Both the position numbers and the translations under genes were made by a program. From Clostridium sp. (GTDB lineage: Bacteria > Bacteroidota > Bacteroidia > Bacteroidales > Muribaculaceae): DNA of 64,000 bases. The stretch lies in contig JAMPBQ010000007.1 in assembly GCA_023666615.1 (NCBI GenBank), positions 1 through 64,000 of the forward strand. The letters run 5' to 3'. This document shows, piece by piece, positions 1-64,000 of the stretch (its first letter is position 1; each line of letters starts with the position of its first letter). Below the pieces are notes generated by a model. That model saw only the letters and a list, made by a program, of their open reading frames with translations. It was not told the DNA's origin and did not search any database.

Positions 1-2922
1 ATTAGGGGCTTGCGGGCCTTCGGCGGCTTCCGGCCCAACGCCCTCCGCCTGCCTTACGGCCTCAGCCTCTTCCGCCTCTTGCAGCGTCTCGATTTCTTCA
101 GCCTTCAGAAGGTCGGCTTGCGCATCCACATAGTTTTGCTCTTCCAGGAAGCGGAAATAGTCCTCAAACGTGCGGCCATGCTGCAGCAATGTGTCAAAAT
201 TCTTAGCCGATATGGCTATGGGGCGCACCCCAGGCGGGAGCTTGAACAAGGGGCTCGCCGCCATCACGCTGCGGTAATGGTTGAGCTCCCGCTGGTTGTC
301 AAATCCCCTTATGATTAACATTCCGAGACGCCCAAAGTTCATGGTCTCAAGGTCAAAATCCTTCACCACGAACGAATTGAAGTTGAATCTTGCCACCTCG
401 TAGAGCAATGCGTTGGCCGAAACGCTGTCGGTCGGATAAACCATCACCAGCAGCTGCGGCGCGTCCTCATTCAGCTCAAAAGCCGCAGCGATGCTGTCGG
501 CGGCCATGCTGGCCGAATCGGCTGATAGCCTGATGTCCCATAGCATGCCCCGCAGGTTACCTTCCGACTGCGATTGTATCTGCCTCCCCTGCGCCATCCC
601 CGTCAACCAAGCCGACGCGATCGGGGTGATGTCGGTGTCGGGGTAGCGGTCCAGAAGGTCACGCAGCACGGCGTTGAATTTCTCAGTGTCCCTTTCTGTG
701 GCGTAGCTAAGGGCGTCCAGGAACATGAACTTGGGCATTATCGGGCTCAGCGGGTATTTGTCCATCATCTCGGCGTAGGCCCGGTGTACCTCGCCATTGC
801 GGTTGTCAAGGTACGCCTCGTATGTGGCATCGTACAGCTCCTGCTGACGAGTGTCCATCTGCCGCAAGTCCTCTATGTAGTTCGGATTGGCAAGGGCCAA
901 GGCGTACGGCGATTCAGGGAAATCGCTGAGTATCAGTTGGCGGTATTTCTCCGCCATAGCCTCCTCTCCTTTCCGCATGTACATAAGGTAGAGGTTGTAA
1001 TATATATCCAGGCGATATATGTTGTCGGGGTATTCGCGCAGAAGCCTGTCAAATTCCGCCAATGCTGCCGGGTAATCGTCCAGCTTGTCCTTAAGGATTA
1101 TGCCCATGTTGTATAGTCCATCCTGGATCACCTCGTGGGCCAAGGCCTTTTGCTCCTCGGTCACGGGCAGCTGGGCCAAATAGTATTCGCGGTTATGCGG
1201 GTCGGAGGCAGCTTCGGTCTTGGCGGCCTGCTCTTCAGCGTCTGCCTGGTCTTGCGGCTCTTCGCTTGCTTCAGAGTTTTCATCATCGTCGCCCTCCGAT
1301 TCGTCCGTCGCGTCAAAGTCTGAAGTGTTGAATGTCGATTTGTTGCGGCGCCGCCAGTCGTCCTCCAGCTTGCGGCTGCCCCATCTGCGCTGAAATTCCG
1401 TCTTTCCTGAATTGCGCGTCGTAGAGTTGTAGAAGTACCAGCTGTCGTCCGTATTGATTTGGTATTCCCTCTGCCCTTGGTCGCTCAGCATATTCGACGA
1501 CGCCTCCTGCTGGGCCAGGTATTCTTCTCGGTCGCGCTCCTCGGCCTCCTTCTTCTCGCGCTCCTTCAGCTCCTTGATTTGGCGGTCGATTATGGCCAGC
1601 TGCTCAGCCTCCGGCAGGGCAGCCACCCGCAGGAGGGAATCCTGCATGCTGACGTTCTGCGAGTACACGGCCAGCTCGTCAAGCACGTCCGAGCGGCGCT
1701 TCAGTAGCTTGTAGTCAGGGTAATTCTCCGGCAGCAAGGGCACCGCCTCTGAATAGCATGGCTGCGCCTTGGCGTATTCGCGCCGATCAAAGTAAAGATT
1801 GCCAAGGGTAATCTGCGCTATGGCCTTCTCGATGCCTCCGCGCGTACTTTTCGCCACAGCCTGCGCGTAATTCTCTATGGCGCTGGCCGTATCCCCCCGT
1901 GAAAGATACAGGTTGCCTATGGCGTAATATATCTGGTCCAGGAAATCCTTGTTGCGGTCATATTTCGCCATCCTCCGCAGGGCCTTGACCTCGCCGCTTA
2001 TGTCCGCGCCCTCGAAAACCTCGCTTTGCTTGATGCGGGCATTGAATTTCGTGCGGTAGGACGCCGACGATGACGCCCCCGCCTTCTTGAAGGCCTCGTA
2101 TGCCAGCCTCTTTTCGCCCAGAAAAGAGTAGATTTGCCCCAAAAGGAATCGAAGCCGCGTCTTTTGCGCTCCACCGGCCCCGTCAATCGCCTTTTGCAGG
2201 TAGGGCACGGCCGACGCGTATTCCTTGCTGCGCACAAGGAAGTCGGCGTAGCAGAAGTTGTAAAGCTGACGCAGACCCGACGTGGCCAGCTCGTCCGGCT
2301 TTATGCGGGTGATTATCACCTCGGCCTCGTAGAGCCAATCCATGGCCAGATAGGACCGCGCCTGCCACAGCTTGGCCTCAAGCACGGTATTGGGCAGCCA
2401 GGAGAAATGCTTTGAAACGTAGAAAAATGTCGATGCTGCTCCGAGAAAGTCCCCGTTGAAATATTGGCTGCGCCCCATCAGCATCCACGAATTGTGCAGG
2501 AAGGGATTGTATTCGTCGCGCTTTAGCCATGCCTTGTAGGCCGGGTCGGACCCTCGCCCGGGCTTTCGCTGCGGCTTCTTCTTGATCGACCTGATTTGGA
2601 TCGCCTTCTGCGCCTTCTCTATGCTGCGGTCGAAATTGCCCGACGCCTGCGGAGCCTTGGGGTCAGCCTTCGATTCAATGGGGTGCATGTACACCATTTG
2701 CGAATAGTCGTCCTCATATTTCTGCTCCATGTCGGCCAGCGTCTCCTTAAAATGCGTCTCGCCGTTGTAATGGATGTTGTATCGGGTGATGAAGGCCGTG
2801 TATTGGCGCGCCGCGGCCGTGTTCTTCTTCTGCGCGTTGCAGCCCGACAAGCCGCAGGCCGCCGCCATGCACAATATGGCGGCGGCCAACCATGCGATAT
2901 GTCGGCTGGCAAAAGAATTCAC
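1..2922 (-). CDS. PorW/SprE-like TPR lipoprotein (3' end beyond window)
   Basis: A long leftward reading frame stays open from 2922 to the window edge (974 codons seen; the stop lies outside). I chose the GTG at 2922 because it puts a signal peptide directly in front of a lipobox (LSGC), giving an outer-membrane-type lipoprotein; a later in-frame ATG would cut the signal. The mature start (ARQYTAFITRYNIHYNGE) and the TPR-like helices that follow match what I know of the Bacteroidetes PorW/SprE family, large TPR lipoproteins tied to type IX secretion and gliding. A stretch rich in Asp, Glu and Ser (about 1200-1330) separates an N-terminal TPR half from a C-terminal part with LPVTEEQKALAHEVIQDGLYNMG and KDKLDDYPAALAEFDRLL. 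The visible C-terminus runs into an Ala/Glu-rich tail. Homologues occur also in species without gliding, so a function in secretion is inferred. Confidence 0.85.
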   Translation of the reverse strand, partial: MNSFASRHIAWLAAAILCMAAACGLSGCNAQKKNTAAARQYTAFITRYNIHYNGETHFKETLADMEQKYEDDYSQMVYMHPIESKADPKAPQASGNFDRSIEKAQKAIQIRSIKKKPQRKPGRGSDPAYKAWLKRDEYNPFLHNSWMLMGRSQYFNGDFLGAASTFFYVSKHFSWLPNTVLEAKLWQARSYLAMDWLYEAEVIITRIKPDELATSGLRQLYNFCYADFLVRSKEYASAVPYLQKAIDGAGGAQKTRLRFLLGQIYSFLGEKRLAYEAFKKAGASSSASYRTKFNARIKQSEVFEGADISGEVKALRRMAKYDRNKDFLDQIYYAIGNLYLSRGDTASAIENYAQAVAKSTRGGIEKAIAQITLGNLYFDRREYAKAQPCYSEAVPLLPENYPDYKLLKRRSDVLDELAVYSQNVSMQDSLLRVAALPEAEQLAIIDRQIKELKEREKKEAEERDREEYLAQQEASSNMLSDQGQREYQINTDDSWYFYNSTTRNSGKTEFQRRWGSRKLEDDWRRRNKSTFNTSDFDATDESEGDDDENSEASEEPQDQADAEEQAAKTEAASDPHNREYYLAQLPVTEEQKALAHEVIQDGLYNMGIILKDKLDDYPAALAEFDRLLREYPDNIYRLDIYYNLYLMYMRKGEEAMAEKYRQLILSDFPESPYALALANPNYIEDLRQMDTRQQELYDATYEAYLDNRNGEVHRAYAEMMDKYPLSPIMPKFMFLDALSYATERDTEKFNAVLRDLLDRYPDTDITPIASAWLTGMAQGRQIQSQSEGNLRGMLWDIRLSADSASMAADSIAAAFELNEDAPQLLVMVYPTDSVSANALLYEVARFNFNSFVVKDFDLETMNFGRLGMLIIRGFDNQRELNHYRSVMAASPLFKLPPGVRPIAISAKNFDTLLQHGRTFEDYFRFLEEQNYVDAQADLLKAEEIETLQEAEEAEAVRQAEGVGPEAAEGPQAPN

Positions 2923-3074
2923 GTCAAACTAACGCCTGCGGCCGCCCCTATATTGTGCGGATTTTGCGCTAAGATTGCCCGTTTTTGCTTGATGTTTTCG
3001 GCCCGAAAAGGCGATTTAATATATTTTAGCGTTAAAAGTGGCGCGCAAAAGGCGCGTTTTATGGAAAATGTGAG

Positions 3075-3082
3075 TAATTTTG
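3075..3082 (+). promoter_or_regulatory. -7 box upstream of tsaE
   Basis: TAATTTTG matches the Bacteroidetes sigma-ABfr -7 consensus TAnnTTTG and lies 41 bases before the tsaE ATG. A convincing -33 TTG is not visible. Confidence 0.5.
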
Positions 3083-3123
3083 CATCAGTATGTTTTTAAC
3101 TGATAGTATCCATTGATTCAAAA

Positions 3124-3558
3124 ATGACTGAAAAGACCATCCACATCGGCTCATTGCAGGATCTGCCATCCGCCGCCCGCGAGTTTGTCCAGGCCATGGA
3201 TGACGCCACTGTTTATGCTTTCCGGGGTGAGATGGGCGCAGGCAAAACTACATTCATCGCGCAATTATGCCATGCATTAGGAGTCGAGGACGATGTGGCC
3301 AACTCCCCTTCTTTCTCGATTATTAATGAATACCGGTCAGAGGAAACTGCCGAACTGATCTACCACTTCGACCTTTATCGCCTGGAAAGCCTCGACGAGG
3401 CTTTCGACATTGGGGTCGAAGACTATTTCGATTCTGGCGCGCTTTGCCTAATCGAGTGGCCCGAACGCGTGGCCGACATTCTTCCTGACGACACCGTTTG
3501 GGTGGACATTGATGTCAATCCCGACGGTAGCCGTGATTTGACTATGCGCGGCGCTTGA
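3124..3558 (+). CDS. tsaE: tRNA threonylcarbamoyladenosine biosynthesis ATPase TsaE
   Basis: The 144-residue protein is the usual size for TsaE, the small ATPase that works with TsaB and TsaD to place the t6A modification at position 37 of ANN-decoding tRNAs in the cytoplasm. The Walker A loop GEMGAGKT lies at residues 35-42, preceded by a short strand (VYAFR) as in the family. [10 protein letters not shown] and HFDLYRL are typical TsaE motifs, and LIEWPER near residue 120 is a conserved family signature. The ATG at 3124 sits 41 bases after a -7 box. It is followed by 185 bases without a gene, which include the small GC palindrome CCCCGCACGCGGGG (3577-3590), and then by birA on the same strand. 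The tsaB and tsaD partners are not in the window. Confidence 0.95.
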
Positions 3559-3743
3559 TCAAGCCCGCGCTACAAGCCCCGCACGCGGGGATGCGCTCCG
3601 ATGCGCCGGTAGTCCATGTTTGGCTCGGCGCGGATTCTATTTCGTATTTTGCCCGGCGCGGCCTTTGCGCCGTGTCGCATTGTATCCATGTATTGTTTTT
3701 TCTCCGTGATTTGTCACGCCATCACCTTAAATGTTGAATCATT

Positions 3744-4508
3744 ATGTGTACTATCGTTTATGTCGAAGAAGCTGGCTCCACCAACAATATGCTCGCCACT
3801 GTTGCCTCACGGTTCGAGCATGGCACAGCTTTGGCCGCGCATGTACAGACGGCCGGAAAGGGGCAAAGGGGAAACCATTGGGAATCGGAGCCAAGAAAAA
3901 ACCTTACTTTTTCAATCCTCCTTTACCCAAGGGGCATTGTGGCAGCAAGGCAATTCGAGATTTCCCAGGCGGTGTCCATTTCTGTAGTGAAAGTGCTCCG
4001 CAGCCTCCTCAACACCGACGATGTGTGCATCAAATGGCCAAACGACATTTATTATCGCGACAAAAAGCTCGGAGGAATACTCATTGAAAACTCCCTCGCG
4101 GGGGTGAGAATCGACAGGTCGATTGTGGGCATTGGCATCAACGTGAACCAGACCGAATTCCGCAGCGGAGCGCCTAATCCCGTATCCATGGCTCAGATCG
4201 CCGGCCATGAATTCGACCGGGACATGGTGATTGAATATCTTGTGACGCAGATTGTTAACGATTTTGACGCCTACGAGGACAACCCTGACAGCGCCGCCCT
4301 TTCCGCGCGCTATCGATTCCTGCTCTGGCGCAGCGAAGGCTTCTGGCCATACCGCGACAACATCAGCGGCGATACGTTCAACGCACGCATCGCGGCCGTG
4401 GCCCCCGGCGGCCAGCTCACGCTATCAACCGTCACCGGCTCGTTCCGCACATTCAACTTCAAAGAAGTCTCCCCCGTCCTCGACGACTCCACAATAATGC
4501 CAAACTGA
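3744..4508 (+). CDS. birA: biotin--[acetyl-CoA-carboxylase] ligase, monofunctional
   Basis: A 254-residue biotin protein ligase that would form biotinyl-AMP and transfer biotin to a lysine of biotin carboxyl carrier protein. The N-terminal AGSTNN motif (residues 10-15), the biotinyl-AMP loop GKGQRG (38-43), IKWPNDIYY and KKLGGILIE are all present in the family order. There is no N-terminal helix-turn-helix: the protein starts directly with the catalytic domain, so it is the monofunctional type and not a biotin-operon repressor. A short C-terminal SH3-like part (about 205-250) is recognisable by position. It ends four bases before the convergent esterase gene, so the two 3' ends almost touch. 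Confidence 0.95.
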   Translation: MCTIVYVEEAGSTNNMLATVASRFEHGTALAAHVQTAGKGQRGNHWESEPRKNLTFSILLYPRGIVAARQFEISQAVSISVVKVLRSLLNTDDVCIKWPNDIYYRDKKLGGILIENSLAGVRIDRSIVGIGINVNQTEFRSGAPNPVSMAQIAGHEFDRDMVIEYLVTQIVNDFDAYEDNPDSAALSARYRFLLWRSEGFWPYRDNISGDTFNARIAAVAPGGQLTLSTVTGSFRTFNFKEVSPVLDDSTIMPN

Positions 4509-4512
4509 CCCC

Positions 4513-5688
<1,176 letters not shown>

Positions 5689-5714
5689 TTAGATAGGCGT
5701 ATTGACATACAGCA

Positions 5715-5722
5715 CAAAGTTA
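5715..5722 (-). promoter_or_regulatory. -7 box for the CE1 esterase
   Basis: On the minus strand this reads TAACTTTG, a match to TAnnTTTG, 39 bases before the esterase start. The stretch upstream is A-rich on the plus strand and has no clear -33 element. Confidence 0.5.
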
Positions 5723-5881
5723 CGAAAAAAAACCTCATAAAAAAACATGCATAGGCGCTATTTTATCCTCACACCATAAGATTTCAACTATCAATGCCCC
5801 TTATGATTATCAAATTTGATAATTTGGAAAACTTTCGCTAACTTTACATCATTGAGTAAATGTAGCCGAGCTGAAAAAATT

Positions 5882-6100
5882 GTGATTAAACACAATGTGA
5901 AGCATATCGGACGTTGGGCTTTCAGTCCCGATGGCAAATCAAATTTGAAGAAAGTTGAGGGCGCGCATGCTACCGAAGACGGACTAATGCTAATCAGGGA
6001 CATACCTGATTCAGTAGAGAAGATTGAAGATGCAGCATTTAAGAATGCATACCCCAAAAGGGCAGACAATATAAAAGGAATAGGAGATGCTAATGTTTAG
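5882..6100 (+). CDS. BspA-like leucine-rich-repeat fragment
   Basis: A short frame, open from 5816, encodes two repeats of the BspA type (LRR_5): VKHIGRWAFSPDGKSNLKKV and IPDSVEKIEDAAFKN. BspA repeats occur in long surface proteins of Bacteroidetes, so about 72 residues without a signal peptide looks like a remnant rather than a whole gene. The start is uncertain: GTG at 5882 or TTG at 5816 both read in frame, and neither has a convincing ribosome site. A perfect hairpin follows at 6122-6156. It lies at the left end of an AT-rich stretch with other broken genes. It could also be a genuine small protein. Confidence 0.4.
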   Translation: MIKHNVKHIGRWAFSPDGKSNLKKVEGAHATEDGLMLIRDIPDSVEKIEDAAFKNAYPKRADNIKGIGDANV

Positions 6101-6121
6101 ATAATCTTCTGCACTCTAATA

Positions 6122-6160
6122 AAAACGGATAAACTCACAAAGGGCTTATCCGTTTTCTTT
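6122..6160. terminator. bidirectional hairpin terminator
   Basis: AAAACGGATAA (6122-6132) pairs perfectly with TTATCCGTTTT (6146-6156) across a 13-base loop and is followed by TTTTCTTTT on the plus strand. A-runs on the left side also give a T-tract on the minus strand. It separates the LRR scrap from the broken leftward gene. Confidence 0.75.
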
Positions 6161-6639
6161 TAGTATCTCTTCGATTATGCCCTCTATTTGTGACAGCCGT
6201 AATCCTGAGGTGTTGCCATACCACGCCGATTTTGGATATACCTTTTGAAACAGTTCATAATCCCTTTCATGGTTCTTATCGAAGAAGCCATAGGTATATT
6301 GTCGGTCAAATTCCGACACGTTATTAAGGTCGTTATAAGTTACTGTCGGATTGATTAGGATTTTGCGTTGATGGCGTTTTTTCAGAACGATTGTCGCGGA
6401 GTTGGTTACCGCAATAATCTATTTGGGGCGGTCGGCTTTTATGATGTTTTTGATTACTTCTTTTTGGTCGTGTTCAAAATATTCATTCTGACCATACATT
6501 TGCCAAAATTGGATGCGGCTTCATCATCATCCATTTCAGCAAGGATGAACCCCATTTGGCTATCGGGTGTTGCGTGTTCTATGTCGAAACGCTCCAAAAA
6601 AGCAATAACTTCGTTCTTCATATTTGTCCTTTCTCTCAT
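6146..6639 (-). pseudogene. broken hypothetical gene (frameshift plus stop)
   Basis: Two leftward frames appear to belong to one former gene. The first (from 6639 or 6621) reads MKNEVIAFLERFDIEHATP and continues to about 6500. A second frame then takes over (YGQNEYFEHDQKEVIKNII), meets an in-frame TAG at 6419-6421, and resumes with IIAVTNSATIVLKK to the stop at 6146 (ending IEEILKENG). The sequence after the stop codon keeps protein-like composition, including ILINPTVTYNDLNNVSEFDR, which argues for recent decay by a frameshift plus a nonsense change. I do not recognise the family with confidence; the KILINP stretch is faintly like short alpha/beta-hydrolases of the YqiA kind. Base use is AT-rich like the rest of this island. 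Confidence 0.45.
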
Positions 6640-6711
6640 TGTGACATATAACGCATGAAATTCGCTGATATTATGTGATTTTAACCTTGATTTTCTTTAT
6701 ACTCCATATAT

Positions 6712-6975
6712 TCATCCTTTTCGCTTTTTTCCCAATTGTTTCTTTAATTGGGATATGCTTTCAGATAAGTTATGGTTTTCTGATTTCAGCATTTTGATTT
6801 CTTCTGAGCTGACATTTATAGTAGGGACTTGCTTCTTGGAAAGGACGTCCATTTTAGCCCTTAACTCTCGGCGTTCCTTTTTAAGTTCACTTATCTCTTT
6901 GTTTGATTTCTCTTTTAGGGAATTGAAATCTTTTTGAAGTCGTTCTAACTTATCTGAATCTGTATATTTTTTCAT
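6712..6975 (-). CDS. small coiled-coil protein, unknown
   Basis: An 87-residue, Lys- and Glu-rich protein that is almost entirely predicted coiled coil by heptad spacing (KLERLQKDFNSLKEK, ISELKKERRELRAK, IKMLKSENHNLSE). There is a break near the middle at VPTINVSSE. It has no signal peptide or membrane segment, so it should be cytoplasmic. No family is recognised. It lies in the AT-rich island between a broken gene and a transposase remnant, which suggests recent acquisition. A spurious frame is possible but unlikely, because the heptad pattern is regular through the whole length and the start and stop fit a normal gene. Confidence 0.5.
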   Translation of the reverse strand: MKKYTDSDKLERLQKDFNSLKEKSNKEISELKKERRELRAKMDVLSKKQVPTINVSSEEIKMLKSENHNLSESISQLKKQLGKKRKG

Positions 6976-7134
6976 ATTATTTGTTTTATTTAAAGATATT
7001 AAATCGAGATTGTTTCTTTAGTCTTTGCGTCATTTTTTTATTTACAAATACTAAACAATTATTCAAATTAATGATATACTATTTGAGCATATCCAAGCGT
7101 TATAATGCTATTATTACGATAGGAAACACACACT

Positions 7135-7730
7135 ATGGGAAAACAAAAAAATTAAATTTGGCCACCTCGCAGCGCGAGGAATTGGAAAGAGTCCTGAATT
7201 TCGGTTCTTACTACAGATACCGCATACGTTGCAAGGGGTTATTCTCAAGGTGGACGGGATGAAAGTCGAAGAGATTGGAATCCCTCGCCGCAGCTTGTTG
7301 AGCTCAAACGCTATCAGCTGCAATAACTTGCAAATCTTTGACGTGCAGGAGCGATCAATCTCTTTTTCGGAGATGATAGCCATGTCTGCACCAGTGGCTA
7401 TGTTCCTTATGGATGGCAATTCAACGATGAAGATGCCTATGTGCCTTCCAATAATAAGGAACGACTCAATATTTTCGGAATGGTGTCGCCCGACTGTAAA
7501 TATACGATGGGGTTGACTCCACGGATTCCATAACCGGACAAATGCTTGCGGTATGGCTGGACGACTATTCCCCTCGCCTCAACATTGCGGAGACTGTGTG
7601 GAGATTCCTCAAGGGAATGTGGCTCAAACACCATCATTATTGCAGCAAGAGCAAACTTCACGAAGCCACCCGAGAAATCTTGGATGGAATCGGGAAAAAA
7701 TATATGATCAACTTTTCTCATGCCACCTAA
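7135..7730 (+). pseudogene. IS630-family transposase remnant
   Basis: Three fragments in different frames together resemble one IS630-type transposase. The first, LNLATSQREELERVL, is the typical N-terminal helix-turn-helix start. The ATG at 7135 runs into a stop after six codons, while dropping one base in the A-rich run restores the frame of this fragment. The second (about 7351-7530) reads INLFFGDDSHVCTSGYVPYG and ERLNIFGM, part of the DDE catalytic core. The third (about 7550-7730) is YSPRLNIAETVWRFLKGMW, the C-terminal acidic motif. The core region between the second and third (usually with a DNxxxH motif) is missing, so about 596 bases remain of a gene that normally needs about 1 kb. No terminal inverted repeats were found by eye. 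Confidence 0.8.
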
Positions 7731-7841
7731 AGTATATTTTAATTTGTCAAACTACTTACTAAAAATCTTTCAGACAGAAAAATCCGCTGTCAAAGTAGGG
7801 ATAAGCGATTTTAATTATGATGTCTGAATTGTTGCAATATA

Positions 7842-7872
7842 TTTGTTTTTTGCGAAAAAAAATGTAATTTTG
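7842..7872 (+). promoter_or_regulatory. promoter of the C10 protease operon
   Basis: TTTG (7842-7845), then 19 bases, then TAATTTTG (7865-7872): a near-ideal Bacteroidetes -33/-7 promoter. It overlaps the first possible start codons of the long frame that follows, so translation must begin downstream; this supports the ATG at 7959. Confidence 0.75.
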
Positions 7873-7958
7873 TGGCAATGAATCATATTGGGTTTGAATA
7901 TAAGACAAAAACATTGCAAAAAATAATATTCAATCTAATAAGCAAAAAAACGAGATAT

Positions 7959-9359
7959 ATGACAGACAAATTGTTTATTTTCCCATTGTTGTTTGCCATT
8001 ATGATTGCAACATCCTGCACCAGTGAAAACATTCCAATGCTCAATAATGTTGAAGAAGCTACAGTTAGGGCCGTTGCAGATGAATGGTCTGTATCAGAGG
8101 GCGACATCCTTAGTGTCGTTGAAAAGATTGGCTTGGACAGAAAGTCTAGAGCTCAAGACTATTCCATTTCATCTATTTGTGATTCTAAAGGGAAACCATG
8201 TGTCTATGTGGTCAATTTTGGATCATCAGAAGGATATGTTCTAATAAGCGCGACAAAAAAGTATGACCCTGTGCTTGCCTTTTCATATAAGGGTCACTAC
8301 ACTGTTGGGACAAATAAACACGCTGGTCTTAGGGCTTTTGAAAAGGAAATGTGTGAGGCTATTGAATATGTAGATGAAATGCCTGAAGATTCTTTGCTGA
8401 ATGTTTCAAAGATATGGAAGTTTTATCTTGGATCTGAACAAAAGAATTATTTTAAGGATTCGATTGACAGTCTGAAATCTAGAACTTTAGAGTCTTATGA
8501 ATTGGGAGACGTAATGAATGCTTACGTAAATATGTGTAGGGATCTTCGTAATCAAGGTTATGAGATATTGGAGATGGGAGATCTTTCTGAACAGGAGAAT
8601 TCAATGATTAAGGAATATGTAGACGGCATTACATATCCCGACTATGAAGATATACGTTATCAAATATGCATTGTGGCATCAAAGACCGAGGATAAATCAA
8701 CGTTCATAGATAATTTTGTAAGGACTGCTTGGGAACAACAGAATGGGTTCAATTCAGAGTTTCCTTACTGGAATGGCAACCTTGTTCCGGTTGGATGTGG
8801 AGCGCTTGCCGTTGGGCAAATTATGAGGTATTATGAACATCCATCAAAATACAATTGGGGAGATATGCCTTTGGACAGAGCTACGGCAACGACCTCTAAA
8901 TTTCTGTACGATGTGGCCTATTCAGCTAATCCATACATAATTTATGGTGATTGTGGAACCCAGCCTTCAGGAATAAAAAAAGCCTTTAAAGAATTTGGGT
9001 ACAAATCGGAGCATGCCAAACTTTCAGAATCTAAGGTTTATGAAAATATGAAGGAAAAGAAACCTGTATTTTTGAGTGGATATGCCTATGATAATGGGCA
9101 TGCGTGGATAGCCTCGGGTTATAAAAAGGGCCTGTATTACTCTAAAAAACAGCTTTTCGTTATTGCCTGGCCCAACAAATATGATAGTGTGTTGACTTTC
9201 GATGAGGATAGTTTTGTCGGGGCTCAATATGTCTATTACAATTGGGGATACAACGATGGCTATGATGGTTTTTATAAATTGTCCCATTGCACATCCGGTG
9301 CGGGAAAAGAATATTCAGAGAACCGAGAAATGTTTTATAATATTGAACCTGTCAAATGA
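7959..9359 (+). CDS. C10 (streptopain/SpeB-like) cysteine protease, lipoprotein
   Basis: Starting at the ATG at 7959 (466 residues) gives a short signal peptide and a lipobox (ATSC), so the enzyme is probably a membrane-anchored, exported protease. Residues about 85-150 resemble the Spi-type pro-domain (YVVNFGSSEGYVLISATKKY). The catalytic domain follows: Cys280 in GCGALAVGQIMRYYEHP and His381 in NGHAWIASGYKKG, with the late NWGYNDGYDGFYKL motif, all in the order seen in peptidase family C10 (streptopain, periodontain, Bacteroides fragilis Bfp). The middle (about 150-265) is a longer linker than in streptopain. The gene is clearly AT-rich compared with its chromosomal neighbours. Its stop overlaps the start of the next gene by four bases. 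Substrate unknown. Confidence 0.88.
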   Translation: MTDKLFIFPLLFAIMIATSCTSENIPMLNNVEEATVRAVADEWSVSEGDILSVVEKIGLDRKSRAQDYSISSICDSKGKPCVYVVNFGSSEGYVLISATKKYDPVLAFSYKGHYTVGTNKHAGLRAFEKEMCEAIEYVDEMPEDSLLNVSKIWKFYLGSEQKNYFKDSIDSLKSRTLESYELGDVMNAYVNMCRDLRNQGYEILEMGDLSEQENSMIKEYVDGITYPDYEDIRYQICIVASKTEDKSTFIDNFVRTAWEQQNGFNSEFPYWNGNLVPVGCGALAVGQIMRYYEHPSKYNWGDMPLDRATATTSKFLYDVAYSANPYIIYGDCGTQPSGIKKAFKEFGYKSEHAKLSESKVYENMKEKKPVFLSGYAYDNGHAWIASGYKKGLYYSKKQLFVIAWPNKYDSVLTFDEDSFVGAQYVYYNWGYNDGYDGFYKLSHCTSGAGKEYSENREMFYNIEPVK

Positions 9360-9973
9360 AAATATCGATTAAGCAATTTTTGTTGATTGCGGCTGGAGCT
9401 TTTGCGGCTCTATGCTCATATGCCCAAAAGCACACAGATGTTTTGGACAATGGCTTTTCCGTTGAGGTTTATGGCCTTACTGCAATAAATGAAGATAAAG
9501 AGCGTTGCCATCCATATGGCGCTGGCTTGTCGGGAGGCTATCAGTGGTATTTAGTTAAGGGACTATACTTGCAACCCTCTGCGCACTTGTTTTTAAAAAA
9601 GCGATACACTGATCATTACCGCCTGCTTGGAGCCGAACCAAGAAGTTATAGCCATAAGGAGTACTGCTATGGCTTGAGCTTAATGGTGGGATATTCTTTC
9701 CCAATCGCCTCATCCAATTCTTTAAGCGTGTTCACTGGCTACAAGTATTCATATGCGTTTCATGTGGAGGAAAAGCTTGGTGGTATAAAACGAGAATGGG
9801 ATGCGAAATCTTTGTCTCGTCTGCAGCCATATTGGAAATTGGGAGTGCAGTTCAACCTTTTGCAACATTATTATGCGAATGCTTCGATGGATTTTGCCCT
9901 GAAAAACCGATATGCTTCAGGTGAATCTTTTCACCAAAACCTCTTTGCGGTAGGCATAGGCTATAAGTTTTGA
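9356..9973 (+). CDS. small outer-membrane beta-barrel protein
   Basis: A 205-residue protein with a signal peptide (ending CSYAQ) and alternating aromatic strands ending in a terminal aromatic residue (AVGIGYKF), the pattern of an eight-stranded outer-membrane barrel. The ATG overlaps the stop of the C10 protease by ATGA, so the two are translationally coupled and probably act together. It shares the AT-rich composition of the protease. I do not recognise a specific family. It may be a partner, inhibitor or transport aid for the protease; that is inference from coupling alone. Confidence 0.6.
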   Translation: MKISIKQFLLIAAGAFAALCSYAQKHTDVLDNGFSVEVYGLTAINEDKERCHPYGAGLSGGYQWYLVKGLYLQPSAHLFLKKRYTDHYRLLGAEPRSYSHKEYCYGLSLMVGYSFPIASSNSLSVFTGYKYSYAFHVEEKLGGIKREWDAKSLSRLQPYWKLGVQFNLLQHYYANASMDFALKNRYASGESFHQNLFAVGIGYKF

Positions 9974-10045
9974 ACAGCCCATTTCCCGTAAAGCGCAAAG
10001 GCTTTGTGTGGATTCCGTCAAGATGGGAATTTTGCGGGGATTGTA

Positions 10046-10076
10046 TTGTGTATTTGGCGGAAAAATTGTAATTTTG
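10046..10076 (+). promoter_or_regulatory. promoter of nifJ
   Basis: TTG (10046-10048), then 20 bases, then TAATTTTG (10069-10076): a good -33/-7 pair, 52 bases before the nifJ ATG. Confidence 0.65.
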
Positions 10077-10128
10077 CCGAATAATTGATTCCAATCGCGA
10101 ATCCAAAGATTACAAAAACAATATTAGT

Positions 10129-13100
10129 ATGAGTAAAGAAAAAAAATTTCTTACTTGTGATGGAAATCAGGCCGCTGCCCATGTGAGCTACATGTTCTCT
10201 GAGGTGGCCTGCATCTACCCCATCACCCCGTCCTCTACTATGGCCGAGTACGTGGACGAGTGGTCGGCTGCCGGCCGCAAGAACATTTTCGGCGAGACAG
10301 TCACTGTCCAGGAAATGCAATCGGAAGGCGGCGCTGCCGGCGCGGTTCACGGTTCTCTTCAGGCCGGCGCCTTAACTTCTACCTATACCGCTTCGCAGGG
10401 TCTTCTGCTGATGATTCCCAACATGTACAAGATCGCGGGCGAGCTCCTTCCCTGCGTATTCCATGTATCGGCCCGCACCCTCGCATCCCACGCCCTTTCT
10501 ATCTTTGGCGACCATCAGGACGTAATGTCGGTGCGCCAGACCGGCTTCGCAATGCTGGCTGAAGGCTCAGTGCAGGAGGTTATGGACCTCGCCGGCGTGG
10601 CTCACCTTTCCACCCTCAAGAGCAGCGTTCCCTTCGTTAATTTCTTCGACGGTTTCCGCACATCGCATGAAATCCAGAAGATTGAGGAAATCTCGCAGGA
10701 CGACCTTGCGGCTCTAATCGACAAGGACGCCCTGGCCAACTTCCGCAACCGCGCTCTCAATCCCGAGAAGCCCGTGGCGCGCGGCATGGCCGAGAACGGC
10801 GACGTTTTCTTCCAGCACCGCGAAGCAAGCAACAAATATTACGAAGCCGTTCCTGAAATCGTGGAGCAGTACATGGCTGAAATCTCTAAGATCACCGGCC
10901 GCGAATACCACCTCTTCAACTACTACGGCGATCCCGAGGCTGAGCGCGTGATCATAGCCATGGGCTCCATCACCCAGGCCGCCCAGGAGGCTATCGACTA
11001 TCTGATGGCCAAGGGCGAAAAGGTAGGCCTCGTATCCGTACACCTCTATCGTCCCTTCTCCGCAAAGCATTTCCTCGCAGCCGTGCCCAAGACAGCAAAG
11101 CGCATCGCCGTGCTTGACCGCACAAAGGAGCCCGGCGCAAACGGCGAGCCCCTCTACCTCGACGTTAAGGATTGCTTCTATGGCCAGGAGAACGCCCCCA
11201 TCATCGTGGGCGGCCGCTATGGCTTGGCCTCGAAGGACACCACCCCCTCGCAAATCATCGGCGTATATGAGAACCTCGCCCTCCCGATGCCCAAGAACAA
11301 TTTCACCATCAGCATCGTCGACGACGTTACGTTCACATCGCTGCCCCTCCCCACGGAAATGGCCCTTGGCCACGCTTCCACATACGAGGCTAAGTTCTAT
11401 GGCCTGGGCGCTGACGGCACCGTGGGCGCCAACAAGAACTCGGTGAAGATCATCGGCGACAACACAAATAAGTATTGCCAAGCTTATTTCGCATATGACT
11501 CCAAGAAGTCAGGCGGCTTCACCTGCTCGCACCTCCGCTTCGGCGACGAGCCCATCCGCTCAACTTACCTGGTGAACACCCCCAACTTCGTGGCATGCCA
11601 CGTGCAGGCTTACCTGCGCATGTACGACGTGACACGCGGCCTGCGCGACAACGGCACATTCCTTCTCAACACAATCTGGGAAGGCGAGGAGCTCGCAAAG
11701 AACCTCCCCAACAAGGTAAAGCGCTATTTCGCTGAGCACAATATCACCGTTTACTACATCAACGCTACGAAGATCGCCCAGGAGATTGGCCTTGGCAACC
11801 GCACAAACACCATCCTCCAAAGCGCATTCTTCCGCATCACCGGCGTAATCCCCGTTGACCTCGCCATCGAGCAGATGAAGAAGTTCATCGTGAAGAGCTA
11901 CGGCAAGAAGGGACAGGACGTTGTGGACAAGAACTATGCAGCCGTTGACCGCGGCGGCGAATACCACCAGCTCACTGTGGATCCCGCTTGGGCCAGCCTG
12001 GCCGACGAGCCCGAAAAGGAGAACAACGATCCCGCTTTCATCAAGGAAGTGGTGCGCCCCATCAACGCACAGGACGGCGACCTCCTGAAGGTGAGCGCCT
12101 TCGAGGCTAACCCCGACGGCACATGGGAGCAGGGCACAGCCGCCTACGAAAAGCGCGGCGTTGCCGCTTTCGTTCCCGAATGGGACCCGACAAATTGCAT
12201 CCAGTGCAACATGTGCGCATACGTTTGCCCCCACGCTTCAATCCGTCCGTTCGTTCTCGACGCTCAGGAAATGGCAAACGCTCCCTTCGGCGACGACTAC
12301 TCTCTGCCCGCAATTGGCAAGACCATGGCTGGCATGCGCTTCATCCAGGCTGTCGACGTTCTCGACTGCCTCGGCTGCGGCAACTGCGTTGACGTTTGCC
12401 CGGGCAAGAAGGGCAACAAGGCATTGGCTATGAAGCCCCTCGAGACCGAGCTCAAATACCAGGCCAACTGGGATTACTGCAGCAAGGAGGTTAAGTCGAA
12501 GGCTCACCTCGTTGACAAGATGGTCAATGTGAAGAACAGCCAGTTCGCCCAGCCTCTCTTCGAGTTCTCCGGCGCATGCTCCGGCTGCGGCGAGACTCCC
12601 TACGTCAAGCTCGTCAGCCAGCTCTTCGGCGACCACCAGATGGTAGCCAACGCCACCGGCTGCTCATCAATCTACTCCGGCTCAGTGCCCTCAACTCCTT
12701 ACTGCAAGGACGAGAACGGCCGCGGTCCGGCTTGGGCCAACTCCCTCTTCGAGGACTTCGCTGAATTCGGCCTTGGCATGAAGATAGCTACCGAAAAGAT
12801 GCAGGCCCGCCTGGCCGACCTCTTCACAAAGGCTCAGGCGTGTGACTGCTGCAGCGACGAAATCAAGGCTCTCGCCGCAAAGTGGCTTGAGAACCGCAAC
12901 GACTATGCCGCTACCCGCGAGGTGCATGACAAGATCGTGCCCCTGTGCAAGGCTTGCGACTGCGACATCTGCAAGGGCATCGTTGCTCTCGAGCACTTCA
13001 TCGCCAAGCGCTCGCAGTGGATCATCGCCGGCGACGGCGCCGCATACGACATCGGTTTCGGCGGCCTTGACCACGTGCTTGCTTCTGACAAGAACGTTAA

Positions 13101-13686
13101 CGTTCTCGTCCTCGATACCGAAGTTTACTCCAACACCGGCGGCCAGTCATCAAAGGCCACTCCCGTGGGCGCTATCGCTAAGTTCGCCGCTTCAGGCAAG
13201 CGCATCCGCAAGAAGGACCTTGGCCTCATCGCTTCCACCTACGGCTACGTTTACGTTGCCCAAGTGGCTATGGGCGCCGACATGGCCCAAACCCTCAAGG
13301 CCATCCGCGAGGCAGAGGCTTACGACGGCCCGTCGCTCATCATCGCTTACTCTCCCTGCATCAACCACGGCCTGAAGGCCGGCATGGGCCACTCGCAGCA
13401 GGAAGAGAAGCGCGCCGTAGAATGCGGCTACTGGCACCTCTGGCGCTACAACCCCGCTCTCGAGCTCGAAGGCAAGAATCCGTTCAGCCTCGACTCAAAG
13501 GCTCCGGATTGGGACAAGTTCGCCGACTTCCTCAAGGGCGAAGTGCGCTACGCATCTGTCTACAAGCAATTCCCCGCTGAGGCCGACGAGCTCTTCGCTG
13601 CCGCAAAGGCCAACGCCATGTGGCGCTACAACAACTATCGCCGCCTTGCCCAGCAGCAGTGGGGCGTGGATCCCGAGGTAAAGTAA
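10129..13686 (+). CDS. nifJ: pyruvate:ferredoxin (flavodoxin) oxidoreductase
   Basis: The 1185-residue single-chain enzyme converts pyruvate and CoA to acetyl-CoA and CO2, passing electrons to ferredoxin, a central step of anaerobic metabolism in Bacteroidales. All domains are present in order: the N-terminal domain I (YPITPSSTMAEYVDEW), the transketolase-like second domain, the domain with the CIQCNMCAYVCP cluster site from Cys690 and the CLGCGNCVDVCPGK site from Cys747, and the proximal-cluster and TPP domain with CSGCGET from Cys817 and GDGAAYDIGFGGLDHVL near residue 967, followed by NTGGQSSKATPVGA. Codon use is strongly biased to a few C-ending codons, as expected for a highly expressed gene. 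It is flanked by its own promoter and a strong terminator, so it is probably monocistronic. Confidence 0.97.
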   Translation: MSKEKKFLTCDGNQAAAHVSYMFSEVACIYPITPSSTMAEYVDEWSAAGRKNIFGETVTVQEMQSEGGAAGAVHGSLQAGALTSTYTASQGLLLMIPNMYKIAGELLPCVFHVSARTLASHALSIFGDHQDVMSVRQTGFAMLAEGSVQEVMDLAGVAHLSTLKSSVPFVNFFDGFRTSHEIQKIEEISQDDLAALIDKDALANFRNRALNPEKPVARGMAENGDVFFQHREASNKYYEAVPEIVEQYMAEISKITGREYHLFNYYGDPEAERVIIAMGSITQAAQEAIDYLMAKGEKVGLVSVHLYRPFSAKHFLAAVPKTAKRIAVLDRTKEPGANGEPLYLDVKDCFYGQENAPIIVGGRYGLASKDTTPSQIIGVYENLALPMPKNNFTISIVDDVTFTSLPLPTEMALGHASTYEAKFYGLGADGTVGANKNSVKIIGDNTNKYCQAYFAYDSKKSGGFTCSHLRFGDEPIRSTYLVNTPNFVACHVQAYLRMYDVTRGLRDNGTFLLNTIWEGEELAKNLPNKVKRYFAEHNITVYYINATKIAQEIGLGNRTNTILQSAFFRITGVIPVDLAIEQMKKFIVKSYGKKGQDVVDKNYAAVDRGGEYHQLTVDPAWASLADEPEKENNDPAFIKEVVRPINAQDGDLLKVSAFEANPDGTWEQGTAAYEKRGVAAFVPEWDPTNCIQCNMCAYVCPHASIRPFVLDAQEMANAPFGDDYSLPAIGKTMAGMRFIQAVDVLDCLGCGNCVDVCPGKKGNKALAMKPLETELKYQANWDYCSKEVKSKAHLVDKMVNVKNSQFAQPLFEFSGACSGCGETPYVKLVSQLFGDHQMVANATGCSSIYSGSVPSTPYCKDENGRGPAWANSLFEDFAEFGLGMKIATEKMQARLADLFTKAQACDCCSDEIKALAAKWLENRNDYAATREVHDKIVPLCKACDCDICKGIVALEHFIAKRSQWIIAGDGAAYDIGFGGLDHVLASDKNVNVLVLDTEVYSNTGGQSSKATPVGAIAKFAASGKRIRKKDLGLIASTYGYVYVAQVAMGADMAQTLKAIREAEAYDGPSLIIAYSPCINHGLKAGMGHSQQEEKRAVECGYWHLWRYNPALELEGKNPFSLDSKAPDWDKFADFLKGEVRYASVYKQFPAEADELFAAAKANAMWRYNNYRRLAQQQWGVDPEVK

Positions 13687-13710
13687 TCTATACTCATACT
13701 CAATAATCGC

Positions 13711-13746
13711 AAGGGCGCATCGCGGCAATCCGCAATGCGCCCTTTT
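13711..13746 (+). terminator. terminator of nifJ
   Basis: AAGGGCGCAT (13711-13720) pairs perfectly with ATGCGCCCTT (13735-13744) over a 14-base loop, followed by TT. It begins 25 bases after the nifJ stop. Confidence 0.8.
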
Positions 13747-13750
13747 CCCA

Positions 13751-13826
13751 CACAAAAGCTTCTGCTTATACTCTAAAGTTTTTCCTAAAAGCACAAAAAG
13801 TTTCTACTTATACCCTAAACTTTTTC
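13751..13826. repeat. imperfect direct repeat, two copies of about 34 bases
   Basis: Two copies, 13751-13784 and 13792-13826, share CACAAAA, then TTCT-CTTATAC-CTAAA and a TTTTTC run, with several differences. They lie between the convergent nifJ and glpT-like genes. No protein or RNA is recognised here. Confidence 0.5.
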
Positions 13827-13882
13827 AGGTTGTTTTCTTGGGACCGGTGACTAAAAGATAGACACCCAAGCATAAACAAGCG

Positions 13883-15262
13883 TCAATCGTCGTTACGCTT
13901 TGCATTCCACACCAGCAGCGTTAGGACAACCGAAAGCATTGCGGCGCCAATCCAAAACCAATTGACGTAGGTGAAATCATAAGCTTCTATGCCGTTGACG
14001 ACTGTCTTATTGCCCTCTATAAGCACGCCATTCATGACATCCTGAAGACCCGCCCCGATATAGCTGGCTATGCCCACTACGCCCAATGCCGCCCCCGCGG
14101 CGGCACGCGGCGCTATGTCTACGGCCATCAGCCCTCCCAGGAAGCAAATGAGCACGCCTATGCCAAGGCCAAAAAGCACCATGGCCGTTACATCCAGCCA
14201 AAAGTTCTCTCCCGGCACCAACAAGAATAGGCACAGGGCCACTACATTCATAAGTCCGAAAACCAAGGCGGGGACATTGCGCGAACCATTGAACAGCTTA
14301 TCCGATATTAGGCCGGAGGCCACCGTGCCGACTATTCCGCACACTGAGCTGATTGATATGATTAAGCTGGCGTCAAGGGTGTTATAGCCCTTTTGTGCCT
14401 CCAAATAGAACACGCCCCAAGAATTGACAGCGTAGCGGCTTATGTACATAAACGCCGACGCCACCGCAAGAATCCAAATTGCGGGGTTCTTGAGCACGGC
14501 TTTTTGCGCAATGTTGAAATCATTATTCTCTTTTTTTGCGTCACCCGTATCTTTCACCACATTTTGGCTTAGCAAGTAACCTTGGCTTTGAGGGGTATCC
14601 CTCATGAACAAAAGAAGCATGCCAAAGCCAAGCAATCCTATAATGCCGGCTCCTATCATTCCATAACGCCAACCTGCCCAGCTGACCAATAGGGCTATCG
14701 TGATAAAGGTTATGGCCTCTCCAAGATTATGGCTTGCGCTCCAAAAGCCATAGAATGTGCCTCGGTCTTTGGAATCATACCAACGGTTGAGCGATACAAC
14801 CCCGGCAGGGGATCCCATTGACTGAAACCAGCCATTCAGACCCCAAAGCACAGCGAAGACAATGAACATGCCGGTCATGCCAAGCACCAAGTTGACGAGC
14901 GCCGTAAGCAAAAGGCCGGTGGCCATGAATCGCCGCGCGTTGCATCGGTCTGCAAGGAATCCGTTGGCCATTTTGCCCACGGCGTATACAAAAAACAGGC
15001 ACGAGCCTATGATGCCCAATTGGGTCTCGCTGAATACGCCGTCGTCCACTATAGGCTTGCGTATGATGTTCATGCTCAATCGGCATACGTAATATAGAGC
15101 ATAGCCACAAGTGGCGGAAATGAATGTGGCGAGGCGTATTTTATTGAAATCCTCCGGTTTGTTCTTGCTGTTGAAATTAGGACTGGAAATTTTGTAAAAT
15201 TTCGCCAAGCGGGATATGAGGCTTTCCTTTTGCCGCCATGCGCTTGTTAATGTTGATTCCAT
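13883..15262 (-). CDS. OPA-family MFS transporter, GlpT/UhpT-like
   Basis: The 459-residue protein has about 12 membrane segments and the features of the organophosphate:phosphate antiporter family: YALYYVCRLSMNIIRKPI near residue 60 and KMANGFLADRCNARRF in the loop between segments 2 and 3. The family exchanges inorganic phosphate for glycerol-3-phosphate or hexose phosphates at the inner membrane. Downstream of two exported glycerophosphodiesterases and a SusC/SusD pair, glycerol-3-phosphate import is the most likely job. A strong minus-strand terminator (15303-15342) separates it from the GDPD genes, so it may depend on read-through or its own promoter, which I could not see. A role as sensor (UhpC-like) cannot be excluded. 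Confidence 0.9.
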   Translation of the reverse strand: MESTLTSAWRQKESLISRLAKFYKISSPNFNSKNKPEDFNKIRLATFISATCGYALYYVCRLSMNIIRKPIVDDGVFSETQLGIIGSCLFFVYAVGKMANGFLADRCNARRFMATGLLLTALVNLVLGMTGMFIVFAVLWGLNGWFQSMGSPAGVVSLNRWYDSKDRGTFYGFWSASHNLGEAITFITIALLVSWAGWRYGMIGAGIIGLLGFGMLLLFMRDTPQSQGYLLSQNVVKDTGDAKKENNDFNIAQKAVLKNPAIWILAVASAFMYISRYAVNSWGVFYLEAQKGYNTLDASLIISISSVCGIVGTVASGLISDKLFNGSRNVPALVFGLMNVVALCLFLLVPGENFWLDVTAMVLFGLGIGVLICFLGGLMAVDIAPRAAAGAALGVVGIASYIGAGLQDVMNGVLIEGNKTVVNGIEAYDFTYVNWFWIGAAMLSVVLTLLVWNAKRNDD

Positions 15263-15302
15263 CGCTCGTATTTTGGATTTTTAGCAATTTAATTGTTTTA
15301 TG

Positions 15303-15342
15303 AAAAAAAAAGTTCCCTATCAAGGGACAAATAGGGAACTTT
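15303..15342 (-). terminator. rho-independent terminator after the GDPD genes
   Basis: A 12-base perfect stem, AAAGTTCCCTAT (15309-15320) with ATAGGGAACTTT (15331-15342), followed on the minus strand by a run of T's (plus-strand A's at 15303-15310). It would stop leftward transcription 22 bases past the first GDPD stop. Confidence 0.9.
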
Positions 15343-15364
15343 CACCAAAATAATCTACCTTAAT

Positions 15365-16261
15365 TTAATCGTGCATGTTTCGGCTCCGCAAATAATCCAG
15401 CAGGAATTGCGGACGGTCAGTCTGGATTATCCTCGCCCCGAGATTGTCAATCAAATAGCCATATCCGTTGGAAAAATCCTTAAGGGAAGCGTCATCGTCA
15501 TGACCGCCGGCCATTGTGTCCCAAAGAGTGTTGTACCAAATCAGCGAACGCCCTTTTATGCTGTCTTTCAGCTTTATGGGAAGAGGATTAGTGTCAAGCT
15601 TGTAAAGGAGCTCGAAGGCCACGGGCTGCATGTCGGCTATGAACATCTCGATTTGCTCCTCTGCATTGTCCTTGTCAAGGTTGACTATGGGCATATAGAT
15701 CACATCCTTTAGATAGTCGCCATATTTTTCCTTGACCTGCTCGGCGCTGCCGTTGCCCTTCATGATTATTTGCTTGGTGGTGCCTGTCTTCTGCAGAAGG
15801 TCATACACCTGGTCAAAATAGCGGTCGGCCTTGTCAAGATTTATCATGATTTTGCCTTTCGCGTGCAGTAGTGCCTCCTCCAGCGTGGGCACCTTGTGTA
15901 TCGTGCGGATATTGCACCCGTTCTTAAGGTTAAGAGTGCGGATGTAATCCATTGTGGCTTCCGCAATGGGGCCTTTGCCGGTGGTGGTGCGGTCGAGCTT
16001 GGGGTCATGCATCAGGATAAGAACGCTGTCCTTAGTCCTTGTTACGTCCAGCTCCACGATGTCCACTCCCATGGCAATGGCGTTGTCGATTGCCTCAAGT
16101 GAGTTTTCAGGAAAATTTCTCCAGTCTCCGCGATGGGAAGCCACTATCACTGACGAATCATCCCCCTTCAGCAGCTTTTCGCGGATAAGATCTGAGCGAT
16201 TTTGCGCATGCATGCTCGCTGCCGCTAGAAGGAGCAGGCACGAGAATAGTATTCTCTTCAT
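15365..16261 (-). CDS. secreted glycerophosphodiester phosphodiesterase (paralogue 1)
   Basis: From the ATG at 16261 (an upstream ATG at 16270 adds three residues) the protein has 298 residues and a signal peptide ending SMHAQ, so it acts in the periplasm or outside. Motifs of the GDPD TIM barrel: HRGDW with His43, ENS at 52-54, ELD with Glu70 and Asp72, and MHD with His85, then LDRTTTGKG. GDPD enzymes split glycerophosphodiesters into glycerol-3-phosphate and an alcohol; the family also includes GlpQ-type teichoic-acid hydrolases. PENS replaces the more usual PENT. It lies just after a second GDPD gene (35 bases) in the SusC/SusD operon. The two paralogues differ enough to suggest different substrates or chain positions. 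Confidence 0.93.
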   Translation of the reverse strand: MKRILFSCLLLLAAASMHAQNRSDLIREKLLKGDDSSVIVASHRGDWRNFPENSLEAIDNAIAMGVDIVELDVTRTKDSVLILMHDPKLDRTTTGKGPIAEATMDYIRTLNLKNGCNIRTIHKVPTLEEALLHAKGKIMINLDKADRYFDQVYDLLQKTGTTKQIIMKGNGSAEQVKEKYGDYLKDVIYMPIVNLDKDNAEEQIEMFIADMQPVAFELLYKLDTNPLPIKLKDSIKGRSLIWYNTLWDTMAGGHDDDASLKDFSNGYGYLIDNLGARIIQTDRPQFLLDYLRSRNMHD

Positions 16262-16295
16262 TTTATGCATTGTATTAAATTGTTGTCTTATAGGA

Positions 16296-17210
16296 TTAAA
16301 ATTCGCGGCGACCTATTTTGGAAAGATAATCTTTCAGAAGCATAGGGTTGTCGCTGAATATGACATTGGCTCCAAAATCTAGAAGCCAGCCGTATGAGCC
16401 CTCCGGCTCAGTCAGCGCCAGTTCATCATCATGGCCCGCATTGAATGTGCCCCACAGGGAATTCAGCCATAGCCTGCATCCCTTTTGGCTGATTTCCGCG
16501 CTTCTTTGCAGCACGGGAAAATCATCCTTGGTGAACGAAAGCGCAATGCATGGCGATGATGAATTTTGCAGAAAGTCATCAAGCTTTTCATCATCGTTTT
16601 TGCCATTGCACACCAGCACGGGCATGAAAATCACATTGTCAAAAAGATGTCCGTAATGCTTGGCGTTGTAGTCGCTGGCGGTGGTGGCGCGTATGATTAT
16701 CTGCCGCTCACAATCATGCTTTCTGGCCAATTCAATGATTTTTTCCTTGTAAGGCTTCCATTTGTCCACCTGAATCAGGCATTTGCCTTTGGCCAAGAGC
16801 AGCACATCCTCAAATGTGGGTATGGTCTGTCTAGTCTTGACCCTAATGGGGCTTACCAAATTGCACTCCTTCAGCTCATCCCATGTGTAGTCCGAAACCT
16901 TCCCTTTGGCGGTTGTGGTGCGGTCCAGGGTCTCGTCGTGCATTATGATCAGCACCGAGTCCTTGGTCATCTTCAAATCTATTTCGATGCCATCAATGCC
17001 GGCGTCGATGCATCGCTGATATGCCTGAAGAGAATTTTCGGCTGTTGAGCGCCAGTCTCCCCTATGGGCAATAATCATCACGTGATTTGACTGTCCGCCA
17101 TCATTTAGTATGCGCAGCAGAGTGTCAACCCTGCATTGCCGAGGGCTCGCCGACAGTCCGGCGATGCATGAAATAAGCCAGAATATTATCGCAAAAGGGA
17201 ATTTCTTCAT
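16296..17210 (-). CDS. secreted glycerophosphodiester phosphodiesterase (paralogue 2)
   Basis: A 304-residue GDPD with a signal peptide (residues 1 to about 21, ending LSA). Catalytic motifs are kept: HRGDW with His49, EID with Glu76 and Asp78, MHD with His91, and DRTTTAKG. PENT is replaced by AENS. The C-terminal part shares the LW/AGHDD pattern with its neighbour (LWGTFNAGHDDE), so the two arose by duplication, but overall they are diverged. It sits between SusD and paralogue 1 and is preceded by a hairpin at 17227-17262 that could adjust its dose relative to the transport genes. The likely role is to release glycerol-3-phosphate in the periplasm from whatever SusC/D imports. Confidence 0.93.
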   Translation of the reverse strand: MKKFPFAIIFWLISCIAGLSASPRQCRVDTLLRILNDGGQSNHVMIIAHRGDWRSTAENSLQAYQRCIDAGIDGIEIDLKMTKDSVLIIMHDETLDRTTTAKGKVSDYTWDELKECNLVSPIRVKTRQTIPTFEDVLLLAKGKCLIQVDKWKPYKEKIIELARKHDCERQIIIRATTASDYNAKHYGHLFDNVIFMPVLVCNGKNDDEKLDDFLQNSSSPCIALSFTKDDFPVLQRSAEISQKGCRLWLNSLWGTFNAGHDDELALTEPEGSYGWLLDFGANVIFSDNPMLLKDYLSKIGRREF

Positions 17211-17226
17211 GCCTTTAATCTAATTT

Positions 17227-17262
17227 GGATTCAAAGGGAAGGAGAGCCTCCCCTTTGAATCC
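17227..17262 (-). promoter_or_regulatory. intercistronic hairpin between SusD and GDPD genes
   Basis: Perfect 12-base stem GGATTCAAAGGG (17227-17238) with CCCTTTGAATCC (17251-17262). On the minus strand it is not followed by a T-run, so it looks like an RNA-stability or partial-attenuation element rather than a full terminator. Confidence 0.6.
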
Positions 17263-17268
17263 TTGATT

Positions 17269-18993
17269 TTAGAAATTGGTGCTGTCGGTCCAGCCCGGGT
17301 TTTGTGTCAGGGCGCCGCCGGACAGTACACGCTCACTTGCGGGTATTGGCCACAAATAGTCGCGCTCCTCATTCCAGCTGACGGGAATGGTGCTGAGCGC
17401 ATGTATGTTGCCGCTAGTTCCGCCGGTTAGCGTTACGTCCACGCCGATTTTCTTGGCTGTGCCTTTGAAATCTCCCTTGGCGTCAGTGTAGAGGAGAAGG
17501 TCGTTTGCTCCATCGCCGTCCATGTCATATTCTCCCGGGCCATGGAAATAGCATCCAAGGAAAGGCTTGGTCAATTGCTGGCCTTCTTTCCAGCGGATTA
17601 TGTCGTACAGGCGGAATCCCTCCATGCAAAGCTCAATGGTGCGTTCCCTCCTGATTTCAAGGATAATCCCCTTGTTGCTCGTTGAGCAGTTAGGGTAATA
17701 CTCGATCATCAGCGGATCGGGATTGCTGTTGGCGTCCGCAAGATTGAGATCCGGCATTTTTGCCCTCGCCCTAATCTTGTTGACAGACTTGTCGAGATCG
17801 GCTTGCGTAAGCGCGCCAAGCTCAGCCTTTGCCTCGGCAAAGTTGAGATAGACCTCGGCTGTCCTGAATAAAGGAAAGTCCGTATAAGCCTTGTTTGCGC
17901 CATCATAAGTTGATTCGCCCACAAATTTAATGGGCTGGTAGCCGGTGAGGGCATTGAGCGAGTTGGGAGTGACGGCGGAAGCGCCTTTTTGGATATACCC
18001 AGGGCAAAGCACCGTCTGGGCCAACCGCGGATCGCGGCCGGCAACCTCCTCCGCATATTCTTTTGTCTCATATCCCGGTTGGGAGGAATAGTAGGTGCCA
18101 TCGGCCATCAGATAGTGGTTCATAAAGCGCTTGGTGAAGCCCAGACGGTCGTTTGTGATGTTGAACTGCACGCCATGCAGCACATTAGCCGTAGAGCTGT
18201 AGGTGCGCGCCAAGATCACTTCGTCAGTCTTTGCTGATAGGCTGTTGAACAAATCGCGGTATGGCTCGCTCCCTGCAGTGTAAAGCTTATAAGGGCTCTC
18301 TGATATGAATGCTTCGCCTGCGTCAGCCGCGGCCTGAAGATATTTTTCCGCATTTGACAGGCCGTGGTACTTTCTGAATGTGCCTTCAAACAGCGCTATC
18401 CTCGTCTTAAGGGCAAGGGCCGTCCACTTAGTCACATGCACTGCATCCTTGCCGGTAGGCAGCATATCTATGGCGCGGTCCAAATCCTCCATTACATGCT
18501 GCATCACCTCTTCGCGGCTGTCTCTAGGCTTGTAGAGCAATTCCGCGTCGGAGGATCCGAGCACCTGGTCATACCATGGCACATCGCCATATCTCCTTAC
18601 CTTCACGTAGTAGAAATATGCGCGGTGGAAATACGCCACGCCTTCGTATTTTGTGCGAGCGGATTCATCGGAACAGCGGTAAGAATTCTGCAGGAAATAA
18701 TTGATGTTGCGCAGGCGTGTCCATGTCCATCCGCTCTCGTCTGCGGCAGATCTCTGGCCCATCAGCACATCCCCCAGGGAATTGTCAATATTGTCATCGG
18801 CATTCGTGCCCGCCACTGTCTCGGCGTTGTCAAGCTGCGCATAAAAATTGTTGGTCCAAAGTTCAAGCTGGCTCGCATTCTGGAAATACGATTCAGGGGA
18901 AATGGTGTCTTCTGGGATTTTTGTCAGATCGCAGCTGGCTGTGCCGGCTCCCAGCAGAAGCAGGGTCAAAAGCTTTATGTATTTGGTTTTCAT
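17269..18993 (-). CDS. SusD/RagB-family substrate-binding lipoprotein
   Basis: A 574-residue outer-membrane lipoprotein (signal peptide, lipobox TASC with Cys21). Helical TPR-like segments and the family pattern (ENFRxxEVYLNFAEAKAE-type motif, here FRTAEVYLNFAEAKAELG; RRERTIELCMEGFRLYDIIRW near the C-terminus) place it clearly in SusD/RagB. It caps the SusC channel and binds the ligand at the cell surface. It lies 18 bases after SusC in the same operon. Because the downstream enzymes are glycerophosphodiesterases and not glycosidases, the ligand is probably phosphodiester-linked; this is inferred from context. Confidence 0.95.
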   Translation of the reverse strand: MKTKYIKLLTLLLLGAGTASCDLTKIPEDTISPESYFQNASQLELWTNNFYAQLDNAETVAGTNADDNIDNSLGDVLMGQRSAADESGWTWTRLRNINYFLQNSYRCSDESARTKYEGVAYFHRAYFYYVKVRRYGDVPWYDQVLGSSDAELLYKPRDSREEVMQHVMEDLDRAIDMLPTGKDAVHVTKWTALALKTRIALFEGTFRKYHGLSNAEKYLQAAADAGEAFISESPYKLYTAGSEPYRDLFNSLSAKTDEVILARTYSSTANVLHGVQFNITNDRLGFTKRFMNHYLMADGTYYSSQPGYETKEYAEEVAGRDPRLAQTVLCPGYIQKGASAVTPNSLNALTGYQPIKFVGESTYDGANKAYTDFPLFRTAEVYLNFAEAKAELGALTQADLDKSVNKIRARAKMPDLNLADANSNPDPLMIEYYPNCSTSNKGIILEIRRERTIELCMEGFRLYDIIRWKEGQQLTKPFLGCYFHGPGEYDMDGDGANDLLLYTDAKGDFKGTAKKIGVDVTLTGGTSGNIHALSTIPVSWNEERDYLWPIPASERVLSGGALTQNPGWTDSTNF

Positions 18994-19011
18994 GTCTCTT
19001 CTTGTCTTTTA

Positions 19012-22000
19012 TTAAAATTTCACGTCGATGCCAACTGAGAACGATTTGGAATAGCCATAGCCAACGCCTGAGCCCGAATTGTAGGTAGACGATGTATTGG
19101 TCAGCTCCGGATCGACAGTCTTGCAGTATTTCTTCAATGGCGACCAGTAGAACAAGTTTTCGCCCGTAAAATACAGCCTTATGCTTTGGAACACCTTCTT
19201 GCTCTTCAATGGCAGGGTGTAGCCTATTGTCAAGTTCTTTAGGCGCAGGTACGACGCGTCCTGGAGGTAGCGGTCGTTGATCACGCCAAGGGCGCCGCCG
19301 GAATAGGACGCGTAACCGCGCGGGCGCGGGAAATAAGCGTTGGGATTTTCCTCGCTCCAGACGTTATCCATGAAATCGCTGTGTATGAAAGAAAGCGACG
19401 GAAAGGAGTACGGGCCCCAGAAGTCGTAAGCGTATGTGGTGGGATACCAATCCTGCTTGCCTACGCCCTGAAAGAATGCCGAGACGTCGAATCCCGCATA
19501 GTTGGCGTCAACTCTGAACGAATATGAATAGCGGGGAAGTGTGTTGCCAATTACTCTCTTGTCGCCCGGATCGCTCACTGTGCCGGAGCCCTCGGATATC
19601 ACATTGTCGCCATCAAGGTCGATGAACTCTACGTCGCCTGCGCGAAGATATGCCTCCTGCTTGCAGTTGTATACTCGCTGGTTCACAGCCTTGTCATTGA
19701 TTTTTGCCTGATAGGCCGCGGCGTCGGCGTCGGTGGCGAATAGGCCGGCCACCTTGTATCCCCATATTTCTCCAAGGGTCATGCCTTCGTAGTAGCTGGA
19801 AATCAAGCGGTCGGGATTGTTGTACTTCGTAATCTTTGATTTGTAGTCGCCGATAGACGCTGACAATCCGTAGGCGAATTTGCGCCCGGCGAGGTTAAAG
19901 CTGTCGTTCCATCTTACATACAGCTCCCATCCGTTGGTGCGAAGGTCGGCGCAATTTTCCTTTGGCGTGTTAGCGCCGTACACCGATGGCAATGTCAGAG
20001 ATTGCGTGAGCATATTCTTTGTATCGCGGATGAACACGTCGGCCGTGGCGTTGAGCCGGTTGTTGAAGAATCCCAGATCCAGGCCAAAGTTGTAGGTTGT
20101 CACAGTCTCCCACGTCAGGGCCGAAGAGATAGGATCAGAAACTGACGCATAGTTTGCCTTGCTCAATCCATCGAACGTGTAGCTGCTCATTATCTTGTCG
20201 GTATAGATTTGGTCAAAATAGGCGTACGTTGCCACTTGCTGGTTGCCTAGGCTGCCGACTGAAAATCTGAACTTGCCATTGTTCCAAAAGCTGTTGAGAG
20301 GCTCAAAGAAGCCTTCCTGGCTGAATCTCCATCCGATGCTGGCCGATGGGAAGAAGCCCCAGCGGTCCTTTGACGAAAAGCGCGATGTGCCGTCAAATCG
20401 CCCGCTGGCCTCAAAAAGATACTTGCCTTCGTAGTCATAATTGACGCGGGCGAAATAGCCAAGTGTCCTGTATGCGGAGATATCCTCAGTGACGGTGGCT
20501 TCGCCCGTGGCAACGCTGAACGAGCTCAAGTCCTTGCTCAGCAAATCGCTCTTTTTGACTGATGTCTGCGTATTGCGATGGTCTTCATATTGCACGCCGG
20601 CCACAGCGGTGAAGTTGTGCTTGTCCTTCCACGTATGATTGTACGTGGCGTATGCGTTTACGCTATGGCGGTTTATGTTGCTGTGCAGCTCTTGATAGTA
20701 GTCGGTGATTGAGCCCGAAGTGAAAGTCTTCATAGCGCCATTCTTGTCTTCGTAATCAAAAGGCATGCTGCGTCGCTTTACCTGGCGATTGCGGTAGCGG
20801 TAGGCGTATGATGCCGTGATTACGAGGTCGCTTGTGATATCAAAGTCCAGTTGATTGGTGATCACAAAATCCTTATTGCCCCTGGAGTTTCGCGCCTCAT
20901 TCGCCACCAAAAATCCTGCATGCCCTGCGCCCAGAGGGGAGTTGGCGCCGGTCATAGTGTTGACGTATTGCACCACATTGCCTTCCGGTGTGTATGGCAT
21001 TACGGCCGAGTTGATGTTGGACTGCAGGCTGCTTATGGTCATTTGCTCATTATAGTAGCCCGCATATTTGTACTCAGTGGCGTTGAAATTGACATTGCCC
21101 GTATATCTAACGAATGAGTACAGCTGCGCATTCAGCTTTGTCCTAAACGAATAGTTTTTATAATTGTCCTTGTAGATATTGAAAATGCCGTCTTGTGAAA
21201 GGAAGCGACCGCTCACAAAGTAGTTTGTCTTTTTGTTGCCTCCAGTGATTGAAACGTTATGCTCAGTCTCCGGGCGAGTCTTCCTGTACAAAAAATCGTA
21301 CCAGTCATAATTGGCGTAGAACCTGAGCTTGCCCTTGTCGTCGCGAATGGCCCATGGCCTGCTGGGATCTTCGGTTGAGTCGTTTCGGCGTTCATAGAGC
21401 ATATCCATTTCTTCATCGGAATATCCCCACATCTTCTTTCCCTGGTATATCTCATAGAATTGATTGACGATGCTCACATGGTCATAACCGGTGTTTATGA
21501 AATCGGTGGATGTGGTGTTTTGGCGCCAGCCAACGCGGCCGGAATAGCTCACGTTCACTTTCCCGTCTGAATCTTTTCCGCTTTTGGTGGTGATGAGAAT
21601 CACGCCTGACGAGGCCTTCGCTCCATAAATGGCTGATGCCGAAGCATCTTTAAGCACTGAGATGGATTCAATATCGTTAGGGTTGATCTGATTGAGGCTT
21701 ACCTCCATTCCGTCGCACAGAATCAGCGGGCTGCCGCCGTTGATTGACGCCACGCCGCGTATGTCGACTGAATAATCCGAGTCCAGAGAGCCGGTGTTGA
21801 ACGTCAGGTTCACCGAGGGGTCGGCGCCCTGGAGAGCTCCTGCCGCAGAGGCCACCGGGCGATTGTTTACGTCATCAGCCCCTATCGTAGCCACGGCGCC
21901 GGTCAGATTCGCCCTCTTTTGCGTGCCGTAGCCCACGACTACCACTTCGGAAAGCACCTGCGAATCCTCTTTCAGCTCAACCATCGACAGAGCGGCCGTG

Positions 22001-22542
22001 TTGGTCGCCTTTATCTCACGAGGAGTGTATCCCACGTATGAAAAAACGATAGTGGCGTCGGCCGGCACATTGGGCAGGGAATAATTTCCGTCAATGTCGG
22101 TGTTCACGCCTTGCTGGCTGCCCTTTACCATAACCGAGCCGCCGATAATTGGCTCCCCCGATTGGTCAACGACAGTGCCTGAAATCTTTATTTTGTTTCC
22201 GGTCTTTGCGGACTCCTGCAAAGAATTGTCCTTATCCGAGATGATGATTGATTTATCGGATACAATTTGATAAGACAGCCCCGTGCCTTTAAGGGCCTTG
22301 TCCAGGATTTGGGATACGGGAGCGTTGTTCGCCTTTATTGAAACCGCCCCTTTATTCTCCAATGCGTCGTCTCGGTACGAGAACACGTAGCTTGTCTGTT
22401 TTTCAATGGCTTCAAACAAGCTTTTCAGCTTGCCGTTCTCAATGTCTACCGTTGCCTTTTGGCCGCCTGCCGCAAAGGCATTCGCGCCCAAAAGCATGCA
22501 TAGCACGCATAAGAACAGCGTTTTAATGAAATTGCAATTCAT
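19012..22542 (-). CDS. SusC/RagA TonB-dependent transporter with STN domain
   Basis: An 1176-residue outer-membrane transporter. In order: signal peptide (ending ANAFA), an STN (secretin/TonB short N-terminal) domain at about 30-105 (LFEAIEKQTSYVFSYRDD, VSQILDKALKGTGLSYQI), a carboxypeptidase-D-like domain (ISGTVVDQSGEPIIGGSV; TDIDGNYSLPNVP), a plug (VVVVGYGTQKRANLTGAV; SVLKDASASAIYGAKASSG) and the large barrel ending SFSVGIDVKF. STN domains pass a substrate signal to a FecR anti-sigma factor; sigma and FecR genes lie divergently next to it. I found no TAnnTTTG box upstream of this gene, which agrees with control by that ECF sigma factor. Confidence 0.96.
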   Translation of the reverse strand: MNCNFIKTLFLCVLCMLLGANAFAAGGQKATVDIENGKLKSLFEAIEKQTSYVFSYRDDALENKGAVSIKANNAPVSQILDKALKGTGLSYQIVSDKSIIISDKDNSLQESAKTGNKIKISGTVVDQSGEPIIGGSVMVKGSQQGVNTDIDGNYSLPNVPADATIVFSYVGYTPREIKATNTAALSMVELKEDSQVLSEVVVVGYGTQKRANLTGAVATIGADDVNNRPVASAAGALQGADPSVNLTFNTGSLDSDYSVDIRGVASINGGSPLILCDGMEVSLNQINPNDIESISVLKDASASAIYGAKASSGVILITTKSGKDSDGKVNVSYSGRVGWRQNTTSTDFINTGYDHVSIVNQFYEIYQGKKMWGYSDEEMDMLYERRNDSTEDPSRPWAIRDDKGKLRFYANYDWYDFLYRKTRPETEHNVSITGGNKKTNYFVSGRFLSQDGIFNIYKDNYKNYSFRTKLNAQLYSFVRYTGNVNFNATEYKYAGYYNEQMTISSLQSNINSAVMPYTPEGNVVQYVNTMTGANSPLGAGHAGFLVANEARNSRGNKDFVITNQLDFDITSDLVITASYAYRYRNRQVKRRSMPFDYEDKNGAMKTFTSGSITDYYQELHSNINRHSVNAYATYNHTWKDKHNFTAVAGVQYEDHRNTQTSVKKSDLLSKDLSSFSVATGEATVTEDISAYRTLGYFARVNYDYEGKYLFEASGRFDGTSRFSSKDRWGFFPSASIGWRFSQEGFFEPLNSFWNNGKFRFSVGSLGNQQVATYAYFDQIYTDKIMSSYTFDGLSKANYASVSDPISSALTWETVTTYNFGLDLGFFNNRLNATADVFIRDTKNMLTQSLTLPSVYGANTPKENCADLRTNGWELYVRWNDSFNLAGRKFAYGLSASIGDYKSKITKYNNPDRLISSYYEGMTLGEIWGYKVAGLFATDADAAAYQAKINDKAVNQRVYNCKQEAYLRAGDVEFIDLDGDNVISEGSGTVSDPGDKRVIGNTLPRYSYSFRVDANYAGFDVSAFFQGVGKQDWYPTTYAYDFWGPYSFPSLSFIHSDFMDNVWSEENPNAYFPRPRGYASYSGGALGVINDRYLQDASYLRLKNLTIGYTLPLKSKKVFQSIRLYFTGENLFYWSPLKKYCKTVDPELTNTSSTYNSGSGVGYGYSKSFSVGIDVKF

Positions 22543-22674
22543 GTGAATGATATGATTTAAAGTGTCTATAATTAGATAATCGCAAAATGCGTCTGATTTT
22601 CCCGCGAAATTTATATGTTTTAAAACATATAATTTTCATGCTCGGAAATTCCAGGCTTCGATAAATTTTTTTTG

Positions 22675-22682
22675 TACCTTTG
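22675..22682 (+). promoter_or_regulatory. -7 box for the ECF sigma gene
   Basis: TACCTTTG after a T-run. It ends 10 bases before the ATG at 22692, so transcripts would have almost no leader if that ATG is used; the next in-frame ATG is at 22737. Confidence 0.55.
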
Positions 22683-22691
22683 CCGCATTAT

Positions 22692-23270
22692 ATGGTGGAA
22701 GAGACTTTGTCAAGCGAAAACGAAATACAGAACTGGATGATAGAATCCTTGAGGGAAGGTTCCATTGAGGCATTCAACGCCATTTATGGGCTGTATTCGC
22801 GCAGGCTGTTGATTTACATCGCAAAAGCGACAAGAAACAAGGAGGACGCCGAGGAAATAGTCCATGACATCTTTATTGGATTGTGGAATTTGCGCAAAGG
22901 CATAAAGCCGGGGACAAACCTGGCGGCGCTTCTTTTTTCAATCGCCTACAAGCGGAGGGTAGATTACTTCCGAAGGGCTCTGAACGCCCCCATTTATGAG
23001 GACTACATGAATTTTCACAACGAACTCGTGGCAGAAGACAGCGCGAATCTTGAATATGACGATTTTTACAATATGTTTGAGCGGGCTTTGCGCACATTGC
23101 CGCCCCGTTTGCAGTCCTTCATCGTCCTTTCTAGAATAAAAGGGCTTGAGGTTGAAGAGATTGCCCAAAAGCTGAATGTTTCGCCCAAAACCGTCAGCAA
23201 TGGCTTGTCGGAAGGATTGAAGGCCTTGAGAAATCGTTTGGTGGCAATAATGAAGAATAATAAATCTTAG
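22692..23270 (+). CDS. ECF RNA polymerase sigma factor (FecI-like)
   Basis: A 192-residue sigma-70-family factor. Region 2 is recognisable (FNAIYGLYSRRLLIYIAK, DAEEIVHDIFIGLW, AYKRRVDYFRR), as is region 4 with a helix-turn-helix (VEEIAQKLNVSPKTVSNGLS). It lies divergent from the STN-bearing SusC and two bases before a FecR gene, the standard cell-surface signalling arrangement of Bacteroidetes. It would bind core polymerase and switch on the SusC/D-GDPD operon when its anti-sigma partner is signalled. I chose the ATG at 22692 because a TTG further upstream overlaps the -7 box. ATG 22737 is an alternative that would still keep region 2 complete. Confidence 0.9.
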   Translation: MVEETLSSENEIQNWMIESLREGSIEAFNAIYGLYSRRLLIYIAKATRNKEDAEEIVHDIFIGLWNLRKGIKPGTNLAALLFSIAYKRRVDYFRRALNAPIYEDYMNFHNELVAEDSANLEYDDFYNMFERALRTLPPRLQSFIVLSRIKGLEVEEIAQKLNVSPKTVSNGLSEGLKALRNRLVAIMKNNKS

Positions 23271-23272
23271 CA

Positions 23273-24241
23273 ATGGAGGAAAGGTTTAAGCGATATATAG
23301 AGGGAAATATTAATATTGAAGATCTGGAAATCCTGCGGCGGGACGTCGATCATCTCTCTGACAATGAATTAAGCAATTATATTGACGAATGCGGACACGA
23401 TGCCTCCTTCTCGCAGGCCGACGTCAAAAAATTGCAGGCGAAGATAATGGGCGAAATTGGCCATAAGCAAAAGAAAAATGCGGTTAAACGCATTTATGCC
23501 AGCTGCGCAGCCGCCTTAATTCCCATAATCTTGGCGCTTGGCTTTATTATATTCCTAAAGAGCAGAGAGATCTACGAATGTAGGGAGCTCCTTGCCAAGC
23601 AAGTTGAGATATGCACGGGCAGAGGAGAATACATATCCGCAGTCCTTCCGGATGGCTCAAGGGCCAATATCGGCCCTGAGTCTACATTGTCCTATAAAGT
23701 GGGAACGTTCTGCGGCGAGGAGCGCGCCATTGATTTTTCAGGCGAGGGCGATTTCAAAATCGCAAAGGTGCCCAATTCGTCATTTGTCCTATTGTCCAAA
23801 AATCTTAAAATACAAGTGTTGGGCACTGAATTCTCTGTATATTCCAGAAGCGGCAGCCCCAATTCCGAAGTCTACCTTGACAAGGGTTCCATCCAGCTGA
23901 CGGCATTGACCTCAAATATATGCAAATTGATGAAGCCGGGCGAAACGGCCATAATCAATAATCTTACCGGAGGAATTCAAATGTTCGGAGCGGACAGCAA
24001 TGTAAAAAGGACCGCAGGGCAAGATATTATTTATTTTTCCTCAACGCCCTTAAGCCAAGTGGCCGATAAAATTGAATTGTATTATGGGCGCGATGTAATG
24101 GTGGAAGGCGACAAGGGCGGCATTTCATTCACCGGCTCATTGCCTACTAACGATATAAAACAGGCGGCCTATATTTTGGAGAATACCTTGAACATTGAAT
24201 TCGCCGTGGATGAATCCAATGATAGATATGTCATAAGGTAA
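23273..24241 (+). CDS. FecR-family anti-sigma factor
   Basis: A 322-residue inner-membrane protein. An N-terminal cytoplasmic part (1-65) would hold the sigma factor; one membrane segment spans about 70-95 (YASCAAALIPIILALGFIIF); the periplasmic FecR domain follows (ISAVLPDGSRANIGPESTLSY; VLGTEFSVYS). The C-terminal DUF4974 part (STPLSQVADKIELYYGRDV) resembles an STN fold and would meet the STN domain of SusC. It follows the sigma gene with a two-base gap, so the two are coupled. It ends nine bases from the convergent helicase gene. Confidence 0.92.
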   Translation: MEERFKRYIEGNINIEDLEILRRDVDHLSDNELSNYIDECGHDASFSQADVKKLQAKIMGEIGHKQKKNAVKRIYASCAAALIPIILALGFIIFLKSREIYECRELLAKQVEICTGRGEYISAVLPDGSRANIGPESTLSYKVGTFCGEERAIDFSGEGDFKIAKVPNSSFVLLSKNLKIQVLGTEFSVYSRSGSPNSEVYLDKGSIQLTALTSNICKLMKPGETAIINNLTGGIQMFGADSNVKRTAGQDIIYFSSTPLSQVADKIELYYGRDVMVEGDKGGISFTGSLPTNDIKQAAYILENTLNIEFAVDESNDRYVIR

Positions 24242-24249
24242 AGAGGGGC

Positions 24250-25584
24250 TTAGAAGAGGGAGGCTTTGGCGCGCTGGCCTTTGATTTTTGCGGCGGAGGC
24301 TATGCTGATTACTTCTTGGGCCTTGTCGGAGGGGATGGCGGCCACCACGCAATGGTCCTTCACCACTATCTTGCCCACCTGGTCGCCGCGCAGGCCGCAC
24401 TGCTTGGTGAGGAATCCCAGCACATCTCCCTTTGACACTTTTTCCTTCTTGCCTACATTGAGGTAGAGCGTAGACACATCGCTGCGTATCGGGTCTCCGT
24501 TGGGCATATGCTCAGCCGGAACGTATTCATCATCAAAATCGATATAGTCGGGGATTTTTTCTCCCTCGGAGGCCAGAACGTAAACATCGCCCGTGGCGTC
24601 GACGCGCGCGGTGCGCCCGTTGCGGTGCGTCCAATTCTCTTGCGTTGGCGGCAAGTGGTAATGCACCACGCTGCGTACGCCCTCTATGTCCAGTCCGCGC
24701 GATCCAAGGTCAGTGGAGGCAAGGATGGGCGTAGTGCCGTTGTTGAGCATGTCGATGGCCACCTCGCGCTGCAGCTGGTCGAGGCCGCCGTGGTATAGCC
24801 CAACGGGCATTTTCTTGCGGTTGAGGAAGTCATAGACGCGCTCGGCGCTCTCGCGATGGTTCACGAATACTATGGTTTTGCCGTTGGGCAGGGATTCCAG
24901 CAGCTGATGCAGCGCCTGAAGCTTGTCGCGGCTGTCGCTGCGCACCAGATGCACGTCCATTCGCTCCCTTGGTGAGGAGTTTTTGTCGGCGTAATCTATC
25001 ACCTTTGCTTGCGAAAGGTCGATAAAGTCGGGCATTTCATATAGGCGCGTGGCGGAGGTAAGCATCACATATTTCAGCGATTTCATCCTCTTCACTATCC
25101 TGCGCATCTGGTCATGAAAGCCGAGCTCCAATGCCTTGTCGTACTCATCAAGCACGAGCGAACGCACGGGCGCCAAATCAATCGTGCCCCTCAGCGCGTG
25201 GTCAAGAAGCCTGCCGGGGGTGGCGACGACTATGTCGGGAACAGGCTGCAGGCTATTGATTTCCTCCTGCATTGAGTGGCCGCCATAGAGCGCCACTGTC
25301 TTATGGGCGCCGTTGCCCTCTCCGTTAGCCACGGGCCGCACTATATTGGCAATCTGTATGACAAGCTCGCGCGAAGGCGCCACAATCACCGCCTGGACTT
25401 TGCCGTCGGAGGGCTGCAGCCTCTCCACGAGCGGAATCGTGAAGGCCAGCGTCTTTCCGCTGCCCGTGGGCGCCAAAAGTATCACCCTTTCTGACTTGGC
25501 GGAAACGGCCTTTTTCTGCATTGGGTTTAGTTCTTCTACGCCGTGGCGCTCGCCTATTCGCTTGAGTATGTCTTTGAGAGTCAT
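24250..25584 (-). CDS. DEAD-box RNA helicase with DbpA-type C-terminal domain
   Basis: A 444-residue superfamily-2 RNA helicase. It has the Q motif (LNPMQKKAV), Walker A APTGSGKT, motif Ia/Ib (TPGRLLDHAL), motif II as DEYD (LVLDEYDKALELGF) instead of DEAD, motif III SAT, and motif VI HRNGRTAR. The last 75 residues (YLNVGKKEKVSKGDVLGFL) match the DbpA RNA-binding domain that targets 23S rRNA hairpin 92, so a role in large-subunit ribosome assembly is likely. The gene stands alone, 80 bases from the thioredoxin-like genes on the same strand. Confidence 0.93.
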   Translation of the reverse strand: MTLKDILKRIGERHGVEELNPMQKKAVSAKSERVILLAPTGSGKTLAFTIPLVERLQPSDGKVQAVIVAPSRELVIQIANIVRPVANGEGNGAHKTVALYGGHSMQEEINSLQPVPDIVVATPGRLLDHALRGTIDLAPVRSLVLDEYDKALELGFHDQMRRIVKRMKSLKYVMLTSATRLYEMPDFIDLSQAKVIDYADKNSSPRERMDVHLVRSDSRDKLQALHQLLESLPNGKTIVFVNHRESAERVYDFLNRKKMPVGLYHGGLDQLQREVAIDMLNNGTTPILASTDLGSRGLDIEGVRSVVHYHLPPTQENWTHRNGRTARVDATGDVYVLASEGEKIPDYIDFDDEYVPAEHMPNGDPIRSDVSTLYLNVGKKEKVSKGDVLGFLTKQCGLRGDQVGKIVVKDHCVVAAIPSDKAQEVISIASAAKIKGQRAKASLF

Positions 25585-25665
25585 CTTTCAAATTTGGGAT
25601 TTAATGAACATAGAAACAAGGCCATTGCGGCAGACAATGGCCTTTGTGCCGTTTTCAGGCCATGC

Positions 25666-26190
25666 CTACTTAAGCATGTCTGCCACCATCCGCTCCAGCT
25701 CAGCGGACATCGCGGCCTCCACCTCCTGCTGCGAGGCGTTCTCGTTGGTGAGGGTGGTAAGGAAGTCATTGAGGCCGACGTGGGTCTGCACTGTGCCGTC
25801 TGGCATCATAAACACGATGGTGGGTATGGCACGGATGCTGAACGCCGTGGCAGTCTGCGGATACTGGTCGGTGTCGATGGAATAGAAATCCACCTTTGAG
25901 CTGTATTTTTCCGCGGCCTTGTCAAAAGCCGGGGTGAAAAGACGGCACGGCCCGCACCATGTGGCGTTGAAATCAATCACGGTGGGCCTGAGCACCTTCA
26001 TGCCGGGGCGTATCTGCGCATCGCTCTTGGGCTTCAGTATGCTTGAATCTTCGGCCTTTCCGGCCTGGCTCTTTGTGTCTTGAGTTTCAACCGAGGCCTC
26101 CGCATCTGCCTTTGCGGAGGTGTTGCCTGCGCCGCAAGCCATCATCACGCTTGCGAAAGCCAGGCACATTATCGCGCGTATCTTTTTCAT
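25666..26190 (-). CDS. thioredoxin-like lipoprotein 1
   Basis: A 174-residue thioredoxin-fold protein with a lipobox (MMAC, Cys19), so it is anchored to a membrane in the envelope. A 45-residue Lys/Glu/Ser-rich linker leads to the thioredoxin domain with the CGPC active site (Cys79, Cys82) in FNATWCGPC and a cis-Pro motif (IRAIPTIVFMMPDG). It probably acts in periplasmic disulfide exchange. It is 12 bases from a related gene on the same strand; the two form a tandem pair with diverged linkers. No partner gene (such as a DsbD or TlpA substrate) is next to them. Confidence 0.9.
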   Translation of the reverse strand: MKKIRAIMCLAFASVMMACGAGNTSAKADAEASVETQDTKSQAGKAEDSSILKPKSDAQIRPGMKVLRPTVIDFNATWCGPCRLFTPAFDKAAEKYSSKVDFYSIDTDQYPQTATAFSIRAIPTIVFMMPDGTVQTHVGLNDFLTTLTNENASQQEVEAAMSAELERMVADMLK

Positions 26191-26202
26191 AATCTTTCCG
26201 TT

Positions 26203-26718
26203 TTATAGGTTTTCATCAATTATCACGACGAGATTGTCGAATATTATTTTCTCCGCCTGATCCTTGTCGGAATTTTTGAGTTCATCAGATGATATGAAGG
26301 GGGAAAGTGTTTCGTACTTTTTCACCGACCCGTCAGGCAAGATCAAGGCCACAACCGGCACATTCTTGTTTATGCCAAACGCCTCGTCAGTGGCCGTCAG
26401 CTCATCCACGTTGGCGCTGTAGAATTTCACCCTTCCGCCATACATTGCCGCGGCCTTCTTCATTGGCTCGTCAAGCTTTTTGCACGGCCCGCACCATGGG
26501 GCGTTGAAATCAACCACGGTGAGAATATCCGCTTTCATGCCCGGGCGCAAAAGGGCGTCGTCGGCGAGGATCGCCACTGTATCCGCCACGGCCTCTGCGG
26601 CTTCGGCGCTTGCCGGCGCGGCGTCCTCGGCGGCTGCCGCATTCTTCGTTCCACAAGATGCGACCGACATAGCGGAAATCAATGCGGCCATCAAGATGGC
26701 TTTTGTCGTAAATCTCAT
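26203..26718 (-). CDS. thioredoxin-like lipoprotein 2
   Basis: A 171-residue protein, with the start set at 26718 to give a normal signal peptide and lipobox (VASC, Cys22; an in-frame ATG at 26730 adds four residues). An Ala-rich linker precedes the thioredoxin domain with CGPC (Cys76, Cys79) in FNAPWCGPC. The cis-Pro region is KNVPVVALILPDG. It is followed closely by thioredoxin-like lipoprotein 1, so both are probably one operon. The active site is intact, and the Ala-to-Thr difference before the tryptophan may change redox potential; that is inference. Confidence 0.88.
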   Translation of the reverse strand: MRFTTKAILMAALISAMSVASCGTKNAAAAEDAAPASAEAAEAVADTVAILADDALLRPGMKADILTVVDFNAPWCGPCKKLDEPMKKAAAMYGGRVKFYSANVDELTATDEAFGINKNVPVVALILPDGSVKKYETLSPFISSDELKNSDKDQAEKIIFDNLVVIIDENL

Positions 26719-26878
26719 TATCAAATTCATTTAAAACGTGTTGAACCGACGCTCCGCCCTGCGCGGGGCGTTCTCAAACACAGATGTAGAACGCGCGGCC
26801 GCGGAGCTTTGTTTTGCAAAAATACAAAAACTATGTGAAACACAAAGGCAAAACGATGAATTATTCGGCAAAAAGTGC

Positions 26879-26886
26879 TAAATTTG
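26879..26886 (+). promoter_or_regulatory. -7 box for the MsbA-like ABC exporter
   Basis: TAAATTTG, 20 bases before the ATG at 26907. Because this lies inside a longer frame that is open from 26814, it argues that 26907 is the real start. Confidence 0.5.
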
Positions 26887-26906
26887 CACAAAATCAAGCT
26901 CAAGAA

Positions 26907-28742
26907 ATGACCAACAGCCTAATATCAGTGCTGCGCCGATTTGTTCCCCCGTACAAGAAGTATTTGGCGCTCAACATAATATTCAACATACTTACGTCAA
27001 TCCTTACACTCTTCTCCTTTGCCGTAATCATCCCCATCCTGGAGATGCTTTTCAAAATCAAGGATGCCTCCTACGCCTTTGTGCCTTGGGGTTCGGCCTC
27101 GGTCAAGGATGTCCTCATCAATAATTTCTATTATTACACGCAAGAATCCATAGCCATGTTTGGCCAGTCGAAGACGCTGGCGCTGCTTGCGGCTGTGCTT
27201 GTGGTGATGACCGCCCTAAAGACCGGCACCGCCTACCTTGCCGCGTATTTCATAATTCCGCTTCGCTCGGGCATCGTCCGGGACATTCGCAATTTTGTGT
27301 ATGACAAAATCGCCGCCCTCCCGATAGGCTTCTTCACCGTTGAGCGGAAAGGCGACGTAATGGCGCGAATGAGCGGCGACGTGGCCGAAATTGAAAACTC
27401 CGTCATGGCCTCGCTCGACATGATTTTCAAAAATCCCGTTATGATTGTCGTGTGCCTGGGCATGATGATAGCCATATCCTGGCAGCTTACCCTTTTCGTG
27501 CTCCTTCTTTTGCCGATTGCCGGCATAGTTATGGGCCGAGTGGGGAAAAGGCTTAAGCGAAAATCCCTTGAGCTGCAGAACCAGTGGGGGCGTCTTATGT
27601 CGAACATCGAGGAGACGCTTGGCGGCCTGCGCATCATCAAGGCCTTCAATGCCGAAGGAAAGGTGAAAGAAAGATTTCATGCCGAGAATCAAGTGTTTTA
27701 CCGCCAGTCCAACTCCGTGGCTCGCCGCCAGCAGCTGGCCCACCCCATGAGCGAGTTCCTCGGCACCACAGCCATAGCCATTGTGCTGTGGTTTGGCGGC
27801 TCTCTCATCCTCTCCGGCACATCCTCGATGAACGCCGCGTCGTTCATCTACTATATGGTGATTTTCTACAGCATAATCAATCCCGCGAAGGACCTTTCGA
27901 AGGCCATGTACGCCATACAAAAAGGCTTGGCTTCGATGGAGAGGGTGGACCGCATCCTCAACGCCGACAATCCAATCAAGGACCCCGAGCATCCGCGCGA
28001 GCTTCCCCTCGTATCCGGCCCCATCCGCTATGAGCACGTGTCTTTCGCCTATAACGAAAAACCCGTGGTCAACGATGTGTGCATCGACATTCCGGCAGGC
28101 GCCACCTTGGCGCTTGTGGGCCAATCAGGCTCAGGAAAAACCACCTTGGCCGATCTGCTGCCAAGATTCTATGACGTAGACAAGGGAAAAATCACGATAG
28201 ACGGCGTGGACATACGCGACCTCAGGGTACACGACTTGCGCTCGCTGATGGGCAACGTCAACCAGGAGGCAATCCTCTTCAACGACACTATCTATAACAA
28301 CATCACTTTCGGGGTGCAAAACGCCACTATGGACGAAGTGGTGGCCGCGGCGAAGATAGCCAACGCCCACGATTTCATCATGGCCTCGGAAGAAGGATAC
28401 CAAACCCAAATCGGCGACCGCGGATGCCGGCTTTCCGGCGGACAGAGGCAGCGCCTCTCAATAGCGCGCGCCATCCTGAAGAATCCCCCCGTGCTAATCC
28501 TCGACGAGGCCACATCGGCCCTCGACAGCGAAAGCGAGCACCTCGTGCAGGAGGCTTTGGACCGGCTGATGGAAAACCGCACCACCATAGTCATTGCCCA
28601 CCGCCTATCCACCATCCGCAACGCCGACATAATATGCGTGATGCACGAAGGCAAGGTGGTCGAGCGCGGCCGCCACGACGACCTCCTGGCCCTGGGCGGC
28701 TACTACAAAAAGCTGGTTGACATGCAATCCCTCAGCGATTGA
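26907..28742 (+). CDS. ABC exporter, fused permease and ATPase (MsbA-like)
   Basis: A 611-residue half-transporter from the ATG at 26907 (MTNSLISVLRRFVPPY), chosen because upstream in-frame sequence overlaps a -7 box. A six-segment exporter membrane domain (about 20-330) is followed by an ATPase domain with GQSGSGKTT, LSGGQRQRLSIARAI, LILDEATSALD and the H-loop IAHRLSTI. It would work as a homodimer in the inner membrane. MsbA-type proteins flip lipid A, and this branch is common in Bacteroidales; a multidrug or lipid-linked substrate is also possible. It is followed by a hairpin at 28804-28846. Confidence 0.92.
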   Translation: MTNSLISVLRRFVPPYKKYLALNIIFNILTSILTLFSFAVIIPILEMLFKIKDASYAFVPWGSASVKDVLINNFYYYTQESIAMFGQSKTLALLAAVLVVMTALKTGTAYLAAYFIIPLRSGIVRDIRNFVYDKIAALPIGFFTVERKGDVMARMSGDVAEIENSVMASLDMIFKNPVMIVVCLGMMIAISWQLTLFVLLLLPIAGIVMGRVGKRLKRKSLELQNQWGRLMSNIEETLGGLRIIKAFNAEGKVKERFHAENQVFYRQSNSVARRQQLAHPMSEFLGTTAIAIVLWFGGSLILSGTSSMNAASFIYYMVIFYSIINPAKDLSKAMYAIQKGLASMERVDRILNADNPIKDPEHPRELPLVSGPIRYEHVSFAYNEKPVVNDVCIDIPAGATLALVGQSGSGKTTLADLLPRFYDVDKGKITIDGVDIRDLRVHDLRSLMGNVNQEAILFNDTIYNNITFGVQNATMDEVVAAAKIANAHDFIMASEEGYQTQIGDRGCRLSGGQRQRLSIARAILKNPPVLILDEATSALDSESEHLVQEALDRLMENRTTIVIAHRLSTIRNADIICVMHEGKVVERGRHDDLLALGGYYKKLVDMQSLSD

Positions 28743-28803
28743 CCCCCCTTTATATCTGGTTGTTCTTTACATCCTCTAAATCTCGCAAGAGGAAGGGACA
28801 TAA

Positions 28804-28846
28804 AAGAAAAACAGCTGTCTTCACGACAGCCGCAGTTCTTTTTTTA
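28804..28846. terminator. bidirectional hairpin terminator
   Basis: GCTGTC (28814-28819) pairs with GACAGC (28825-28830), with AAGAA on the left and TTCTTTTTTT on the right adding outer pairs. It lies between the convergent ABC exporter and barrel genes. Confidence 0.6.
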
Positions 28847-28930
28847 CCTTAAATCTAATACCATTTACGTTATTGAAACGCCCGGGAAGCGGGAAATGTT
28901 CACACTCCGCCGATTTTTTTGAATTTTTTT

Positions 28931-29704
28931 TCAGAATGTGTAGCCGAAGAGGAAGCAGACTGAGACGTGGCGGTATTTTACGGGGAGAGTTTCGCAGCGG
29001 ATGGCCTGGTTGAAGGCGCTGAGCTGGCCTACGACTGAAAAGGAGACGCGGCGCTTGAAGAGCATCGAGAGGGCCAGACGGGGGCCGTTGTCAAATGATT
29101 TTACGGTGTTTATGAATGGGCGGTCGCTGTTGAAATACCCATGCTCGTAGGAGGCGTGCGTCACCAGGGGCTGGCCCAGTGCGTTTTCGCCGGAGGTGTA
29201 CCCGCTAAGGGAGCTGTGGCCTCCAAGGCCGTTGGAGAAGTACCATCCCGGATCCACGCTCCAGCACATGGAGCGTCCGGCGTTGAATCTGAAAGATATG
29301 AACAGGGGGATTGAGACGTCGTAGAAGTGGTTTGACACATAGATGGAGTTGATTGACGCGCCTCCATTCGACACCATGCTCATAGCGTAGCGGGAATTGT
29401 TGATGCCGAAGTCAAGGCCTGTGCCAATGCCGAAGGAATTGCGGATATTGAACCGCATCTGCACGCCGGCTCGCATGAGCACGCCGGGGGAATAGAAGAA
29501 GTCGGTGATGCCCTCTACCACGCTTCCGTAATTCTGGGCGACTGAAGATATTCCTATTCCGGCATGCAGGTCAATCTCCAGGAATTTGGAGGCGTGGGCT
29601 GAATCATAGAATGGCAACTCTTCGGAATTGCCCGGCTGGGCGGCGCAACGAAACACGGCCGCCAAGGCCAACAAAAGGATGGCGAGCTTATGCTGTAGCT
29701 TCAT
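28931..29704 (-). CDS. outer-membrane beta-barrel protein, PorT-like
   Basis: A 257-residue protein with a signal peptide (ending RCAAQ) and repeated amphipathic strands, ending YRHVSVCFLFGYTF, as in outer-membrane barrels with a terminal phenylalanine. The layout (LEIDLHAGIGISSV, GVQMRFNIRNSFGIGTGLDFG, VSIPLFISFRF) fits the PorT/OmpW-like class of Bacteroidetes. It overlaps the end of the YitT-like gene by 17 bases, so it is in the same operon; no functional link is known. Function unassigned. Confidence 0.65.
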   Translation of the reverse strand: MKLQHKLAILLLALAAVFRCAAQPGNSEELPFYDSAHASKFLEIDLHAGIGISSVAQNYGSVVEGITDFFYSPGVLMRAGVQMRFNIRNSFGIGTGLDFGINNSRYAMSMVSNGGASINSIYVSNHFYDVSIPLFISFRFNAGRSMCWSVDPGWYFSNGLGGHSSLSGYTSGENALGQPLVTHASYEHGYFNSDRPFINTVKSFDNGPRLALSMLFKRRVSFSVVGQLSAFNQAIRCETLPVKYRHVSVCFLFGYTF

Positions 29705-30623
29705 TTGTGCGTGGGGATTTGTTCGAGACCTCTTTGCTGTGCGCGGGGGCCTTCATCTTCACTTTCAGTTCATCAAAGCCCTTGCCATAGACGCCGTTGA
29801 CGTTGGCCTGCGTAAGGAATGCCTCGGGGTCGATTGACTTTACGATCCTTGATATGGTGACGGCCTCAATCTTGCGGCACATGACAAGGAGCACTTTCAC
29901 GGGCTGCTTGCTGAACCATCCTTCGCCCGTCAGGACGGTGCATCCGCGGTGGGCGTCATTGTTGATGGCCGTGGCGATTTCTTCCCATTTCCGCGAGAAT
30001 ATCGTGAACTGCACGGCCTGTCGGTTGGTGTTGACCACCATGTCAATCGTGAACGACACGAGGAAGAGCACCACGAAGCCAAACACGATTTTCTCAATGC
30101 TGTGGGTGATGAAATAGGATGAAGATATGATGACAAAGTCAGTGTAGAGGATGGTGCGCCCGAGGGTGACGTTGGTGTGCTTTGACACCATGGCCGCGAC
30201 GATGTCGGTGCCGCCGGTGGAGCCGTTGTGGATGAACGCCGTGCCGATGCCGATGCCGCAGAGGGTGCCTCCAATCACGATGTTGAGGAAGGGCTCGTCA
30301 GTCAGGGCATGCGGGAATAGAGGCTGGAACAGGCCTATGAACACTGATATCATCACGGCGCCGTAAATCGTGCCCAAAACGAACGACCGGCCCACCACCT
30401 TATATGCGGCGGCCAGAAGAAGGAGGTTGATTACCAATTGCGTGATGGCGACGGGCACGCCCGTCAGAAAATATATTATGGTGCCGATGCCCGCCAAACC
30501 GCCGATCACGACCTTCTCCGGCAGAATGAATCCGCAGAAGCCGAATGCGTACAAAGCGATGCCCAGGGTGATGAACACATAATCCTTGGCAGATATCCAT
30601 AATTGCGTCTTGCTTACCTTCAT
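29688..30623 (-). CDS. YitT-family membrane protein (DUF161/DUF2179)
   Basis: A 311-residue protein with five or six membrane segments followed by a cytoplasmic domain of about 90 residues (LTGEGWFSKQPVKVLLVMCRKIE, the DUF2179 part). GIALYAFGFCGFILPEKVVIGG and FIHNGSTGGTDIVA are typical of the YitT family. The physiological role of the family is not settled. It has its own -7 box and is divergent from a zinc-type ABC gene set, and its 3' end overlaps the barrel gene. Confidence 0.92.
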   Translation of the reverse strand: MKVSKTQLWISAKDYVFITLGIALYAFGFCGFILPEKVVIGGLAGIGTIIYFLTGVPVAITQLVINLLLLAAAYKVVGRSFVLGTIYGAVMISVFIGLFQPLFPHALTDEPFLNIVIGGTLCGIGIGTAFIHNGSTGGTDIVAAMVSKHTNVTLGRTILYTDFVIISSSYFITHSIEKIVFGFVVLFLVSFTIDMVVNTNRQAVQFTIFSRKWEEIATAINNDAHRGCTVLTGEGWFSKQPVKVLLVMCRKIEAVTISRIVKSIDPEAFLTQANVNGVYGKGFDELKVKMKAPAHSKEVSNKSPRTNEATA

Positions 30624-30641
30624 GGCATTTTAAATTTTCTG

Positions 30642-30649
30642 CAAAGTTA
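30642..30649 (-). promoter_or_regulatory. -7 box for the YitT-like gene
   Basis: On the minus strand TAACTTTG, 18 bases before the start codon. Confidence 0.5.
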
Positions 30650-30694
30650 GCCACTTTACTCCGAATTACGTTATATGCATAGGGAATTTTTTCG

Positions 30695-30702
30695 TAATTT
30701 TG
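30695..30702 (+). promoter_or_regulatory. -7 box for the zinc-type ABC genes
   Basis: TAATTTTG preceded by a T-run, 54 bases before the znuA-like start. No zinc-uptake-regulator palindrome could be identified by eye. Confidence 0.5.
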
Positions 30703-30756
30703 TAGCCGAGTATGGCCGGAGAGCCCTAGCCTTAACACGTTTGCAACATACGCGCA

Positions 30757-31689
30757 ATGAAAAAAATCATATATACAGCAATCGCAGCCGCCTGCATTTC
30801 AATGGCTTTTTCTTGTTCATCGGGGAAAAGCCAGCCCAAGGGCGAAAAGACCCTTTTGGCCGTGAGCATCGAACCTCAGCGAAAAATACTTGAAGAGCTG
30901 AGCGGCGGCAACTTTGAGGTGTTCACCGTTATGCCCGCCGGCGCCAATCCCGAGACCTACGACCCTCCCATGTCGGCCAGGGCCAGAATGGCTCAAGCCA
31001 AAGCATATTTCACTACGGGGCATTTGGCATTTGAGGAGGCTGTGGCCGGATCTACGCCAACAATAGACACATCCGTGGGAATTATCCCCGTGACCGGCAC
31101 ACACGGCCACGACGCGCATGAGAAGGCCGAGGAAGAGCAAGGGCACGACGAACATAATCACGACAGTGAGCATCACGGCCACGGCGAAGGCGAACACCAT
31201 CATCACGACCATGGCGAAGCAGATCCGCATATGTGGACTTCGGTGCGCAACGCCAAGGCCATGGCCTATGCGATGCTTGCGCAGCTTGTGGCCGCGGACA
31301 CGGCCAACGCCGACGCTTACCGGGCAAACTTCGCCAAGATGATAGCCCGCTACGATTCGCTCGACGCCGCCATATCACGCCGGCTCCAGGGCGCAAGGCA
31401 CTCGTTTGCCGTATGGCATCCTTCACTCAGCTATTTCGCCCGCGACTACGGCCTAAAGCAAATATCGGTTGGGCAAGAGAGCAAGGAGATGCCGGCCGGG
31501 CGCCTAAAAGAAATCATAGACCTTGCCAGGGCCGACTCTGTGGAGGTGTTTTTCTTTCAAAAGGAATACGATTCGCGCCAGGCCGAGAGCCTGAACCGCG
31601 AGATAGGGTCAAGATTGGTGAACATAAACCCTCTCTCATATGACTGGGAGGAGGAACTAATGCGCGTAGCCGATGAACTTTCAAAATAA
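30757..31689 (+). CDS. metal (zinc-type) ABC transporter substrate-binding lipoprotein
   Basis: A 310-residue cluster 9 (ZnuA-like) binding protein with a lipobox (FSC, Cys20). After PAGANPETYDPP, a His/Asp/Glu-rich loop (about residues 108-158, with HHHHDHGEADPHMW) is the typical zinc-chelating loop. Metal ligands are the His of DPHMW, of AVWHPSLSYF and an acidic residue near the C-terminus. It would scavenge zinc (or manganese) in the periplasm. The next gene overlaps it by 17 bases and encodes the ATPase. No permease gene is adjacent. Confidence 0.92.
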   Translation: MKKIIYTAIAAACISMAFSCSSGKSQPKGEKTLLAVSIEPQRKILEELSGGNFEVFTVMPAGANPETYDPPMSARARMAQAKAYFTTGHLAFEEAVAGSTPTIDTSVGIIPVTGTHGHDAHEKAEEEQGHDEHNHDSEHHGHGEGEHHHHDHGEADPHMWTSVRNAKAMAYAMLAQLVAADTANADAYRANFAKMIARYDSLDAAISRRLQGARHSFAVWHPSLSYFARDYGLKQISVGQESKEMPAGRLKEIIDLARADSVEVFFFQKEYDSRQAESLNREIGSRLVNINPLSYDWEEELMRVADELSK

Positions 31690-32404
31690 GATATTCGCCC
31701 AAGCGCCCCTCGCCCCGGAAAAGCTTAAATACGGCGTCGGCGGCTCCGTGGCGATAGAGCTGCGGGGCGTGAGCCTCAAGCGCGAGCACAGAATAATCTT
31801 GCGGGATGTGGACATACGCGTCAATAAGGGCGATTTCGTGGCTATCACCGGTCCAAACGGCGGGGGCAAGACGTCGCTGCTGCGCATTATCCTGGGCCTT
31901 CTCAAGCCTTCATCCGGCACGGTGGAGCTGAGCCCGGGGCTGCGCATTGGATATCTGCCGCAAAAAAACATGATTGACTCCCACTTTCCAATCTCTGTGC
32001 GGGAAGTGGTGAAATCGGGCCTGCTCACCGTCAAGGGCCTTTCCAAGGAAGAGAAGAATGCGCTGTGCGAAAAAACAATTGAATTGATAGGCATGGGCGG
32101 CCACGCCGGCCGCCCCATCGGCCAGCTTTCCGGCGGCCAGCTGCAAAGAGCCCTGCTGGGCCGCGCCATCATCAGCGGCCCCGACCTGCTGGTGCTGGAC
32201 GAGCCGCTAAGCTATATCGACAAGAGATTTGAGGAAAGCCTCTACGGGATAATAGCCGAAGTGGCCCGAAAGGCCACCGTGCTGCTTGTATCCCACGAAA
32301 TGACTACGATAGCCGACATGGCCAACCGACACCTCATTGTGGACCAGACAATACACCAATGCGGCGCCTCGCGGCATTTCGTGCGCACCGACTGCGACGA
32401 ATAA
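31673..32404 (+). CDS. metal ABC transporter ATPase (ZnuC-like)
   Basis: A 243-residue ATPase with Walker A GPNGGGKTS, the signature QLSGGQLQRALLGRAI, Walker B LLVLDEPLSYID and the switch His in LLVSHEMTT. The start at 31673 overlaps the binding-protein gene, with GTG 31748 as an alternative that trims 25 extra N-terminal residues. The pair forms two thirds of a zinc-type importer. A membrane permease (ZnuB) is missing: the next gene, after 205 bases, is a Na/Pi symporter with its own promoter. The permease may be elsewhere in the genome. Confidence 0.93.
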   Translation: MNFQNKIFAQAPLAPEKLKYGVGGSVAIELRGVSLKREHRIILRDVDIRVNKGDFVAITGPNGGGKTSLLRIILGLLKPSSGTVELSPGLRIGYLPQKNMIDSHFPISVREVVKSGLLTVKGLSKEEKNALCEKTIELIGMGGHAGRPIGQLSGGQLQRALLGRAIISGPDLLVLDEPLSYIDKRFEESLYGIIAEVARKATVLLVSHEMTTIADMANRHLIVDQTIHQCGASRHFVRTDCDE

Positions 32405-32520
32405 TCGGCTTAGGGCGCGCTTTTCGCCCAAACAGGCCAATGCCCGATGGCCGGCAATTTTTTTGGCAATACACGATAAAAAAATTCCAAGCTGTATCAA
32501 TAATTTAATCAGAATATCAT

Positions 32521-32528
32521 TATCTTTG
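32521..32528 (+). promoter_or_regulatory. -7 box for the Na/Pi symporter
   Basis: TATCTTTG, 81 bases before the start. The 205-base gap after the ABC ATPase holds this box and nothing else that I recognise. Confidence 0.5.
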
Positions 32529-32609
32529 CATAGAGAAAGGCCCACAAGCCGCACTCCGAAACGACAAAGATACTTACAAAATTGAATTTTAAACAAATAC
32601 GCATACACG

Positions 32610-34433
32610 ATGGACTATAGCATCCTTGACTTGCTAAGCCTGCTGGGCGCGGTCGGCCTCTTCCTCTACGGCATGAAGGTGATGAGCGAAGGCCTGCAGA
32701 AAGCCGCCGGCGACCGCCTGCGCAACATTCTGGGCGCGATGACCCGCAACCGCTTCTCCGGCCTGATGACCGGCTTCGGCATCACCGCCCTAATCCAGAG
32801 CTCATCCGCCTCCACCGTGATGGTCGTCAGCTTTGTGAACGCCGGCTTGATGACCCTGGCGCAGTCAATGGCTGTGATCATGGGCGCCAATGTGGGCACA
32901 ACGTTCACAACGTGGGTAATCGCCCTGTTCGGATTCAAGGTAAACGTCTCGGCCGTGGTGCTTCCGCTTCTGGCTCTTGGCGCTGTGCTTTTGATATTCA
33001 TCAACAAGGGCAAATGGCGGAATGTCGGGGAATTCATCGTAGGCTTTGCCTTCCTCTTCATGGGCCTGAATATGATCAGCGACTATGTGCCTGACCTGCA
33101 AAGCAATCCCGAAGTATTCGCCCAGCTCAAGCAATACGCCTCCATGGGCATTTGGTCCATCGTCATATTCCTATTGGTAGGCCTGGTGCTTACGATGATC
33201 ATCCAGTCGTCGGCGGCCACGTTCGCCATCGTGCTCATTATGTGTACGAAAGGATGGATTACCTACGATCTGGCCTGCGCCGTGGTGCTCGGCTCCAACA
33301 TCGGCACCACCGTCACTCCCCTCCTGGCGTCAATGAGCGGAAACATAGCGGCAAAGCGCACAGCCATGGGCCACCTCCTTTTCAATGTGCTCGGCACTCT
33401 GTGGTGCGTGTGCATCTTCATCCCCTTCGCCAATTTCAACGCTTGGCTCACCAACGCCCTGGGCATGGGCGACCCCAACGAGCTGTACCGCTTTGTCACC
33501 AACCTTGAGCAAACCTCGCCCGACCTCTACAATTCGCTTTTCAAAAATTCCGAGCCGAACGGCGACATGGCTCAGCAGCTTGGCGCTCTGCAGTCGAGCG
33601 TCTCGCTGGGCCTGACGATGTTCCACACGACGTTCAATCTCGTGAATGTGTGCGTGATGATATGGTTCACTAATTTCTACGTAAAGCTGGTGAAGAAGCT
33701 GGTGCCGGCAAAGCACAAGCAAACCGAGGAGGAATTCAGCCTCAAATACATTTCTTCAGGCATCGTGAGCTCATCGGAGCTCAACATCGCGCAGGCTGAA
33801 AAGGAAATGGCCGTATACGCTGAGAGGGTTGGGCGCATGATCTCCATGGCCCAAGAATTGGTACACACCAAGGAGAACAGCGAGGAATTCAACCAGCTTC
33901 TGTCGCGCATAGAGAAATACGAGGACATTTCCGACCGCATGGAAATAGAAATCGCCAACTACCTCAACCGCACGGCGCAGGGACGCCTGTCGGACGACGG
34001 CAAGATGCGCGTGGCCGCCATGCTCAACATCATCAGCGAAATCGAGAGCATAGCCGATTGCTGCTACGGCGTAGGAAAAATCACCCTGCGGAAGATCCAG
34101 AGCAATGTGACATTCAACGACGAAATCATAGCCAACGTGGACGTGCTGTTCAAATATGTGCAGCAGGCGATGGACATGATGGTGCAGATGCTCAAGGACG
34201 TGGAGAACGTGGACGAGCATGACATAGTGAAGAGCTACAATAAGGAGCGTGAGATCAACAACCTGCGAAATCAGTACCGCAACGCCAACGTTCCGAACAT
34301 AAACAACCACCACTACGAATATCAAGCCGGCATCTATTATATGGACCTCGTGGGCGATCTTGAAAAGACAGGCGACTACATCATCAATGTCGTAGACACG
34401 ATCAAGGACCAATTCACGATGCGCAAGGCCTAA
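32610..34433 (+). CDS. Na+/phosphate cotransporter with PhoU-like domain
   Basis: A 607-residue protein with two copies of the Na/Pi-cotransporter repeat: ITALIQSSSASTVMVVSF (about 60) and TMIIQSSAATFAIVLIM (about 200), each with the conserved QSSSA motif. After about residue 390 the C-terminal third is helical and resembles PhoU (QLLSRIEKYEDISDRMEIEI; VGDLEKTGDYIINVVDTI). It would import phosphate driven by sodium at the inner membrane, or contribute to phosphate sensing. A phosphate carrier so near a GlpT-type antiporter is of interest but no shared operon is seen. The NapH-like gene follows after 22 bases. Confidence 0.93.
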   Translation: MDYSILDLLSLLGAVGLFLYGMKVMSEGLQKAAGDRLRNILGAMTRNRFSGLMTGFGITALIQSSSASTVMVVSFVNAGLMTLAQSMAVIMGANVGTTFTTWVIALFGFKVNVSAVVLPLLALGAVLLIFINKGKWRNVGEFIVGFAFLFMGLNMISDYVPDLQSNPEVFAQLKQYASMGIWSIVIFLLVGLVLTMIIQSSAATFAIVLIMCTKGWITYDLACAVVLGSNIGTTVTPLLASMSGNIAAKRTAMGHLLFNVLGTLWCVCIFIPFANFNAWLTNALGMGDPNELYRFVTNLEQTSPDLYNSLFKNSEPNGDMAQQLGALQSSVSLGLTMFHTTFNLVNVCVMIWFTNFYVKLVKKLVPAKHKQTEEEFSLKYISSGIVSSSELNIAQAEKEMAVYAERVGRMISMAQELVHTKENSEEFNQLLSRIEKYEDISDRMEIEIANYLNRTAQGRLSDDGKMRVAAMLNIISEIESIADCCYGVGKITLRKIQSNVTFNDEIIANVDVLFKYVQQAMDMMVQMLKDVENVDEHDIVKSYNKEREINNLRNQYRNANVPNINNHHYEYQAGIYYMDLVGDLEKTGDYIINVVDTIKDQFTMRKA

Positions 34434-34455
34434 TCGCCAAATCAGCATAAAGGGA

Positions 34456-35280
34456 GTGAACAGATACCGACAGCTGCGTCGAGCGCGCATAGCGATATCC
34501 TTGGCCTTCGCCGTGGCGATAGCCTGGATTACCGTGGACGCGGGGCTTGGAATCACGCGCCTTGGCGCGTGGGTTCTCCACACACAAATAGTGCCGGCGG
34601 CATTGGCCGGCTCAGCAATTTGGCTTGCCGCATGGTTTCTGATCACGCTCTCCTTTGGCCGCATATACTGCTCCACGGCGTGCCCGCTTGGCGCGGCCAT
34701 GGATACCGCAAGCTTCTGCCGCAGGAAGATTCCTTCCAAAAAAAAACACAGATATAAGTACATGCCGCCCATGACAGCGATTTGGCTGCCGGTGACGGCC
34801 ATCGTGTGCGGATGCCTGCTGTTGGGGCTCGCTTACGTAGCCGAGCGCACCGACCCCACCTATATCTACCGCAACATCGCGCTTGCAATCTTCAAACCCA
34901 TGGCCATCACGTCAGGGTCCTTGGCCATGGCGGCCATTTGCGCACTGGCCATCTCTGCGGCTGCGTGGATGCGCGGACGCATTCTGTGCAATTCGCTGTG
35001 CCCCGTGGGAGGCGTCTTGGCCTTTATGAGCCTAAATCCGATTTACCGCATAGACATTGACACGGACAAATGCATCCACTGCGGGAAATGCGAGGATGTA
35101 TGCAAGGCGTCGTGCATTGACCTGAACCTATGCACTGTCGACAATTCACGGTGCGTAAGGTGCTTTGACTGCTCGGCGGTTTGCCCCAACGAGGCCATAG
35201 CTATGCGCAAAGGCAGGTACAGGCTCTCCACCCCGATGATGCAGCCAATGACCTTCGCAAAGCCCAAAAAACATACTTAA
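34456..35280 (+). CDS. NapH-like membrane polyferredoxin
   Basis: A 274-residue protein from a GTG start at 34456, with four membrane segments and two CxxxCP motifs near the membrane (YCSTACPLG, LCNSLCPVGG), as in NapH/RdxA-type proteins. The C-terminal part carries two [4Fe-4S] ferredoxin sites (CIHCGKCEDVCKASC and CVRCFDCSAVCPNEA). NapH relays electrons from menaquinol to periplasmic nitrate reductase, but no nap, nrf or rdx genes are present here, so its partner is unknown. It is 22 bases from the Na/Pi symporter gene and may be co-transcribed. A role in redox balance, or in assembly of a respiratory enzyme, is possible. Confidence 0.85.
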   Translation: MNRYRQLRRARIAISLAFAVAIAWITVDAGLGITRLGAWVLHTQIVPAALAGSAIWLAAWFLITLSFGRIYCSTACPLGAAMDTASFCRRKIPSKKKHRYKYMPPMTAIWLPVTAIVCGCLLLGLAYVAERTDPTYIYRNIALAIFKPMAITSGSLAMAAICALAISAAAWMRGRILCNSLCPVGGVLAFMSLNPIYRIDIDTDKCIHCGKCEDVCKASCIDLNLCTVDNSRCVRCFDCSAVCPNEAIAMRKGRYRLSTPMMQPMTFAKPKKHT

Positions 35281-35323
35281 TGAATTGCTTTAAGGTTAGC
35301 ATAAAGGCATCTATAGTTAACCG

Positions 35324-36697
35324 TTATCGATTATAATATCCTCCAGTCTTTTTTGCGCCACGATATTCTATCAGGCCAAGATTGATTAAATTTTTTAATG
35401 CGCGAGATATTGTAGGGACGCTTACTCCTATCAACGATGACAACTCATTAGTTCTTAAACCGGGGGTTTCAGTCAAGATTTGAAGCACCTGCTTATCACG
35501 ATAGTTTAATCTATCATTTAATCTATCATTTAATCTATCATTGGGGGTGTTTTTTGTTTTAACTCGCTTCATGAAAGTTACGGTAAAGAACCCTTTGTTC
35601 TCAAATGCAGGCTCGGGGAGTCCGGCTTCTTTCATCAGCCTTCGCATTCGGGGAACACCAGAGCCAACTTTCTCGACAATGTGCATTCGGGTGAATAGCC
35701 CAAATATAAGTGGATTGCGGCTCATGCTTTTAGCTCCGAAATTTTCGGCCACCAACGGAAGAAGTCCACCCGGATTAGAAATTTCCACTCGGTCATCGTA
35801 CACCTCCACCATGACAGTTGCGCCCTCTTCGTATAGGTCGCGATGACAAATGGCGTTGCATAAGGCCTCCTTGAATGCGTCAATGGGAATCTCCCATATT
35901 TCCTTTCGAGGACCTATTCCCTCAATAATATATTCTACCTCCAACTTGCTCTCAATCCATGAAATAGCATTGAGATACTGTTGATACAAAGGACCTCCGA
36001 AAGTCTTGTCATCAATAATATGAACCTTGTCAAGCCCTTTGAAACGCAGACATCTTACAACCGCATGATGGAATTTGCGCTCCGGCTCTTTACCAAAGAA
36101 TAACGCCGCTGCATTCTTGACTCGGCCATCATCTGTCATCAATTCCAGATTGTCAAACAATTGCCGTATGGGCAAGTCTTCCGAAAGGTGAGCTTTTTCA
36201 AGAAAGGACTTGAAATTATGCCGCTCTATGTCTTCATCTATGTCAAACCAACGACAAGGAATGGCATCGAAGAAAATCTTTGAGCATTCAGCAAAGAATG
36301 CGCGGATTTCTTCTGCTGTCCTCAACTTTTGACAATTGGCTCCTTCACGGACATAGATTAGTCCGCCGGTGATATAGGGCTTATCTTTTCCGCTCGGAAC
36401 ATCTATAACCCAAACATTCTTTCCCTCGACTTCAACAGAATACAGATTACACTTTATCGGCGGGGATATTTCGCCAATAGTATCTTGAATGGCGGAACGT
36501 TTATTGTTGTCAATCTCTGCGCCTATAATTTGATTGTTATTATCCACACCAATAAGCACATAGCCTCCGGATGCGTTGGCAAACCCTACAACCTCGTCAG
36601 AGATTTCCTTAACCTTTGAGGGTACACTGCGTTTGAAGTCTACATTGTAGCCTTCACCTCCCTTCACTAGGTCAAGTATTTGAGAAACCGTTAACAT
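35324..36697 (-). CDS. AlbA_2/Schlafen-like ATP-binding transcriptional regulator
   Basis: A 457-residue protein. Residues about 1-140 form an AlbA_2 (Schlafen AlbA-like, DUF4325-type) domain (NVDFKRSVPSKVKEIS; VGFANASGGYVLIGVDNN). A GHKL-like HATPase segment follows (about 280-345; LCNAICHRDLYEEGATVMVEVY, SNPGGLLPLVAENFG). The C-terminal end is a winged helix (LRTNELSSLIGVSVPTISRALKNL), preceded by a run of NDRL repeats. Such proteins are abundant in gut Bacteroidales and are thought to be regulators; targets are unknown. The gene is AT-richer than its neighbours, which suggests transfer. A -7 box lies 4-12 bases before the ATG, so the mRNA may be leaderless. Confidence 0.85.
   Translation of the reverse strand: MLTVSQILDLVKGGEGYNVDFKRSVPSKVKEISDEVVGFANASGGYVLIGVDNNNQIIGAEIDNNKRSAIQDTIGEISPPIKCNLYSVEVEGKNVWVIDVPSGKDKPYITGGLIYVREGANCQKLRTAEEIRAFFAECSKIFFDAIPCRWFDIDEDIERHNFKSFLEKAHLSEDLPIRQLFDNLELMTDDGRVKNAAALFFGKEPERKFHHAVVRCLRFKGLDKVHIIDDKTFGGPLYQQYLNAISWIESKLEVEYIIEGIGPRKEIWEIPIDAFKEALCNAICHRDLYEEGATVMVEVYDDRVEISNPGGLLPLVAENFGAKSMSRNPLIFGLFTRMHIVEKVGSGVPRMRRLMKEAGLPEPAFENKGFFTVTFMKRVKTKNTPNDRLNDRLNDRLNYRDKQVLQILTETPGLRTNELSSLIGVSVPTISRALKNLINLGLIEYRGAKKTGGYYNR
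35505..35540. repeat. three perfect 12-base units encoding NDRL
   Basis: TTTAATCTATCA occurs three times in tandem (35505-35516, 35517-35528, 35529-35540) inside the AlbA_2 protein. In the coding strand each is four residues (N, D, R, L), so copy changes keep the frame. Confidence 0.85.
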
Positions 36698-36701
36698 AAT
36701 G

Positions 36702-36709
36702 CAAAATTA
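36702..36709 (-). promoter_or_regulatory. -7 box of the AlbA_2 gene, close to the start codon
   Basis: On the minus strand TAATTTTG, with only four bases between box and ATG. If used, transcription starts at or near the ATG. Confidence 0.5.
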
Positions 36710-36757
36710 CGAATTTATTCTGAATTTATCGTTATGAGAGAGGGAACATAGTACATA

Positions 36758-36805
36758 ACAAAATACGCCCCTGGGACCTCACTTTTTGAGTGATGCCCAG
36801 GGGCG
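36758..36805 (-). terminator. terminator of trxA
   Basis: CGCCCCTGGG (36766-36775) pairs with CCCAGGGGCG (36796-36805), with an inner TCACT (36779-36783) / AGTGA (36789-36793) stem. On the minus strand the sequence after it is T-rich. It lies 20 bases past the trxA stop. Confidence 0.8.
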
Positions 36806-36825
36806 CCTGACTTTCACGCCGTTTT

Positions 36826-37122
36826 TTACATATGCTCTCTTAGCTTTGCCTCCAGAGTCTCGGCGTCATGGACGCCAACGCCTCTCCACACGGGCTCGCC
36901 GGCCTTGAACACAATCAAGGTAGGCACTGAGCGCACGTTGTAGCGCGCCGCTGTCTCTTGGTTGGAGTCAATGTCGACTTTTATTATAGTGGCGGCGTCG
37001 CCAACCTTTGATTTCACAGTTTCAAGTATTGGCGACTGCACCTTGCAAGGGCCGCACCATGTGGCGAAGAAATCGACCAAAGTCGGCTTTTCGCTGGAGA
37101 TAACTTTATTAAAATCTTCCAT
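36826..37122 (-). CDS. trxA: thioredoxin
   Basis: A 98-residue cytoplasmic thioredoxin with the WCGPC site (Cys23, Cys26), the cis-Pro motif RSVPTLIVF and no signal peptide. It is a little shorter than E. coli TrxA (109). It would reduce disulfides of cytoplasmic enzymes, with electrons from thioredoxin reductase, whose gene is not in view. It stands alone with a strong terminator (36758-36805). A different gene from the two thioredoxin-like lipoproteins at 25666-26718. Confidence 0.95.
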   Translation of the reverse strand: MEDFNKVISSEKPTLVDFFATWCGPCKVQSPILETVKSKVGDAATIIKVDIDSNQETAARYNVRSVPTLIVFKAGEPVWRGVGVHDAETLEAKLREHM

Positions 37123-37211
37123 AATATCTGATTTTAGGGCAACATTGCATTGCCAAGTTTTTATTCATTAAACCGCCGGACACGGGCCTTTGTTCGCCTC
37201 AAAAACATAAA

Positions 37212-38630
37212 TCATGCTAACCTCCCACGCCGAGCCGCCCATTTGGCCAACAGAGCCGCCAGCGGCATGGACAGAAGCGGAGGCCACCATCCCAGCCAGC
37301 GCAGGAATATTGCCCCGAAAGCAATCGCGGCCGCGGCGAAGAATACCATCCACGCCTTGCGGCTGATATCCACTCCATATCTGCGCCGGCACACCTCGCG
37401 GCACATTACGGCGTAGACCCCATACCACACGGCATACGAAACGCCAACTCCCGCCAATCCTTTCCACTCATATCCCACAATATTAAGGGCCAATCCAATG
37501 GCCGAGCTAGCAAGCTCCGTGAAAATATAGACCTTGCCATCTCCCTTCGCCACGATAAGATATGAATAGCAGTAGGACAATGCCCGGAACACCACGCCGC
37601 CTATCGCCACGGCCATCATTGGCAGAGCGGCCATAAAGCTGTCTGAATACAGCAGCTCCAAAACTAAACGGTCGGCGCAGACGAAAACCACAGCCATAGG
37701 AGCCATTACGCACATCAAAAGCGAGGCCTGGTGGGAAACAAACATTGACGTGAGCCACCTATGATGGCACATTGCGGCCAACCGCGGATAATAATCCATG
37801 GCCATTGCGGTGAATATCAGCCCAACATACTTTACCGTCAGGGTATATCCGGCCTGGTAGACACCTGTGACGCCCTCTCCTGCTCTCTGCGTAAGATAGG
37901 ACAAAAATGCATACGAAGCTGCCGTGGCCGCGAATGTGGAAATAGTCATAGATGCGCCAAGTCGAAGGAATCCCTTTCCCATCTCCCTATTGCGGCGCGA
38001 GGACTGGCTTGCGCCCTTGACATCGCCCAGCTTCACGGAAAAAATCAACAAGGCCAATGAAGAGACTATCACCGCCGGCACCACTCCCCTCTCCCTAAAA
38101 AAGAAGAGAAGAGGCAACGACAGGGCGGTGCCAAACAACGCCGAATAAATCAACGCCTTGGCCAAAACGCCAAGCCGCCCCACGCCTTGCATAATGGTCT
38201 GCTCGGCGCCCGCGGAGGACAGAAACAGCATGCATGGAGCCAGCATTGCAAAGGTCCACCAATGCGACCAATCGCCAAAGCTTATCCAAGACAGCAAGGG
38301 AGATGCAGCCAGCATTACGGCCAGGCCTAAGAGCCCTAGCCATCTGCCCCACCATCGCACAGAAGATACAACGCCTCCCAACTCCGACGGAGAGGACTGC
38401 GCCACATCGCGCACGGCGGTCTGCCGCATGCTCAGCTGCGTCAAGCCTCCCACCATCTCAATCACAGAGTTATAGATGGCAAACAACCCTACGCCAATCG
38501 GGCCAATCCATATGGCTATCAGCTTAGCGCGTACCACAGAACAAAGAATCCCCACGGCTTGAGTGCCGCCAAAGACGCTCAATGCCTTTACAGCCCTGCC
38601 GGTGAGACCTTTATTCTTCAGCGCATTCAT
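37212..38630 (-). CDS. polysaccharide flippase (Wzx/MurJ-like MOP superfamily)
   Basis: A 472-residue protein with about 12-14 membrane segments and the family pattern at the N-terminus (ALSVFGGTQAVGILCSVVRAKLIAIWIGPIGVGLFAIYN). It would flip lipid-linked glycans (for O-antigen or capsule) across the inner membrane. I chose ATG 38630 because it overlaps the stop of the upstream EnvC gene as ATGA; an ATG at 38642 is in frame too. It is the last gene of a packed operon (dut, TPR, DUF4292, EnvC, flippase). It is common in Bacteroidales to find this flippase next to the EnvC/DUF4292 group. Confidence 0.9.
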   Translation of the reverse strand: MNALKNKGLTGRAVKALSVFGGTQAVGILCSVVRAKLIAIWIGPIGVGLFAIYNSVIEMVGGLTQLSMRQTAVRDVAQSSPSELGGVVSSVRWWGRWLGLLGLAVMLAASPLLSWISFGDWSHWWTFAMLAPCMLFLSSAGAEQTIMQGVGRLGVLAKALIYSALFGTALSLPLLFFFRERGVVPAVIVSSLALLIFSVKLGDVKGASQSSRRNREMGKGFLRLGASMTISTFAATAASYAFLSYLTQRAGEGVTGVYQAGYTLTVKYVGLIFTAMAMDYYPRLAAMCHHRWLTSMFVSHQASLLMCVMAPMAVVFVCADRLVLELLYSDSFMAALPMMAVAIGGVVFRALSYCYSYLIVAKGDGKVYIFTELASSAIGLALNIVGYEWKGLAGVGVSYAVWYGVYAVMCREVCRRRYGVDISRKAWMVFFAAAAIAFGAIFLRWLGWWPPLLSMPLAALLAKWAARRGRLA

Positions 38631-40093
38631 TGTTTCACCCAAAGCATAGGATCAAGTTTTTCTCTTTCCTTCCTGACCTCAAAATGCAGGATAGACCTGC
38701 CACCATCATCAGGATCGGCGTAGATTTTGCCCAATGTCTGGCCAGCCTTTACGGCATCGCCCTTGCGCACCGAAAGCTTGTCGACATTGGCGTAAACGGT
38801 GATGTACTCGCCGTGGCGCACCATCACGATATTGTGGAATCCCTTTAGGTAGAAGATAGATGACACGGTGCCATCAAACACCGCGCGGGCGTTGGCTCCG
38901 GAGGGCGTCTGAATGTCTATGCCCGAATTTTGCACCTCCACCTTGGTGAAATCGTTATGGCGGGAGCGTCCGAATTGGCTCACCACCCGACAGTCGCCCG
39001 AGGCAGGGAAAAGAAGGCGTCCCTTGTTTTGCGCAAAAGTGCCGGAAAGGGCGGCAGCGCCCTGCGATGACGCTTTCGCCTTGTCAGGCGCGTCAGGCTT
39101 GGGCTCTACGGCATGGGCCTGTGCCTTTTCGGGCGAAGGCACCGGGCTTGCGGGCTTGCTTTCCTGCTTTTTCTTGTCCTCCTTTTTCTTCTTATCTTGC
39201 TTTTTCTTGTCTTGCTTTTTAGATTCATTCTTGGCTTTGGCCTCCGCCTCAGCTTTCGCCTTGGCTTCCGCTTCCGCCTTAGCTTTCGCCTCCGCTGCCA
39301 GGCGCGCGGCCTCAGCCTCCTCCGCTAGGCGCTTTGCTTCGGCCTCTGCGGCAATGCGCGCCTCCTCAGCCTCCGCCTCGATTATGCGGTCAAGCTCATT
39401 GTCAAGCTCCTCAGCCTTCTTTTGGCGCGAGGCCAGTTCGCGCTCAAGAGCCTTGCCTTGCGCGCGCAAATCCGCCACAAGCTCCTTTGCCTCGTCCTGG
39501 TCAGAGATGAGCTTTTTCCTTTGCTTGTCAAGCGAAGCCAATGCTGCGCTCCGCTTATGCCTTAGCCCCTCCAAATCCTCTTGCTTCTTGGCAAGCAACT
39601 CCTTCTTCTCCTTCAGCTCAAGCGTCTTTCTGGCAAGGCTGCGGTCAAGCTCCTTCAGATAATGCAGGCGTTTTGCCGCTTGGGTGAAATTTTTAGAGGA
39701 CAGAATCATTCCCGCCGAACTCATCGACTGGCGGCGCTTGCGCGCCTCCCTGAGCGAGAGCTTCGCGCTTTCCGTGAGCTTGTCCACGTCAGAAGAAATC
39801 TTAGCTATTGTATCGTTTACGGCCTTTGCGGCGGCCTTGATGGAGTCAATGCTTCGCTCTGTAGCCTTAATCTTCTTGTTTTGCAGAGCAATCTCAGCGT
39901 TAAGCTCGTCAAGATTGTTCAGGCAAGTGCGCAATTGCCTCTCATTGAGGGTGATTCTCTGCTTGGTCTGCTTCACCTGCTGGGAGGTGCGTTGCCTATC
40001 GGTGCGCACCTGGCTCTTGCTTCTGCGCGGCTGCGCTGCGAAGGCAAGGGCCATTGCAAGGAAAGAGATTAGAAGTATGGTGAGTTTTTTCAT
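38627..40093 (-). CDS. EnvC-like murein hydrolase activator (degenerate LytM)
   Basis: A 488-residue exported protein: signal peptide (ending AFAAQ), long coiled coil (about 25-250), an Ala/Glu/Lys-rich linker (about 240-345; KAEAEAKAKAEAEAK), and a C-terminal M23/LytM domain (GRLLFPASGDCRVVSQFG; VYANVDKLSVRKGDAVKAG). The zinc ligands of active LytM enzymes are changed: the first His is Asn in NSGIDIQT, and the H-x-H motif is ILHFEVR. So it should be an activator of amidases in cell division rather than an enzyme, as is E. coli EnvC. It is coupled to DUF4292 upstream and to the flippase downstream by four-base overlaps. Confidence 0.9.
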   Translation of the reverse strand: MKKLTILLISFLAMALAFAAQPRRSKSQVRTDRQRTSQQVKQTKQRITLNERQLRTCLNNLDELNAEIALQNKKIKATERSIDSIKAAAKAVNDTIAKISSDVDKLTESAKLSLREARKRRQSMSSAGMILSSKNFTQAAKRLHYLKELDRSLARKTLELKEKKELLAKKQEDLEGLRHKRSAALASLDKQRKKLISDQDEAKELVADLRAQGKALERELASRQKKAEELDNELDRIIEAEAEEARIAAEAEAKRLAEEAEAARLAAEAKAKAEAEAKAKAEAEAKAKNESKKQDKKKQDKKKKEDKKKQESKPASPVPSPEKAQAHAVEPKPDAPDKAKASSQGAAALSGTFAQNKGRLLFPASGDCRVVSQFGRSRHNDFTKVEVQNSGIDIQTPSGANARAVFDGTVSSIFYLKGFHNIVMVRHGEYITVYANVDKLSVRKGDAVKAGQTLGKIYADPDDGGRSILHFEVRKEREKLDPMLWVKQ

Positions 40094-40827
40094 TGCTGTT
40101 CGGAATAGATTGATTGCATTATGTCAACGCCGTAGATGCGGCTTCCGCCTTTCGGCGCCCGCAGCCGAATCTTGCGGCCGGTGTCCCATTTTGCCTGGTC
40201 GTAATTGAATTTTATCGCCATGCGCGCCCGCTTGTCGGCGATTTGCACCAGCACGTCAATGTCTTTGTCGCCATAAAGGCCAACCACCAGCGCATCTTCA
40301 TCCTGAAAGACAACAGACTGCAGAATTTCATCCTGTGCCCGCCCGCTCCAGGCCTCCGGCATCGATTGAGGAGAAAACGGCGCCCCCAATAGGGCATCCT
40401 GCAAATTGCCGAGCGAGAGGCCCGACGCCCCAAACACCGAGGGATAAGGCTCAGCCAAATATTGCTTATGGTACTTGTCGACAACCACCACCGTATCAGG
40501 GTCAATATAGGCCAAGGCAGCCTCCACGCCCATAGCGCGCAGCGATATCTCAATGGCGGAATCACGCACCATCGCCAGTCGCCCCGACATAGATTGGCCC
40601 TTGTCGTCATCGTCAATCATAGTCACAGTCACCGGCATCTGCACGTCACGCCAAGGCTGATAGGCGCCGCCGATCATGCCGTTGACCGAATCCATAGGCA
40701 AGGCCCCAACCATAGCCACGGAAAAATCCACAGCCTGAACAGGCTTTTTCCTGCCGCATGACGCAAAAGCAATGGCCATTGCGCACAGGATGGCAATAAT
40801 CGCCTGCGGATTCAGTGTACGCTTCAT
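40090..40827 (-). CDS. DUF4292 lipoprotein
   Basis: A 245-residue protein with a lipobox (FASC) after a short signal peptide, matching DUF4292-type outer-membrane lipoproteins of Bacteroidetes. It has a beta-rich, LolA/LolB-like character (VTVTMIDDDDKGQSMSGRL; DEILQSVVFQDEDALVVGLYG; ARMAIKFNYDQ). It may help with lipoprotein or lipid transport; this is inference. It overlaps the stop of the TPR gene and the start of the EnvC gene by four bases each, an arrangement conserved around the EnvC gene in this phylum. Confidence 0.85.
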   Translation of the reverse strand: MKRTLNPQAIIAILCAMAIAFASCGRKKPVQAVDFSVAMVGALPMDSVNGMIGGAYQPWRDVQMPVTVTMIDDDDKGQSMSGRLAMVRDSAIEISLRAMGVEAALAYIDPDTVVVVDKYHKQYLAEPYPSVFGASGLSLGNLQDALLGAPFSPQSMPEAWSGRAQDEILQSVVFQDEDALVVGLYGDKDIDVLVQIADKRARMAIKFNYDQAKWDTGRKIRLRAPKGGSRIYGVDIMQSIYSEQQ

Positions 40828-42665
40828 TCGTAGAAATAAGTCTTGTGCTTAACCTTTCGCTGCAGAATCTCCCGGTCAGGCTCGAGCTCAAGCGCCTTTT
40901 TCCAAAAATCAAGCGCCTTGGCCGGCTCTCCGCTCATGAAGTAAATGTCGCCGGCATGCTCAAACACATCTGACGACGGGATAAGGTTCACATCCTCCTC
41001 CACTTCAGATATCACTTCCTCTTCCAGCTCCTCGTCGTCAGTGGGATTCGGCGCGTCCTCCTCCTCGCCCTTCGCCTCGCCCAGGCCATAGAGGTTGAGC
41101 GTTATGTCGATATAATTCTTGGCCATGCTGTAATCCTTCTTGCGGAAGAACACCCATGCGTACGTATCCATATAAGTAGGATTTTCAGGCTCGCCGCGTA
41201 CAGCCGCCGAGGCGTACTTCTCCGCCTTGTCAAGGTCAATGCCCTGCAGCGACATAAAGTATGCTGCATTGTTCATGGCCATATAATTGTCAGGGTCTAG
41301 CTCCACAGCCTGGTCATAAAGCTTTAGCGCGCTGGCCGTATCGGCGTCAATCGTGTACATGTCACCGCGGAAGGACAAAAAGCGCGACACGCCCTTGGGA
41401 TTGTTGACTTGGTCAATCTTCACGGAATCCACCACCGCTATCGCCTCCTTGATTTTTCCGTCGGCATTGAGCGCTTGGGCCACAGCCATCGGAAAATACA
41501 AGTTTTGCGGGAATCTCTCCATAGCCTCCTTGGCGCCCTCCATCGCATTGGCCATTTCGTCAGCCATCATGCTGCTCTGCACCATCATAGTCCACGAATC
41601 CTCAACGTCGCCGTCAAGCGCCACAGAATAGCCCGCCTGCTCAGCCGCCCCGGAATAATCCTTAATGGTGTATAGGAACGAGCTGTACAGGTCATGCACC
41701 TGCGCCTCGCCCGGATGCAGAAGCTCCAATCTCTCAAAAAGCGACCGCAGCTGGCCATACTGCGCGGGGTCGTCGATCATGCCGGTGACGTACTTTCGCA
41801 TAATGTCCATCTTTTGCTCCACTTCGAGGTTGGGGCTCAGAAGGGCCATGTTCATCTCCCGGTCATAGGCCGCGGAATCGCCCTGCTCCATATACACGTC
41901 GGCCCGCGTCAGATAGATGGCGCCAATCGTAGAGTCAAGCTCAGCGGCGCGGTCAAGGTACTCCAGCGCCTTGTCGTTGCGGTGCAGGTAGTTATAAATC
42001 GTGCCTACATAGAAGGCCGTATAGCAATCATTTGGTGCGCTCTTCGCCAGCGATTCAATCTCATTGACCGTGGCGGCCGTATCGCTCTTAAACATGTATG
42101 CCCTCACCTTCTGCGCCGAAAGCGCCACGCTCTTTCCGTTGGCTGCCTCAAGGCGGTCGAAGGCATTGAGCGCTTTGCCGTAGCCGGTGGAATCCCCCAT
42201 GGCGTAAGACAGGAGATAGGCCTGGCCGAGCTCCTGCAGCGGCTGGGCGTAGGACGGGAACACCGAATCAAGCGTCGCCCACACATGCGCCTCGTCAGAG
42301 AATCGGCTTGAGTTCCTGGCTATGCGGGCCAATGTGATGCCTGTTAGGTAGTTGTCCTTGTTCGCGTCGAAAAGGTTTACGATGGCCGAATACGCGTTCT
42401 CGCACGCCAATGAATCCTGAGGCCGGAGCAAGAGCGTAACCTGCCCCCACTCGCCGGCTATGTCCAGGTCGGCGCTGTCCAGCCCATGCGCGCGGAGCGC
42501 CAAAAGGGCATAATTGTCATAATTTTGTTGGCCATATTGATTCTGCCCCTCAAGAAAGGCCAGTTCTGCCTTTCTCTTGGCGGCCTGCGCGTCCCAGTCC
42601 ATCTTGGCCCAGCACGCTATGCCTATGGCCAATCCGGCCAATATGAATAAAATCCTCCTATTCAA
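40824..42665 (-). CDS. TPR-repeat envelope protein
   Basis: About 613 residues from a TTG at 42665, which starts just before a signal anchor (NRRILFILAGLAIGIACWAKMDW); a longer frame upstream would lie inside dut and reads as nonsense. The body holds about ten TPR-like helical pairs (GKSVALSAQKVRAYMF; NDKALEYLDRAAELDSTIGAIY; KLYDQAVELDPDNYMAMNNAAYF), with an acidic region near residues 535-575 (EEDAPNPTDDEELEEEVISEV). A lipobox is not clear, so it may be anchored or periplasmic. It is coupled to DUF4292. It likely scaffolds an envelope complex together with EnvC; that is inference. Confidence 0.85.
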   Translation of the reverse strand: MNRRILFILAGLAIGIACWAKMDWDAQAAKRKAELAFLEGQNQYGQQNYDNYALLALRAHGLDSADLDIAGEWGQVTLLLRPQDSLACENAYSAIVNLFDANKDNYLTGITLARIARNSSRFSDEAHVWATLDSVFPSYAQPLQELGQAYLLSYAMGDSTGYGKALNAFDRLEAANGKSVALSAQKVRAYMFKSDTAATVNEIESLAKSAPNDCYTAFYVGTIYNYLHRNDKALEYLDRAAELDSTIGAIYLTRADVYMEQGDSAAYDREMNMALLSPNLEVEQKMDIMRKYVTGMIDDPAQYGQLRSLFERLELLHPGEAQVHDLYSSFLYTIKDYSGAAEQAGYSVALDGDVEDSWTMMVQSSMMADEMANAMEGAKEAMERFPQNLYFPMAVAQALNADGKIKEAIAVVDSVKIDQVNNPKGVSRFLSFRGDMYTIDADTASALKLYDQAVELDPDNYMAMNNAAYFMSLQGIDLDKAEKYASAAVRGEPENPTYMDTYAWVFFRKKDYSMAKNYIDITLNLYGLGEAKGEEEDAPNPTDDEELEEEVISEVEEDVNLIPSSDVFEHAGDIYFMSGEPAKALDFWKKALELEPDREILQRKVKHKTYFYE

Positions 42666-42694
42666 AGCTACCGATTCAAAATAAAATAAGTCAA

Positions 42695-43138
42695 TCAATT
42701 CAGCCCGGTGTGGCCAAAGGCGCCCTCGCCGCGCTCGGTCTCGTCGATTCGGTCCACGGGCTCCCACTCCACATGCGTGTACGGCCCAATCACCATTTGG
42801 CAAATCCTCTCGCCGGGATTTATCACAAACGGCTCATTCCCGAAATTAATCAAGATTATGCCTATCTCGCCGCGGTAATCGGCGTCGACCGTGCCGGGAG
42901 TGTTCACCAGCGATATGCCATGCTTCAGCGCCAGGCCGCTGCGCGGGCGCATCTGCATTTCGTAGCCGTGGGGCAGCTGCACCCTCAGCCCGGTGGGTAT
43001 CAGCTTGCGCTCCATAGGCATAAGGGTCACCGGCTCTGTCACTGCGGCGCGCACGTCCATCCCCGCCGAAGAGAAGGTCTCATACGCGGGCAGCTCAAAG
43101 CCCGAATTATTGATAATCTTTACTTTGATTCTTTCCAT
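42695..43138 (-). CDS. dut: dUTP diphosphatase
   Basis: A 147-residue trimeric dUTPase that cleaves dUTP to dUMP and PPi. Start chosen at 43138 (MERIKVKIINNSG); upstream in-frame codons add a poor extension. All five motifs are present: SSAGMDVRA, MRPRSGLALKHG, NTPGTVDADYRGEI, GERICQMVI, ERGEGAFGHTG. It is the first gene of a leftward operon with envelope genes, a linkage common in Bacteroidetes. Confidence 0.96.
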   Translation of the reverse strand: MERIKVKIINNSGFELPAYETFSSAGMDVRAAVTEPVTLMPMERKLIPTGLRVQLPHGYEMQMRPRSGLALKHGISLVNTPGTVDADYRGEIGIILINFGNEPFVINPGERICQMVIGPYTHVEWEPVDRIDETERGEGAFGHTGLN

Positions 43139-43252
43139 ACAATACAAAAGGTATTTCTCATAAACAAACGCCGGCCCGCGGGCCATCATATAGAGAATAA
43201 ACACGGCCGGGGCGAAAAGTGTTCGTGCCGAAGGCCCGATAGCCGAAAAGAT

Positions 43253-43576
43253 TTATACCGTGACCCTTAGGGTGACATCACCGGCCTTGAGGATATAAAT
43301 GCCACGCGCCGACATGCGCAGGCGCGAGATGCCGGCCGGCAGATTCTTTTGCGAAATCAGCTGCCCCACAATCGACATCACCCTGACCTCTACCGCCTTT
43401 GGGGCGTAGACATAGATGTAGCCGTCGCGCACCGTCACCTCCACCTTGTCCTTGTCGAAGGCCGGGGCGCCGGCCGAAGCCAGTTGCACCGCCTCCCATT
43501 GGGGCGCGGCCGCGATGGCCGGGGAGCTAATCCCCATAGCCACGGACAACAGCAATATTTTCAGCCATTTTTTCAT
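43253..43576 (-). CDS. small secreted protein resembling a type IX sorting tail
   Basis: A 107-residue protein with a signal peptide (ending PAIAAA). Almost the whole mature part reads like a Por secretion C-terminal domain: KVEVTVRDGYIYVYAPKAVE, VRVMSIVGQLISQ, NLPAGISRLRMSARGIYILKAG, ending LRVTV. Usually this domain sits at the end of large secreted proteins; here it is nearly alone, after about 30 residues. It has its own -7 box. It could be a remnant of a longer gene, a decoy or a genuine tiny cargo. Note the PorW/SprE-like gene at 1-2922. Confidence 0.6.
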   Translation of the reverse strand: MKKWLKILLLSVAMGISSPAIAAAPQWEAVQLASAGAPAFDKDKVEVTVRDGYIYVYAPKAVEVRVMSIVGQLISQKNLPAGISRLRMSARGIYILKAGDVTLRVTV

Positions 43577-43584
43577 TTCGACCC

Positions 43585-43592
43585 CAAAGTTA
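43585..43592 (-). promoter_or_regulatory. -7 box for the small tail-like protein
   Basis: On the minus strand TAACTTTG, nine bases before the start. Confidence 0.5.
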
Positions 43593-43744
43593 CGAAAAAT
43601 ATTTCAATTACGCCGAATCCACAGCTAAATTTGGCCAAACCTTCAGCTTGGCGCGTGAACTTTGCCCCGCCAAATGCGTTGTTTTGTTAAGCAAATGATT
43701 AAACAAATGTAAAGCAAACACTCTCTAACAAGAAATTTTTTATT

Positions 43745-43966
43745 ATGGAAATCACCGAAATCATTGGCCAGCTTAAAGATAAGTTTGGCGATACGTTTGA
43801 CGTAGCGCAGGTTACGGAAAAGCTCAAGGGCTTTGACCTCAAAAACATGAACATGAGCGAAATTACGTCTAAGCTTTCCGGCCTCGTCGGCGACCTCGAC
43901 GGCGACGGCGTGCAGGAAGGCATCATCGATGAAATAAAGGGCAAAATCGGAGGCATTTTCGGTTAA
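43745..43966 (+). CDS. small protein with an EF-hand-like DLDGDG loop, unknown
   Basis: A 73-residue protein, no signal peptide or membrane segment, rich in Gly, Lys and Asp. GDLDGDGVQEG (about 49-59) looks like a calcium-binding DxDxDG loop as in dockerin/EF-hand repeats; the flanks are amphipathic helices (IIGQLKDKFGDTFD, VTEKLKGFDLKNMN). It is followed by a strong terminator (44001-44042), so it is an independent unit and probably well expressed. No family recognised with certainty. Confidence 0.7.
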   Translation: MEITEIIGQLKDKFGDTFDVAQVTEKLKGFDLKNMNMSEITSKLSGLVGDLDGDGVQEGIIDEIKGKIGGIFG

Positions 43967-44000
43967 CGCCATTCCGCGCCCATCCGCATCGGATGAATGC

Positions 44001-44042
44001 AGCCCGCCCCGCCAAAGAAGTCGCGGTGCGGGCTTGTTTTTC
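44001..44042 (+). terminator. terminator after the small DLDGDG gene
   Basis: AGCCCGC (44001-44007) pairs with GCGGGCT (44028-44034), with an inner CCGC/GCGG, then TGTTTTT. It lies 35 bases after the stop. Confidence 0.85.
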
Positions 44043-44087
44043 ACCAATAAAAATCAAATCTCCACCATAAATCCTATCAAAAGGCGT

Positions 44088-44095
44088 TAAATTTG
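44088..44095 (+). promoter_or_regulatory. -7 box for the triple-fusion esterase/arabinanase gene
   Basis: TAAATTTG, 36 bases before the ATG at 44132. No -33 TTG is evident at the expected distance. Confidence 0.45.
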
Positions 44096-44131
44096 CGTTA
44101 GAATATCATTTTTACCAAATTTCACGTTTCT

Positions 44132-46726
44132 ATGAGAAAAGCCTTAATTCTTGCCATGGCCGCCCTCGCGGGAACCCTCTCCTGGGCCGGCCCATCGAAA
44201 AAAATCATCGATGATGGCGGCAGCGGCCCTTACAAGGCCGAAGCTATCACCGACCCCACCCTTCCCGGATTCGTAGTCTACCGCCCGGCCGACATCCCTC
44301 AGGCCGTAACACACGAAGGCGCCCTGCCCCTATTCGTGTTCGCCAATGGCGGATGCAACGACACATCCCTCCCCCACGAGCGCATGCTCAACGACGTAGC
44401 CTCCTACGGATACATCGTCGTAGCCCTCGGAGAAATGCAGGACAGCATCACCGACCGCGAGCTGCATAAATCGCCAAATTCCGACATGGCGAAGGCCATC
44501 GACTGGGCCGAAGAGCAGAACGCGAAGAAAGGCAGCCCTTATTATGGATACATCGACACTGAATACGTGGCCCTGGGCGGCCAAAGCTGCGGCGGCGCCC
44601 AGGTGCTGGCCAACGCCGCCGACCCAAGGGTGAAGACATACCTAATGCTAAACTCCGGCATGGGCGACATCCAAATGGCCGACGCCAGCAAGGAATCGCT
44701 CAAGAACCTCCACGGCCCAATCCTATACCTCATCGGCGGCGAGGGCGACATAGCCTACGGCAATGCCGTGCTTGACTATGACCGTATCGACAATGTGCCC
44801 GTCGCGTTCGCCAACCAGGTGCGCGTCGGCCACGGCGGCACTTTCCACAAGCCCTTCGGCGGATCGTTCTCCCCAATGGTGCGAGCTTGGCTCGGCTGGC
44901 AATTCAAGGACAAACGCTCCGACATCGACGTTTTCCTGCGCAACAGGCTGAAGGATTTCCCCGATTACACTATGAAGGCCAAAAATTTCCCCGACTCCAA
45001 CGACCCGTTCACCGTAAAAGAATATAGCCTGAAGATGCGCGACGGCAAAAACCTCTGGGGCAAAGCATTCATTCCCAATGGAGTGGAAGGAAAGATGCCG
45101 ATGGTGATAATGGCCCACGGCTATAACGGCACCTTCCAAGAGCCGCAGGCCTATGCCGAGACCCTCGCAATGCAAGGCGTGGCAAGCTTCGTGTTCGACT
45201 TCTGCGGCGGCGGAAACCACAGCCGCAGCGAAGGCGCCACCACCGATATGACAATCCTCACGGAAAAGGAAAACGTTGAGGACGTAACCAAGCAAGTGAA
45301 GGAGTGGGACTTCGTTGACCCCGACCGCGTAGCCCTGCTGGGCTGCAGCCAAGGCGGCCTTGTGGCGGCCCTCGCCGCCGCAGCCAACCCCGAGGCCTAC
45401 AAGTCGCTGATTCTCGTCTACCCCGCCCTGGGCATTCCCGCTACAGCCCCGATGATGCTAAAGAAGTTTGACGCCGACGGCGACAAGCCCCAGGATTTGA
45501 TGGGCATGAAGCTCGGCCGCCAATTCTACGAGGCCATTAACGGCCTTGACGTGATGGGCACAATCGGCGCCTACAAGGGCGATGTGTTCATCGTCTACGG
45601 CGACGAGGACTTTATGGTGGCATCCGCAATCGACGACGCCAAGGACGCCTATGAGAAGGAGACTGTGCTGGTGATTCCCGGCGGCAAGCATGGATTCCCA
45701 GACTACGCCAACCATGAGCTGGCCACGGCCGGAATCGCGGATTTTGTGACCCGCACCCTGGCCAAGCCTCGCGGCCCGCGCCCCCATTTCGAGTTTGAGG
45801 CCGCCTACCCCGACGTGCATGACCCCGTGCTGGCATACGAGGACGGAAAGTACTATATGTTCACCACCGGATTTGGCATCGGCATGATGTCCTCCCCCGA
45901 TCTCGTAAACTGGAAGCCCGAAAAGGCTCCGCTTGACCCCATTCCCGAATGGCCGAAGGGGCCGGTGCCCGCCTATGGCGGACACACCTGGGCGCCGGAC
46001 ATTATCAAGGTTGGCGACAAGTGGTATCTATATTATAGCTGCTCCACATTCTATAAGAACATCTCCGCAATCGGCGTGGCCACCAACAAGACGCTCAACC
46101 CCGAATCGCCCGACTACAAGTGGGAGGACCTCGGCATGGTAATCATGTCGGAGCCCGGCGTGACCGACTTCAACGCCATCGACCCCAACGTTATTCTTGA
46201 CAAGAAGGGAAATCCTTGGCTCACTTTCGGCTCGTTCTGGGACGGCATACAGCTTGTGCAGCTAAAGAAGGACATGAAAACGCCCATTGGCAAGCCTAAG
46301 ACCATCGCGCGCCGCCGCCCGGCCAACAAGGTGGCCCACATGCAGGGCACTGCCAACAACAACGCCATTGAGGCGCCCTTCATTGCATATCACGATGGCT
46401 ACTACTATCTCTTCGTCAGCTACGATTTTTGCTGCAAGGGCCTGAGCAGCAACTATAAGATTGCCGTGGGCCGCAGCAAGAGCGTGGATGGTCCATACCT
46501 CGATATGCAAGGAAAGGACATGGCCCAGACCGGCGGCACAATCCTCGTGGGAGAAAGCGGCAGATATGCCGGAGTCGGCCACTGTGGCGTGTATGAGTTT
46601 GACGGGAAATGGTACGTGGTGGCCCACGCCTACGACAAGGGCCGCCGCGGAGCCAGCAAGCTCTATCTCCGCGAAATAAAGTGGGAAAACGGCTGGCCCG
46701 TAATTGTTGACAATGAATCTAAATAA
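44132..46726 (+). CDS. triple fusion: two alpha/beta-hydrolases and a GH43 arabinanase
   Basis: One 864-residue exported protein (signal peptide ending TLSWA). Domain 1 (about 25-270) is an alpha/beta-hydrolase with the elbow GQSCG (Ser152) and a late His (VGHGGTFHKP). Domain 2 (about 295-545) is a second alpha/beta-hydrolase of the serine-aminopeptidase/lipase-like type: HGYNGTFQEP, elbow GCSQG (Ser406), Asp in YGDEDF and His in GGKHGFP. Domain 3 (about 558-864) is a five-bladed GH43 with all three catalytic acids: Asp564 (VHDPV), Asp684 (IDPNV), Glu747 (IEAPF), plus the late His in GVGHCG. GH43 of this type cuts alpha-1,5-arabinan. The esterases may remove acetyl or feruloyl groups from the same polymer. 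No frameshift is seen. Confidence 0.9.
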   Translation: MRKALILAMAALAGTLSWAGPSKKIIDDGGSGPYKAEAITDPTLPGFVVYRPADIPQAVTHEGALPLFVFANGGCNDTSLPHERMLNDVASYGYIVVALGEMQDSITDRELHKSPNSDMAKAIDWAEEQNAKKGSPYYGYIDTEYVALGGQSCGGAQVLANAADPRVKTYLMLNSGMGDIQMADASKESLKNLHGPILYLIGGEGDIAYGNAVLDYDRIDNVPVAFANQVRVGHGGTFHKPFGGSFSPMVRAWLGWQFKDKRSDIDVFLRNRLKDFPDYTMKAKNFPDSNDPFTVKEYSLKMRDGKNLWGKAFIPNGVEGKMPMVIMAHGYNGTFQEPQAYAETLAMQGVASFVFDFCGGGNHSRSEGATTDMTILTEKENVEDVTKQVKEWDFVDPDRVALLGCSQGGLVAALAAAANPEAYKSLILVYPALGIPATAPMMLKKFDADGDKPQDLMGMKLGRQFYEAINGLDVMGTIGAYKGDVFIVYGDEDFMVASAIDDAKDAYEKETVLVIPGGKHGFPDYANHELATAGIADFVTRTLAKPRGPRPHFEFEAAYPDVHDPVLAYEDGKYYMFTTGFGIGMMSSPDLVNWKPEKAPLDPIPEWPKGPVPAYGGHTWAPDIIKVGDKWYLYYSCSTFYKNISAIGVATNKTLNPESPDYKWEDLGMVIMSEPGVTDFNAIDPNVILDKKGNPWLTFGSFWDGIQLVQLKKDMKTPIGKPKTIARRRPANKVAHMQGTANNNAIEAPFIAYHDGYYYLFVSYDFCCKGLSSNYKIAVGRSKSVDGPYLDMQGKDMAQTGGTILVGESGRYAGVGHCGVYEFDGKWYVVAHAYDKGRRGASKLYLREIKWENGWPVIVDNESK

Positions 46727-48041
46727 GGAAATATTGAGGCTGAGCGTCCCGGCAATCGTGAGCAACATCACGGTGCCGCTGCTCGGCCTAAGCGACACCA
46801 TTATCACCGGCCACCTCGGCGATGAATCCTACATCGGAGCCATCGCCGTGGGGTCGATGATGATTAACACTACCTTTTGGCTATTCGGATTCCTGCGCAT
46901 GGGCACCACCGGCCTCACCGCCCAGGCCTACGGCGCGGGCGACCACCAAAGCAGCCTCCTCACCCTGGGCCAGTCCGTAATCGTGGCCTTATTGGCCGGC
47001 TTGGCCTTCATCCTCCTGCAGTCGCCGCTGTCGGCGTTTCTGTGCAAGGTGATGGGCGCCTCTCAAGGCGTGGAGACCCTGGCGTCGGAATATTTCCGCA
47101 TCTGCATCTGGGCCGCCCCCGCCCAGCTGTGCGTAATGTGCGTCCTTGGCTGGTTTCTCGGCATGCAGGACACCGTAAGACCTATGATCATCTCCATCAG
47201 CCTAAACGTGCTCAACATCGCGCTTAGCCTCTGCTTCGTTCTCCTGTGCGGCATGGGCTTCCGCGGAGTGGCCTTCGGCACGCTCATTGCCAATTGGTGC
47301 GCCCTGGTCCTCGCCATTGTCCTTCTTTTCGGCTTCGGCGTGCGCAAAATGCGTCGTCCGCCAATCCGCGGCCTGTTGGATTTCAGCCACCTGCGCAGGT
47401 TTTTCACAGTCAATGCCAACATATTCTTCCGCTCCGCCTGCATCATGGGCGTGACTATGTCCGTCACGGCTATCGGCGCCCGCATCGGCGACCTGGCCTT
47501 GGCCGCAAACGCCGTGCTGATGCAATTTTTCATGCTTTTCTCTTATTTTATGGACGGCTTGGCTTTCACCGGCGAGGCCCTTTCAGGCCGCTATGCCGGC
47601 GAGGGAAACGCCGCTATGCTGCGCAAAAGCACTGACCGCCTTCTTCTTTGGTCAGCCGTCCTGGCCTTTGCCTTCCTGGCGGTGTATGCCATGGCGCACA
47701 AGCAGATCATCGGCCTTATCACCGATGTGCCCGAAGTGGTGGCCTACGCCCAAAGCATGGCCGTCTGGATCATGCTGATGCCCCCGCTTACGGTCGGAGC
47801 CTTCATCTTCGATGGCTTCTACATCGGCCTTACGGCCACCGGCAGGATGCTGCGCGCAACGATGGCCGCCACCGCCGTATTTTTCGCCATAGCCCTGCTT
47901 AACCCTTCATCCTCAGGACTTATAGCCGTGCCAACCAACAATCGCCTTTGGGCGGCCTTCATAGCATATCTTTTCTGCCGCGGACTCTTCCTCGCCCTCG
48001 GATGGAAATCCACGCAAAAGCGTGCCATCCGCGCCGTTTAA
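46713..48041 (+). CDS. MATE-family efflux transporter
   Basis: A 442-residue protein with 12 membrane segments from the ATG at 46713 (MNLNKEILRLSVPAIVSN), overlapping the end of the arabinanase gene by 14 bases. It matches the MATE pattern (LGLSDTIITGHLG; LRMGTTGLTAQAYGAGD; SYFMDGLAFTGEALSGRYAGEG). MATE proteins export drugs or metabolites using a sodium or proton gradient; the cargo is unknown. The overlap suggests co-translation with the upstream enzyme, which is unusual for these two functions. Confidence 0.93.
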   Translation: MNLNKEILRLSVPAIVSNITVPLLGLSDTIITGHLGDESYIGAIAVGSMMINTTFWLFGFLRMGTTGLTAQAYGAGDHQSSLLTLGQSVIVALLAGLAFILLQSPLSAFLCKVMGASQGVETLASEYFRICIWAAPAQLCVMCVLGWFLGMQDTVRPMIISISLNVLNIALSLCFVLLCGMGFRGVAFGTLIANWCALVLAIVLLFGFGVRKMRRPPIRGLLDFSHLRRFFTVNANIFFRSACIMGVTMSVTAIGARIGDLALAANAVLMQFFMLFSYFMDGLAFTGEALSGRYAGEGNAAMLRKSTDRLLLWSAVLAFAFLAVYAMAHKQIIGLITDVPEVVAYAQSMAVWIMLMPPLTVGAFIFDGFYIGLTATGRMLRATMAATAVFFAIALLNPSSSGLIAVPTNNRLWAAFIAYLFCRGLFLALGWKSTQKRAIRAV

Positions 48042-48055
48042 TCCCTTCTTATTAA

Positions 48056-49351
48056 ATGAATACTCGAGCTCTATCCTTCTTTTTCGCCTTGCTCACGGCC
48101 TACGGCGCATACGCTTATGTGACTTTTGACCTCCGCCTTGCCGATTCAAAGATTTACCCCGGCACGGAGCGCGACATCATAGTCACGCTCCCCGACAGCA
48201 TGCCAGCATCGGGGCCGATGGCCGCATACATAGGCCTTGACGGCATTCTATGCAATGCCCCGGCGGTTATCGACACCCTTGTCGCCTCGGGGGATATGCC
48301 CCCAACAATCGGCGTTTTCATTCAGCCCGGGGTGATAAAGGATGCCAAGGGGGAGGTCGTGCGATATAACCGCAGCAACGAGTTTGACGCCATCAACGGC
48401 GATTTCGCCCGATTTCTTGAGGAGGAGGCGCTCCCGGCTGTGGATTCGCTCCTACAGGCCCGCGGCCTCTGCATATCTCCCGACCCCAACGACCGCATGA
48501 TTTTTGGCCTTAGCAGCGGTGGCATCGCCGCGTTTGCTGTCGCATGGAATAGGCCCGACCTATTCCGCCGTGTCTTCAGCGGATGCGGCACGTTTGTGCC
48601 TATGCGCGGCGGTAACGAACTGCAAGCCCTCGTGCGCAAAACCGAACCAAAGCCGCTGCGCATTTTCCTTGAAGACGGCTTTTCCGACGCTTGGAATCCT
48701 CTTTTTGGCAGTTGGTTTGAGGCAAACACCCTTTTGGCAAGCGCCCTGGAGTTTGCCGGATATGACTGCATGACGCATTGGCATGAGGGAGGACACAGCG
48801 TGGCGGGAGCCAACCGCATATTCAAGGATGTCATGATATGGATGTGGCGAGATTATCCCGAGCCGATTGCCAAAGGGCAAACTTCTAATGATTTGCTTAG
48901 CCCCATGCTTGCAAATGCATCGGATTGGGAAAGGGGCGCGGAGCTGAAACGCGCTGGAGCCCCCGTGGCCGTTTACCCCGACAGTTCGCTTTTGGCTAAG
49001 CCAATGCCATCTTCCAATTGGCTCTCGCAGGCCATAATTGACGTCGACGGAAACGAATGCCTGGCGCAGCGCTTTTATTGGCTGCATAGCCCCGACAACC
49101 GCCTGCTCGCCGTCGGCGCAATGGCCTTCGACGGCAACGGCAATCTTTGGGTGCTCACCGATGCCGGCCTGCAGATTTGCGACCAAAACGGCCGTGTGCG
49201 AGGCATCTTGTCCTTGCCCGCCGGCCTTGACGCATCCAATAGCGGACTGGAAATCTCTGACGGCCGCATTTGCGTTGACGGCTACTGCCGGCGCCTGAAT
49301 GTGCCTGCCGCAAAGCCGGGAACGCGCCCACGCTCTCAAGGCCAGGGCTGA
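48056..49351 (+). CDS. esterase of the Fes/CE1 class with a propeller-like C-terminus
   Basis: A 431-residue exported protein (signal peptide about 1-20, AYGAYA). Residues about 20-275 form an esterase-D-type hydrolase: elbow GLSSGG (Ser153), catalytic His in HEGGHSVAGA (about 250). The rest (about 300-420) reads like part of an SMP-30/gluconolactonase or NHL-type propeller (MAFDGNGNLWVLTDAGLQICDQNGRVRGIL). The tail looks shorter than a full propeller. It lies 14 bases after the MATE gene and may work with the GH43 fusion in plant polysaccharide use. Enterochelin-esterase-like activity is the alternative. Confidence 0.8.
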   Translation: MNTRALSFFFALLTAYGAYAYVTFDLRLADSKIYPGTERDIIVTLPDSMPASGPMAAYIGLDGILCNAPAVIDTLVASGDMPPTIGVFIQPGVIKDAKGEVVRYNRSNEFDAINGDFARFLEEEALPAVDSLLQARGLCISPDPNDRMIFGLSSGGIAAFAVAWNRPDLFRRVFSGCGTFVPMRGGNELQALVRKTEPKPLRIFLEDGFSDAWNPLFGSWFEANTLLASALEFAGYDCMTHWHEGGHSVAGANRIFKDVMIWMWRDYPEPIAKGQTSNDLLSPMLANASDWERGAELKRAGAPVAVYPDSSLLAKPMPSSNWLSQAIIDVDGNECLAQRFYWLHSPDNRLLAVGAMAFDGNGNLWVLTDAGLQICDQNGRVRGILSLPAGLDASNSGLEISDGRICVDGYCRRLNVPAAKPGTRPRSQGQG

Positions 49352-49421
49352 TTTTTGATACCGCATAATCATCTGACACTTTTTTCTAGCCATATTCTTA
49401 GCGGGAATTTCACATTATCGC

Positions 49422-49429
49422 TAATTTTG
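49422..49429 (+). promoter_or_regulatory. -7 box for gltD
   Basis: TAATTTTG, 25 bases before the gltD start. Confidence 0.5.
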
Positions 49430-49454
49430 CGGTGAATTTTTATGATTATCGCAA

Positions 49455-50789
49455 ATGGAAAGCTTTAAGGAAGTATCCGAAAACTATACTCTGGCGCAGG
49501 CTGTGCGTGAAGCGCAGCGGTGCCTCCACTGCAAAGTGCCTTCATGCCGTAAAGGTTGCCCCATCAGCAATGACATACCCGACTGGATCGGGGAAGTGGC
49601 GAAGGGTAATTTCGGCAATGCCATGCGCATCATCAACAACCGAAGCAACCTTCCGGCCGTCTGCGGCCGCGTTTGCGCCCACGAGCGCCAATGCGAGGGA
49701 AATTGCGTGCTCGGAAAGAAGGGGCAGCCCATCAACATTGGCAAGCTTGAGCGGTTCGTGGCCGACTTTGACTGCGACGCCGGCCTCAGCCATGAGGCTA
49801 TCCCCGAAAAGTCGCGCGGCCGAGTCGCGGTGATTGGCAGCGGCCCGGCCGGCCTTACCATCGCCGGCGACTTATCCCGGCAAGGATTCGCCGTGGAGAT
49901 TTTTGAAATGGGCTCTGAAGCCGGCGGCGTCCTGAAATACGGCATTCCCGAATACCGCCTGCCCAAAGAGGTGGTGAGCCGCGAGATTGAGAAGATTGAG
50001 CATCTTGGCGTGGCCTTCCACCTCAACACGGCCATTGGCCTGGACCTTACGATCGACGACCTTTTCGCGCGCGGTTTCGACGCCATTTTCATGGGCACCG
50101 GCGCCGGAAAGCCAAAACGCCTCTCGATTCCCGGCATCAACCATCTGGGCGTTAGGCAAGCCATCTGGTTCTTGCGTAGGGTGAGCCTATACCAAAGCGG
50201 CAGCGTCAGCCGCGACGAGGTGGTTGTTTCCCCGGGCGACTCAATCTTTGTGATTGGCTGCGGAAATACAGCTATGGACGCCGCCCGCACTGCCCTGCGC
50301 ATGGGCGCCGATGAGGTGTTCGTGGTTTACCACCGCGATGTTGACCATATGTCGGCCCTGCGCTCTGAATATGACGACGCCGTGAAGGAAGGCGTCAAGT
50401 TCCTTTGGAATTCTTCTGTCACCAACATTGAAGGCGGCGAGGGCAATCGCCTGCAGTCGGTAACTATTGAGATCAAGGATGGCGATGCGTCCGAGACAAG
50501 GGTAATGAAAGCCGACCGCCTTATGATGGCCGTGGGATCGGTGCCCGCATCGCGCATCGTTTCCACCACCGAGGGCATCGAGGTTGACGAAAAGGGATAC
50601 GTGCTTACTCGTGAGCTCCCCTATGGCATGACCACGCGCAAGGGCGTATTCGCCGGCGGCGACGTCACAAACCGCCCCGCCACCGTAGTGCATGCAATGC
50701 AGGACGCCAAGAAGGTGGCCGAGGGCATCGCAAAGTACGTCGACGCCGTGAAGCTGATGGAGTCAATCAACCTCAGCGAGGCTCAATGA
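49455..50789 (+). CDS. gltD: glutamate synthase small subunit / NAD(P)-dependent oxidoreductase
   Basis: A 444-residue flavoprotein. The N-terminal Cys-rich part (CLHCKVPSCRKGCPISNDIPDW; VCAHERQCEGNC) binds iron-sulfur clusters; the FAD-binding GSGPAGLTIAGDL and NAD(P)-binding GCGNTAMDAARTAL motifs follow, with GVFAGGDVTNRPATVVHAM at the end. It is the small subunit of NADPH-glutamate synthase, or an electron-bifurcating relative (NfnB-like). The large subunit gltB is not adjacent. It overlaps the convergent GH92 gene by seven bases. Confidence 0.92.
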   Translation: MESFKEVSENYTLAQAVREAQRCLHCKVPSCRKGCPISNDIPDWIGEVAKGNFGNAMRIINNRSNLPAVCGRVCAHERQCEGNCVLGKKGQPINIGKLERFVADFDCDAGLSHEAIPEKSRGRVAVIGSGPAGLTIAGDLSRQGFAVEIFEMGSEAGGVLKYGIPEYRLPKEVVSREIEKIEHLGVAFHLNTAIGLDLTIDDLFARGFDAIFMGTGAGKPKRLSIPGINHLGVRQAIWFLRRVSLYQSGSVSRDEVVVSPGDSIFVIGCGNTAMDAARTALRMGADEVFVVYHRDVDHMSALRSEYDDAVKEGVKFLWNSSVTNIEGGEGNRLQSVTIEIKDGDASETRVMKADRLMMAVGSVPASRIVSTTEGIEVDEKGYVLTRELPYGMTTRKGVFAGGDVTNRPATVVHAMQDAKKVAEGIAKYVDAVKLMESINLSEAQ

Positions 50790-53731
50790 TCCAGCAATTC
50801 TACGCTCCAGTCCACCTCCAGCGGATTGCCGGCCATGCGGCAAACTATCGGCATTGAGGCATTGTCAAGCACCCATATTTGCGCGCCTTCGCTTCCGTCT
50901 TTTGCGTGAATGTATCCATTTTCCGCAGAGACTGCGCGGTACGTGGCGCCGTTAATTTCGGTCGCCCCCGTGTTCTTTAGCTCTTCGTAGCCTTTCTTCG
51001 ATAGCACAAAGGCGGTGGTGTTGGCGGCCAGAAGCGCGTCGTCGCCGTCCACCGGCATCTGCATGCTCAGGACATTGCCGCCCTCTACCGCCTGCGGCAG
51101 CATGCGGAATCGCCCGCTTTGCCATTTCAGGTTGCGCTCTATTCCCCAATTGAATGCGAGGGTGTCGCCCAGCCATTCAAAGTTTGTGTCGTAGCGGCGC
51201 GTCTGGCCGTGCAGCTTGAACACGAACCGCAGCCTGCTGAAATCCGCATTAGGGTCGGGCAGCGTAATGTCCGCGATTTCAGCCTTCGCAATATTCTTCG
51301 GAACGCTTACCCTCCCCTCGGGCCTGCTGTCCTTCCCCCACTCTCCCGGCTTGGATGCCATGCTCAGCTCAAGGCGGCCGCCCGCCATGATGTCGGCATG
51401 CCGGATGTAGGAGTGCGGATAATCCTTTCCATTTAGCGTGGCCTTGGCTATATATCTGTTTTTATCGGAAAGCCCTTTGGCCTCTATGGTGAAATCCTTT
51501 CCGTTGGCAAGGCGGAAGGTGGTGGACTCTATCATGGGCGGATTTATTAGGTAATAGTCCTGCCCGGCGTTGGGGTAAAGCCCTATCAGGTGGAAGGCGA
51601 GCCAAGACGACATGGCCCCGGAATCGTCGTTCCCCGGCAGCCCCATCGGCGTTTCATTGAAATTTTCGCCTACGATTTCCCTCACGCGCTCGCCGCTGCG
51701 CCAGGGCTTGCCTATCCAATGGTAAAGGCAGGGCGTCAGGAAGGATGGCTCGTTGTTTACGTTGTAGAATCCTTTGTCAAAGAATGTGTCCAGCCTCCGC
51801 TCGAACGCTTCCGGGCCTCCGCATATTTCAATGAGTCCCGGCACATCGTGGGGTACGCTCAGAGAGTACTCCCAGGATGATGCTTCGTAGAAGAACATAT
51901 CCCACCACGGCGTATACCACGGCCCTTCAAACGTCACCGGCGTATATTCGTATTTTGGCTTTATCAGCGCGGAATGGCCCTGCGGCAGGCTGTCGAGCCA
52001 ATTGCCGTCCCGGTCGCGCGGCATGATGAATCCCTTTGTGCCGGCATGCTCGTAATCCGCGCGCCAAAGGTTGCGCCAATTGCCCGATTGCCTCATGAAT
52101 CTGTCCTTGAGGTCTCCGCGCCCAAGCCCGTCGGCCACCTCGGCTATGGCATAGTCGCAGTATGAATATTCTATGGTGCGGTTGCCCGCGCGAGGCACGC
52201 CAAAGGGTATGTATCCAAGCGAGTTGTAATCCGCCAGTCCGCCGCGGCCTTCCGACTCCTGCTTGCCGCCGGGGGCGTCGTTGGCGTCGCGCAGCATCGC
52301 CTCAAGTGCCAAGTTCCAGTCAATGCCTTCCATGCCCTTCACGAATGCGTCGGCTATGGCTATCTCCGCGTTTGAGCCTCCCTGTGTGCGCCCGTTGCTG
52401 TTGCCGCTGCGCGCGTCCGGCATGTATCCGTCACGTTTGTATATGTTTATCAATGAGTTCACCATATCCGCCTGCCTTTGTGGAGCTATGAGCGTCAGCA
52501 TCGGCATCGATGTGCGGTATGTATCCCAAATAGCGTAGTAATCATCATAATATGGCACGGGGTCGTTCCAAAGCGGATTTTCGCCCGTGCGGTCCGTCGG
52601 CATCAGCATCGTATGGTAAAGGCCCGTGTAAAGCATAGTCTTTAGCCTATCGGGCGTGGATTCGCCGACTTCAATCTTTGACAGCGCTTCTTCCCATTTC
52701 CCCACAAGTTCATTGCGCGTCTTGGCAAAATCCCAGTGCGGAATATCCCGCACAAGGTTTTCGCGCGCCTTGAGCTCGCTGAGGTAGGATATCGCTATCT
52801 TCACCTTCACAACCCCCGCATTCTCCCCGAAATCAAGATATGCTCCCGTAGGCCGGCCCGTATCGGCCTGCCACGCCTTTGCGCTTATGCTGTCGTCTTT
52901 CCATGTGCTGAAGCCGGTGAAGGGCTTGTCGCACACGGCATAAAAATACACCGTGTAGGCTCGTCCATCGTTCCAGCCTCCCCTGACGCGCGAATAACCC
53001 TGCACCTCGGTGTCAGAGAGCACCTCTATCTGTGAGCCAACAAGCTGCTGAGTCTCCCTTTGGTCAGGAACAGGGCTCACGCCAAGAAAGAACCCCGCGT
53101 CAACGGCCAGCCCGGCCTCCTTCCCCTTCGGATAATCAAACTGGTATATAGCCGCCGCATGGGCGCTGGTAAGCTCCACCACTATCCCCGAAGCCAACTC
53201 GCAGCCATACCTCCCAAGCTCAATCTCCTCGCTTTCCCTAACATCGCTAATCCTCCCGCTCTTCCCAATCCTAAGCCCGCTCTCCCCCAAGTAGGAATCT
53301 CTCCCCTCCCCAATCTTACCCCCGCGCACTCCCGCGCCATTTTCCCCCTCCTCAATCTTAACCCCGCGCACTCCCGCGCCATTTTCTCCTTCCTTAATCT
53401 TAACCCCGCGCACTCCCGCGCTATTTTCCCTCTCCCCAATATCGCTGACAAACGGCATAAGAAGTATATTGCCATACTTTTGCCCGCCTCCGGTGCCGCT
53501 GACATGAGTTTGGGCAAAGCCGATAATCGGTGCAGGCATAGGCGCCCAGCCGCTGTTTGGCATAGATGCCGCGTCAACCGAAGGCTTGATCATGCCAAAA
53601 GGCACAGTAGGCCCGACATAAGTGCGCCCAAGCCCCTCCGACCCAATCCGCGGATCCACAAACTCCGCCGGCCCTTGAGCAACGGCCGCAACAACAATGG
53701 CCAATGATGATATTATCGCTGCAAATTTCAT
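50783..53731 (-). CDS. GH92 alpha-1,2-mannosidase with a tandem-repeat insert
   Basis: A 982-residue exported protein (start at 53731; ATG 53740 adds three residues). Signal peptide ending AVAQ, then the GH92 N-terminal domain (VDPRIGSEGLGRTYVGPTVP, FAQTHVSGTGGGQKYGNILL) and the catalytic domain (LYTGLYHTMLMP, YYDDYYAIWDTYRTSMPML, RSGNSNGRTQGGSNAEI, NEPSFLTPCLYHWIGKPW, GNDDSGAMSSW). GH92 are calcium-dependent exo-mannosidases acting on N-glycans and yeast mannan. Unusual: about residues 100-165 contain three near-identical 14-residue repeats that are not part of the family fold (42-base units at 53311-53436). It lies downstream of a SusC/SusD pair, from which a four-helix gene with repeat arrays now separates it. 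Confidence 0.92.
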   Translation of the reverse strand: MKFAAIISSLAIVVAAVAQGPAEFVDPRIGSEGLGRTYVGPTVPFGMIKPSVDAASMPNSGWAPMPAPIIGFAQTHVSGTGGGQKYGNILLMPFVSDIGERENSAGVRGVKIKEGENGAGVRGVKIEEGENGAGVRGGKIGEGRDSYLGESGLRIGKSGRISDVRESEEIELGRYGCELASGIVVELTSAHAAAIYQFDYPKGKEAGLAVDAGFFLGVSPVPDQRETQQLVGSQIEVLSDTEVQGYSRVRGGWNDGRAYTVYFYAVCDKPFTGFSTWKDDSISAKAWQADTGRPTGAYLDFGENAGVVKVKIAISYLSELKARENLVRDIPHWDFAKTRNELVGKWEEALSKIEVGESTPDRLKTMLYTGLYHTMLMPTDRTGENPLWNDPVPYYDDYYAIWDTYRTSMPMLTLIAPQRQADMVNSLINIYKRDGYMPDARSGNSNGRTQGGSNAEIAIADAFVKGMEGIDWNLALEAMLRDANDAPGGKQESEGRGGLADYNSLGYIPFGVPRAGNRTIEYSYCDYAIAEVADGLGRGDLKDRFMRQSGNWRNLWRADYEHAGTKGFIMPRDRDGNWLDSLPQGHSALIKPKYEYTPVTFEGPWYTPWWDMFFYEASSWEYSLSVPHDVPGLIEICGGPEAFERRLDTFFDKGFYNVNNEPSFLTPCLYHWIGKPWRSGERVREIVGENFNETPMGLPGNDDSGAMSSWLAFHLIGLYPNAGQDYYLINPPMIESTTFRLANGKDFTIEAKGLSDKNRYIAKATLNGKDYPHSYIRHADIMAGGRLELSMASKPGEWGKDSRPEGRVSVPKNIAKAEIADITLPDPNADFSRLRFVFKLHGQTRRYDTNFEWLGDTLAFNWGIERNLKWQSGRFRMLPQAVEGGNVLSMQMPVDGDDALLAANTTAFVLSKKGYEELKNTGATEINGATYRAVSAENGYIHAKDGSEGAQIWVLDNASMPIVCRMAGNPLEVDWSVELLDH
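53311..53436. repeat. three 42-base tandem repeats inside the GH92 gene
   Basis: Unit starts at 53311, 53353 and 53395, each exactly 42 bases, beginning (C/T)AATCTTA and containing CCCCGCGCACTCCCGCGC. The unit is 14 codons, so copy changes keep the reading frame. A degraded 45-base copy precedes it (53266-53310). Confidence 0.92.
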
Positions 53732-53749
53732 TTTTCCCATCTAATAATT

Positions 53750-53846
53750 TCGATAAAACGATATTTCGATATAACGATATCTCGATATAACGATATTTCG
53801 ATATAACGATATAACGATAAATCGATAAACCGACATAACGATAAAC
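53750..53846. repeat. ATAACGAT-type short repeat array (left)
   Basis: Irregular tandem copies of CGATATAACGAT and relatives (CGATATTTCGATATAACGAT) lie between the GH92 start and the four-helix gene. The same units occur, in the same orientation, at 54645-54714 on the other side of that gene. Confidence 0.85.
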
Positions 53847-53864
53847 CGTCACACCAATTTTAAA

Positions 53865-54611
53865 TCATTTAGTTCCCGAATAGTTGAGCGTCCCGTCGCA
53901 TTTCGGATAATCGAGGCAGCCCCAAAACTGTTGCCCTTGCCGAACGCCGCGCTTTATCGTGTTCAATCGCATTTTGCCGCCACATCTCGGACACTCAGGC
54001 GATTGCGCATTTAGCTTGAGGGCGGAAACTCTTTCTTTAGTAAGGTTTTCAGTGAATCCCCCTGACGCCTTGAATTGATTAAGCAGAGACAACAGCAGCT
54101 TTTCAATCAAGCGAATTTCACGATTGCACAATATCAAAATGGCATTCGCCGCAATTCCCAATGATTGATTGTCTATTGCCCTCGAAAATTTCTCTTTCTG
54201 CCGAAGTATATGGTCTGCGGCCTCGCTTTGCCAATCATCGGAGTAGGAAGGCTTGTCCAATTTAATTTCAGAGATGAACTTGTGCGCGTTTTCAGATTTT
54301 TTCCAAATATGCTCTTGTTGGCTCATAAGAAGAAAGAAATAATCCCCCGCCAATTCAGAGGCGCTCGCTCGGGCCACATCGCAAAGCTTCATTTCGGTTT
54401 CAGCTGATGTTTGATGCCGAGACACCCCCTCGGCAATATTGGCGGTGACAGACCGGGCCGCCTGTGTCATTTGATCATGCATCCGTCCGCAAGGATCATT
54501 ATCCTTATTCAAAAATCTACGGCAAAAATCCGTAGTGGCAAGCTGTATAATATTTGCCAGAACCCAAGCGTCAAGAAAAAAATAACCCTTAACAGACCCA
54601 ATTTTCACCAT
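53865..54611 (-). CDS. four-helix-bundle (S23-like) protein with topoisomerase-type zinc finger
   Basis: A 248-residue protein without a signal peptide. Residues about 10-175 are a four-helix bundle as in the S23/intervening-sequence protein family (FLDAWVLANIIQLATTDFC; MHDQMTQAARSVTANIAEG). The last 45 residues form a C4 zinc ribbon like those at the end of topoisomerase I (CPRCGGKMRLNTIKRG; FWGCLDYPKCDGTLNY). It matches what is called a four-helix-bundle suffix-domain protein; role unknown. Base use is AT-richer than its neighbours. It is bracketed by ATAACGAT arrays and splits a SusD-GH92 gene order, which suggests insertion. No reverse transcriptase is near, so a diversity-generating retroelement is not supported. 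Confidence 0.8.
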   Translation of the reverse strand: MVKIGSVKGYFFLDAWVLANIIQLATTDFCRRFLNKDNDPCGRMHDQMTQAARSVTANIAEGVSRHQTSAETEMKLCDVARASASELAGDYFFLLMSQQEHIWKKSENAHKFISEIKLDKPSYSDDWQSEAADHILRQKEKFSRAIDNQSLGIAANAILILCNREIRLIEKLLLSLLNQFKASGGFTENLTKERVSALKLNAQSPECPRCGGKMRLNTIKRGVRQGQQFWGCLDYPKCDGTLNYSGTK

Positions 54612-54644
54612 GGCAAAATCTCTGATTTAATTTAATTTAATTAA

Positions 54645-54714
54645 TTCGATATAACGACATTTCGATATAACGATATAACGACATAACGAGATAACGACAT
54701 AACGACATAACGAA
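54645..54714. repeat. ATAACGAT-type short repeat array (right)
   Basis: TTCGATATAACGACAT, CGATATAACGAT and several ATAACGACATAACGA copies, the same family as at 53750-53846. It lies just upstream of the four-helix gene. Confidence 0.85.
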
Positions 54715-54737
54715 ATTCCAAGTAATTTATTATCAAT

Positions 54738-54771
54738 CAGGCGCCGCAATCACAGGAGATTGCGACGCCTG
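54738..54771 (-). terminator. hairpin after the second SusD gene
   Basis: CAGGCGCCGCAAT (54738-54750) pairs with ATTGCGACGCCTG (54759-54771) with one C/A mismatch. The minus-strand tail is A/T-rich but without a clean T-run, so termination is likely but not certain. Confidence 0.6.
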
Positions 54772-54796
54772 AGTTTATTTCATGAAAGGGCCAGGA

Positions 54797-56452
54797 TCAA
54801 TACCCCTTGTTCTGCGTCCAGTTCGTGTTGGTGTCAAGCACGCCAGTAGGAATCGGCAGAAGGCGGCGCCAAAGCTCTGTCTTAGCCGATGGATTCACAT
54901 CATGCTTGTAGCCCCAGTCATTCTCAAACTGGCCAAAGCGAATCAGGTCATTGCGGCGCCACATCTCGCAGATAAATTCGCGGCCGCGCTCGTCAAGAAT
55001 ATCCTGAAGAGTGGGATTGCCGCTGATGTGCTCTGCGCCCGAGCAGTCGCGCACCTCGTTGATGAGGGCGGCCACTGTCGCGCCGTTCGTGGCGCTTCCG
55101 CCACGGGCTATGGCCTCAGCCTTCGTCAAAAGGATGTCGGCATAGCGGAAGATCGGAAGGTCGTTGCCCTGCTTGCGGCTCCACTTGTCATAATCATCCT
55201 GCACTGCGGGATACTTGAGCAAGTGCGCCCCCTTCATGCAGTTTGCGGTGGTGCCATTGGCGCCTACGTCAAAGAGGTCCTTGTTAAGCCATTCTTCATC
55301 CTTGATGGTCTTTGAGTAGTTAATCTGCTCGCCCTTATACATAAGAGGCGTTGCGGGCGTCACCTCGTCGCAGTTGCCGTCGCGCAAATTCTGCGGGCCT
55401 ACAAGTATCATCTTGTTGCGCTCGTCTCCATTCAGATTGAAGCGGTCGATAGCCTCTGGCACCAATATCCAGTTGCCGCCGGTCGATTTGCTGTAAACAA
55501 ATCCTAGAGGGCCGGTAGGCTCTGTGCCGTTGGCCTTGCAGAACGCCATGAAGCGGTCCATCTCATTGCCGCCGCCGTAATTTGCGCCAAGAGTGGCCGG
55601 GTCAAACGGCATTGCGTAAATAAAGTCAGTGATATGCACGCCATTGTCTGACAAGAACTTCTTGCGGTAGCCCTTGCCAACCGAGAAAATGCCCGACTTG
55701 ATGATGTCGTCGCAGATTGCGATGCAGTCATTGAGCTTCTCATTGGCGGCCTGCGCATTGTAGGTCTCGATGTCTTCTGCCGTGTAGACGGGCCAGTTGA
55801 TGTAAAGCTTGGCCAAAAGCGCCTCGGCCATCCACTTGTTGGGGCGTCCGTAGGTGTCTACATTGTTGGCCTCGGTGAGGTCCGGGATGATGGCCAAAAG
55901 CTCCTCTTCAAGCCAGCGGGCCACGTCGGCGCGCTTGTTGCGGATTGTTGCGCCGTCAGCGTCAAGGCATTCTGTGGATCCAAGCATGGGCACGTCGCCA
56001 TAGAGGTCCATCAGCATAAATTGATAGAACGCACGCGCCGCGCGCACAGGGGCTACGATTGGATCATCCAAGTCAGGGCCGCCAAGATTGGCGATGACCG
56101 TGTTGCAGTAGGTCATGCCCGACATCAAGTCGCCCATCATGCCCACGCCGGGTATGTCAGGATTAAGCTTGTGCTGCGAGGGATACACCGCGCGGCCATT
56201 GTCGAACCATCCGCCGCCGAAGCTGATGCCCATCAGCTCGTCGCCCTGCAGCATCACGCCCTCCCAATAGTTGCGCCCAAGGCCTGCCTCATTGCGCATG
56301 TAATAGTAGCAGCCTTCTAGCTGGCTGCTGACAATGATGTCGCTGTCGGGCAGCTGGGTGTATTGTGTGTTGATGTCTGTGTCAAGGTCAGTGCATGAGC
56401 CCATTCCGGCGCACACGCCCGACAAGAACAGAAGTTTTATATATGCTTTCAT
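54797..56452 (-). CDS. SusD/RagB-family lipoprotein (second locus)
   Basis: A 551-residue surface lipoprotein (lipobox GSC near residue 20). Family motifs: FRYADILLTKAEAIARGG and the C-terminal DERGREFICEMWRRNDLIRFGQF. It pairs with the adjacent SusC for uptake of a glycan at the outer membrane. A mannose-rich substrate is suggested by the GH92 gene further along the same strand. It lies 14 bases after the SusC gene. Confidence 0.95.
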   Translation of the reverse strand: MKAYIKLLFLSGVCAGMGSCTDLDTDINTQYTQLPDSDIIVSSQLEGCYYYMRNEAGLGRNYWEGVMLQGDELMGISFGGGWFDNGRAVYPSQHKLNPDIPGVGMMGDLMSGMTYCNTVIANLGGPDLDDPIVAPVRAARAFYQFMLMDLYGDVPMLGSTECLDADGATIRNKRADVARWLEEELLAIIPDLTEANNVDTYGRPNKWMAEALLAKLYINWPVYTAEDIETYNAQAANEKLNDCIAICDDIIKSGIFSVGKGYRKKFLSDNGVHITDFIYAMPFDPATLGANYGGGNEMDRFMAFCKANGTEPTGPLGFVYSKSTGGNWILVPEAIDRFNLNGDERNKMILVGPQNLRDGNCDEVTPATPLMYKGEQINYSKTIKDEEWLNKDLFDVGANGTTANCMKGAHLLKYPAVQDDYDKWSRKQGNDLPIFRYADILLTKAEAIARGGSATNGATVAALINEVRDCSGAEHISGNPTLQDILDERGREFICEMWRRNDLIRFGQFENDWGYKHDVNPSAKTELWRRLLPIPTGVLDTNTNWTQNKGY

Positions 56453-56466
56453 GTTTCTATTTGGAA

Positions 56467-59400
56467 TTAGAAGTTAATTTGAGCGCCCACGAGGAATTGG
56501 CGAGTACGCGGGAAGTGGTCATGGCGCGAATCGATGCCGGGCTCAAGTCCGCCGAGGTTGATTTCGGGGTCGCGGCCGCTGTAGCCGGTGATCGTGAACA
56601 CGTTGTTGATCGATCCGTACAGGCGTATGTTGTTGAGCCAGCCATTGAAGCAGTTGCGGAAGGTGTAGCCCAGCGTCAAGGTCGAGAGCTTGAAGTAGCT
56701 GCCGTCCTCAAGGTAGCGGTCTGACGGCATCGCTGCGCGCGTGTCATTGGGATTTTGCTCGTACACCGACTTCATCACGTTGCGGCCAAGCGCCACGTTG
56801 GCGGGGTCGCTGTAGAATGCCTTGGGTTCGTTGAAGATCTTCTGGCCGAACACGCCGGTGAAGAAGAGGTTCAGGTCCCAATTCCTGTAGGTGAGGTTGT
56901 TGTTCCATCCCAGTGTCAGGTCTGGCTGAGCGTCGCCCACTATCGTGCGGTCCTTTTCGCCGGGAGCCGTGGTGGTGCCGGTCACGTTGCCGTTCTCGTC
57001 GCGCTCTACGAAGAGCGATGAGCCGTTCTCGTCATATCCTGCCCATTCCCACATGTAGAAGGTGCCTATCGGCTGCCCTTCGATGATGCGCTGGATAGTG
57101 GCCAAAGACGCGCCGGGGAGGTTCGGGTTGTAGCGGTTGAGCACGCCGGCGTTGAACTTCGAGTTGGATACGCTCACCACCTTATTGCTGTTGTGCGAGA
57201 GGTTGAGCGACGTATTCCATGAGAAGTTGCGCAGCTGTATCGGCGTGGCGTTGATGGTCAGCTCGATGCCGCGGTTGCGCATCTTGCCCACATTCGCCGT
57301 AAGGGTGCCTACGGGGTAAGCCACTGTCGATACGGGATAGTCCCAAATCATATCGTCGGTGGTCTTGTTGTAGTATTCAATAGTACCGTTGATGCGGCCA
57401 TTGAGGAATGCGAAGTCCAAGCCTATGTTGAGCATGGTCGTTGTCTCCCACTTCAGGTCGGGGTTAACGTTGCGCGCCGCGTTGATGCTCTTGTAGCTCG
57501 AGGTCAGGCCGGTCAGGGGATCGGTGTAAAGGAAGCGGCCGCCGGCTTGGTAATAGAAGCGGGAGGTGTAGATGTCAAATCCCTTTGCGTTGCCGCTCTT
57601 GCCCCAGCCTACGCGCACCTTCAAGTCGTCGAAGATGCCGGTATCCTTCAGGAAGCCTTCTTCATTGATGCGCCATGCCGCCGACACTGACGGGAAGGTA
57701 GCCCACTTGTTGTTGGAGCCGAACGCCGACGAACCGTCGCGGCGCACAGCCACATTGAGCATGTACTTGCTGTTGAACGAATAGTTGGCGCGTCCGTAGA
57801 ATGAAATCATGCGGGTCGTCGACTTGGTGTTGCCCCAGGCGGGATCGGTATCCCAAGAGTTGGCAAGGCCAAGGTTGTTCCAGCCGATTGCGTCGTCATA
57901 GAAGTTATAGCCCTTGGCTCCGAAGCCGTCGCCTATCTCAGTCTCCTCCCAAGAATAGCCCGCCATGAGCGCGATCTTGTGGATTTCGGCAAAGGTCTTG
58001 TCATAGTTGGCGTATATTTCCATCAGCTTCTTCACGTCGCTCGTGGTGTTGCGCTGAGCCTCGCCGTGGCGGCCCGGGTCGATGGGCGAATCCGTCTTTA
58101 TGAAATGCTTATAGGCATAGTTATAATTCTCATAGTTGAAGTTGGCGTTCAGGAAGAGGCCGTCTATGATCATGAGGCTTGCCTTGCCGTTCACCTGGAT
58201 GCGCTTGAAGTCAGCGCGGCTCTCACGCGTGTTGATGAGCGACAGAGGGTTGTAGTTCTGAGAAATGGACATGTCCTGGTAATACGACCCGTCTTCGTTG
58301 TAAATGGGCACGAGCGGCGAGTACGAATACTGGGCCGCGTAGGCCGAGCGTCCCTCGGTGGCGCGGTCCATCAGGCCCCATTCGCCGCGCACGTTGCCGT
58401 TGACGCCTACGCCGATGGTGAGGCGGTCCTTCAGCGTCTTTGTCTCAACATAGGCGCGGGCTGTGAAGAGGTTGTTGCCCACGCCGCGGATGGCGCCGTC
58501 GCGCTGCATCAAGTTGACGCTTGCCGAATAGGTGGTCTTCTTGTTGCCGCCGCTCAGCGAAAGGGTGTGGTTGTGGGCGAAGCCTGTGCGCTCCACCTGG
58601 TCCATCCAGTTGGTGCTGGCGCCCAGATCATTGGGAACAACGATGTTGTTGGCCTTGATGTATGCCCGCAGCTCGTCAGCCGTCATCATGTCATGGTCGT
58701 TGACGATCTTTTCCCAAGAGGCGTAGCCCGAATAGCTGACGCGGGCCTCGCCCTCTGCGCCCTTCTTCGTGGTGATCATGATTACGCCGTTGGCGGCCTT
58801 GGAGCCGTAGATGGCGGTGGCCGACGCGTCGCGCAGCACGTCAATGCTCTCGATCTCGCTTGGGGGAATCAGGTTGAGGTTAACCCCGGGGATGCCATCC
58901 ACTACGTAAAGGGGCTCTGCGGCCTCGCCGGTGCGCAGGGTCGATGCGCCGCGCAGCGAAATGGAGTTTACGCCGCCGTTGGGGTCGGAGTTCTGCACCA
59001 CAACCAGGCCGGGCACCTTGCCCTGCAGCAATTGCCCCGGATCGGTGAATGAGCCTACGTTGAGGTCTTCGGCCTTGACGGTCGTGATTGAGCTGGTCAC
59101 GTCTTTGCGCTGCATTGTGCCGTAGCCAACCACCACTACCTCGTCGAGCACCTTGTTGTCGTCGCGGAGAGTCACATTGATTTCCTTGCGCCCATTGATG
59201 GGCTCATTTAGCGTTTGATATCCGATATAGCTGAACATCAATGTTTTTGCGGCGCCGCTCACCTGAATCAGGTATTTGCCGTCGATATCGGTAACAACGC
59301 CTTGCCGCGGCATCGTTGGCGCGGACAGACGCACCCACCAGAGGCTCGCCCTGCGAGTCAGTGACGGTGCCGCTGATTCTTGTCTGAGCGTAAGCGAATG

Positions 59401-59470
59401 CGCTGGTGAACAAGAACGCGAGGAGGAAAAGATACTTTCCTACGTTCGCTTTTCTGAGTTGCACGTTCAC
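56467..59470 (-). pseudogene. SusC/RagA TonB-dependent transporter, frameshifted near its N-terminus
   Basis: About 1000 codons of a SusC protein in two frames. The N-terminal part (from 59470: signal peptide ending AFAYAQ, ISGTVTDSQGEPLVGASV) continues in a wrong frame, while the rest resumes in the next frame with PRQGVVTDIDGKYLIQ, then plug (VVVVGYGTMQRKDVTSSITT, VLRDASATAIYGSKAANG) and barrel, ending QFLVGAQINF. Removing one base near 59323-59330 joins GASV directly to a six-residue stretch and QGVVTD at the normal spacing, so one extra base is likely. A sequencing or assembly error, true loss, or phase switching are all possible. No STN domain is present, unlike the SusC at 19012-22542. 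Confidence 0.85.
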
Positions 59471-59536
59471 TTAAATGGTTTTAGTTAGATAAAAAAATGA
59501 GTGTTTAAGTTTGATTCTCTTTTGTTTAGTTTTAAG

Positions 59537-59572
59537 CAGGTCTTTGATTGAAAGCTTTAACAGGTCTTTGAT
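59537..59572. repeat. 12-base direct repeat in the leader of the second SusC gene
   Basis: CAGGTCTTTGAT occurs at 59537-59548 and 59561-59572, 24 bases apart. On the minus strand both lie between the -7 box (59604) and the start codon (59470). Confidence 0.7.
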
Positions 59573-59596
59573 GATGCGGGGTATAGATTTCTACTG

Positions 59597-59604
59597 CAAA
59601 GATA
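59597..59604 (-). promoter_or_regulatory. -7 box for the second SusC/SusD locus
   Basis: On the minus strand TATCTTTG, which would leave a leader of about 120 bases holding the 12-base repeats. Confidence 0.5.
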
Positions 59605-59725
59605 GCGCATTTTTCTTCCGATTCCAAATGATTTTTTAAGATTTTTTACGTAAGCAAGCGTTAAATCCTCATTTGAATTTTTGGCTATTTTTTTCGCCAA
59701 CCGCTGTTTTGTCAATTTTTTTTCG

Positions 59726-59733
59726 TAACTTTG
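59726..59733 (+). promoter_or_regulatory. -7 box for parC
   Basis: TAACTTTG after a T-run, 28 bases before the ATG at 59762. A TTG at 59738 in the same frame is too close to this box to be the start. Confidence 0.6.
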
Positions 59734-59761
59734 TTGATTGAAAAACTTTATTCTAATCCAG

Positions 59762-62557
59762 ATGAGCGATTTCCCCGAAGATATTATCCCAGAAGACCCC
59801 ACTCCCGATGACGCCATCCCCGAAGATGCAATCCCCGATGACGACTTCCCAGATGACATCCCCGATGATGCAATCCCCGATGGCGACATGATAGAAGACA
59901 GCATGCCGCCCGCCCGGCAAGATGGCTTGGGATTCAAGCCGTACACCGACAACCTTGACGCCGTGCGCAATCAGCTCCGCGGCATGTACCAAAGCTGGTT
60001 CCTCGAGTACGCCTCTTACGTCATTCTCGAGCGCGCCGTCCCCCACATCGACGACGGCCTTAAGCCCGTGCAGCGACGCATCCTGCACTCTATGAAGGTG
60101 CTGGACGACGGCCGCTTCAACAAGGTGGCCAACATCGTGGGCCATACCATGCAGTACCACCCCCACGGCGACGCCTCCATCAACGATGCCCTGGTGCAGC
60201 TGGGCCAAAAGGAATTGCTCGTGGATACGCAGGGCAACTGGGGCAACGTGCTCACCGGAGCATCGGCGGCCGCCGGCCGATACATCGAGGCGAAGCTCTC
60301 GCATTTCGCCCTCGACGTGCTCTTCAACCCAAAGGTGACGCAGTGGACCCCCAGCTACGACGGCCGCAGCAAGGAGCCGGTGACGCTCCCGGCCAAATAC
60401 CCGCTGCTCCTTGCCCAGGGCGCCGAGGGCATTGCCGTGGGCCTTTCGTCGAAGATTCTCCCGCACAACTTCAACGAAATCCTCGACGCGGCCATCGCCT
60501 TTCTGCGGGGCGAGCCCTTCTCGCTATACCCCGACTTCGTCACAGGCGGATTCATCGACGTGAGCCGATACAACGACGGCCAGCGCGGCGGCACCGTGAA
60601 GGTGCGGGCCAAAATCGAAAAGGTGGACAGCAAGACGCTGGCCATCACCGAGATTCCATTCGGCCAAACCACCGTCACCCTCATCGACTCAATCCTTAAA
60701 GCCCAGGAAAAGGGAAAGATTAAGATACGCAGCGTCACTAACCTTACTGCCGAAAAGGCACGCGTGGTGGTGAACCTCAACGCCGGAACGTCGAGCGACA
60801 AGACCATCGACGCCCTCTACGCCTTCACCGCCTGCGAGGTGTCAATCTCCCCCAACTGCTGCGTCATTAAGGACGACAAGCCCTGGTTCCTCGGCGTGAG
60901 CGACGTGCTCCGCCACAGCGTGGCCACCACCGAGCACATCCTCCGCAGCGAGCTTGAGATTAAGCTTTCTGAACTCAGGGAGCAGCTTTTCTTCGCCTCT
61001 TTGGAAAAAATCTTCATCGAAGAGCGCATCTACAAGGATAAGGAATACGAGGAAGCGCGCAACGTAGACGCCGCCCTCGACCACATCGACCGCCGCCTGG
61101 AGCCCTACAAGGATTCTTTCATCAGGGAGATTACGCGCGACGACGAGCTGCGCCTCCTGGAAATTAAGATGAAGCGAATCATCCGATACAGCGCCGATGA
61201 AAACGAGGCCCTGATTGCACGCATCAATGCCGACATCGCCGATACGCTCGATAAGCTCAACCATATAGTGGAGTACACAATCGATTGGTACGAAGGCCTG
61301 AAGAAGAAGTACGGCCAAGGGCATGAGAGGCAGACCGCCATTCGCGGATTCGACAGCATAGAGGCCGCCAACGTGGCCGAAATGAACGAGAAGCTGTATT
61401 TCGACCGCGAGGAGGGATTCATCGGCACCGCCTTGAAGAAGGATGAGTTCGTTTGCAACTGCTCTAGCCTGGACGACATAATAATCTTCTACAAGGATGG
61501 CCGCTACAAGGTGGTGAAGGTGCAGGAGAAGCTGTTCGTGGGCAAAAACGTGATGTACGTCAACGTGTTCAAGCGCAATGACTCGCGCACTATCTACAAT
61601 GCCATTTACCAGAACGGTAAGGGCGGCTTCTATTACATGAAGCGTTTCGCGGTCACCGGAATCACCCGCGACCGCGAGTATAACCTCACGCAGGGCGAGC
61701 CGGGATCTAAAGTAGTGTGGTTCACCGCCAACCCCAACGGCGAGGCTGAGGTGGTGCGCGTGACGCTCAAGCCAAAGCAAAAAATCAAGAATCTGCAGAT
61801 TGACATTGACTTCGCCTCCCTGGCCATAAAGGGCAAGCAAGCCCTGGGCAATCTCGTCACCAAGCATGAGGTCTACCGGTTCTCACTGAAGGAGAAGGGC
61901 ACTTCCACGCTTGGCGGTCGCCAGGTATGGTTCGATCCTGACGTGCTTCGCATCAACTACGACGGCCGAGGCGATTACCTCGGCGAGTTCCAGGGCGAGG
62001 ACAAGGTGCTGGTAATCCTCAACAATGGAGAGTACTACACCACCAATTTTGATGCCACGAACCATTACGATGACAATATCCTGCGCATAGAGAAATTCCG
62101 CCCGGGGCATATATGGACAGCCATCCTCAACGACGCCGACCAGGGATATCCCTACATCAAGAGGTTCGCATTCGAGCCATCGGCTAAGCCGCAGCGCTAT
62201 CTGGGCGACAACGAAAAGTCCACATTGATTCTTCTGACCGACACTCCCGGGGCCCGATTCCAAATGACATTCGGCGGCCACGACGCTTCAAGGCCGCCAG
62301 TAGTCATCGACGCCGAGGAATTCATAGGCGTGAAGTCATCAAAGGCCCGCGGAAAGCGACTCACAACCTTTGAACTGGGCGAAGTCGTGGAGATTGAGCC
62401 GCGCGAAATCGAGATGCCGGAGGAAACGCCCGAGGCGGAAATCGAGCCGGAGGAGGGCGACGAGGCTTTTGAAGAGCGCAGCGACGAGGCTTTGCGCGAT
62501 GAAATCAACGGCCAGCAGCGCATGCAGCTGCCGGATGAAGACAGCCCTGAGCAATGA
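59762..62557 (+). CDS. parC: topoisomerase IV subunit A (ParC/GyrA family)
   Basis: A 931-residue type IIA topoisomerase subunit. After a Pro/Asp/Glu-rich repetitive N-terminus (about 1-50, such as PEDAIPDDDFPDD), the catalytic part starts (YASYVILERAVPHIDDGLKP). The active-site Tyr is Y174 in RYIEAKLS. The coiled-coil arm (about 450-540) is followed by the C-terminal propeller region (about 550-850) and an acidic tail. It would decatenate daughter chromosomes with ParE, which is not next to it. The start ATG 59762 is preferred over an upstream TTG because of the -7 box. It overlaps the next gene by four bases. A gyrase A assignment is less likely, given the lack of a GyrA box that I could see. 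Confidence 0.9.
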   Translation: MSDFPEDIIPEDPTPDDAIPEDAIPDDDFPDDIPDDAIPDGDMIEDSMPPARQDGLGFKPYTDNLDAVRNQLRGMYQSWFLEYASYVILERAVPHIDDGLKPVQRRILHSMKVLDDGRFNKVANIVGHTMQYHPHGDASINDALVQLGQKELLVDTQGNWGNVLTGASAAAGRYIEAKLSHFALDVLFNPKVTQWTPSYDGRSKEPVTLPAKYPLLLAQGAEGIAVGLSSKILPHNFNEILDAAIAFLRGEPFSLYPDFVTGGFIDVSRYNDGQRGGTVKVRAKIEKVDSKTLAITEIPFGQTTVTLIDSILKAQEKGKIKIRSVTNLTAEKARVVVNLNAGTSSDKTIDALYAFTACEVSISPNCCVIKDDKPWFLGVSDVLRHSVATTEHILRSELEIKLSELREQLFFASLEKIFIEERIYKDKEYEEARNVDAALDHIDRRLEPYKDSFIREITRDDELRLLEIKMKRIIRYSADENEALIARINADIADTLDKLNHIVEYTIDWYEGLKKKYGQGHERQTAIRGFDSIEAANVAEMNEKLYFDREEGFIGTALKKDEFVCNCSSLDDIIIFYKDGRYKVVKVQEKLFVGKNVMYVNVFKRNDSRTIYNAIYQNGKGGFYYMKRFAVTGITRDREYNLTQGEPGSKVVWFTANPNGEAEVVRVTLKPKQKIKNLQIDIDFASLAIKGKQALGNLVTKHEVYRFSLKEKGTSTLGGRQVWFDPDVLRINYDGRGDYLGEFQGEDKVLVILNNGEYYTTNFDATNHYDDNILRIEKFRPGHIWTAILNDADQGYPYIKRFAFEPSAKPQRYLGDNEKSTLILLTDTPGARFQMTFGGHDASRPPVVIDAEEFIGVKSSKARGKRLTTFELGEVVEIEPREIEMPEETPEAEIEPEEGDEAFEERSDEALRDEINGQQRMQLPDEDSPEQ

Positions 62558-63402
62558 AAAGGCTTCTATTTTTGGCATTGGTTGTGGCCATAGCCTGCGC
62601 CAAGGCCTTGGCTGGCGGGGATTCGGCCGTGGTGCACCCTGTGCTCTCGGCCTATATGCTTGAGGCCGGCAGCAGCCACCTTGCCGACACTTACCTTACG
62701 CCCCTGCACTACCGCGGCGCTCACCTCGGTTTCGCCTATGAGCGCACGCAAGCCATGAAGTTCAATCCGAAAGATTGGATTATGCAGCTTAGCGTGGGCA
62801 TCGGCGGGAACATTGACCAAAATCCGGCGAAGAACGCTAAGATGGTGAGCCTCGACGTAAGCGCCCGCTGGGGCATGATGCGACGATGGGCCCTCCCTTG
62901 GGGCATAACCGCAGGCATCGGCCCGGCCATTGCCGTGAATGGCGGATGCCTCTACCTGAACCGAAACGGCAACAATCCGGCTTCGGCCAAGGCCGCCGCC
63001 AACGTCGGCGCGCTCGGATACGCCAGCTGGAGCCGCACGGTGTGGAAAGTGCCGGTGACTTTGCGCTATCAGGCTTATCTCCCCGCCTTGGGATGCTTCT
63101 TCTCGCCAGACTATGGCGAGCTGTATTACCAAATCTACATGGGCGACCGCTCTGGCCTGGCCCACGCATCGTGGTGGGGAAATTATTTCAGGCTCGACAA
63201 TCTTCTGACCGCCGACCTGCACTTCGGCTCCACCACCCTGCGCCTTGGCTACCGGTGCGACATTTTCACATCGAAGGTGAACCACCTGGTGACGCGCGAC
63301 ATCTCGCACTCTTTCGTGCTGGGCGTCGCCACGGAATGGCTTTCCCTGCCCTACAAGGCACGGAAAGGCAAGGGCGCCCGCAAATTCTCAACCAGCTACT
63401 GA
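62554..63402 (+). CDS. DUF3316 exported protein
   Basis: A 282-residue protein with a signal peptide (ending ALAGG) and beta-strand repeats typical of an outer-membrane or periplasmic barrel (LGFAYERTQAM, MQLSVGIGGNI, LRLGYRCDIF, FVLGVATEWLS). The pattern matches DUF3316 of Bacteroidales, whose function is unknown. It overlaps the stop of parC by ATGA, and the S41 peptidase gene follows after six bases, so the three may be one operon. Confidence 0.7.
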   Translation: MKRLLFLALVVAIACAKALAGGDSAVVHPVLSAYMLEAGSSHLADTYLTPLHYRGAHLGFAYERTQAMKFNPKDWIMQLSVGIGGNIDQNPAKNAKMVSLDVSARWGMMRRWALPWGITAGIGPAIAVNGGCLYLNRNGNNPASAKAAANVGALGYASWSRTVWKVPVTLRYQAYLPALGCFFSPDYGELYYQIYMGDRSGLAHASWWGNYFRLDNLLTADLHFGSTTLRLGYRCDIFTSKVNHLVTRDISHSFVLGVATEWLSLPYKARKGKGARKFSTSY

Positions 63403-63408
63403 CAACAG

Positions 63409-64000
63409 ATGAAAATAACCAAAAGCATAATCATAGCCCTTATGCTGCCGCCGCTTTTGCAGGCGTGCCACAGCATTGAGGAATGGGACAATGACGCCAA
63501 AGGCAATTTCGAGGCCTGCTGGCGACTGGTGGATGAGCATTACTGCTTTTTCAGCGAAAAGGACGTCGACTGGGACGAGGTGCATGACCGCTACAGCCAG
63601 CGCCTCTACGACGGCATGACCTCAAAAGTGCTCTTTCAGGTGTGCAGCGACATGCTCGGCGAGCTGCGCGACGGCCACGTCAACCTTTCGGCTTGGTTTG
63701 ACACTTACTATTACACCAATTGGTGGAGCGACTACCCCCAAAACTATGATTCGCGCCTGGTGGAGCAATACTACCTGGGCTTTGACTGCTATAGGCTCGG
63801 CGGCGTAAAGTACGCAATCCTGCCGCAAAACATCGGCTACATCAGCTATCCCTCGTTCCAGTACGGCCTCGGCGAAAGCAACCTCGACGCCATCCTCTCC
63901 GCATTCCGCACATGCACCGGCATAATCATTGACGTGCGAGACAATGGCGGCGGCAACCTTACGTACAGCGAAGACCTGACGCGCAGATTCATGTCAGAGC
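63409..64000 (+). CDS. S41-family peptidase, lipoprotein (5' part only)
   Basis: The first 197 residues of a protein cut by the window edge. A lipobox (LQAC, Cys20) follows a short signal peptide. Residues about 30-110 form the S41 N-terminal helical part (WRLVDEHYCFFSEKDVDWDEV; CSDMLGELRDGHVNLSAW), then the start of the tail-specific protease core (NIGYISYPSF; GIIIDVRDNGGGNLTYSEDL). The catalytic Ser is expected further on and is not visible. Bacteroidales S41 lipoproteins of this type are common; substrates unknown. Confidence 0.88.
   Translation, partial: MKITKSIIIALMLPPLLQACHSIEEWDNDAKGNFEACWRLVDEHYCFFSEKDVDWDEVHDRYSQRLYDGMTSKVLFQVCSDMLGELRDGHVNLSAWFDTYYYTNWWSDYPQNYDSRLVEQYYLGFDCYRLGGVKYAILPQNIGYISYPSFQYGLGESNLDAILSAFRTCTGIIIDVRDNGGGNLTYSEDLTRRFMSE

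What the first reader, a model, noticed from the sequence alone, without database searches (positions are those of the whole stretch)
13883..24241. SusC/D locus built around two glycerophosphodiesterases and a GlpT-like carrier under ECF/FecR control
SusC/D loci usually carry glycoside hydrolases. Here the only enzymes are two exported GDPD phosphodiesterases with intact catalytic residues (His43, Glu70, Asp72, His85; His49, Glu76, Asp78, His91), followed by an OPA-family transporter and controlled by a divergent sigma/anti-sigma pair matched to an STN domain on SusC. The parts predict surface capture of a phosphodiester-linked ligand, periplasmic release of glycerol-3-phosphate and its import. 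Candidate ligands are deacylated phospholipid head groups or glycerophosphate polymers such as teichoic acids of neighbouring Gram-positive bacteria, since some GDPD enzymes (GlpQ type) are teichoic-acid hydrolases. The ligand is inferred.
Basis: partly seen in the sequence, partly recalled or inferred. Interest (0 to 1): 0.75.

Follow-up and report, generated by a model that had tools for sequence, protein, structure and literature searches.

The report
Gut locus for importing phosphodiester nutrients
This stretch of a gut bacterium's genome encodes what looks like a full set of parts for catching a phosphate-linked molecule at the cell surface, cutting it and importing the phosphate-bearing piece; versions of it recur in related bacteria with the outer parts exchanged, but the molecule it catches is still unknown.

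Summary
Window 13883-24241 encodes SusC (with STN domain), SusD, two GDPD phosphodiesterases with export signals, an organophosphate (OPA-type) carrier and a divergent ECF-sigma/FecR pair. The order is not unique: the same SusC/D subtype with both GDPDs recurs in 5 other fetched loci (Bacteroides, Muribaculaceae), and a GDPD-carrier core with different SusC/D recurs more widely. In 397 sampled family genomes, 23 of 27 carrier places lie within 0.7 kb of such a GDPD. In the window's own genome a second locus keeps the core (70-77% identity) with a SusC only 29% identical.

Two parts of the interpretation weaken. The GDPDs are a separate clade (GDPD + DUF4996), not GlpQ-type, so the teichoic-acid analogy has no sequence support. 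The carrier keeps the GlpT phosphate site but has replaced several residues shared by GlpT, UhpT and UhpC, so glycerol-3-phosphate is likely, not shown.

Best reading: ligand-induced capture of a soluble phosphodiester, periplasmic hydrolysis, import of the phosphomonoester. The closest published kind is the flavobacterial PusCD loci. Verdict: a new variant of a known kind, of moderate interest.

The parts
13883..15262 (-). OPA-type MFS carrier (organophosphate carrier; phosphate site intact, other pocket residues altered)
   Evidence: residues
15308..15343 (-). terminator-like hairpin followed by a T run, between GDPDb and the carrier gene; possible attenuator
   Evidence: consensus scan and fold only; the scan found 18 such sites in the region against 11.9, sd 3.7, in shuffles
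15365..16270 (-). GDPDb: GDPD + DUF4996 with a signal peptide by eye, catalytic H46/E73/D75/H88; the conserved core enzyme
16296..17210 (-). GDPDa: GDPD + DUF4996 with a signal peptide by eye, catalytic H49/E76/D78/H91; separate clade found with this SusC/D subtype
17269..18993 (-). SusD-like lipoprotein (lipobox-like TASC near the N terminus, by eye)
   Evidence: N terminus read
19012..22542 (-). SusC/RagA TonB-dependent transporter with N-terminal STN signalling domain
22543..22679 (.). divergent intergenic region; TACCTTTG at 22675-22682 on + just before the preferred sigma start fits the Bacteroides -7 consensus TAnnTTTG (recalled); no SusC promoter identified
   Evidence: sequence; consensus recalled
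22692..23270 (+). ECF sigma factor (listed from TTG 22680; ATG 22692 preferred)
23273..24241 (+). FecR-type anti-sigma factor with one apparent transmembrane stretch (by eye)

Best explanation
A substrate-induced phosphodiester utilisation locus. SusD/SusC bind a soluble phosphodiester at the surface and move it, TonB-driven, into the periplasm. Two exported GDPDs hydrolyse it to a phosphomonoester plus an alcohol, and the OPA-type carrier brings the phosphomonoester into the cytoplasm (by phosphate exchange if it works like GlpT/UhpT). Ligand on SusC releases the ECF sigma factor through STN and FecR and switches the locus on. The most likely ligands are deacylated phospholipid head groups such as glycerophospho-choline, -ethanolamine, -inositol or -glycerol, with glycerol-3-phosphate as the product. 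GDPDb plus carrier form a constant core; SusC/D and the proteins encoded between them are exchanged between loci, which suggests that different outer parts feed one common inner step. Shown here: gene content, catalytic residues, synteny, modular exchange. Inferred: order of events, cell location, ligand, product, induction.
For: Domains and catalytic residues complete. H46, E73 and H88 in 131 of 131 aligned GDPDs, D75 in 130 of 131. Carrier next to GDPD: 23 of 27 carrier places in 397 sampled family genomes lie within 0.7 kb of a GDPD of this clade (recount); 60 of 127 fetched GDPD loci hold a carrier, 59 within 5 kb of the GDPD (many loci are cut by contig ends), and at 34 of 51 GDPD-carrier junctions the genes overlap or are under 15 nt apart. 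The carrier clade keeps GlpT R45, R269, H165, K80, Y38, Y42, Y76, Y266 in 57-58 of 58 sequences. The window arrangement including divergent sigma/FecR is kept in a Bacteroides MAG (L071), where a histidine acid phosphatase gene follows GDPDb instead of a carrier, as expected if a phosphomonoester is the product. Several accessory proteins of related loci match phosphoester or ester hydrolase families: EEP, CbiR-like, NAGPA, metallophosphatase, GDSL, HAD; of the six enzyme families I tracked, all matches but one sulfatase lie within 5 kb of the GDPD. E. coli glpTQ, an adjacent GDPD and carrier pair, is the established precedent for the inner half (physiology recalled).
Against: No ligand, activity or expression data. 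The carrier has lost residues common to GlpT, UhpT and UhpC, so the product may not be glycerol-3-phosphate. A GlpA/GlpD-type domain (DAO_C) was not found in the 94.6% complete genome (the control Bacteroides ihuae does not ring either); a GpsA-type gene is present. PlsY was not found, nor in Bacteroides ihuae. In 4 of 27 places the carrier stands without such a GDPD; at one of them (G305) only a weak GDPD match of 26 bits lies 2.7 kb away. Of 53 GDPD operons with SusC/D, 13 lack a carrier in the operon, L071 among them. Some related loci carry glycoside hydrolases (GH3 L131, GH20 L084, GH31 L160, GH92 L033). In print, GDPD genes also stand in or beside Flavobacterium loci with glycoside hydrolases (PMC9131120 and PMC12758843, passages). 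The hairpin upstream of the carrier gene may uncouple it from the operon.
Confidence: 0.6

Rival explanations
1. The ligand is a phosphodiester other than a glycerophosphodiester (sugar phosphodiester, phosphodiester-linked glycan fragment or cyclic sugar phosphate), and the carrier imports a different phosphomonoester such as a sugar phosphate.
For: 11 positions identical in GlpT, UhpT and UhpC are switched in the carrier clade while the phosphate site is kept. NAGPA phosphodiester glycosidase matches 2 of 67 accessory proteins scanned, and GH3 or GH20 stand beside the GDPD in L131 and L084. A TonB transporter plus phosphodiesterase feeding on a sugar phosphodiester exists in Xanthomonas (XanT/XanP, PMC12807533, abstract and passages seen).
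Against: GDPD is mostly a glycerophosphodiester family (recalled); XanP is a 2H phosphoesterase, not a GDPD; GHs are known here in only a few loci. The switched carrier positions were compared with three E. coli proteins only; PgtP, the best-scoring model, was not among them.
Confidence: 0.25
2. The ligand is a glycerophosphate polymer (teichoic-acid fragments of Gram-positive neighbours), shortened in the periplasm by the two GDPDs.
For: SusC/D systems often take up oligomers (recalled). L131 and L084 pair the GDPD with a GDSL esterase and GH3/GH20, which could strip D-alanyl and amino-sugar decorations. GDPD domains occur in phage tail fibres.
Against: The enzymes are not GlpQ-type. The window locus has no esterase or GH, and no enzyme with a clear surface-lipoprotein signal to release fragments from cell walls (by eye).
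Confidence: 0.1
3. A phosphate-scavenging locus induced by phosphate starvation rather than by its ligand, as the flavobacterial PusCD loci are; the carbon part is incidental.
For: PUSI of Flavobacterium johnsoniae has PusCD, an ECF sigma factor and two predicted periplasmic phosphodiesterases, and PUSII a FecR-like regulator; the two SusCD-like complexes were induced on phosphate depletion only (PMC8115612, passages and table rows seen). Histidine phosphatase instead of a carrier in L071.
Against: STN-FecR-sigma signalling normally reports ligand (recalled). The gut lumen is not usually phosphate-poor (recalled). The carrier would save the organic phosphate rather than strip it.
Confidence: 0.3
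4. The carrier gene is a separate transcription unit and its neighbourhood to SusC/D-GDPD is incidental.
For: 102-nt gap with a terminator-like hairpin; carrier genes without a GDPD beside them in G397 and, on a 4.3-kb contig, G435.
Against: 23 of 27 carrier places adjoin a GDPD; at 34 of 51 junctions the two genes overlap or are under 15 nt apart.
Confidence: 0.05

Closest known systems
PusCD phosphate utilisation systems (PUSI/PUSII) of Flavobacterium (PMC8115612)
   Same: SusCD-like pair with predicted periplasmic phosphodiesterases or phosphatase and an ECF sigma or FecR regulator; the authors propose lipid head groups and nucleic acids as targets of PUSI and mention inner-membrane organophosphate transporters; PhoA1 of PUSII carries PF13653, which I recall as a short GDPD-type domain
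   Different: PUSI enzymes are PF00149/PF16670 families and PUSII has a PhoA; PF03009 does not occur in the main text; regulation there is by phosphate depletion
E. coli glpTQ (GlpQ plus GlpT antiporter)
   Same: adjacent GDPD and OPA carrier genes: cleave outside, import glycerol-3-phosphate (physiology recalled)
   Different: no SusC/D or sigma/FecR beside them; GDPDs and carrier belong to different clades (carrier 29% identical to GlpT, 32% to UhpC)
SusC/D polysaccharide utilisation loci with ECF/FecR control
   Same: SusC with STN, SusD, sigma/anti-sigma pair
   Different: no CAZyme in the window locus
GDPD genes in or beside Flavobacterium IR1 polysaccharide loci (PMC9131120, PMC12758843, passages only)
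   Same: a GDPD gene with SusC/D-type genes
   Different: together with glycoside hydrolases; no organophosphate carrier mentioned in the passages seen
XanT-XanP xanthosan uptake of Xanthomonas (PMC12807533)
   Same: TonB-dependent transporter plus phosphodiesterase for a phosphodiester nutrient
   Different: no SusD mentioned in the passages seen; hydrolase is a 2H phosphoesterase, substrate a sugar phosphodiester
PDB 3i10, putative GDPD (sequence match only)
   Same: nearly whole-length relative of both enzymes (190 and 308 bits)
   Different: its function is not stated in the output; its gene neighbourhood was not seen

Membership tests
GDPD family (PF03009) | GDPD motif with catalytic His pair and metal-binding Glu/Asp | tested here: met
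   third metal ligand Glu replaced by Asp in 130 of 131
GlpQ-type enzymes (incl. Bacillus teichoicase GlpQ) | closest similarity to GlpQ along the whole chain | tested here: not met
   GlpQ model and chains match weakly and over an N-terminal stretch only; second half is DUF4996 (which chains are GlpQ is recalled)
OPA (organophosphate:phosphate antiporter) family | phosphate-site Arg pair, His and Lys | tested here: met
   R45, R269, H165, K80 equivalents in 57-58 of 58
GlpT orthologue | NCBIfam equivalog cut-off and GlpT pocket residues | tested here: not met
   213 bits against cut-off 632.55; K46, N162, E299, Y362, F391 replaced (their role in the pocket is recalled)
SusC/D nutrient-uptake locus | adjacent SusC and SusD homologues | tested here: met
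PusCD phosphate utilisation system | SusC/D with phosphodiesterase or phosphatase, no CAZyme | tested here: met
PusCD phosphate utilisation system | induction on phosphate depletion | not testable with these tools
   no expression data
ECF/FecR trans-envelope signalling | ECF sigma, FecR with transmembrane stretch, STN on the partner SusC | tested here: met
   (membrane stretch by eye); pairing with this SusC is supported by synteny in L071, L184, L185, not by experiment

The most novel reading that the evidence does not exclude
A so far undescribed, modular class of Bacteroidota nutrient locus in which one inner core (DUF4996-GDPD plus its own subfamily of organophosphate carrier) serves many interchangeable SusC/D capture systems, and whose carrier imports a phosphomonoester that GlpT and UhpT do not, so that the ligand is a phosphodiester not yet recognised as a gut nutrient.
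Probability: 0.3. Interest if true: 0.72.

Novelty: new variant of a known kind. Interest (0 to 1): 0.5.

Why it matters
[quoted passage not shown] This locus gives one class of such loci a concrete, testable chemistry: phosphodiester in, phosphomonoester to the cytoplasm. If the ligand is a phospholipid head group, gut Bacteroidales would have a dedicated route for glycerophosphodiesters, which would bear on choline, ethanolamine and inositol release in the gut (inference). The carrier subfamily with altered pocket residues is a separate lead.

Tried and rejected
Rejected: gene order unique to this genome; GDPDa and GDPDb as a recent tandem duplication (their common ancestor spans 119 of 134 leaves; GDPDa forms its own clade of 6 with support 1.0; the tandem pairs in L115 and L149 are close instead); GDPDa as a lipoprotein (the LISC stretch of the window is not kept as a lipobox in the five relatives; by eye); L148 as a further GDPDa locus (its match is a 501-aa protein at 60 bits); opposite-strand ORFs as genes; an Rfam element (none at gathering threshold in 13000-25000). 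A promoter scan found no more sites than shuffles (13 against 14.1).

Led nowhere: PDB profile search for the accessory family with the HxHxDH motif (two matches at E 0.4); PlsY search (not found in the control Bacteroides ihuae either); papers on DUF4996 (none). I found no paper describing a SusC/D-GDPD-carrier locus in the held library with the ten searches; many subscription papers and all bioRxiv preprints are missing from it. PMC8115612, PMC12807533, PMC6499787, PMC8812569, PMC9131120, PMC4666044 and PMC12758843 were seen as passages; the other papers only as search listings.

Limits of counts: the loci were fetched because they hold a GDPD of this kind, so they are no random sample; the 127 loci include contigs cut near the GDPD. 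Seven loci were dropped as duplicates of others (L028, L029, L032, L155-L158); L092, L094 and L095, and L074 and L075, share identical GDPD ends and were still counted apart (checked). 'Operon' means same strand with gaps under 250 nt. Of 80 accessory ORFs, 69 remained after collapsing and 67 were scanned (two L153 ORFs left out), and only 25 of 61 families were shown, so glycoside hydrolases may be under-counted. The named-genome scan kept the best 80 of 230 places (79 loci) and used one peptide pattern. Neighbourhoods of the places were fetched as 40 stretches, not for all. The carrier's switched positions were counted against three E. coli proteins only.
Full report
Observation. The locus is real and complete. 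The host is probably a Muribaculaceae genome: G025, placed in the same family as the window's genome, has two contigs of the same lengths as contigs of Heminiphilus faecis in the named collection. Both GDPDs keep the catalytic His/Glu/Asp/His residues. Both also have a second half that Pfam calls DUF4996, and the third metal ligand, Glu171 in E. coli GlpQ and Glu114 in UgpQ by this alignment (role recalled), is Asp in 130 of 131 relatives. The nearest solved structure for both is 3i10, a putative GDPD (190 and 308 bits, nearly whole length); the chains I recall as E. coli and Bacillus GlpQ match at 33-52 bits over an N-terminal stretch. I therefore do not use GlpQ teichoic-acid hydrolases as the model.

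Recurrence. DUF4996 was found in 13 of 295 sampled order genomes, relatives of GDPDb at E <= 1e-20 in 43 of 397 sampled family genomes, the carrier at E <= 1e-80 in 19 of 397 family genomes and 3 of 395 class genomes, and GDPDa at E <= 1e-70 in 3 of 397 family genomes; the own genome is included in each. A named scan returned 79 loci, in Bacteroides, Alistipes, Dysgonomonas, Sphingobacterium, marine flavobacteria and others. Among 132 GDPD operons in the fetched loci, 53 hold SusC or SusD, 58 a carrier and 40 both. The window's enzyme pair with its own SusC/D subtype occurs in five other fetched loci: L071 (Bacteroides MAG, SusC 81% identical), L078 (B. cellulosilyticus, 69%), L079 (B. timonensis, 70%), L184 and L185 (Muribaculaceae, 69%). 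In L071, L184 and L185 the divergent sigma/FecR pair is kept; in L078 and L079 sigma and FecR lie upstream on the same strand and are only 26-30% identical. L184/L185 have an EEP-family gene between SusD and GDPDa; L078/L079 have a sulfatase gene between GDPDb and the carrier, with a Ser-type SxPxR motif in L078 (motif meaning recalled); L071 has a histidine phosphatase gene after GDPDb and no carrier in the 20.9 kb held.

Modularity. The inner parts are more conserved than the outer ones in many of the loci compared. The window's genome has a second locus (L024) whose GDPD and carrier are 70% and 77% identical to the window's, while SusC is 29% and SusD 24% over 63% of its length; upstream of it lie a FecR gene and, further off on the other strand, a weak sigma-like fragment (20 bits) and a GDSL esterase gene. 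In L115 the carrier is 83% identical and SusC 32%. The reverse also occurs: in L184/L185 SusC is 69% and GDPDb only 37-39% identical, with the carrier at 81-82%. In the family sample 23 of 27 carrier places lie within 0.7 kb of a GDPD of this clade. The four exceptions are a carrier on a 4.3-kb contig (G435), a lone carrier gene (G397), a 46% identical relative with a weak GDPD match 2.7 kb away (G305) and a fragment beside decayed sigma/FecR/SusC pieces (G383). So I read GDPD plus carrier as a core that different capture systems feed.

Accessory proteins. Of 67 accessory proteins scanned from SusC/D-GDPD operons, 21 match a beta-propeller family, 17 fn3 and 13 PKD_4 (possible surface binding proteins, an inference), 5 Exo_endo_phos, 4 DUF218, 3 AP_endonuc_2, 2 NAGPA, 2 GDSL, 2 HAD and 1 GH20 among the 25 of 61 families shown. 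One AP_endonuc_2 member scores 53 bits for the cobamide phosphodiesterase CbiR, below its cut-off of 105. A family of about 350-residue proteins, without a Pfam match in the three members tested or an NCBIfam match in the one tested, occurs in 19 of 127 loci, each time within 5 kb of the GDPD; 17 of 19 (the other two are short pieces) have the HxHxDH motif typical of metallo-beta-lactamase folds (motif recalled), and 12 of 19 a lipobox-like stretch. GH3, GH20, GH31 and GH92 appear in single loci. The recurrent enzymes point to phosphoester and ester chemistry, with some loci that also cut sugars.

Carrier. It is closest among solved structures to GlpT (1pw4, 161 bits) but to the PgtP and UhpC models before GlpT in NCBIfam (250, 239, 213 bits, all below cut-off), and 32% identical to UhpC against 29% for GlpT and UhpT. 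Across 58 carriers of the clade the phosphate-site residues are kept, while K46, N162, E299, Y/F362 and F391 are replaced. Of the positions identical in the three E. coli proteins, 47 are kept and 11 are switched with at least 80% agreement. PgtP itself was not compared. That the replaced residues line the GlpT pocket is recalled. The safe claim is import of an organic phosphate; glycerol-3-phosphate is the likeliest one because of the GDPD.

Metabolism. A GpsA-type gene is present in the genome. No GlpA/GlpD-type C-terminal domain was found, and the control Bacteroides ihuae does not ring either. Of three FGGY kinases found, the one inspected (L219) looks by eye like a xylulokinase. Glycerol-3-phosphate could still enter metabolism through GpsA.

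Known systems. The nearest published kind is the PusCD loci of Flavobacterium: SusC/D-like pairs with predicted periplasmic phosphodiesterases or phosphatase and ECF or FecR regulators, induced by phosphate depletion; for PUSI the authors propose lipid head groups and nucleic acids (PMC8115612, passages and table rows). [quoted passage not shown] GDPD genes in or beside Flavobacterium polysaccharide loci have been shown in passing (PMC9131120, PMC12758843, passages). In Xanthomonas a TonB transporter and a phosphodiesterase feed on a sugar phosphodiester (PMC12807533, passages). E. coli glpTQ is the classical inner half. Hence: new variant of a known kind, with the GDPD-carrier core and its modular coupling as the part for which I found no description in the library searched.

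Verdict.

Noticed in passing
window 15308-15343 (-): 14-pair hairpin followed by a run of T between GDPDb and the carrier gene; hairpins stand at the same junction in L130, L134, L139, L144 and L153, with T runs of four or more in L130, L139 and L144 by eye. Possible attenuation of the carrier.
   Followed up: partly
window 6001-10000: Low G+C stretch (0.37-0.40 against 0.49-0.58 in most of the window) with a C10-family (Spi-inhibitor) peptidase gene 7872-9359 and an outer-membrane barrel gene 9356-9973.
   Followed up: partly
L092:8976-9998 and 18 other loci: Protein family of about 350 aa with HxHxDH motif and no Pfam/NCBIfam match in the members tested, each time within 5 kb of a DUF4996 GDPD: a candidate new phosphoesterase.
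   Followed up: partly
L090:7995-8963 and 5 other loci: Relatives of a CbiR-like TIM-barrel enzyme (AP_endonuc_2) within 1.1 kb of the same GDPDs.
   Followed up: partly
L225:6047-9724 (G383): Decayed copy: pieces of sigma, FecR, SusC and a 242-aa carrier fragment.
   Followed up: no
window 25666-26730 (-): Two adjacent thioredoxin-like genes, with lipoprotein-like N termini by eye, next to a DbpA-type DEAD-box helicase gene.
   Followed up: no
PHROG 16641: Both GDPDs match part of a phage tail-fibre family.
   Followed up: no
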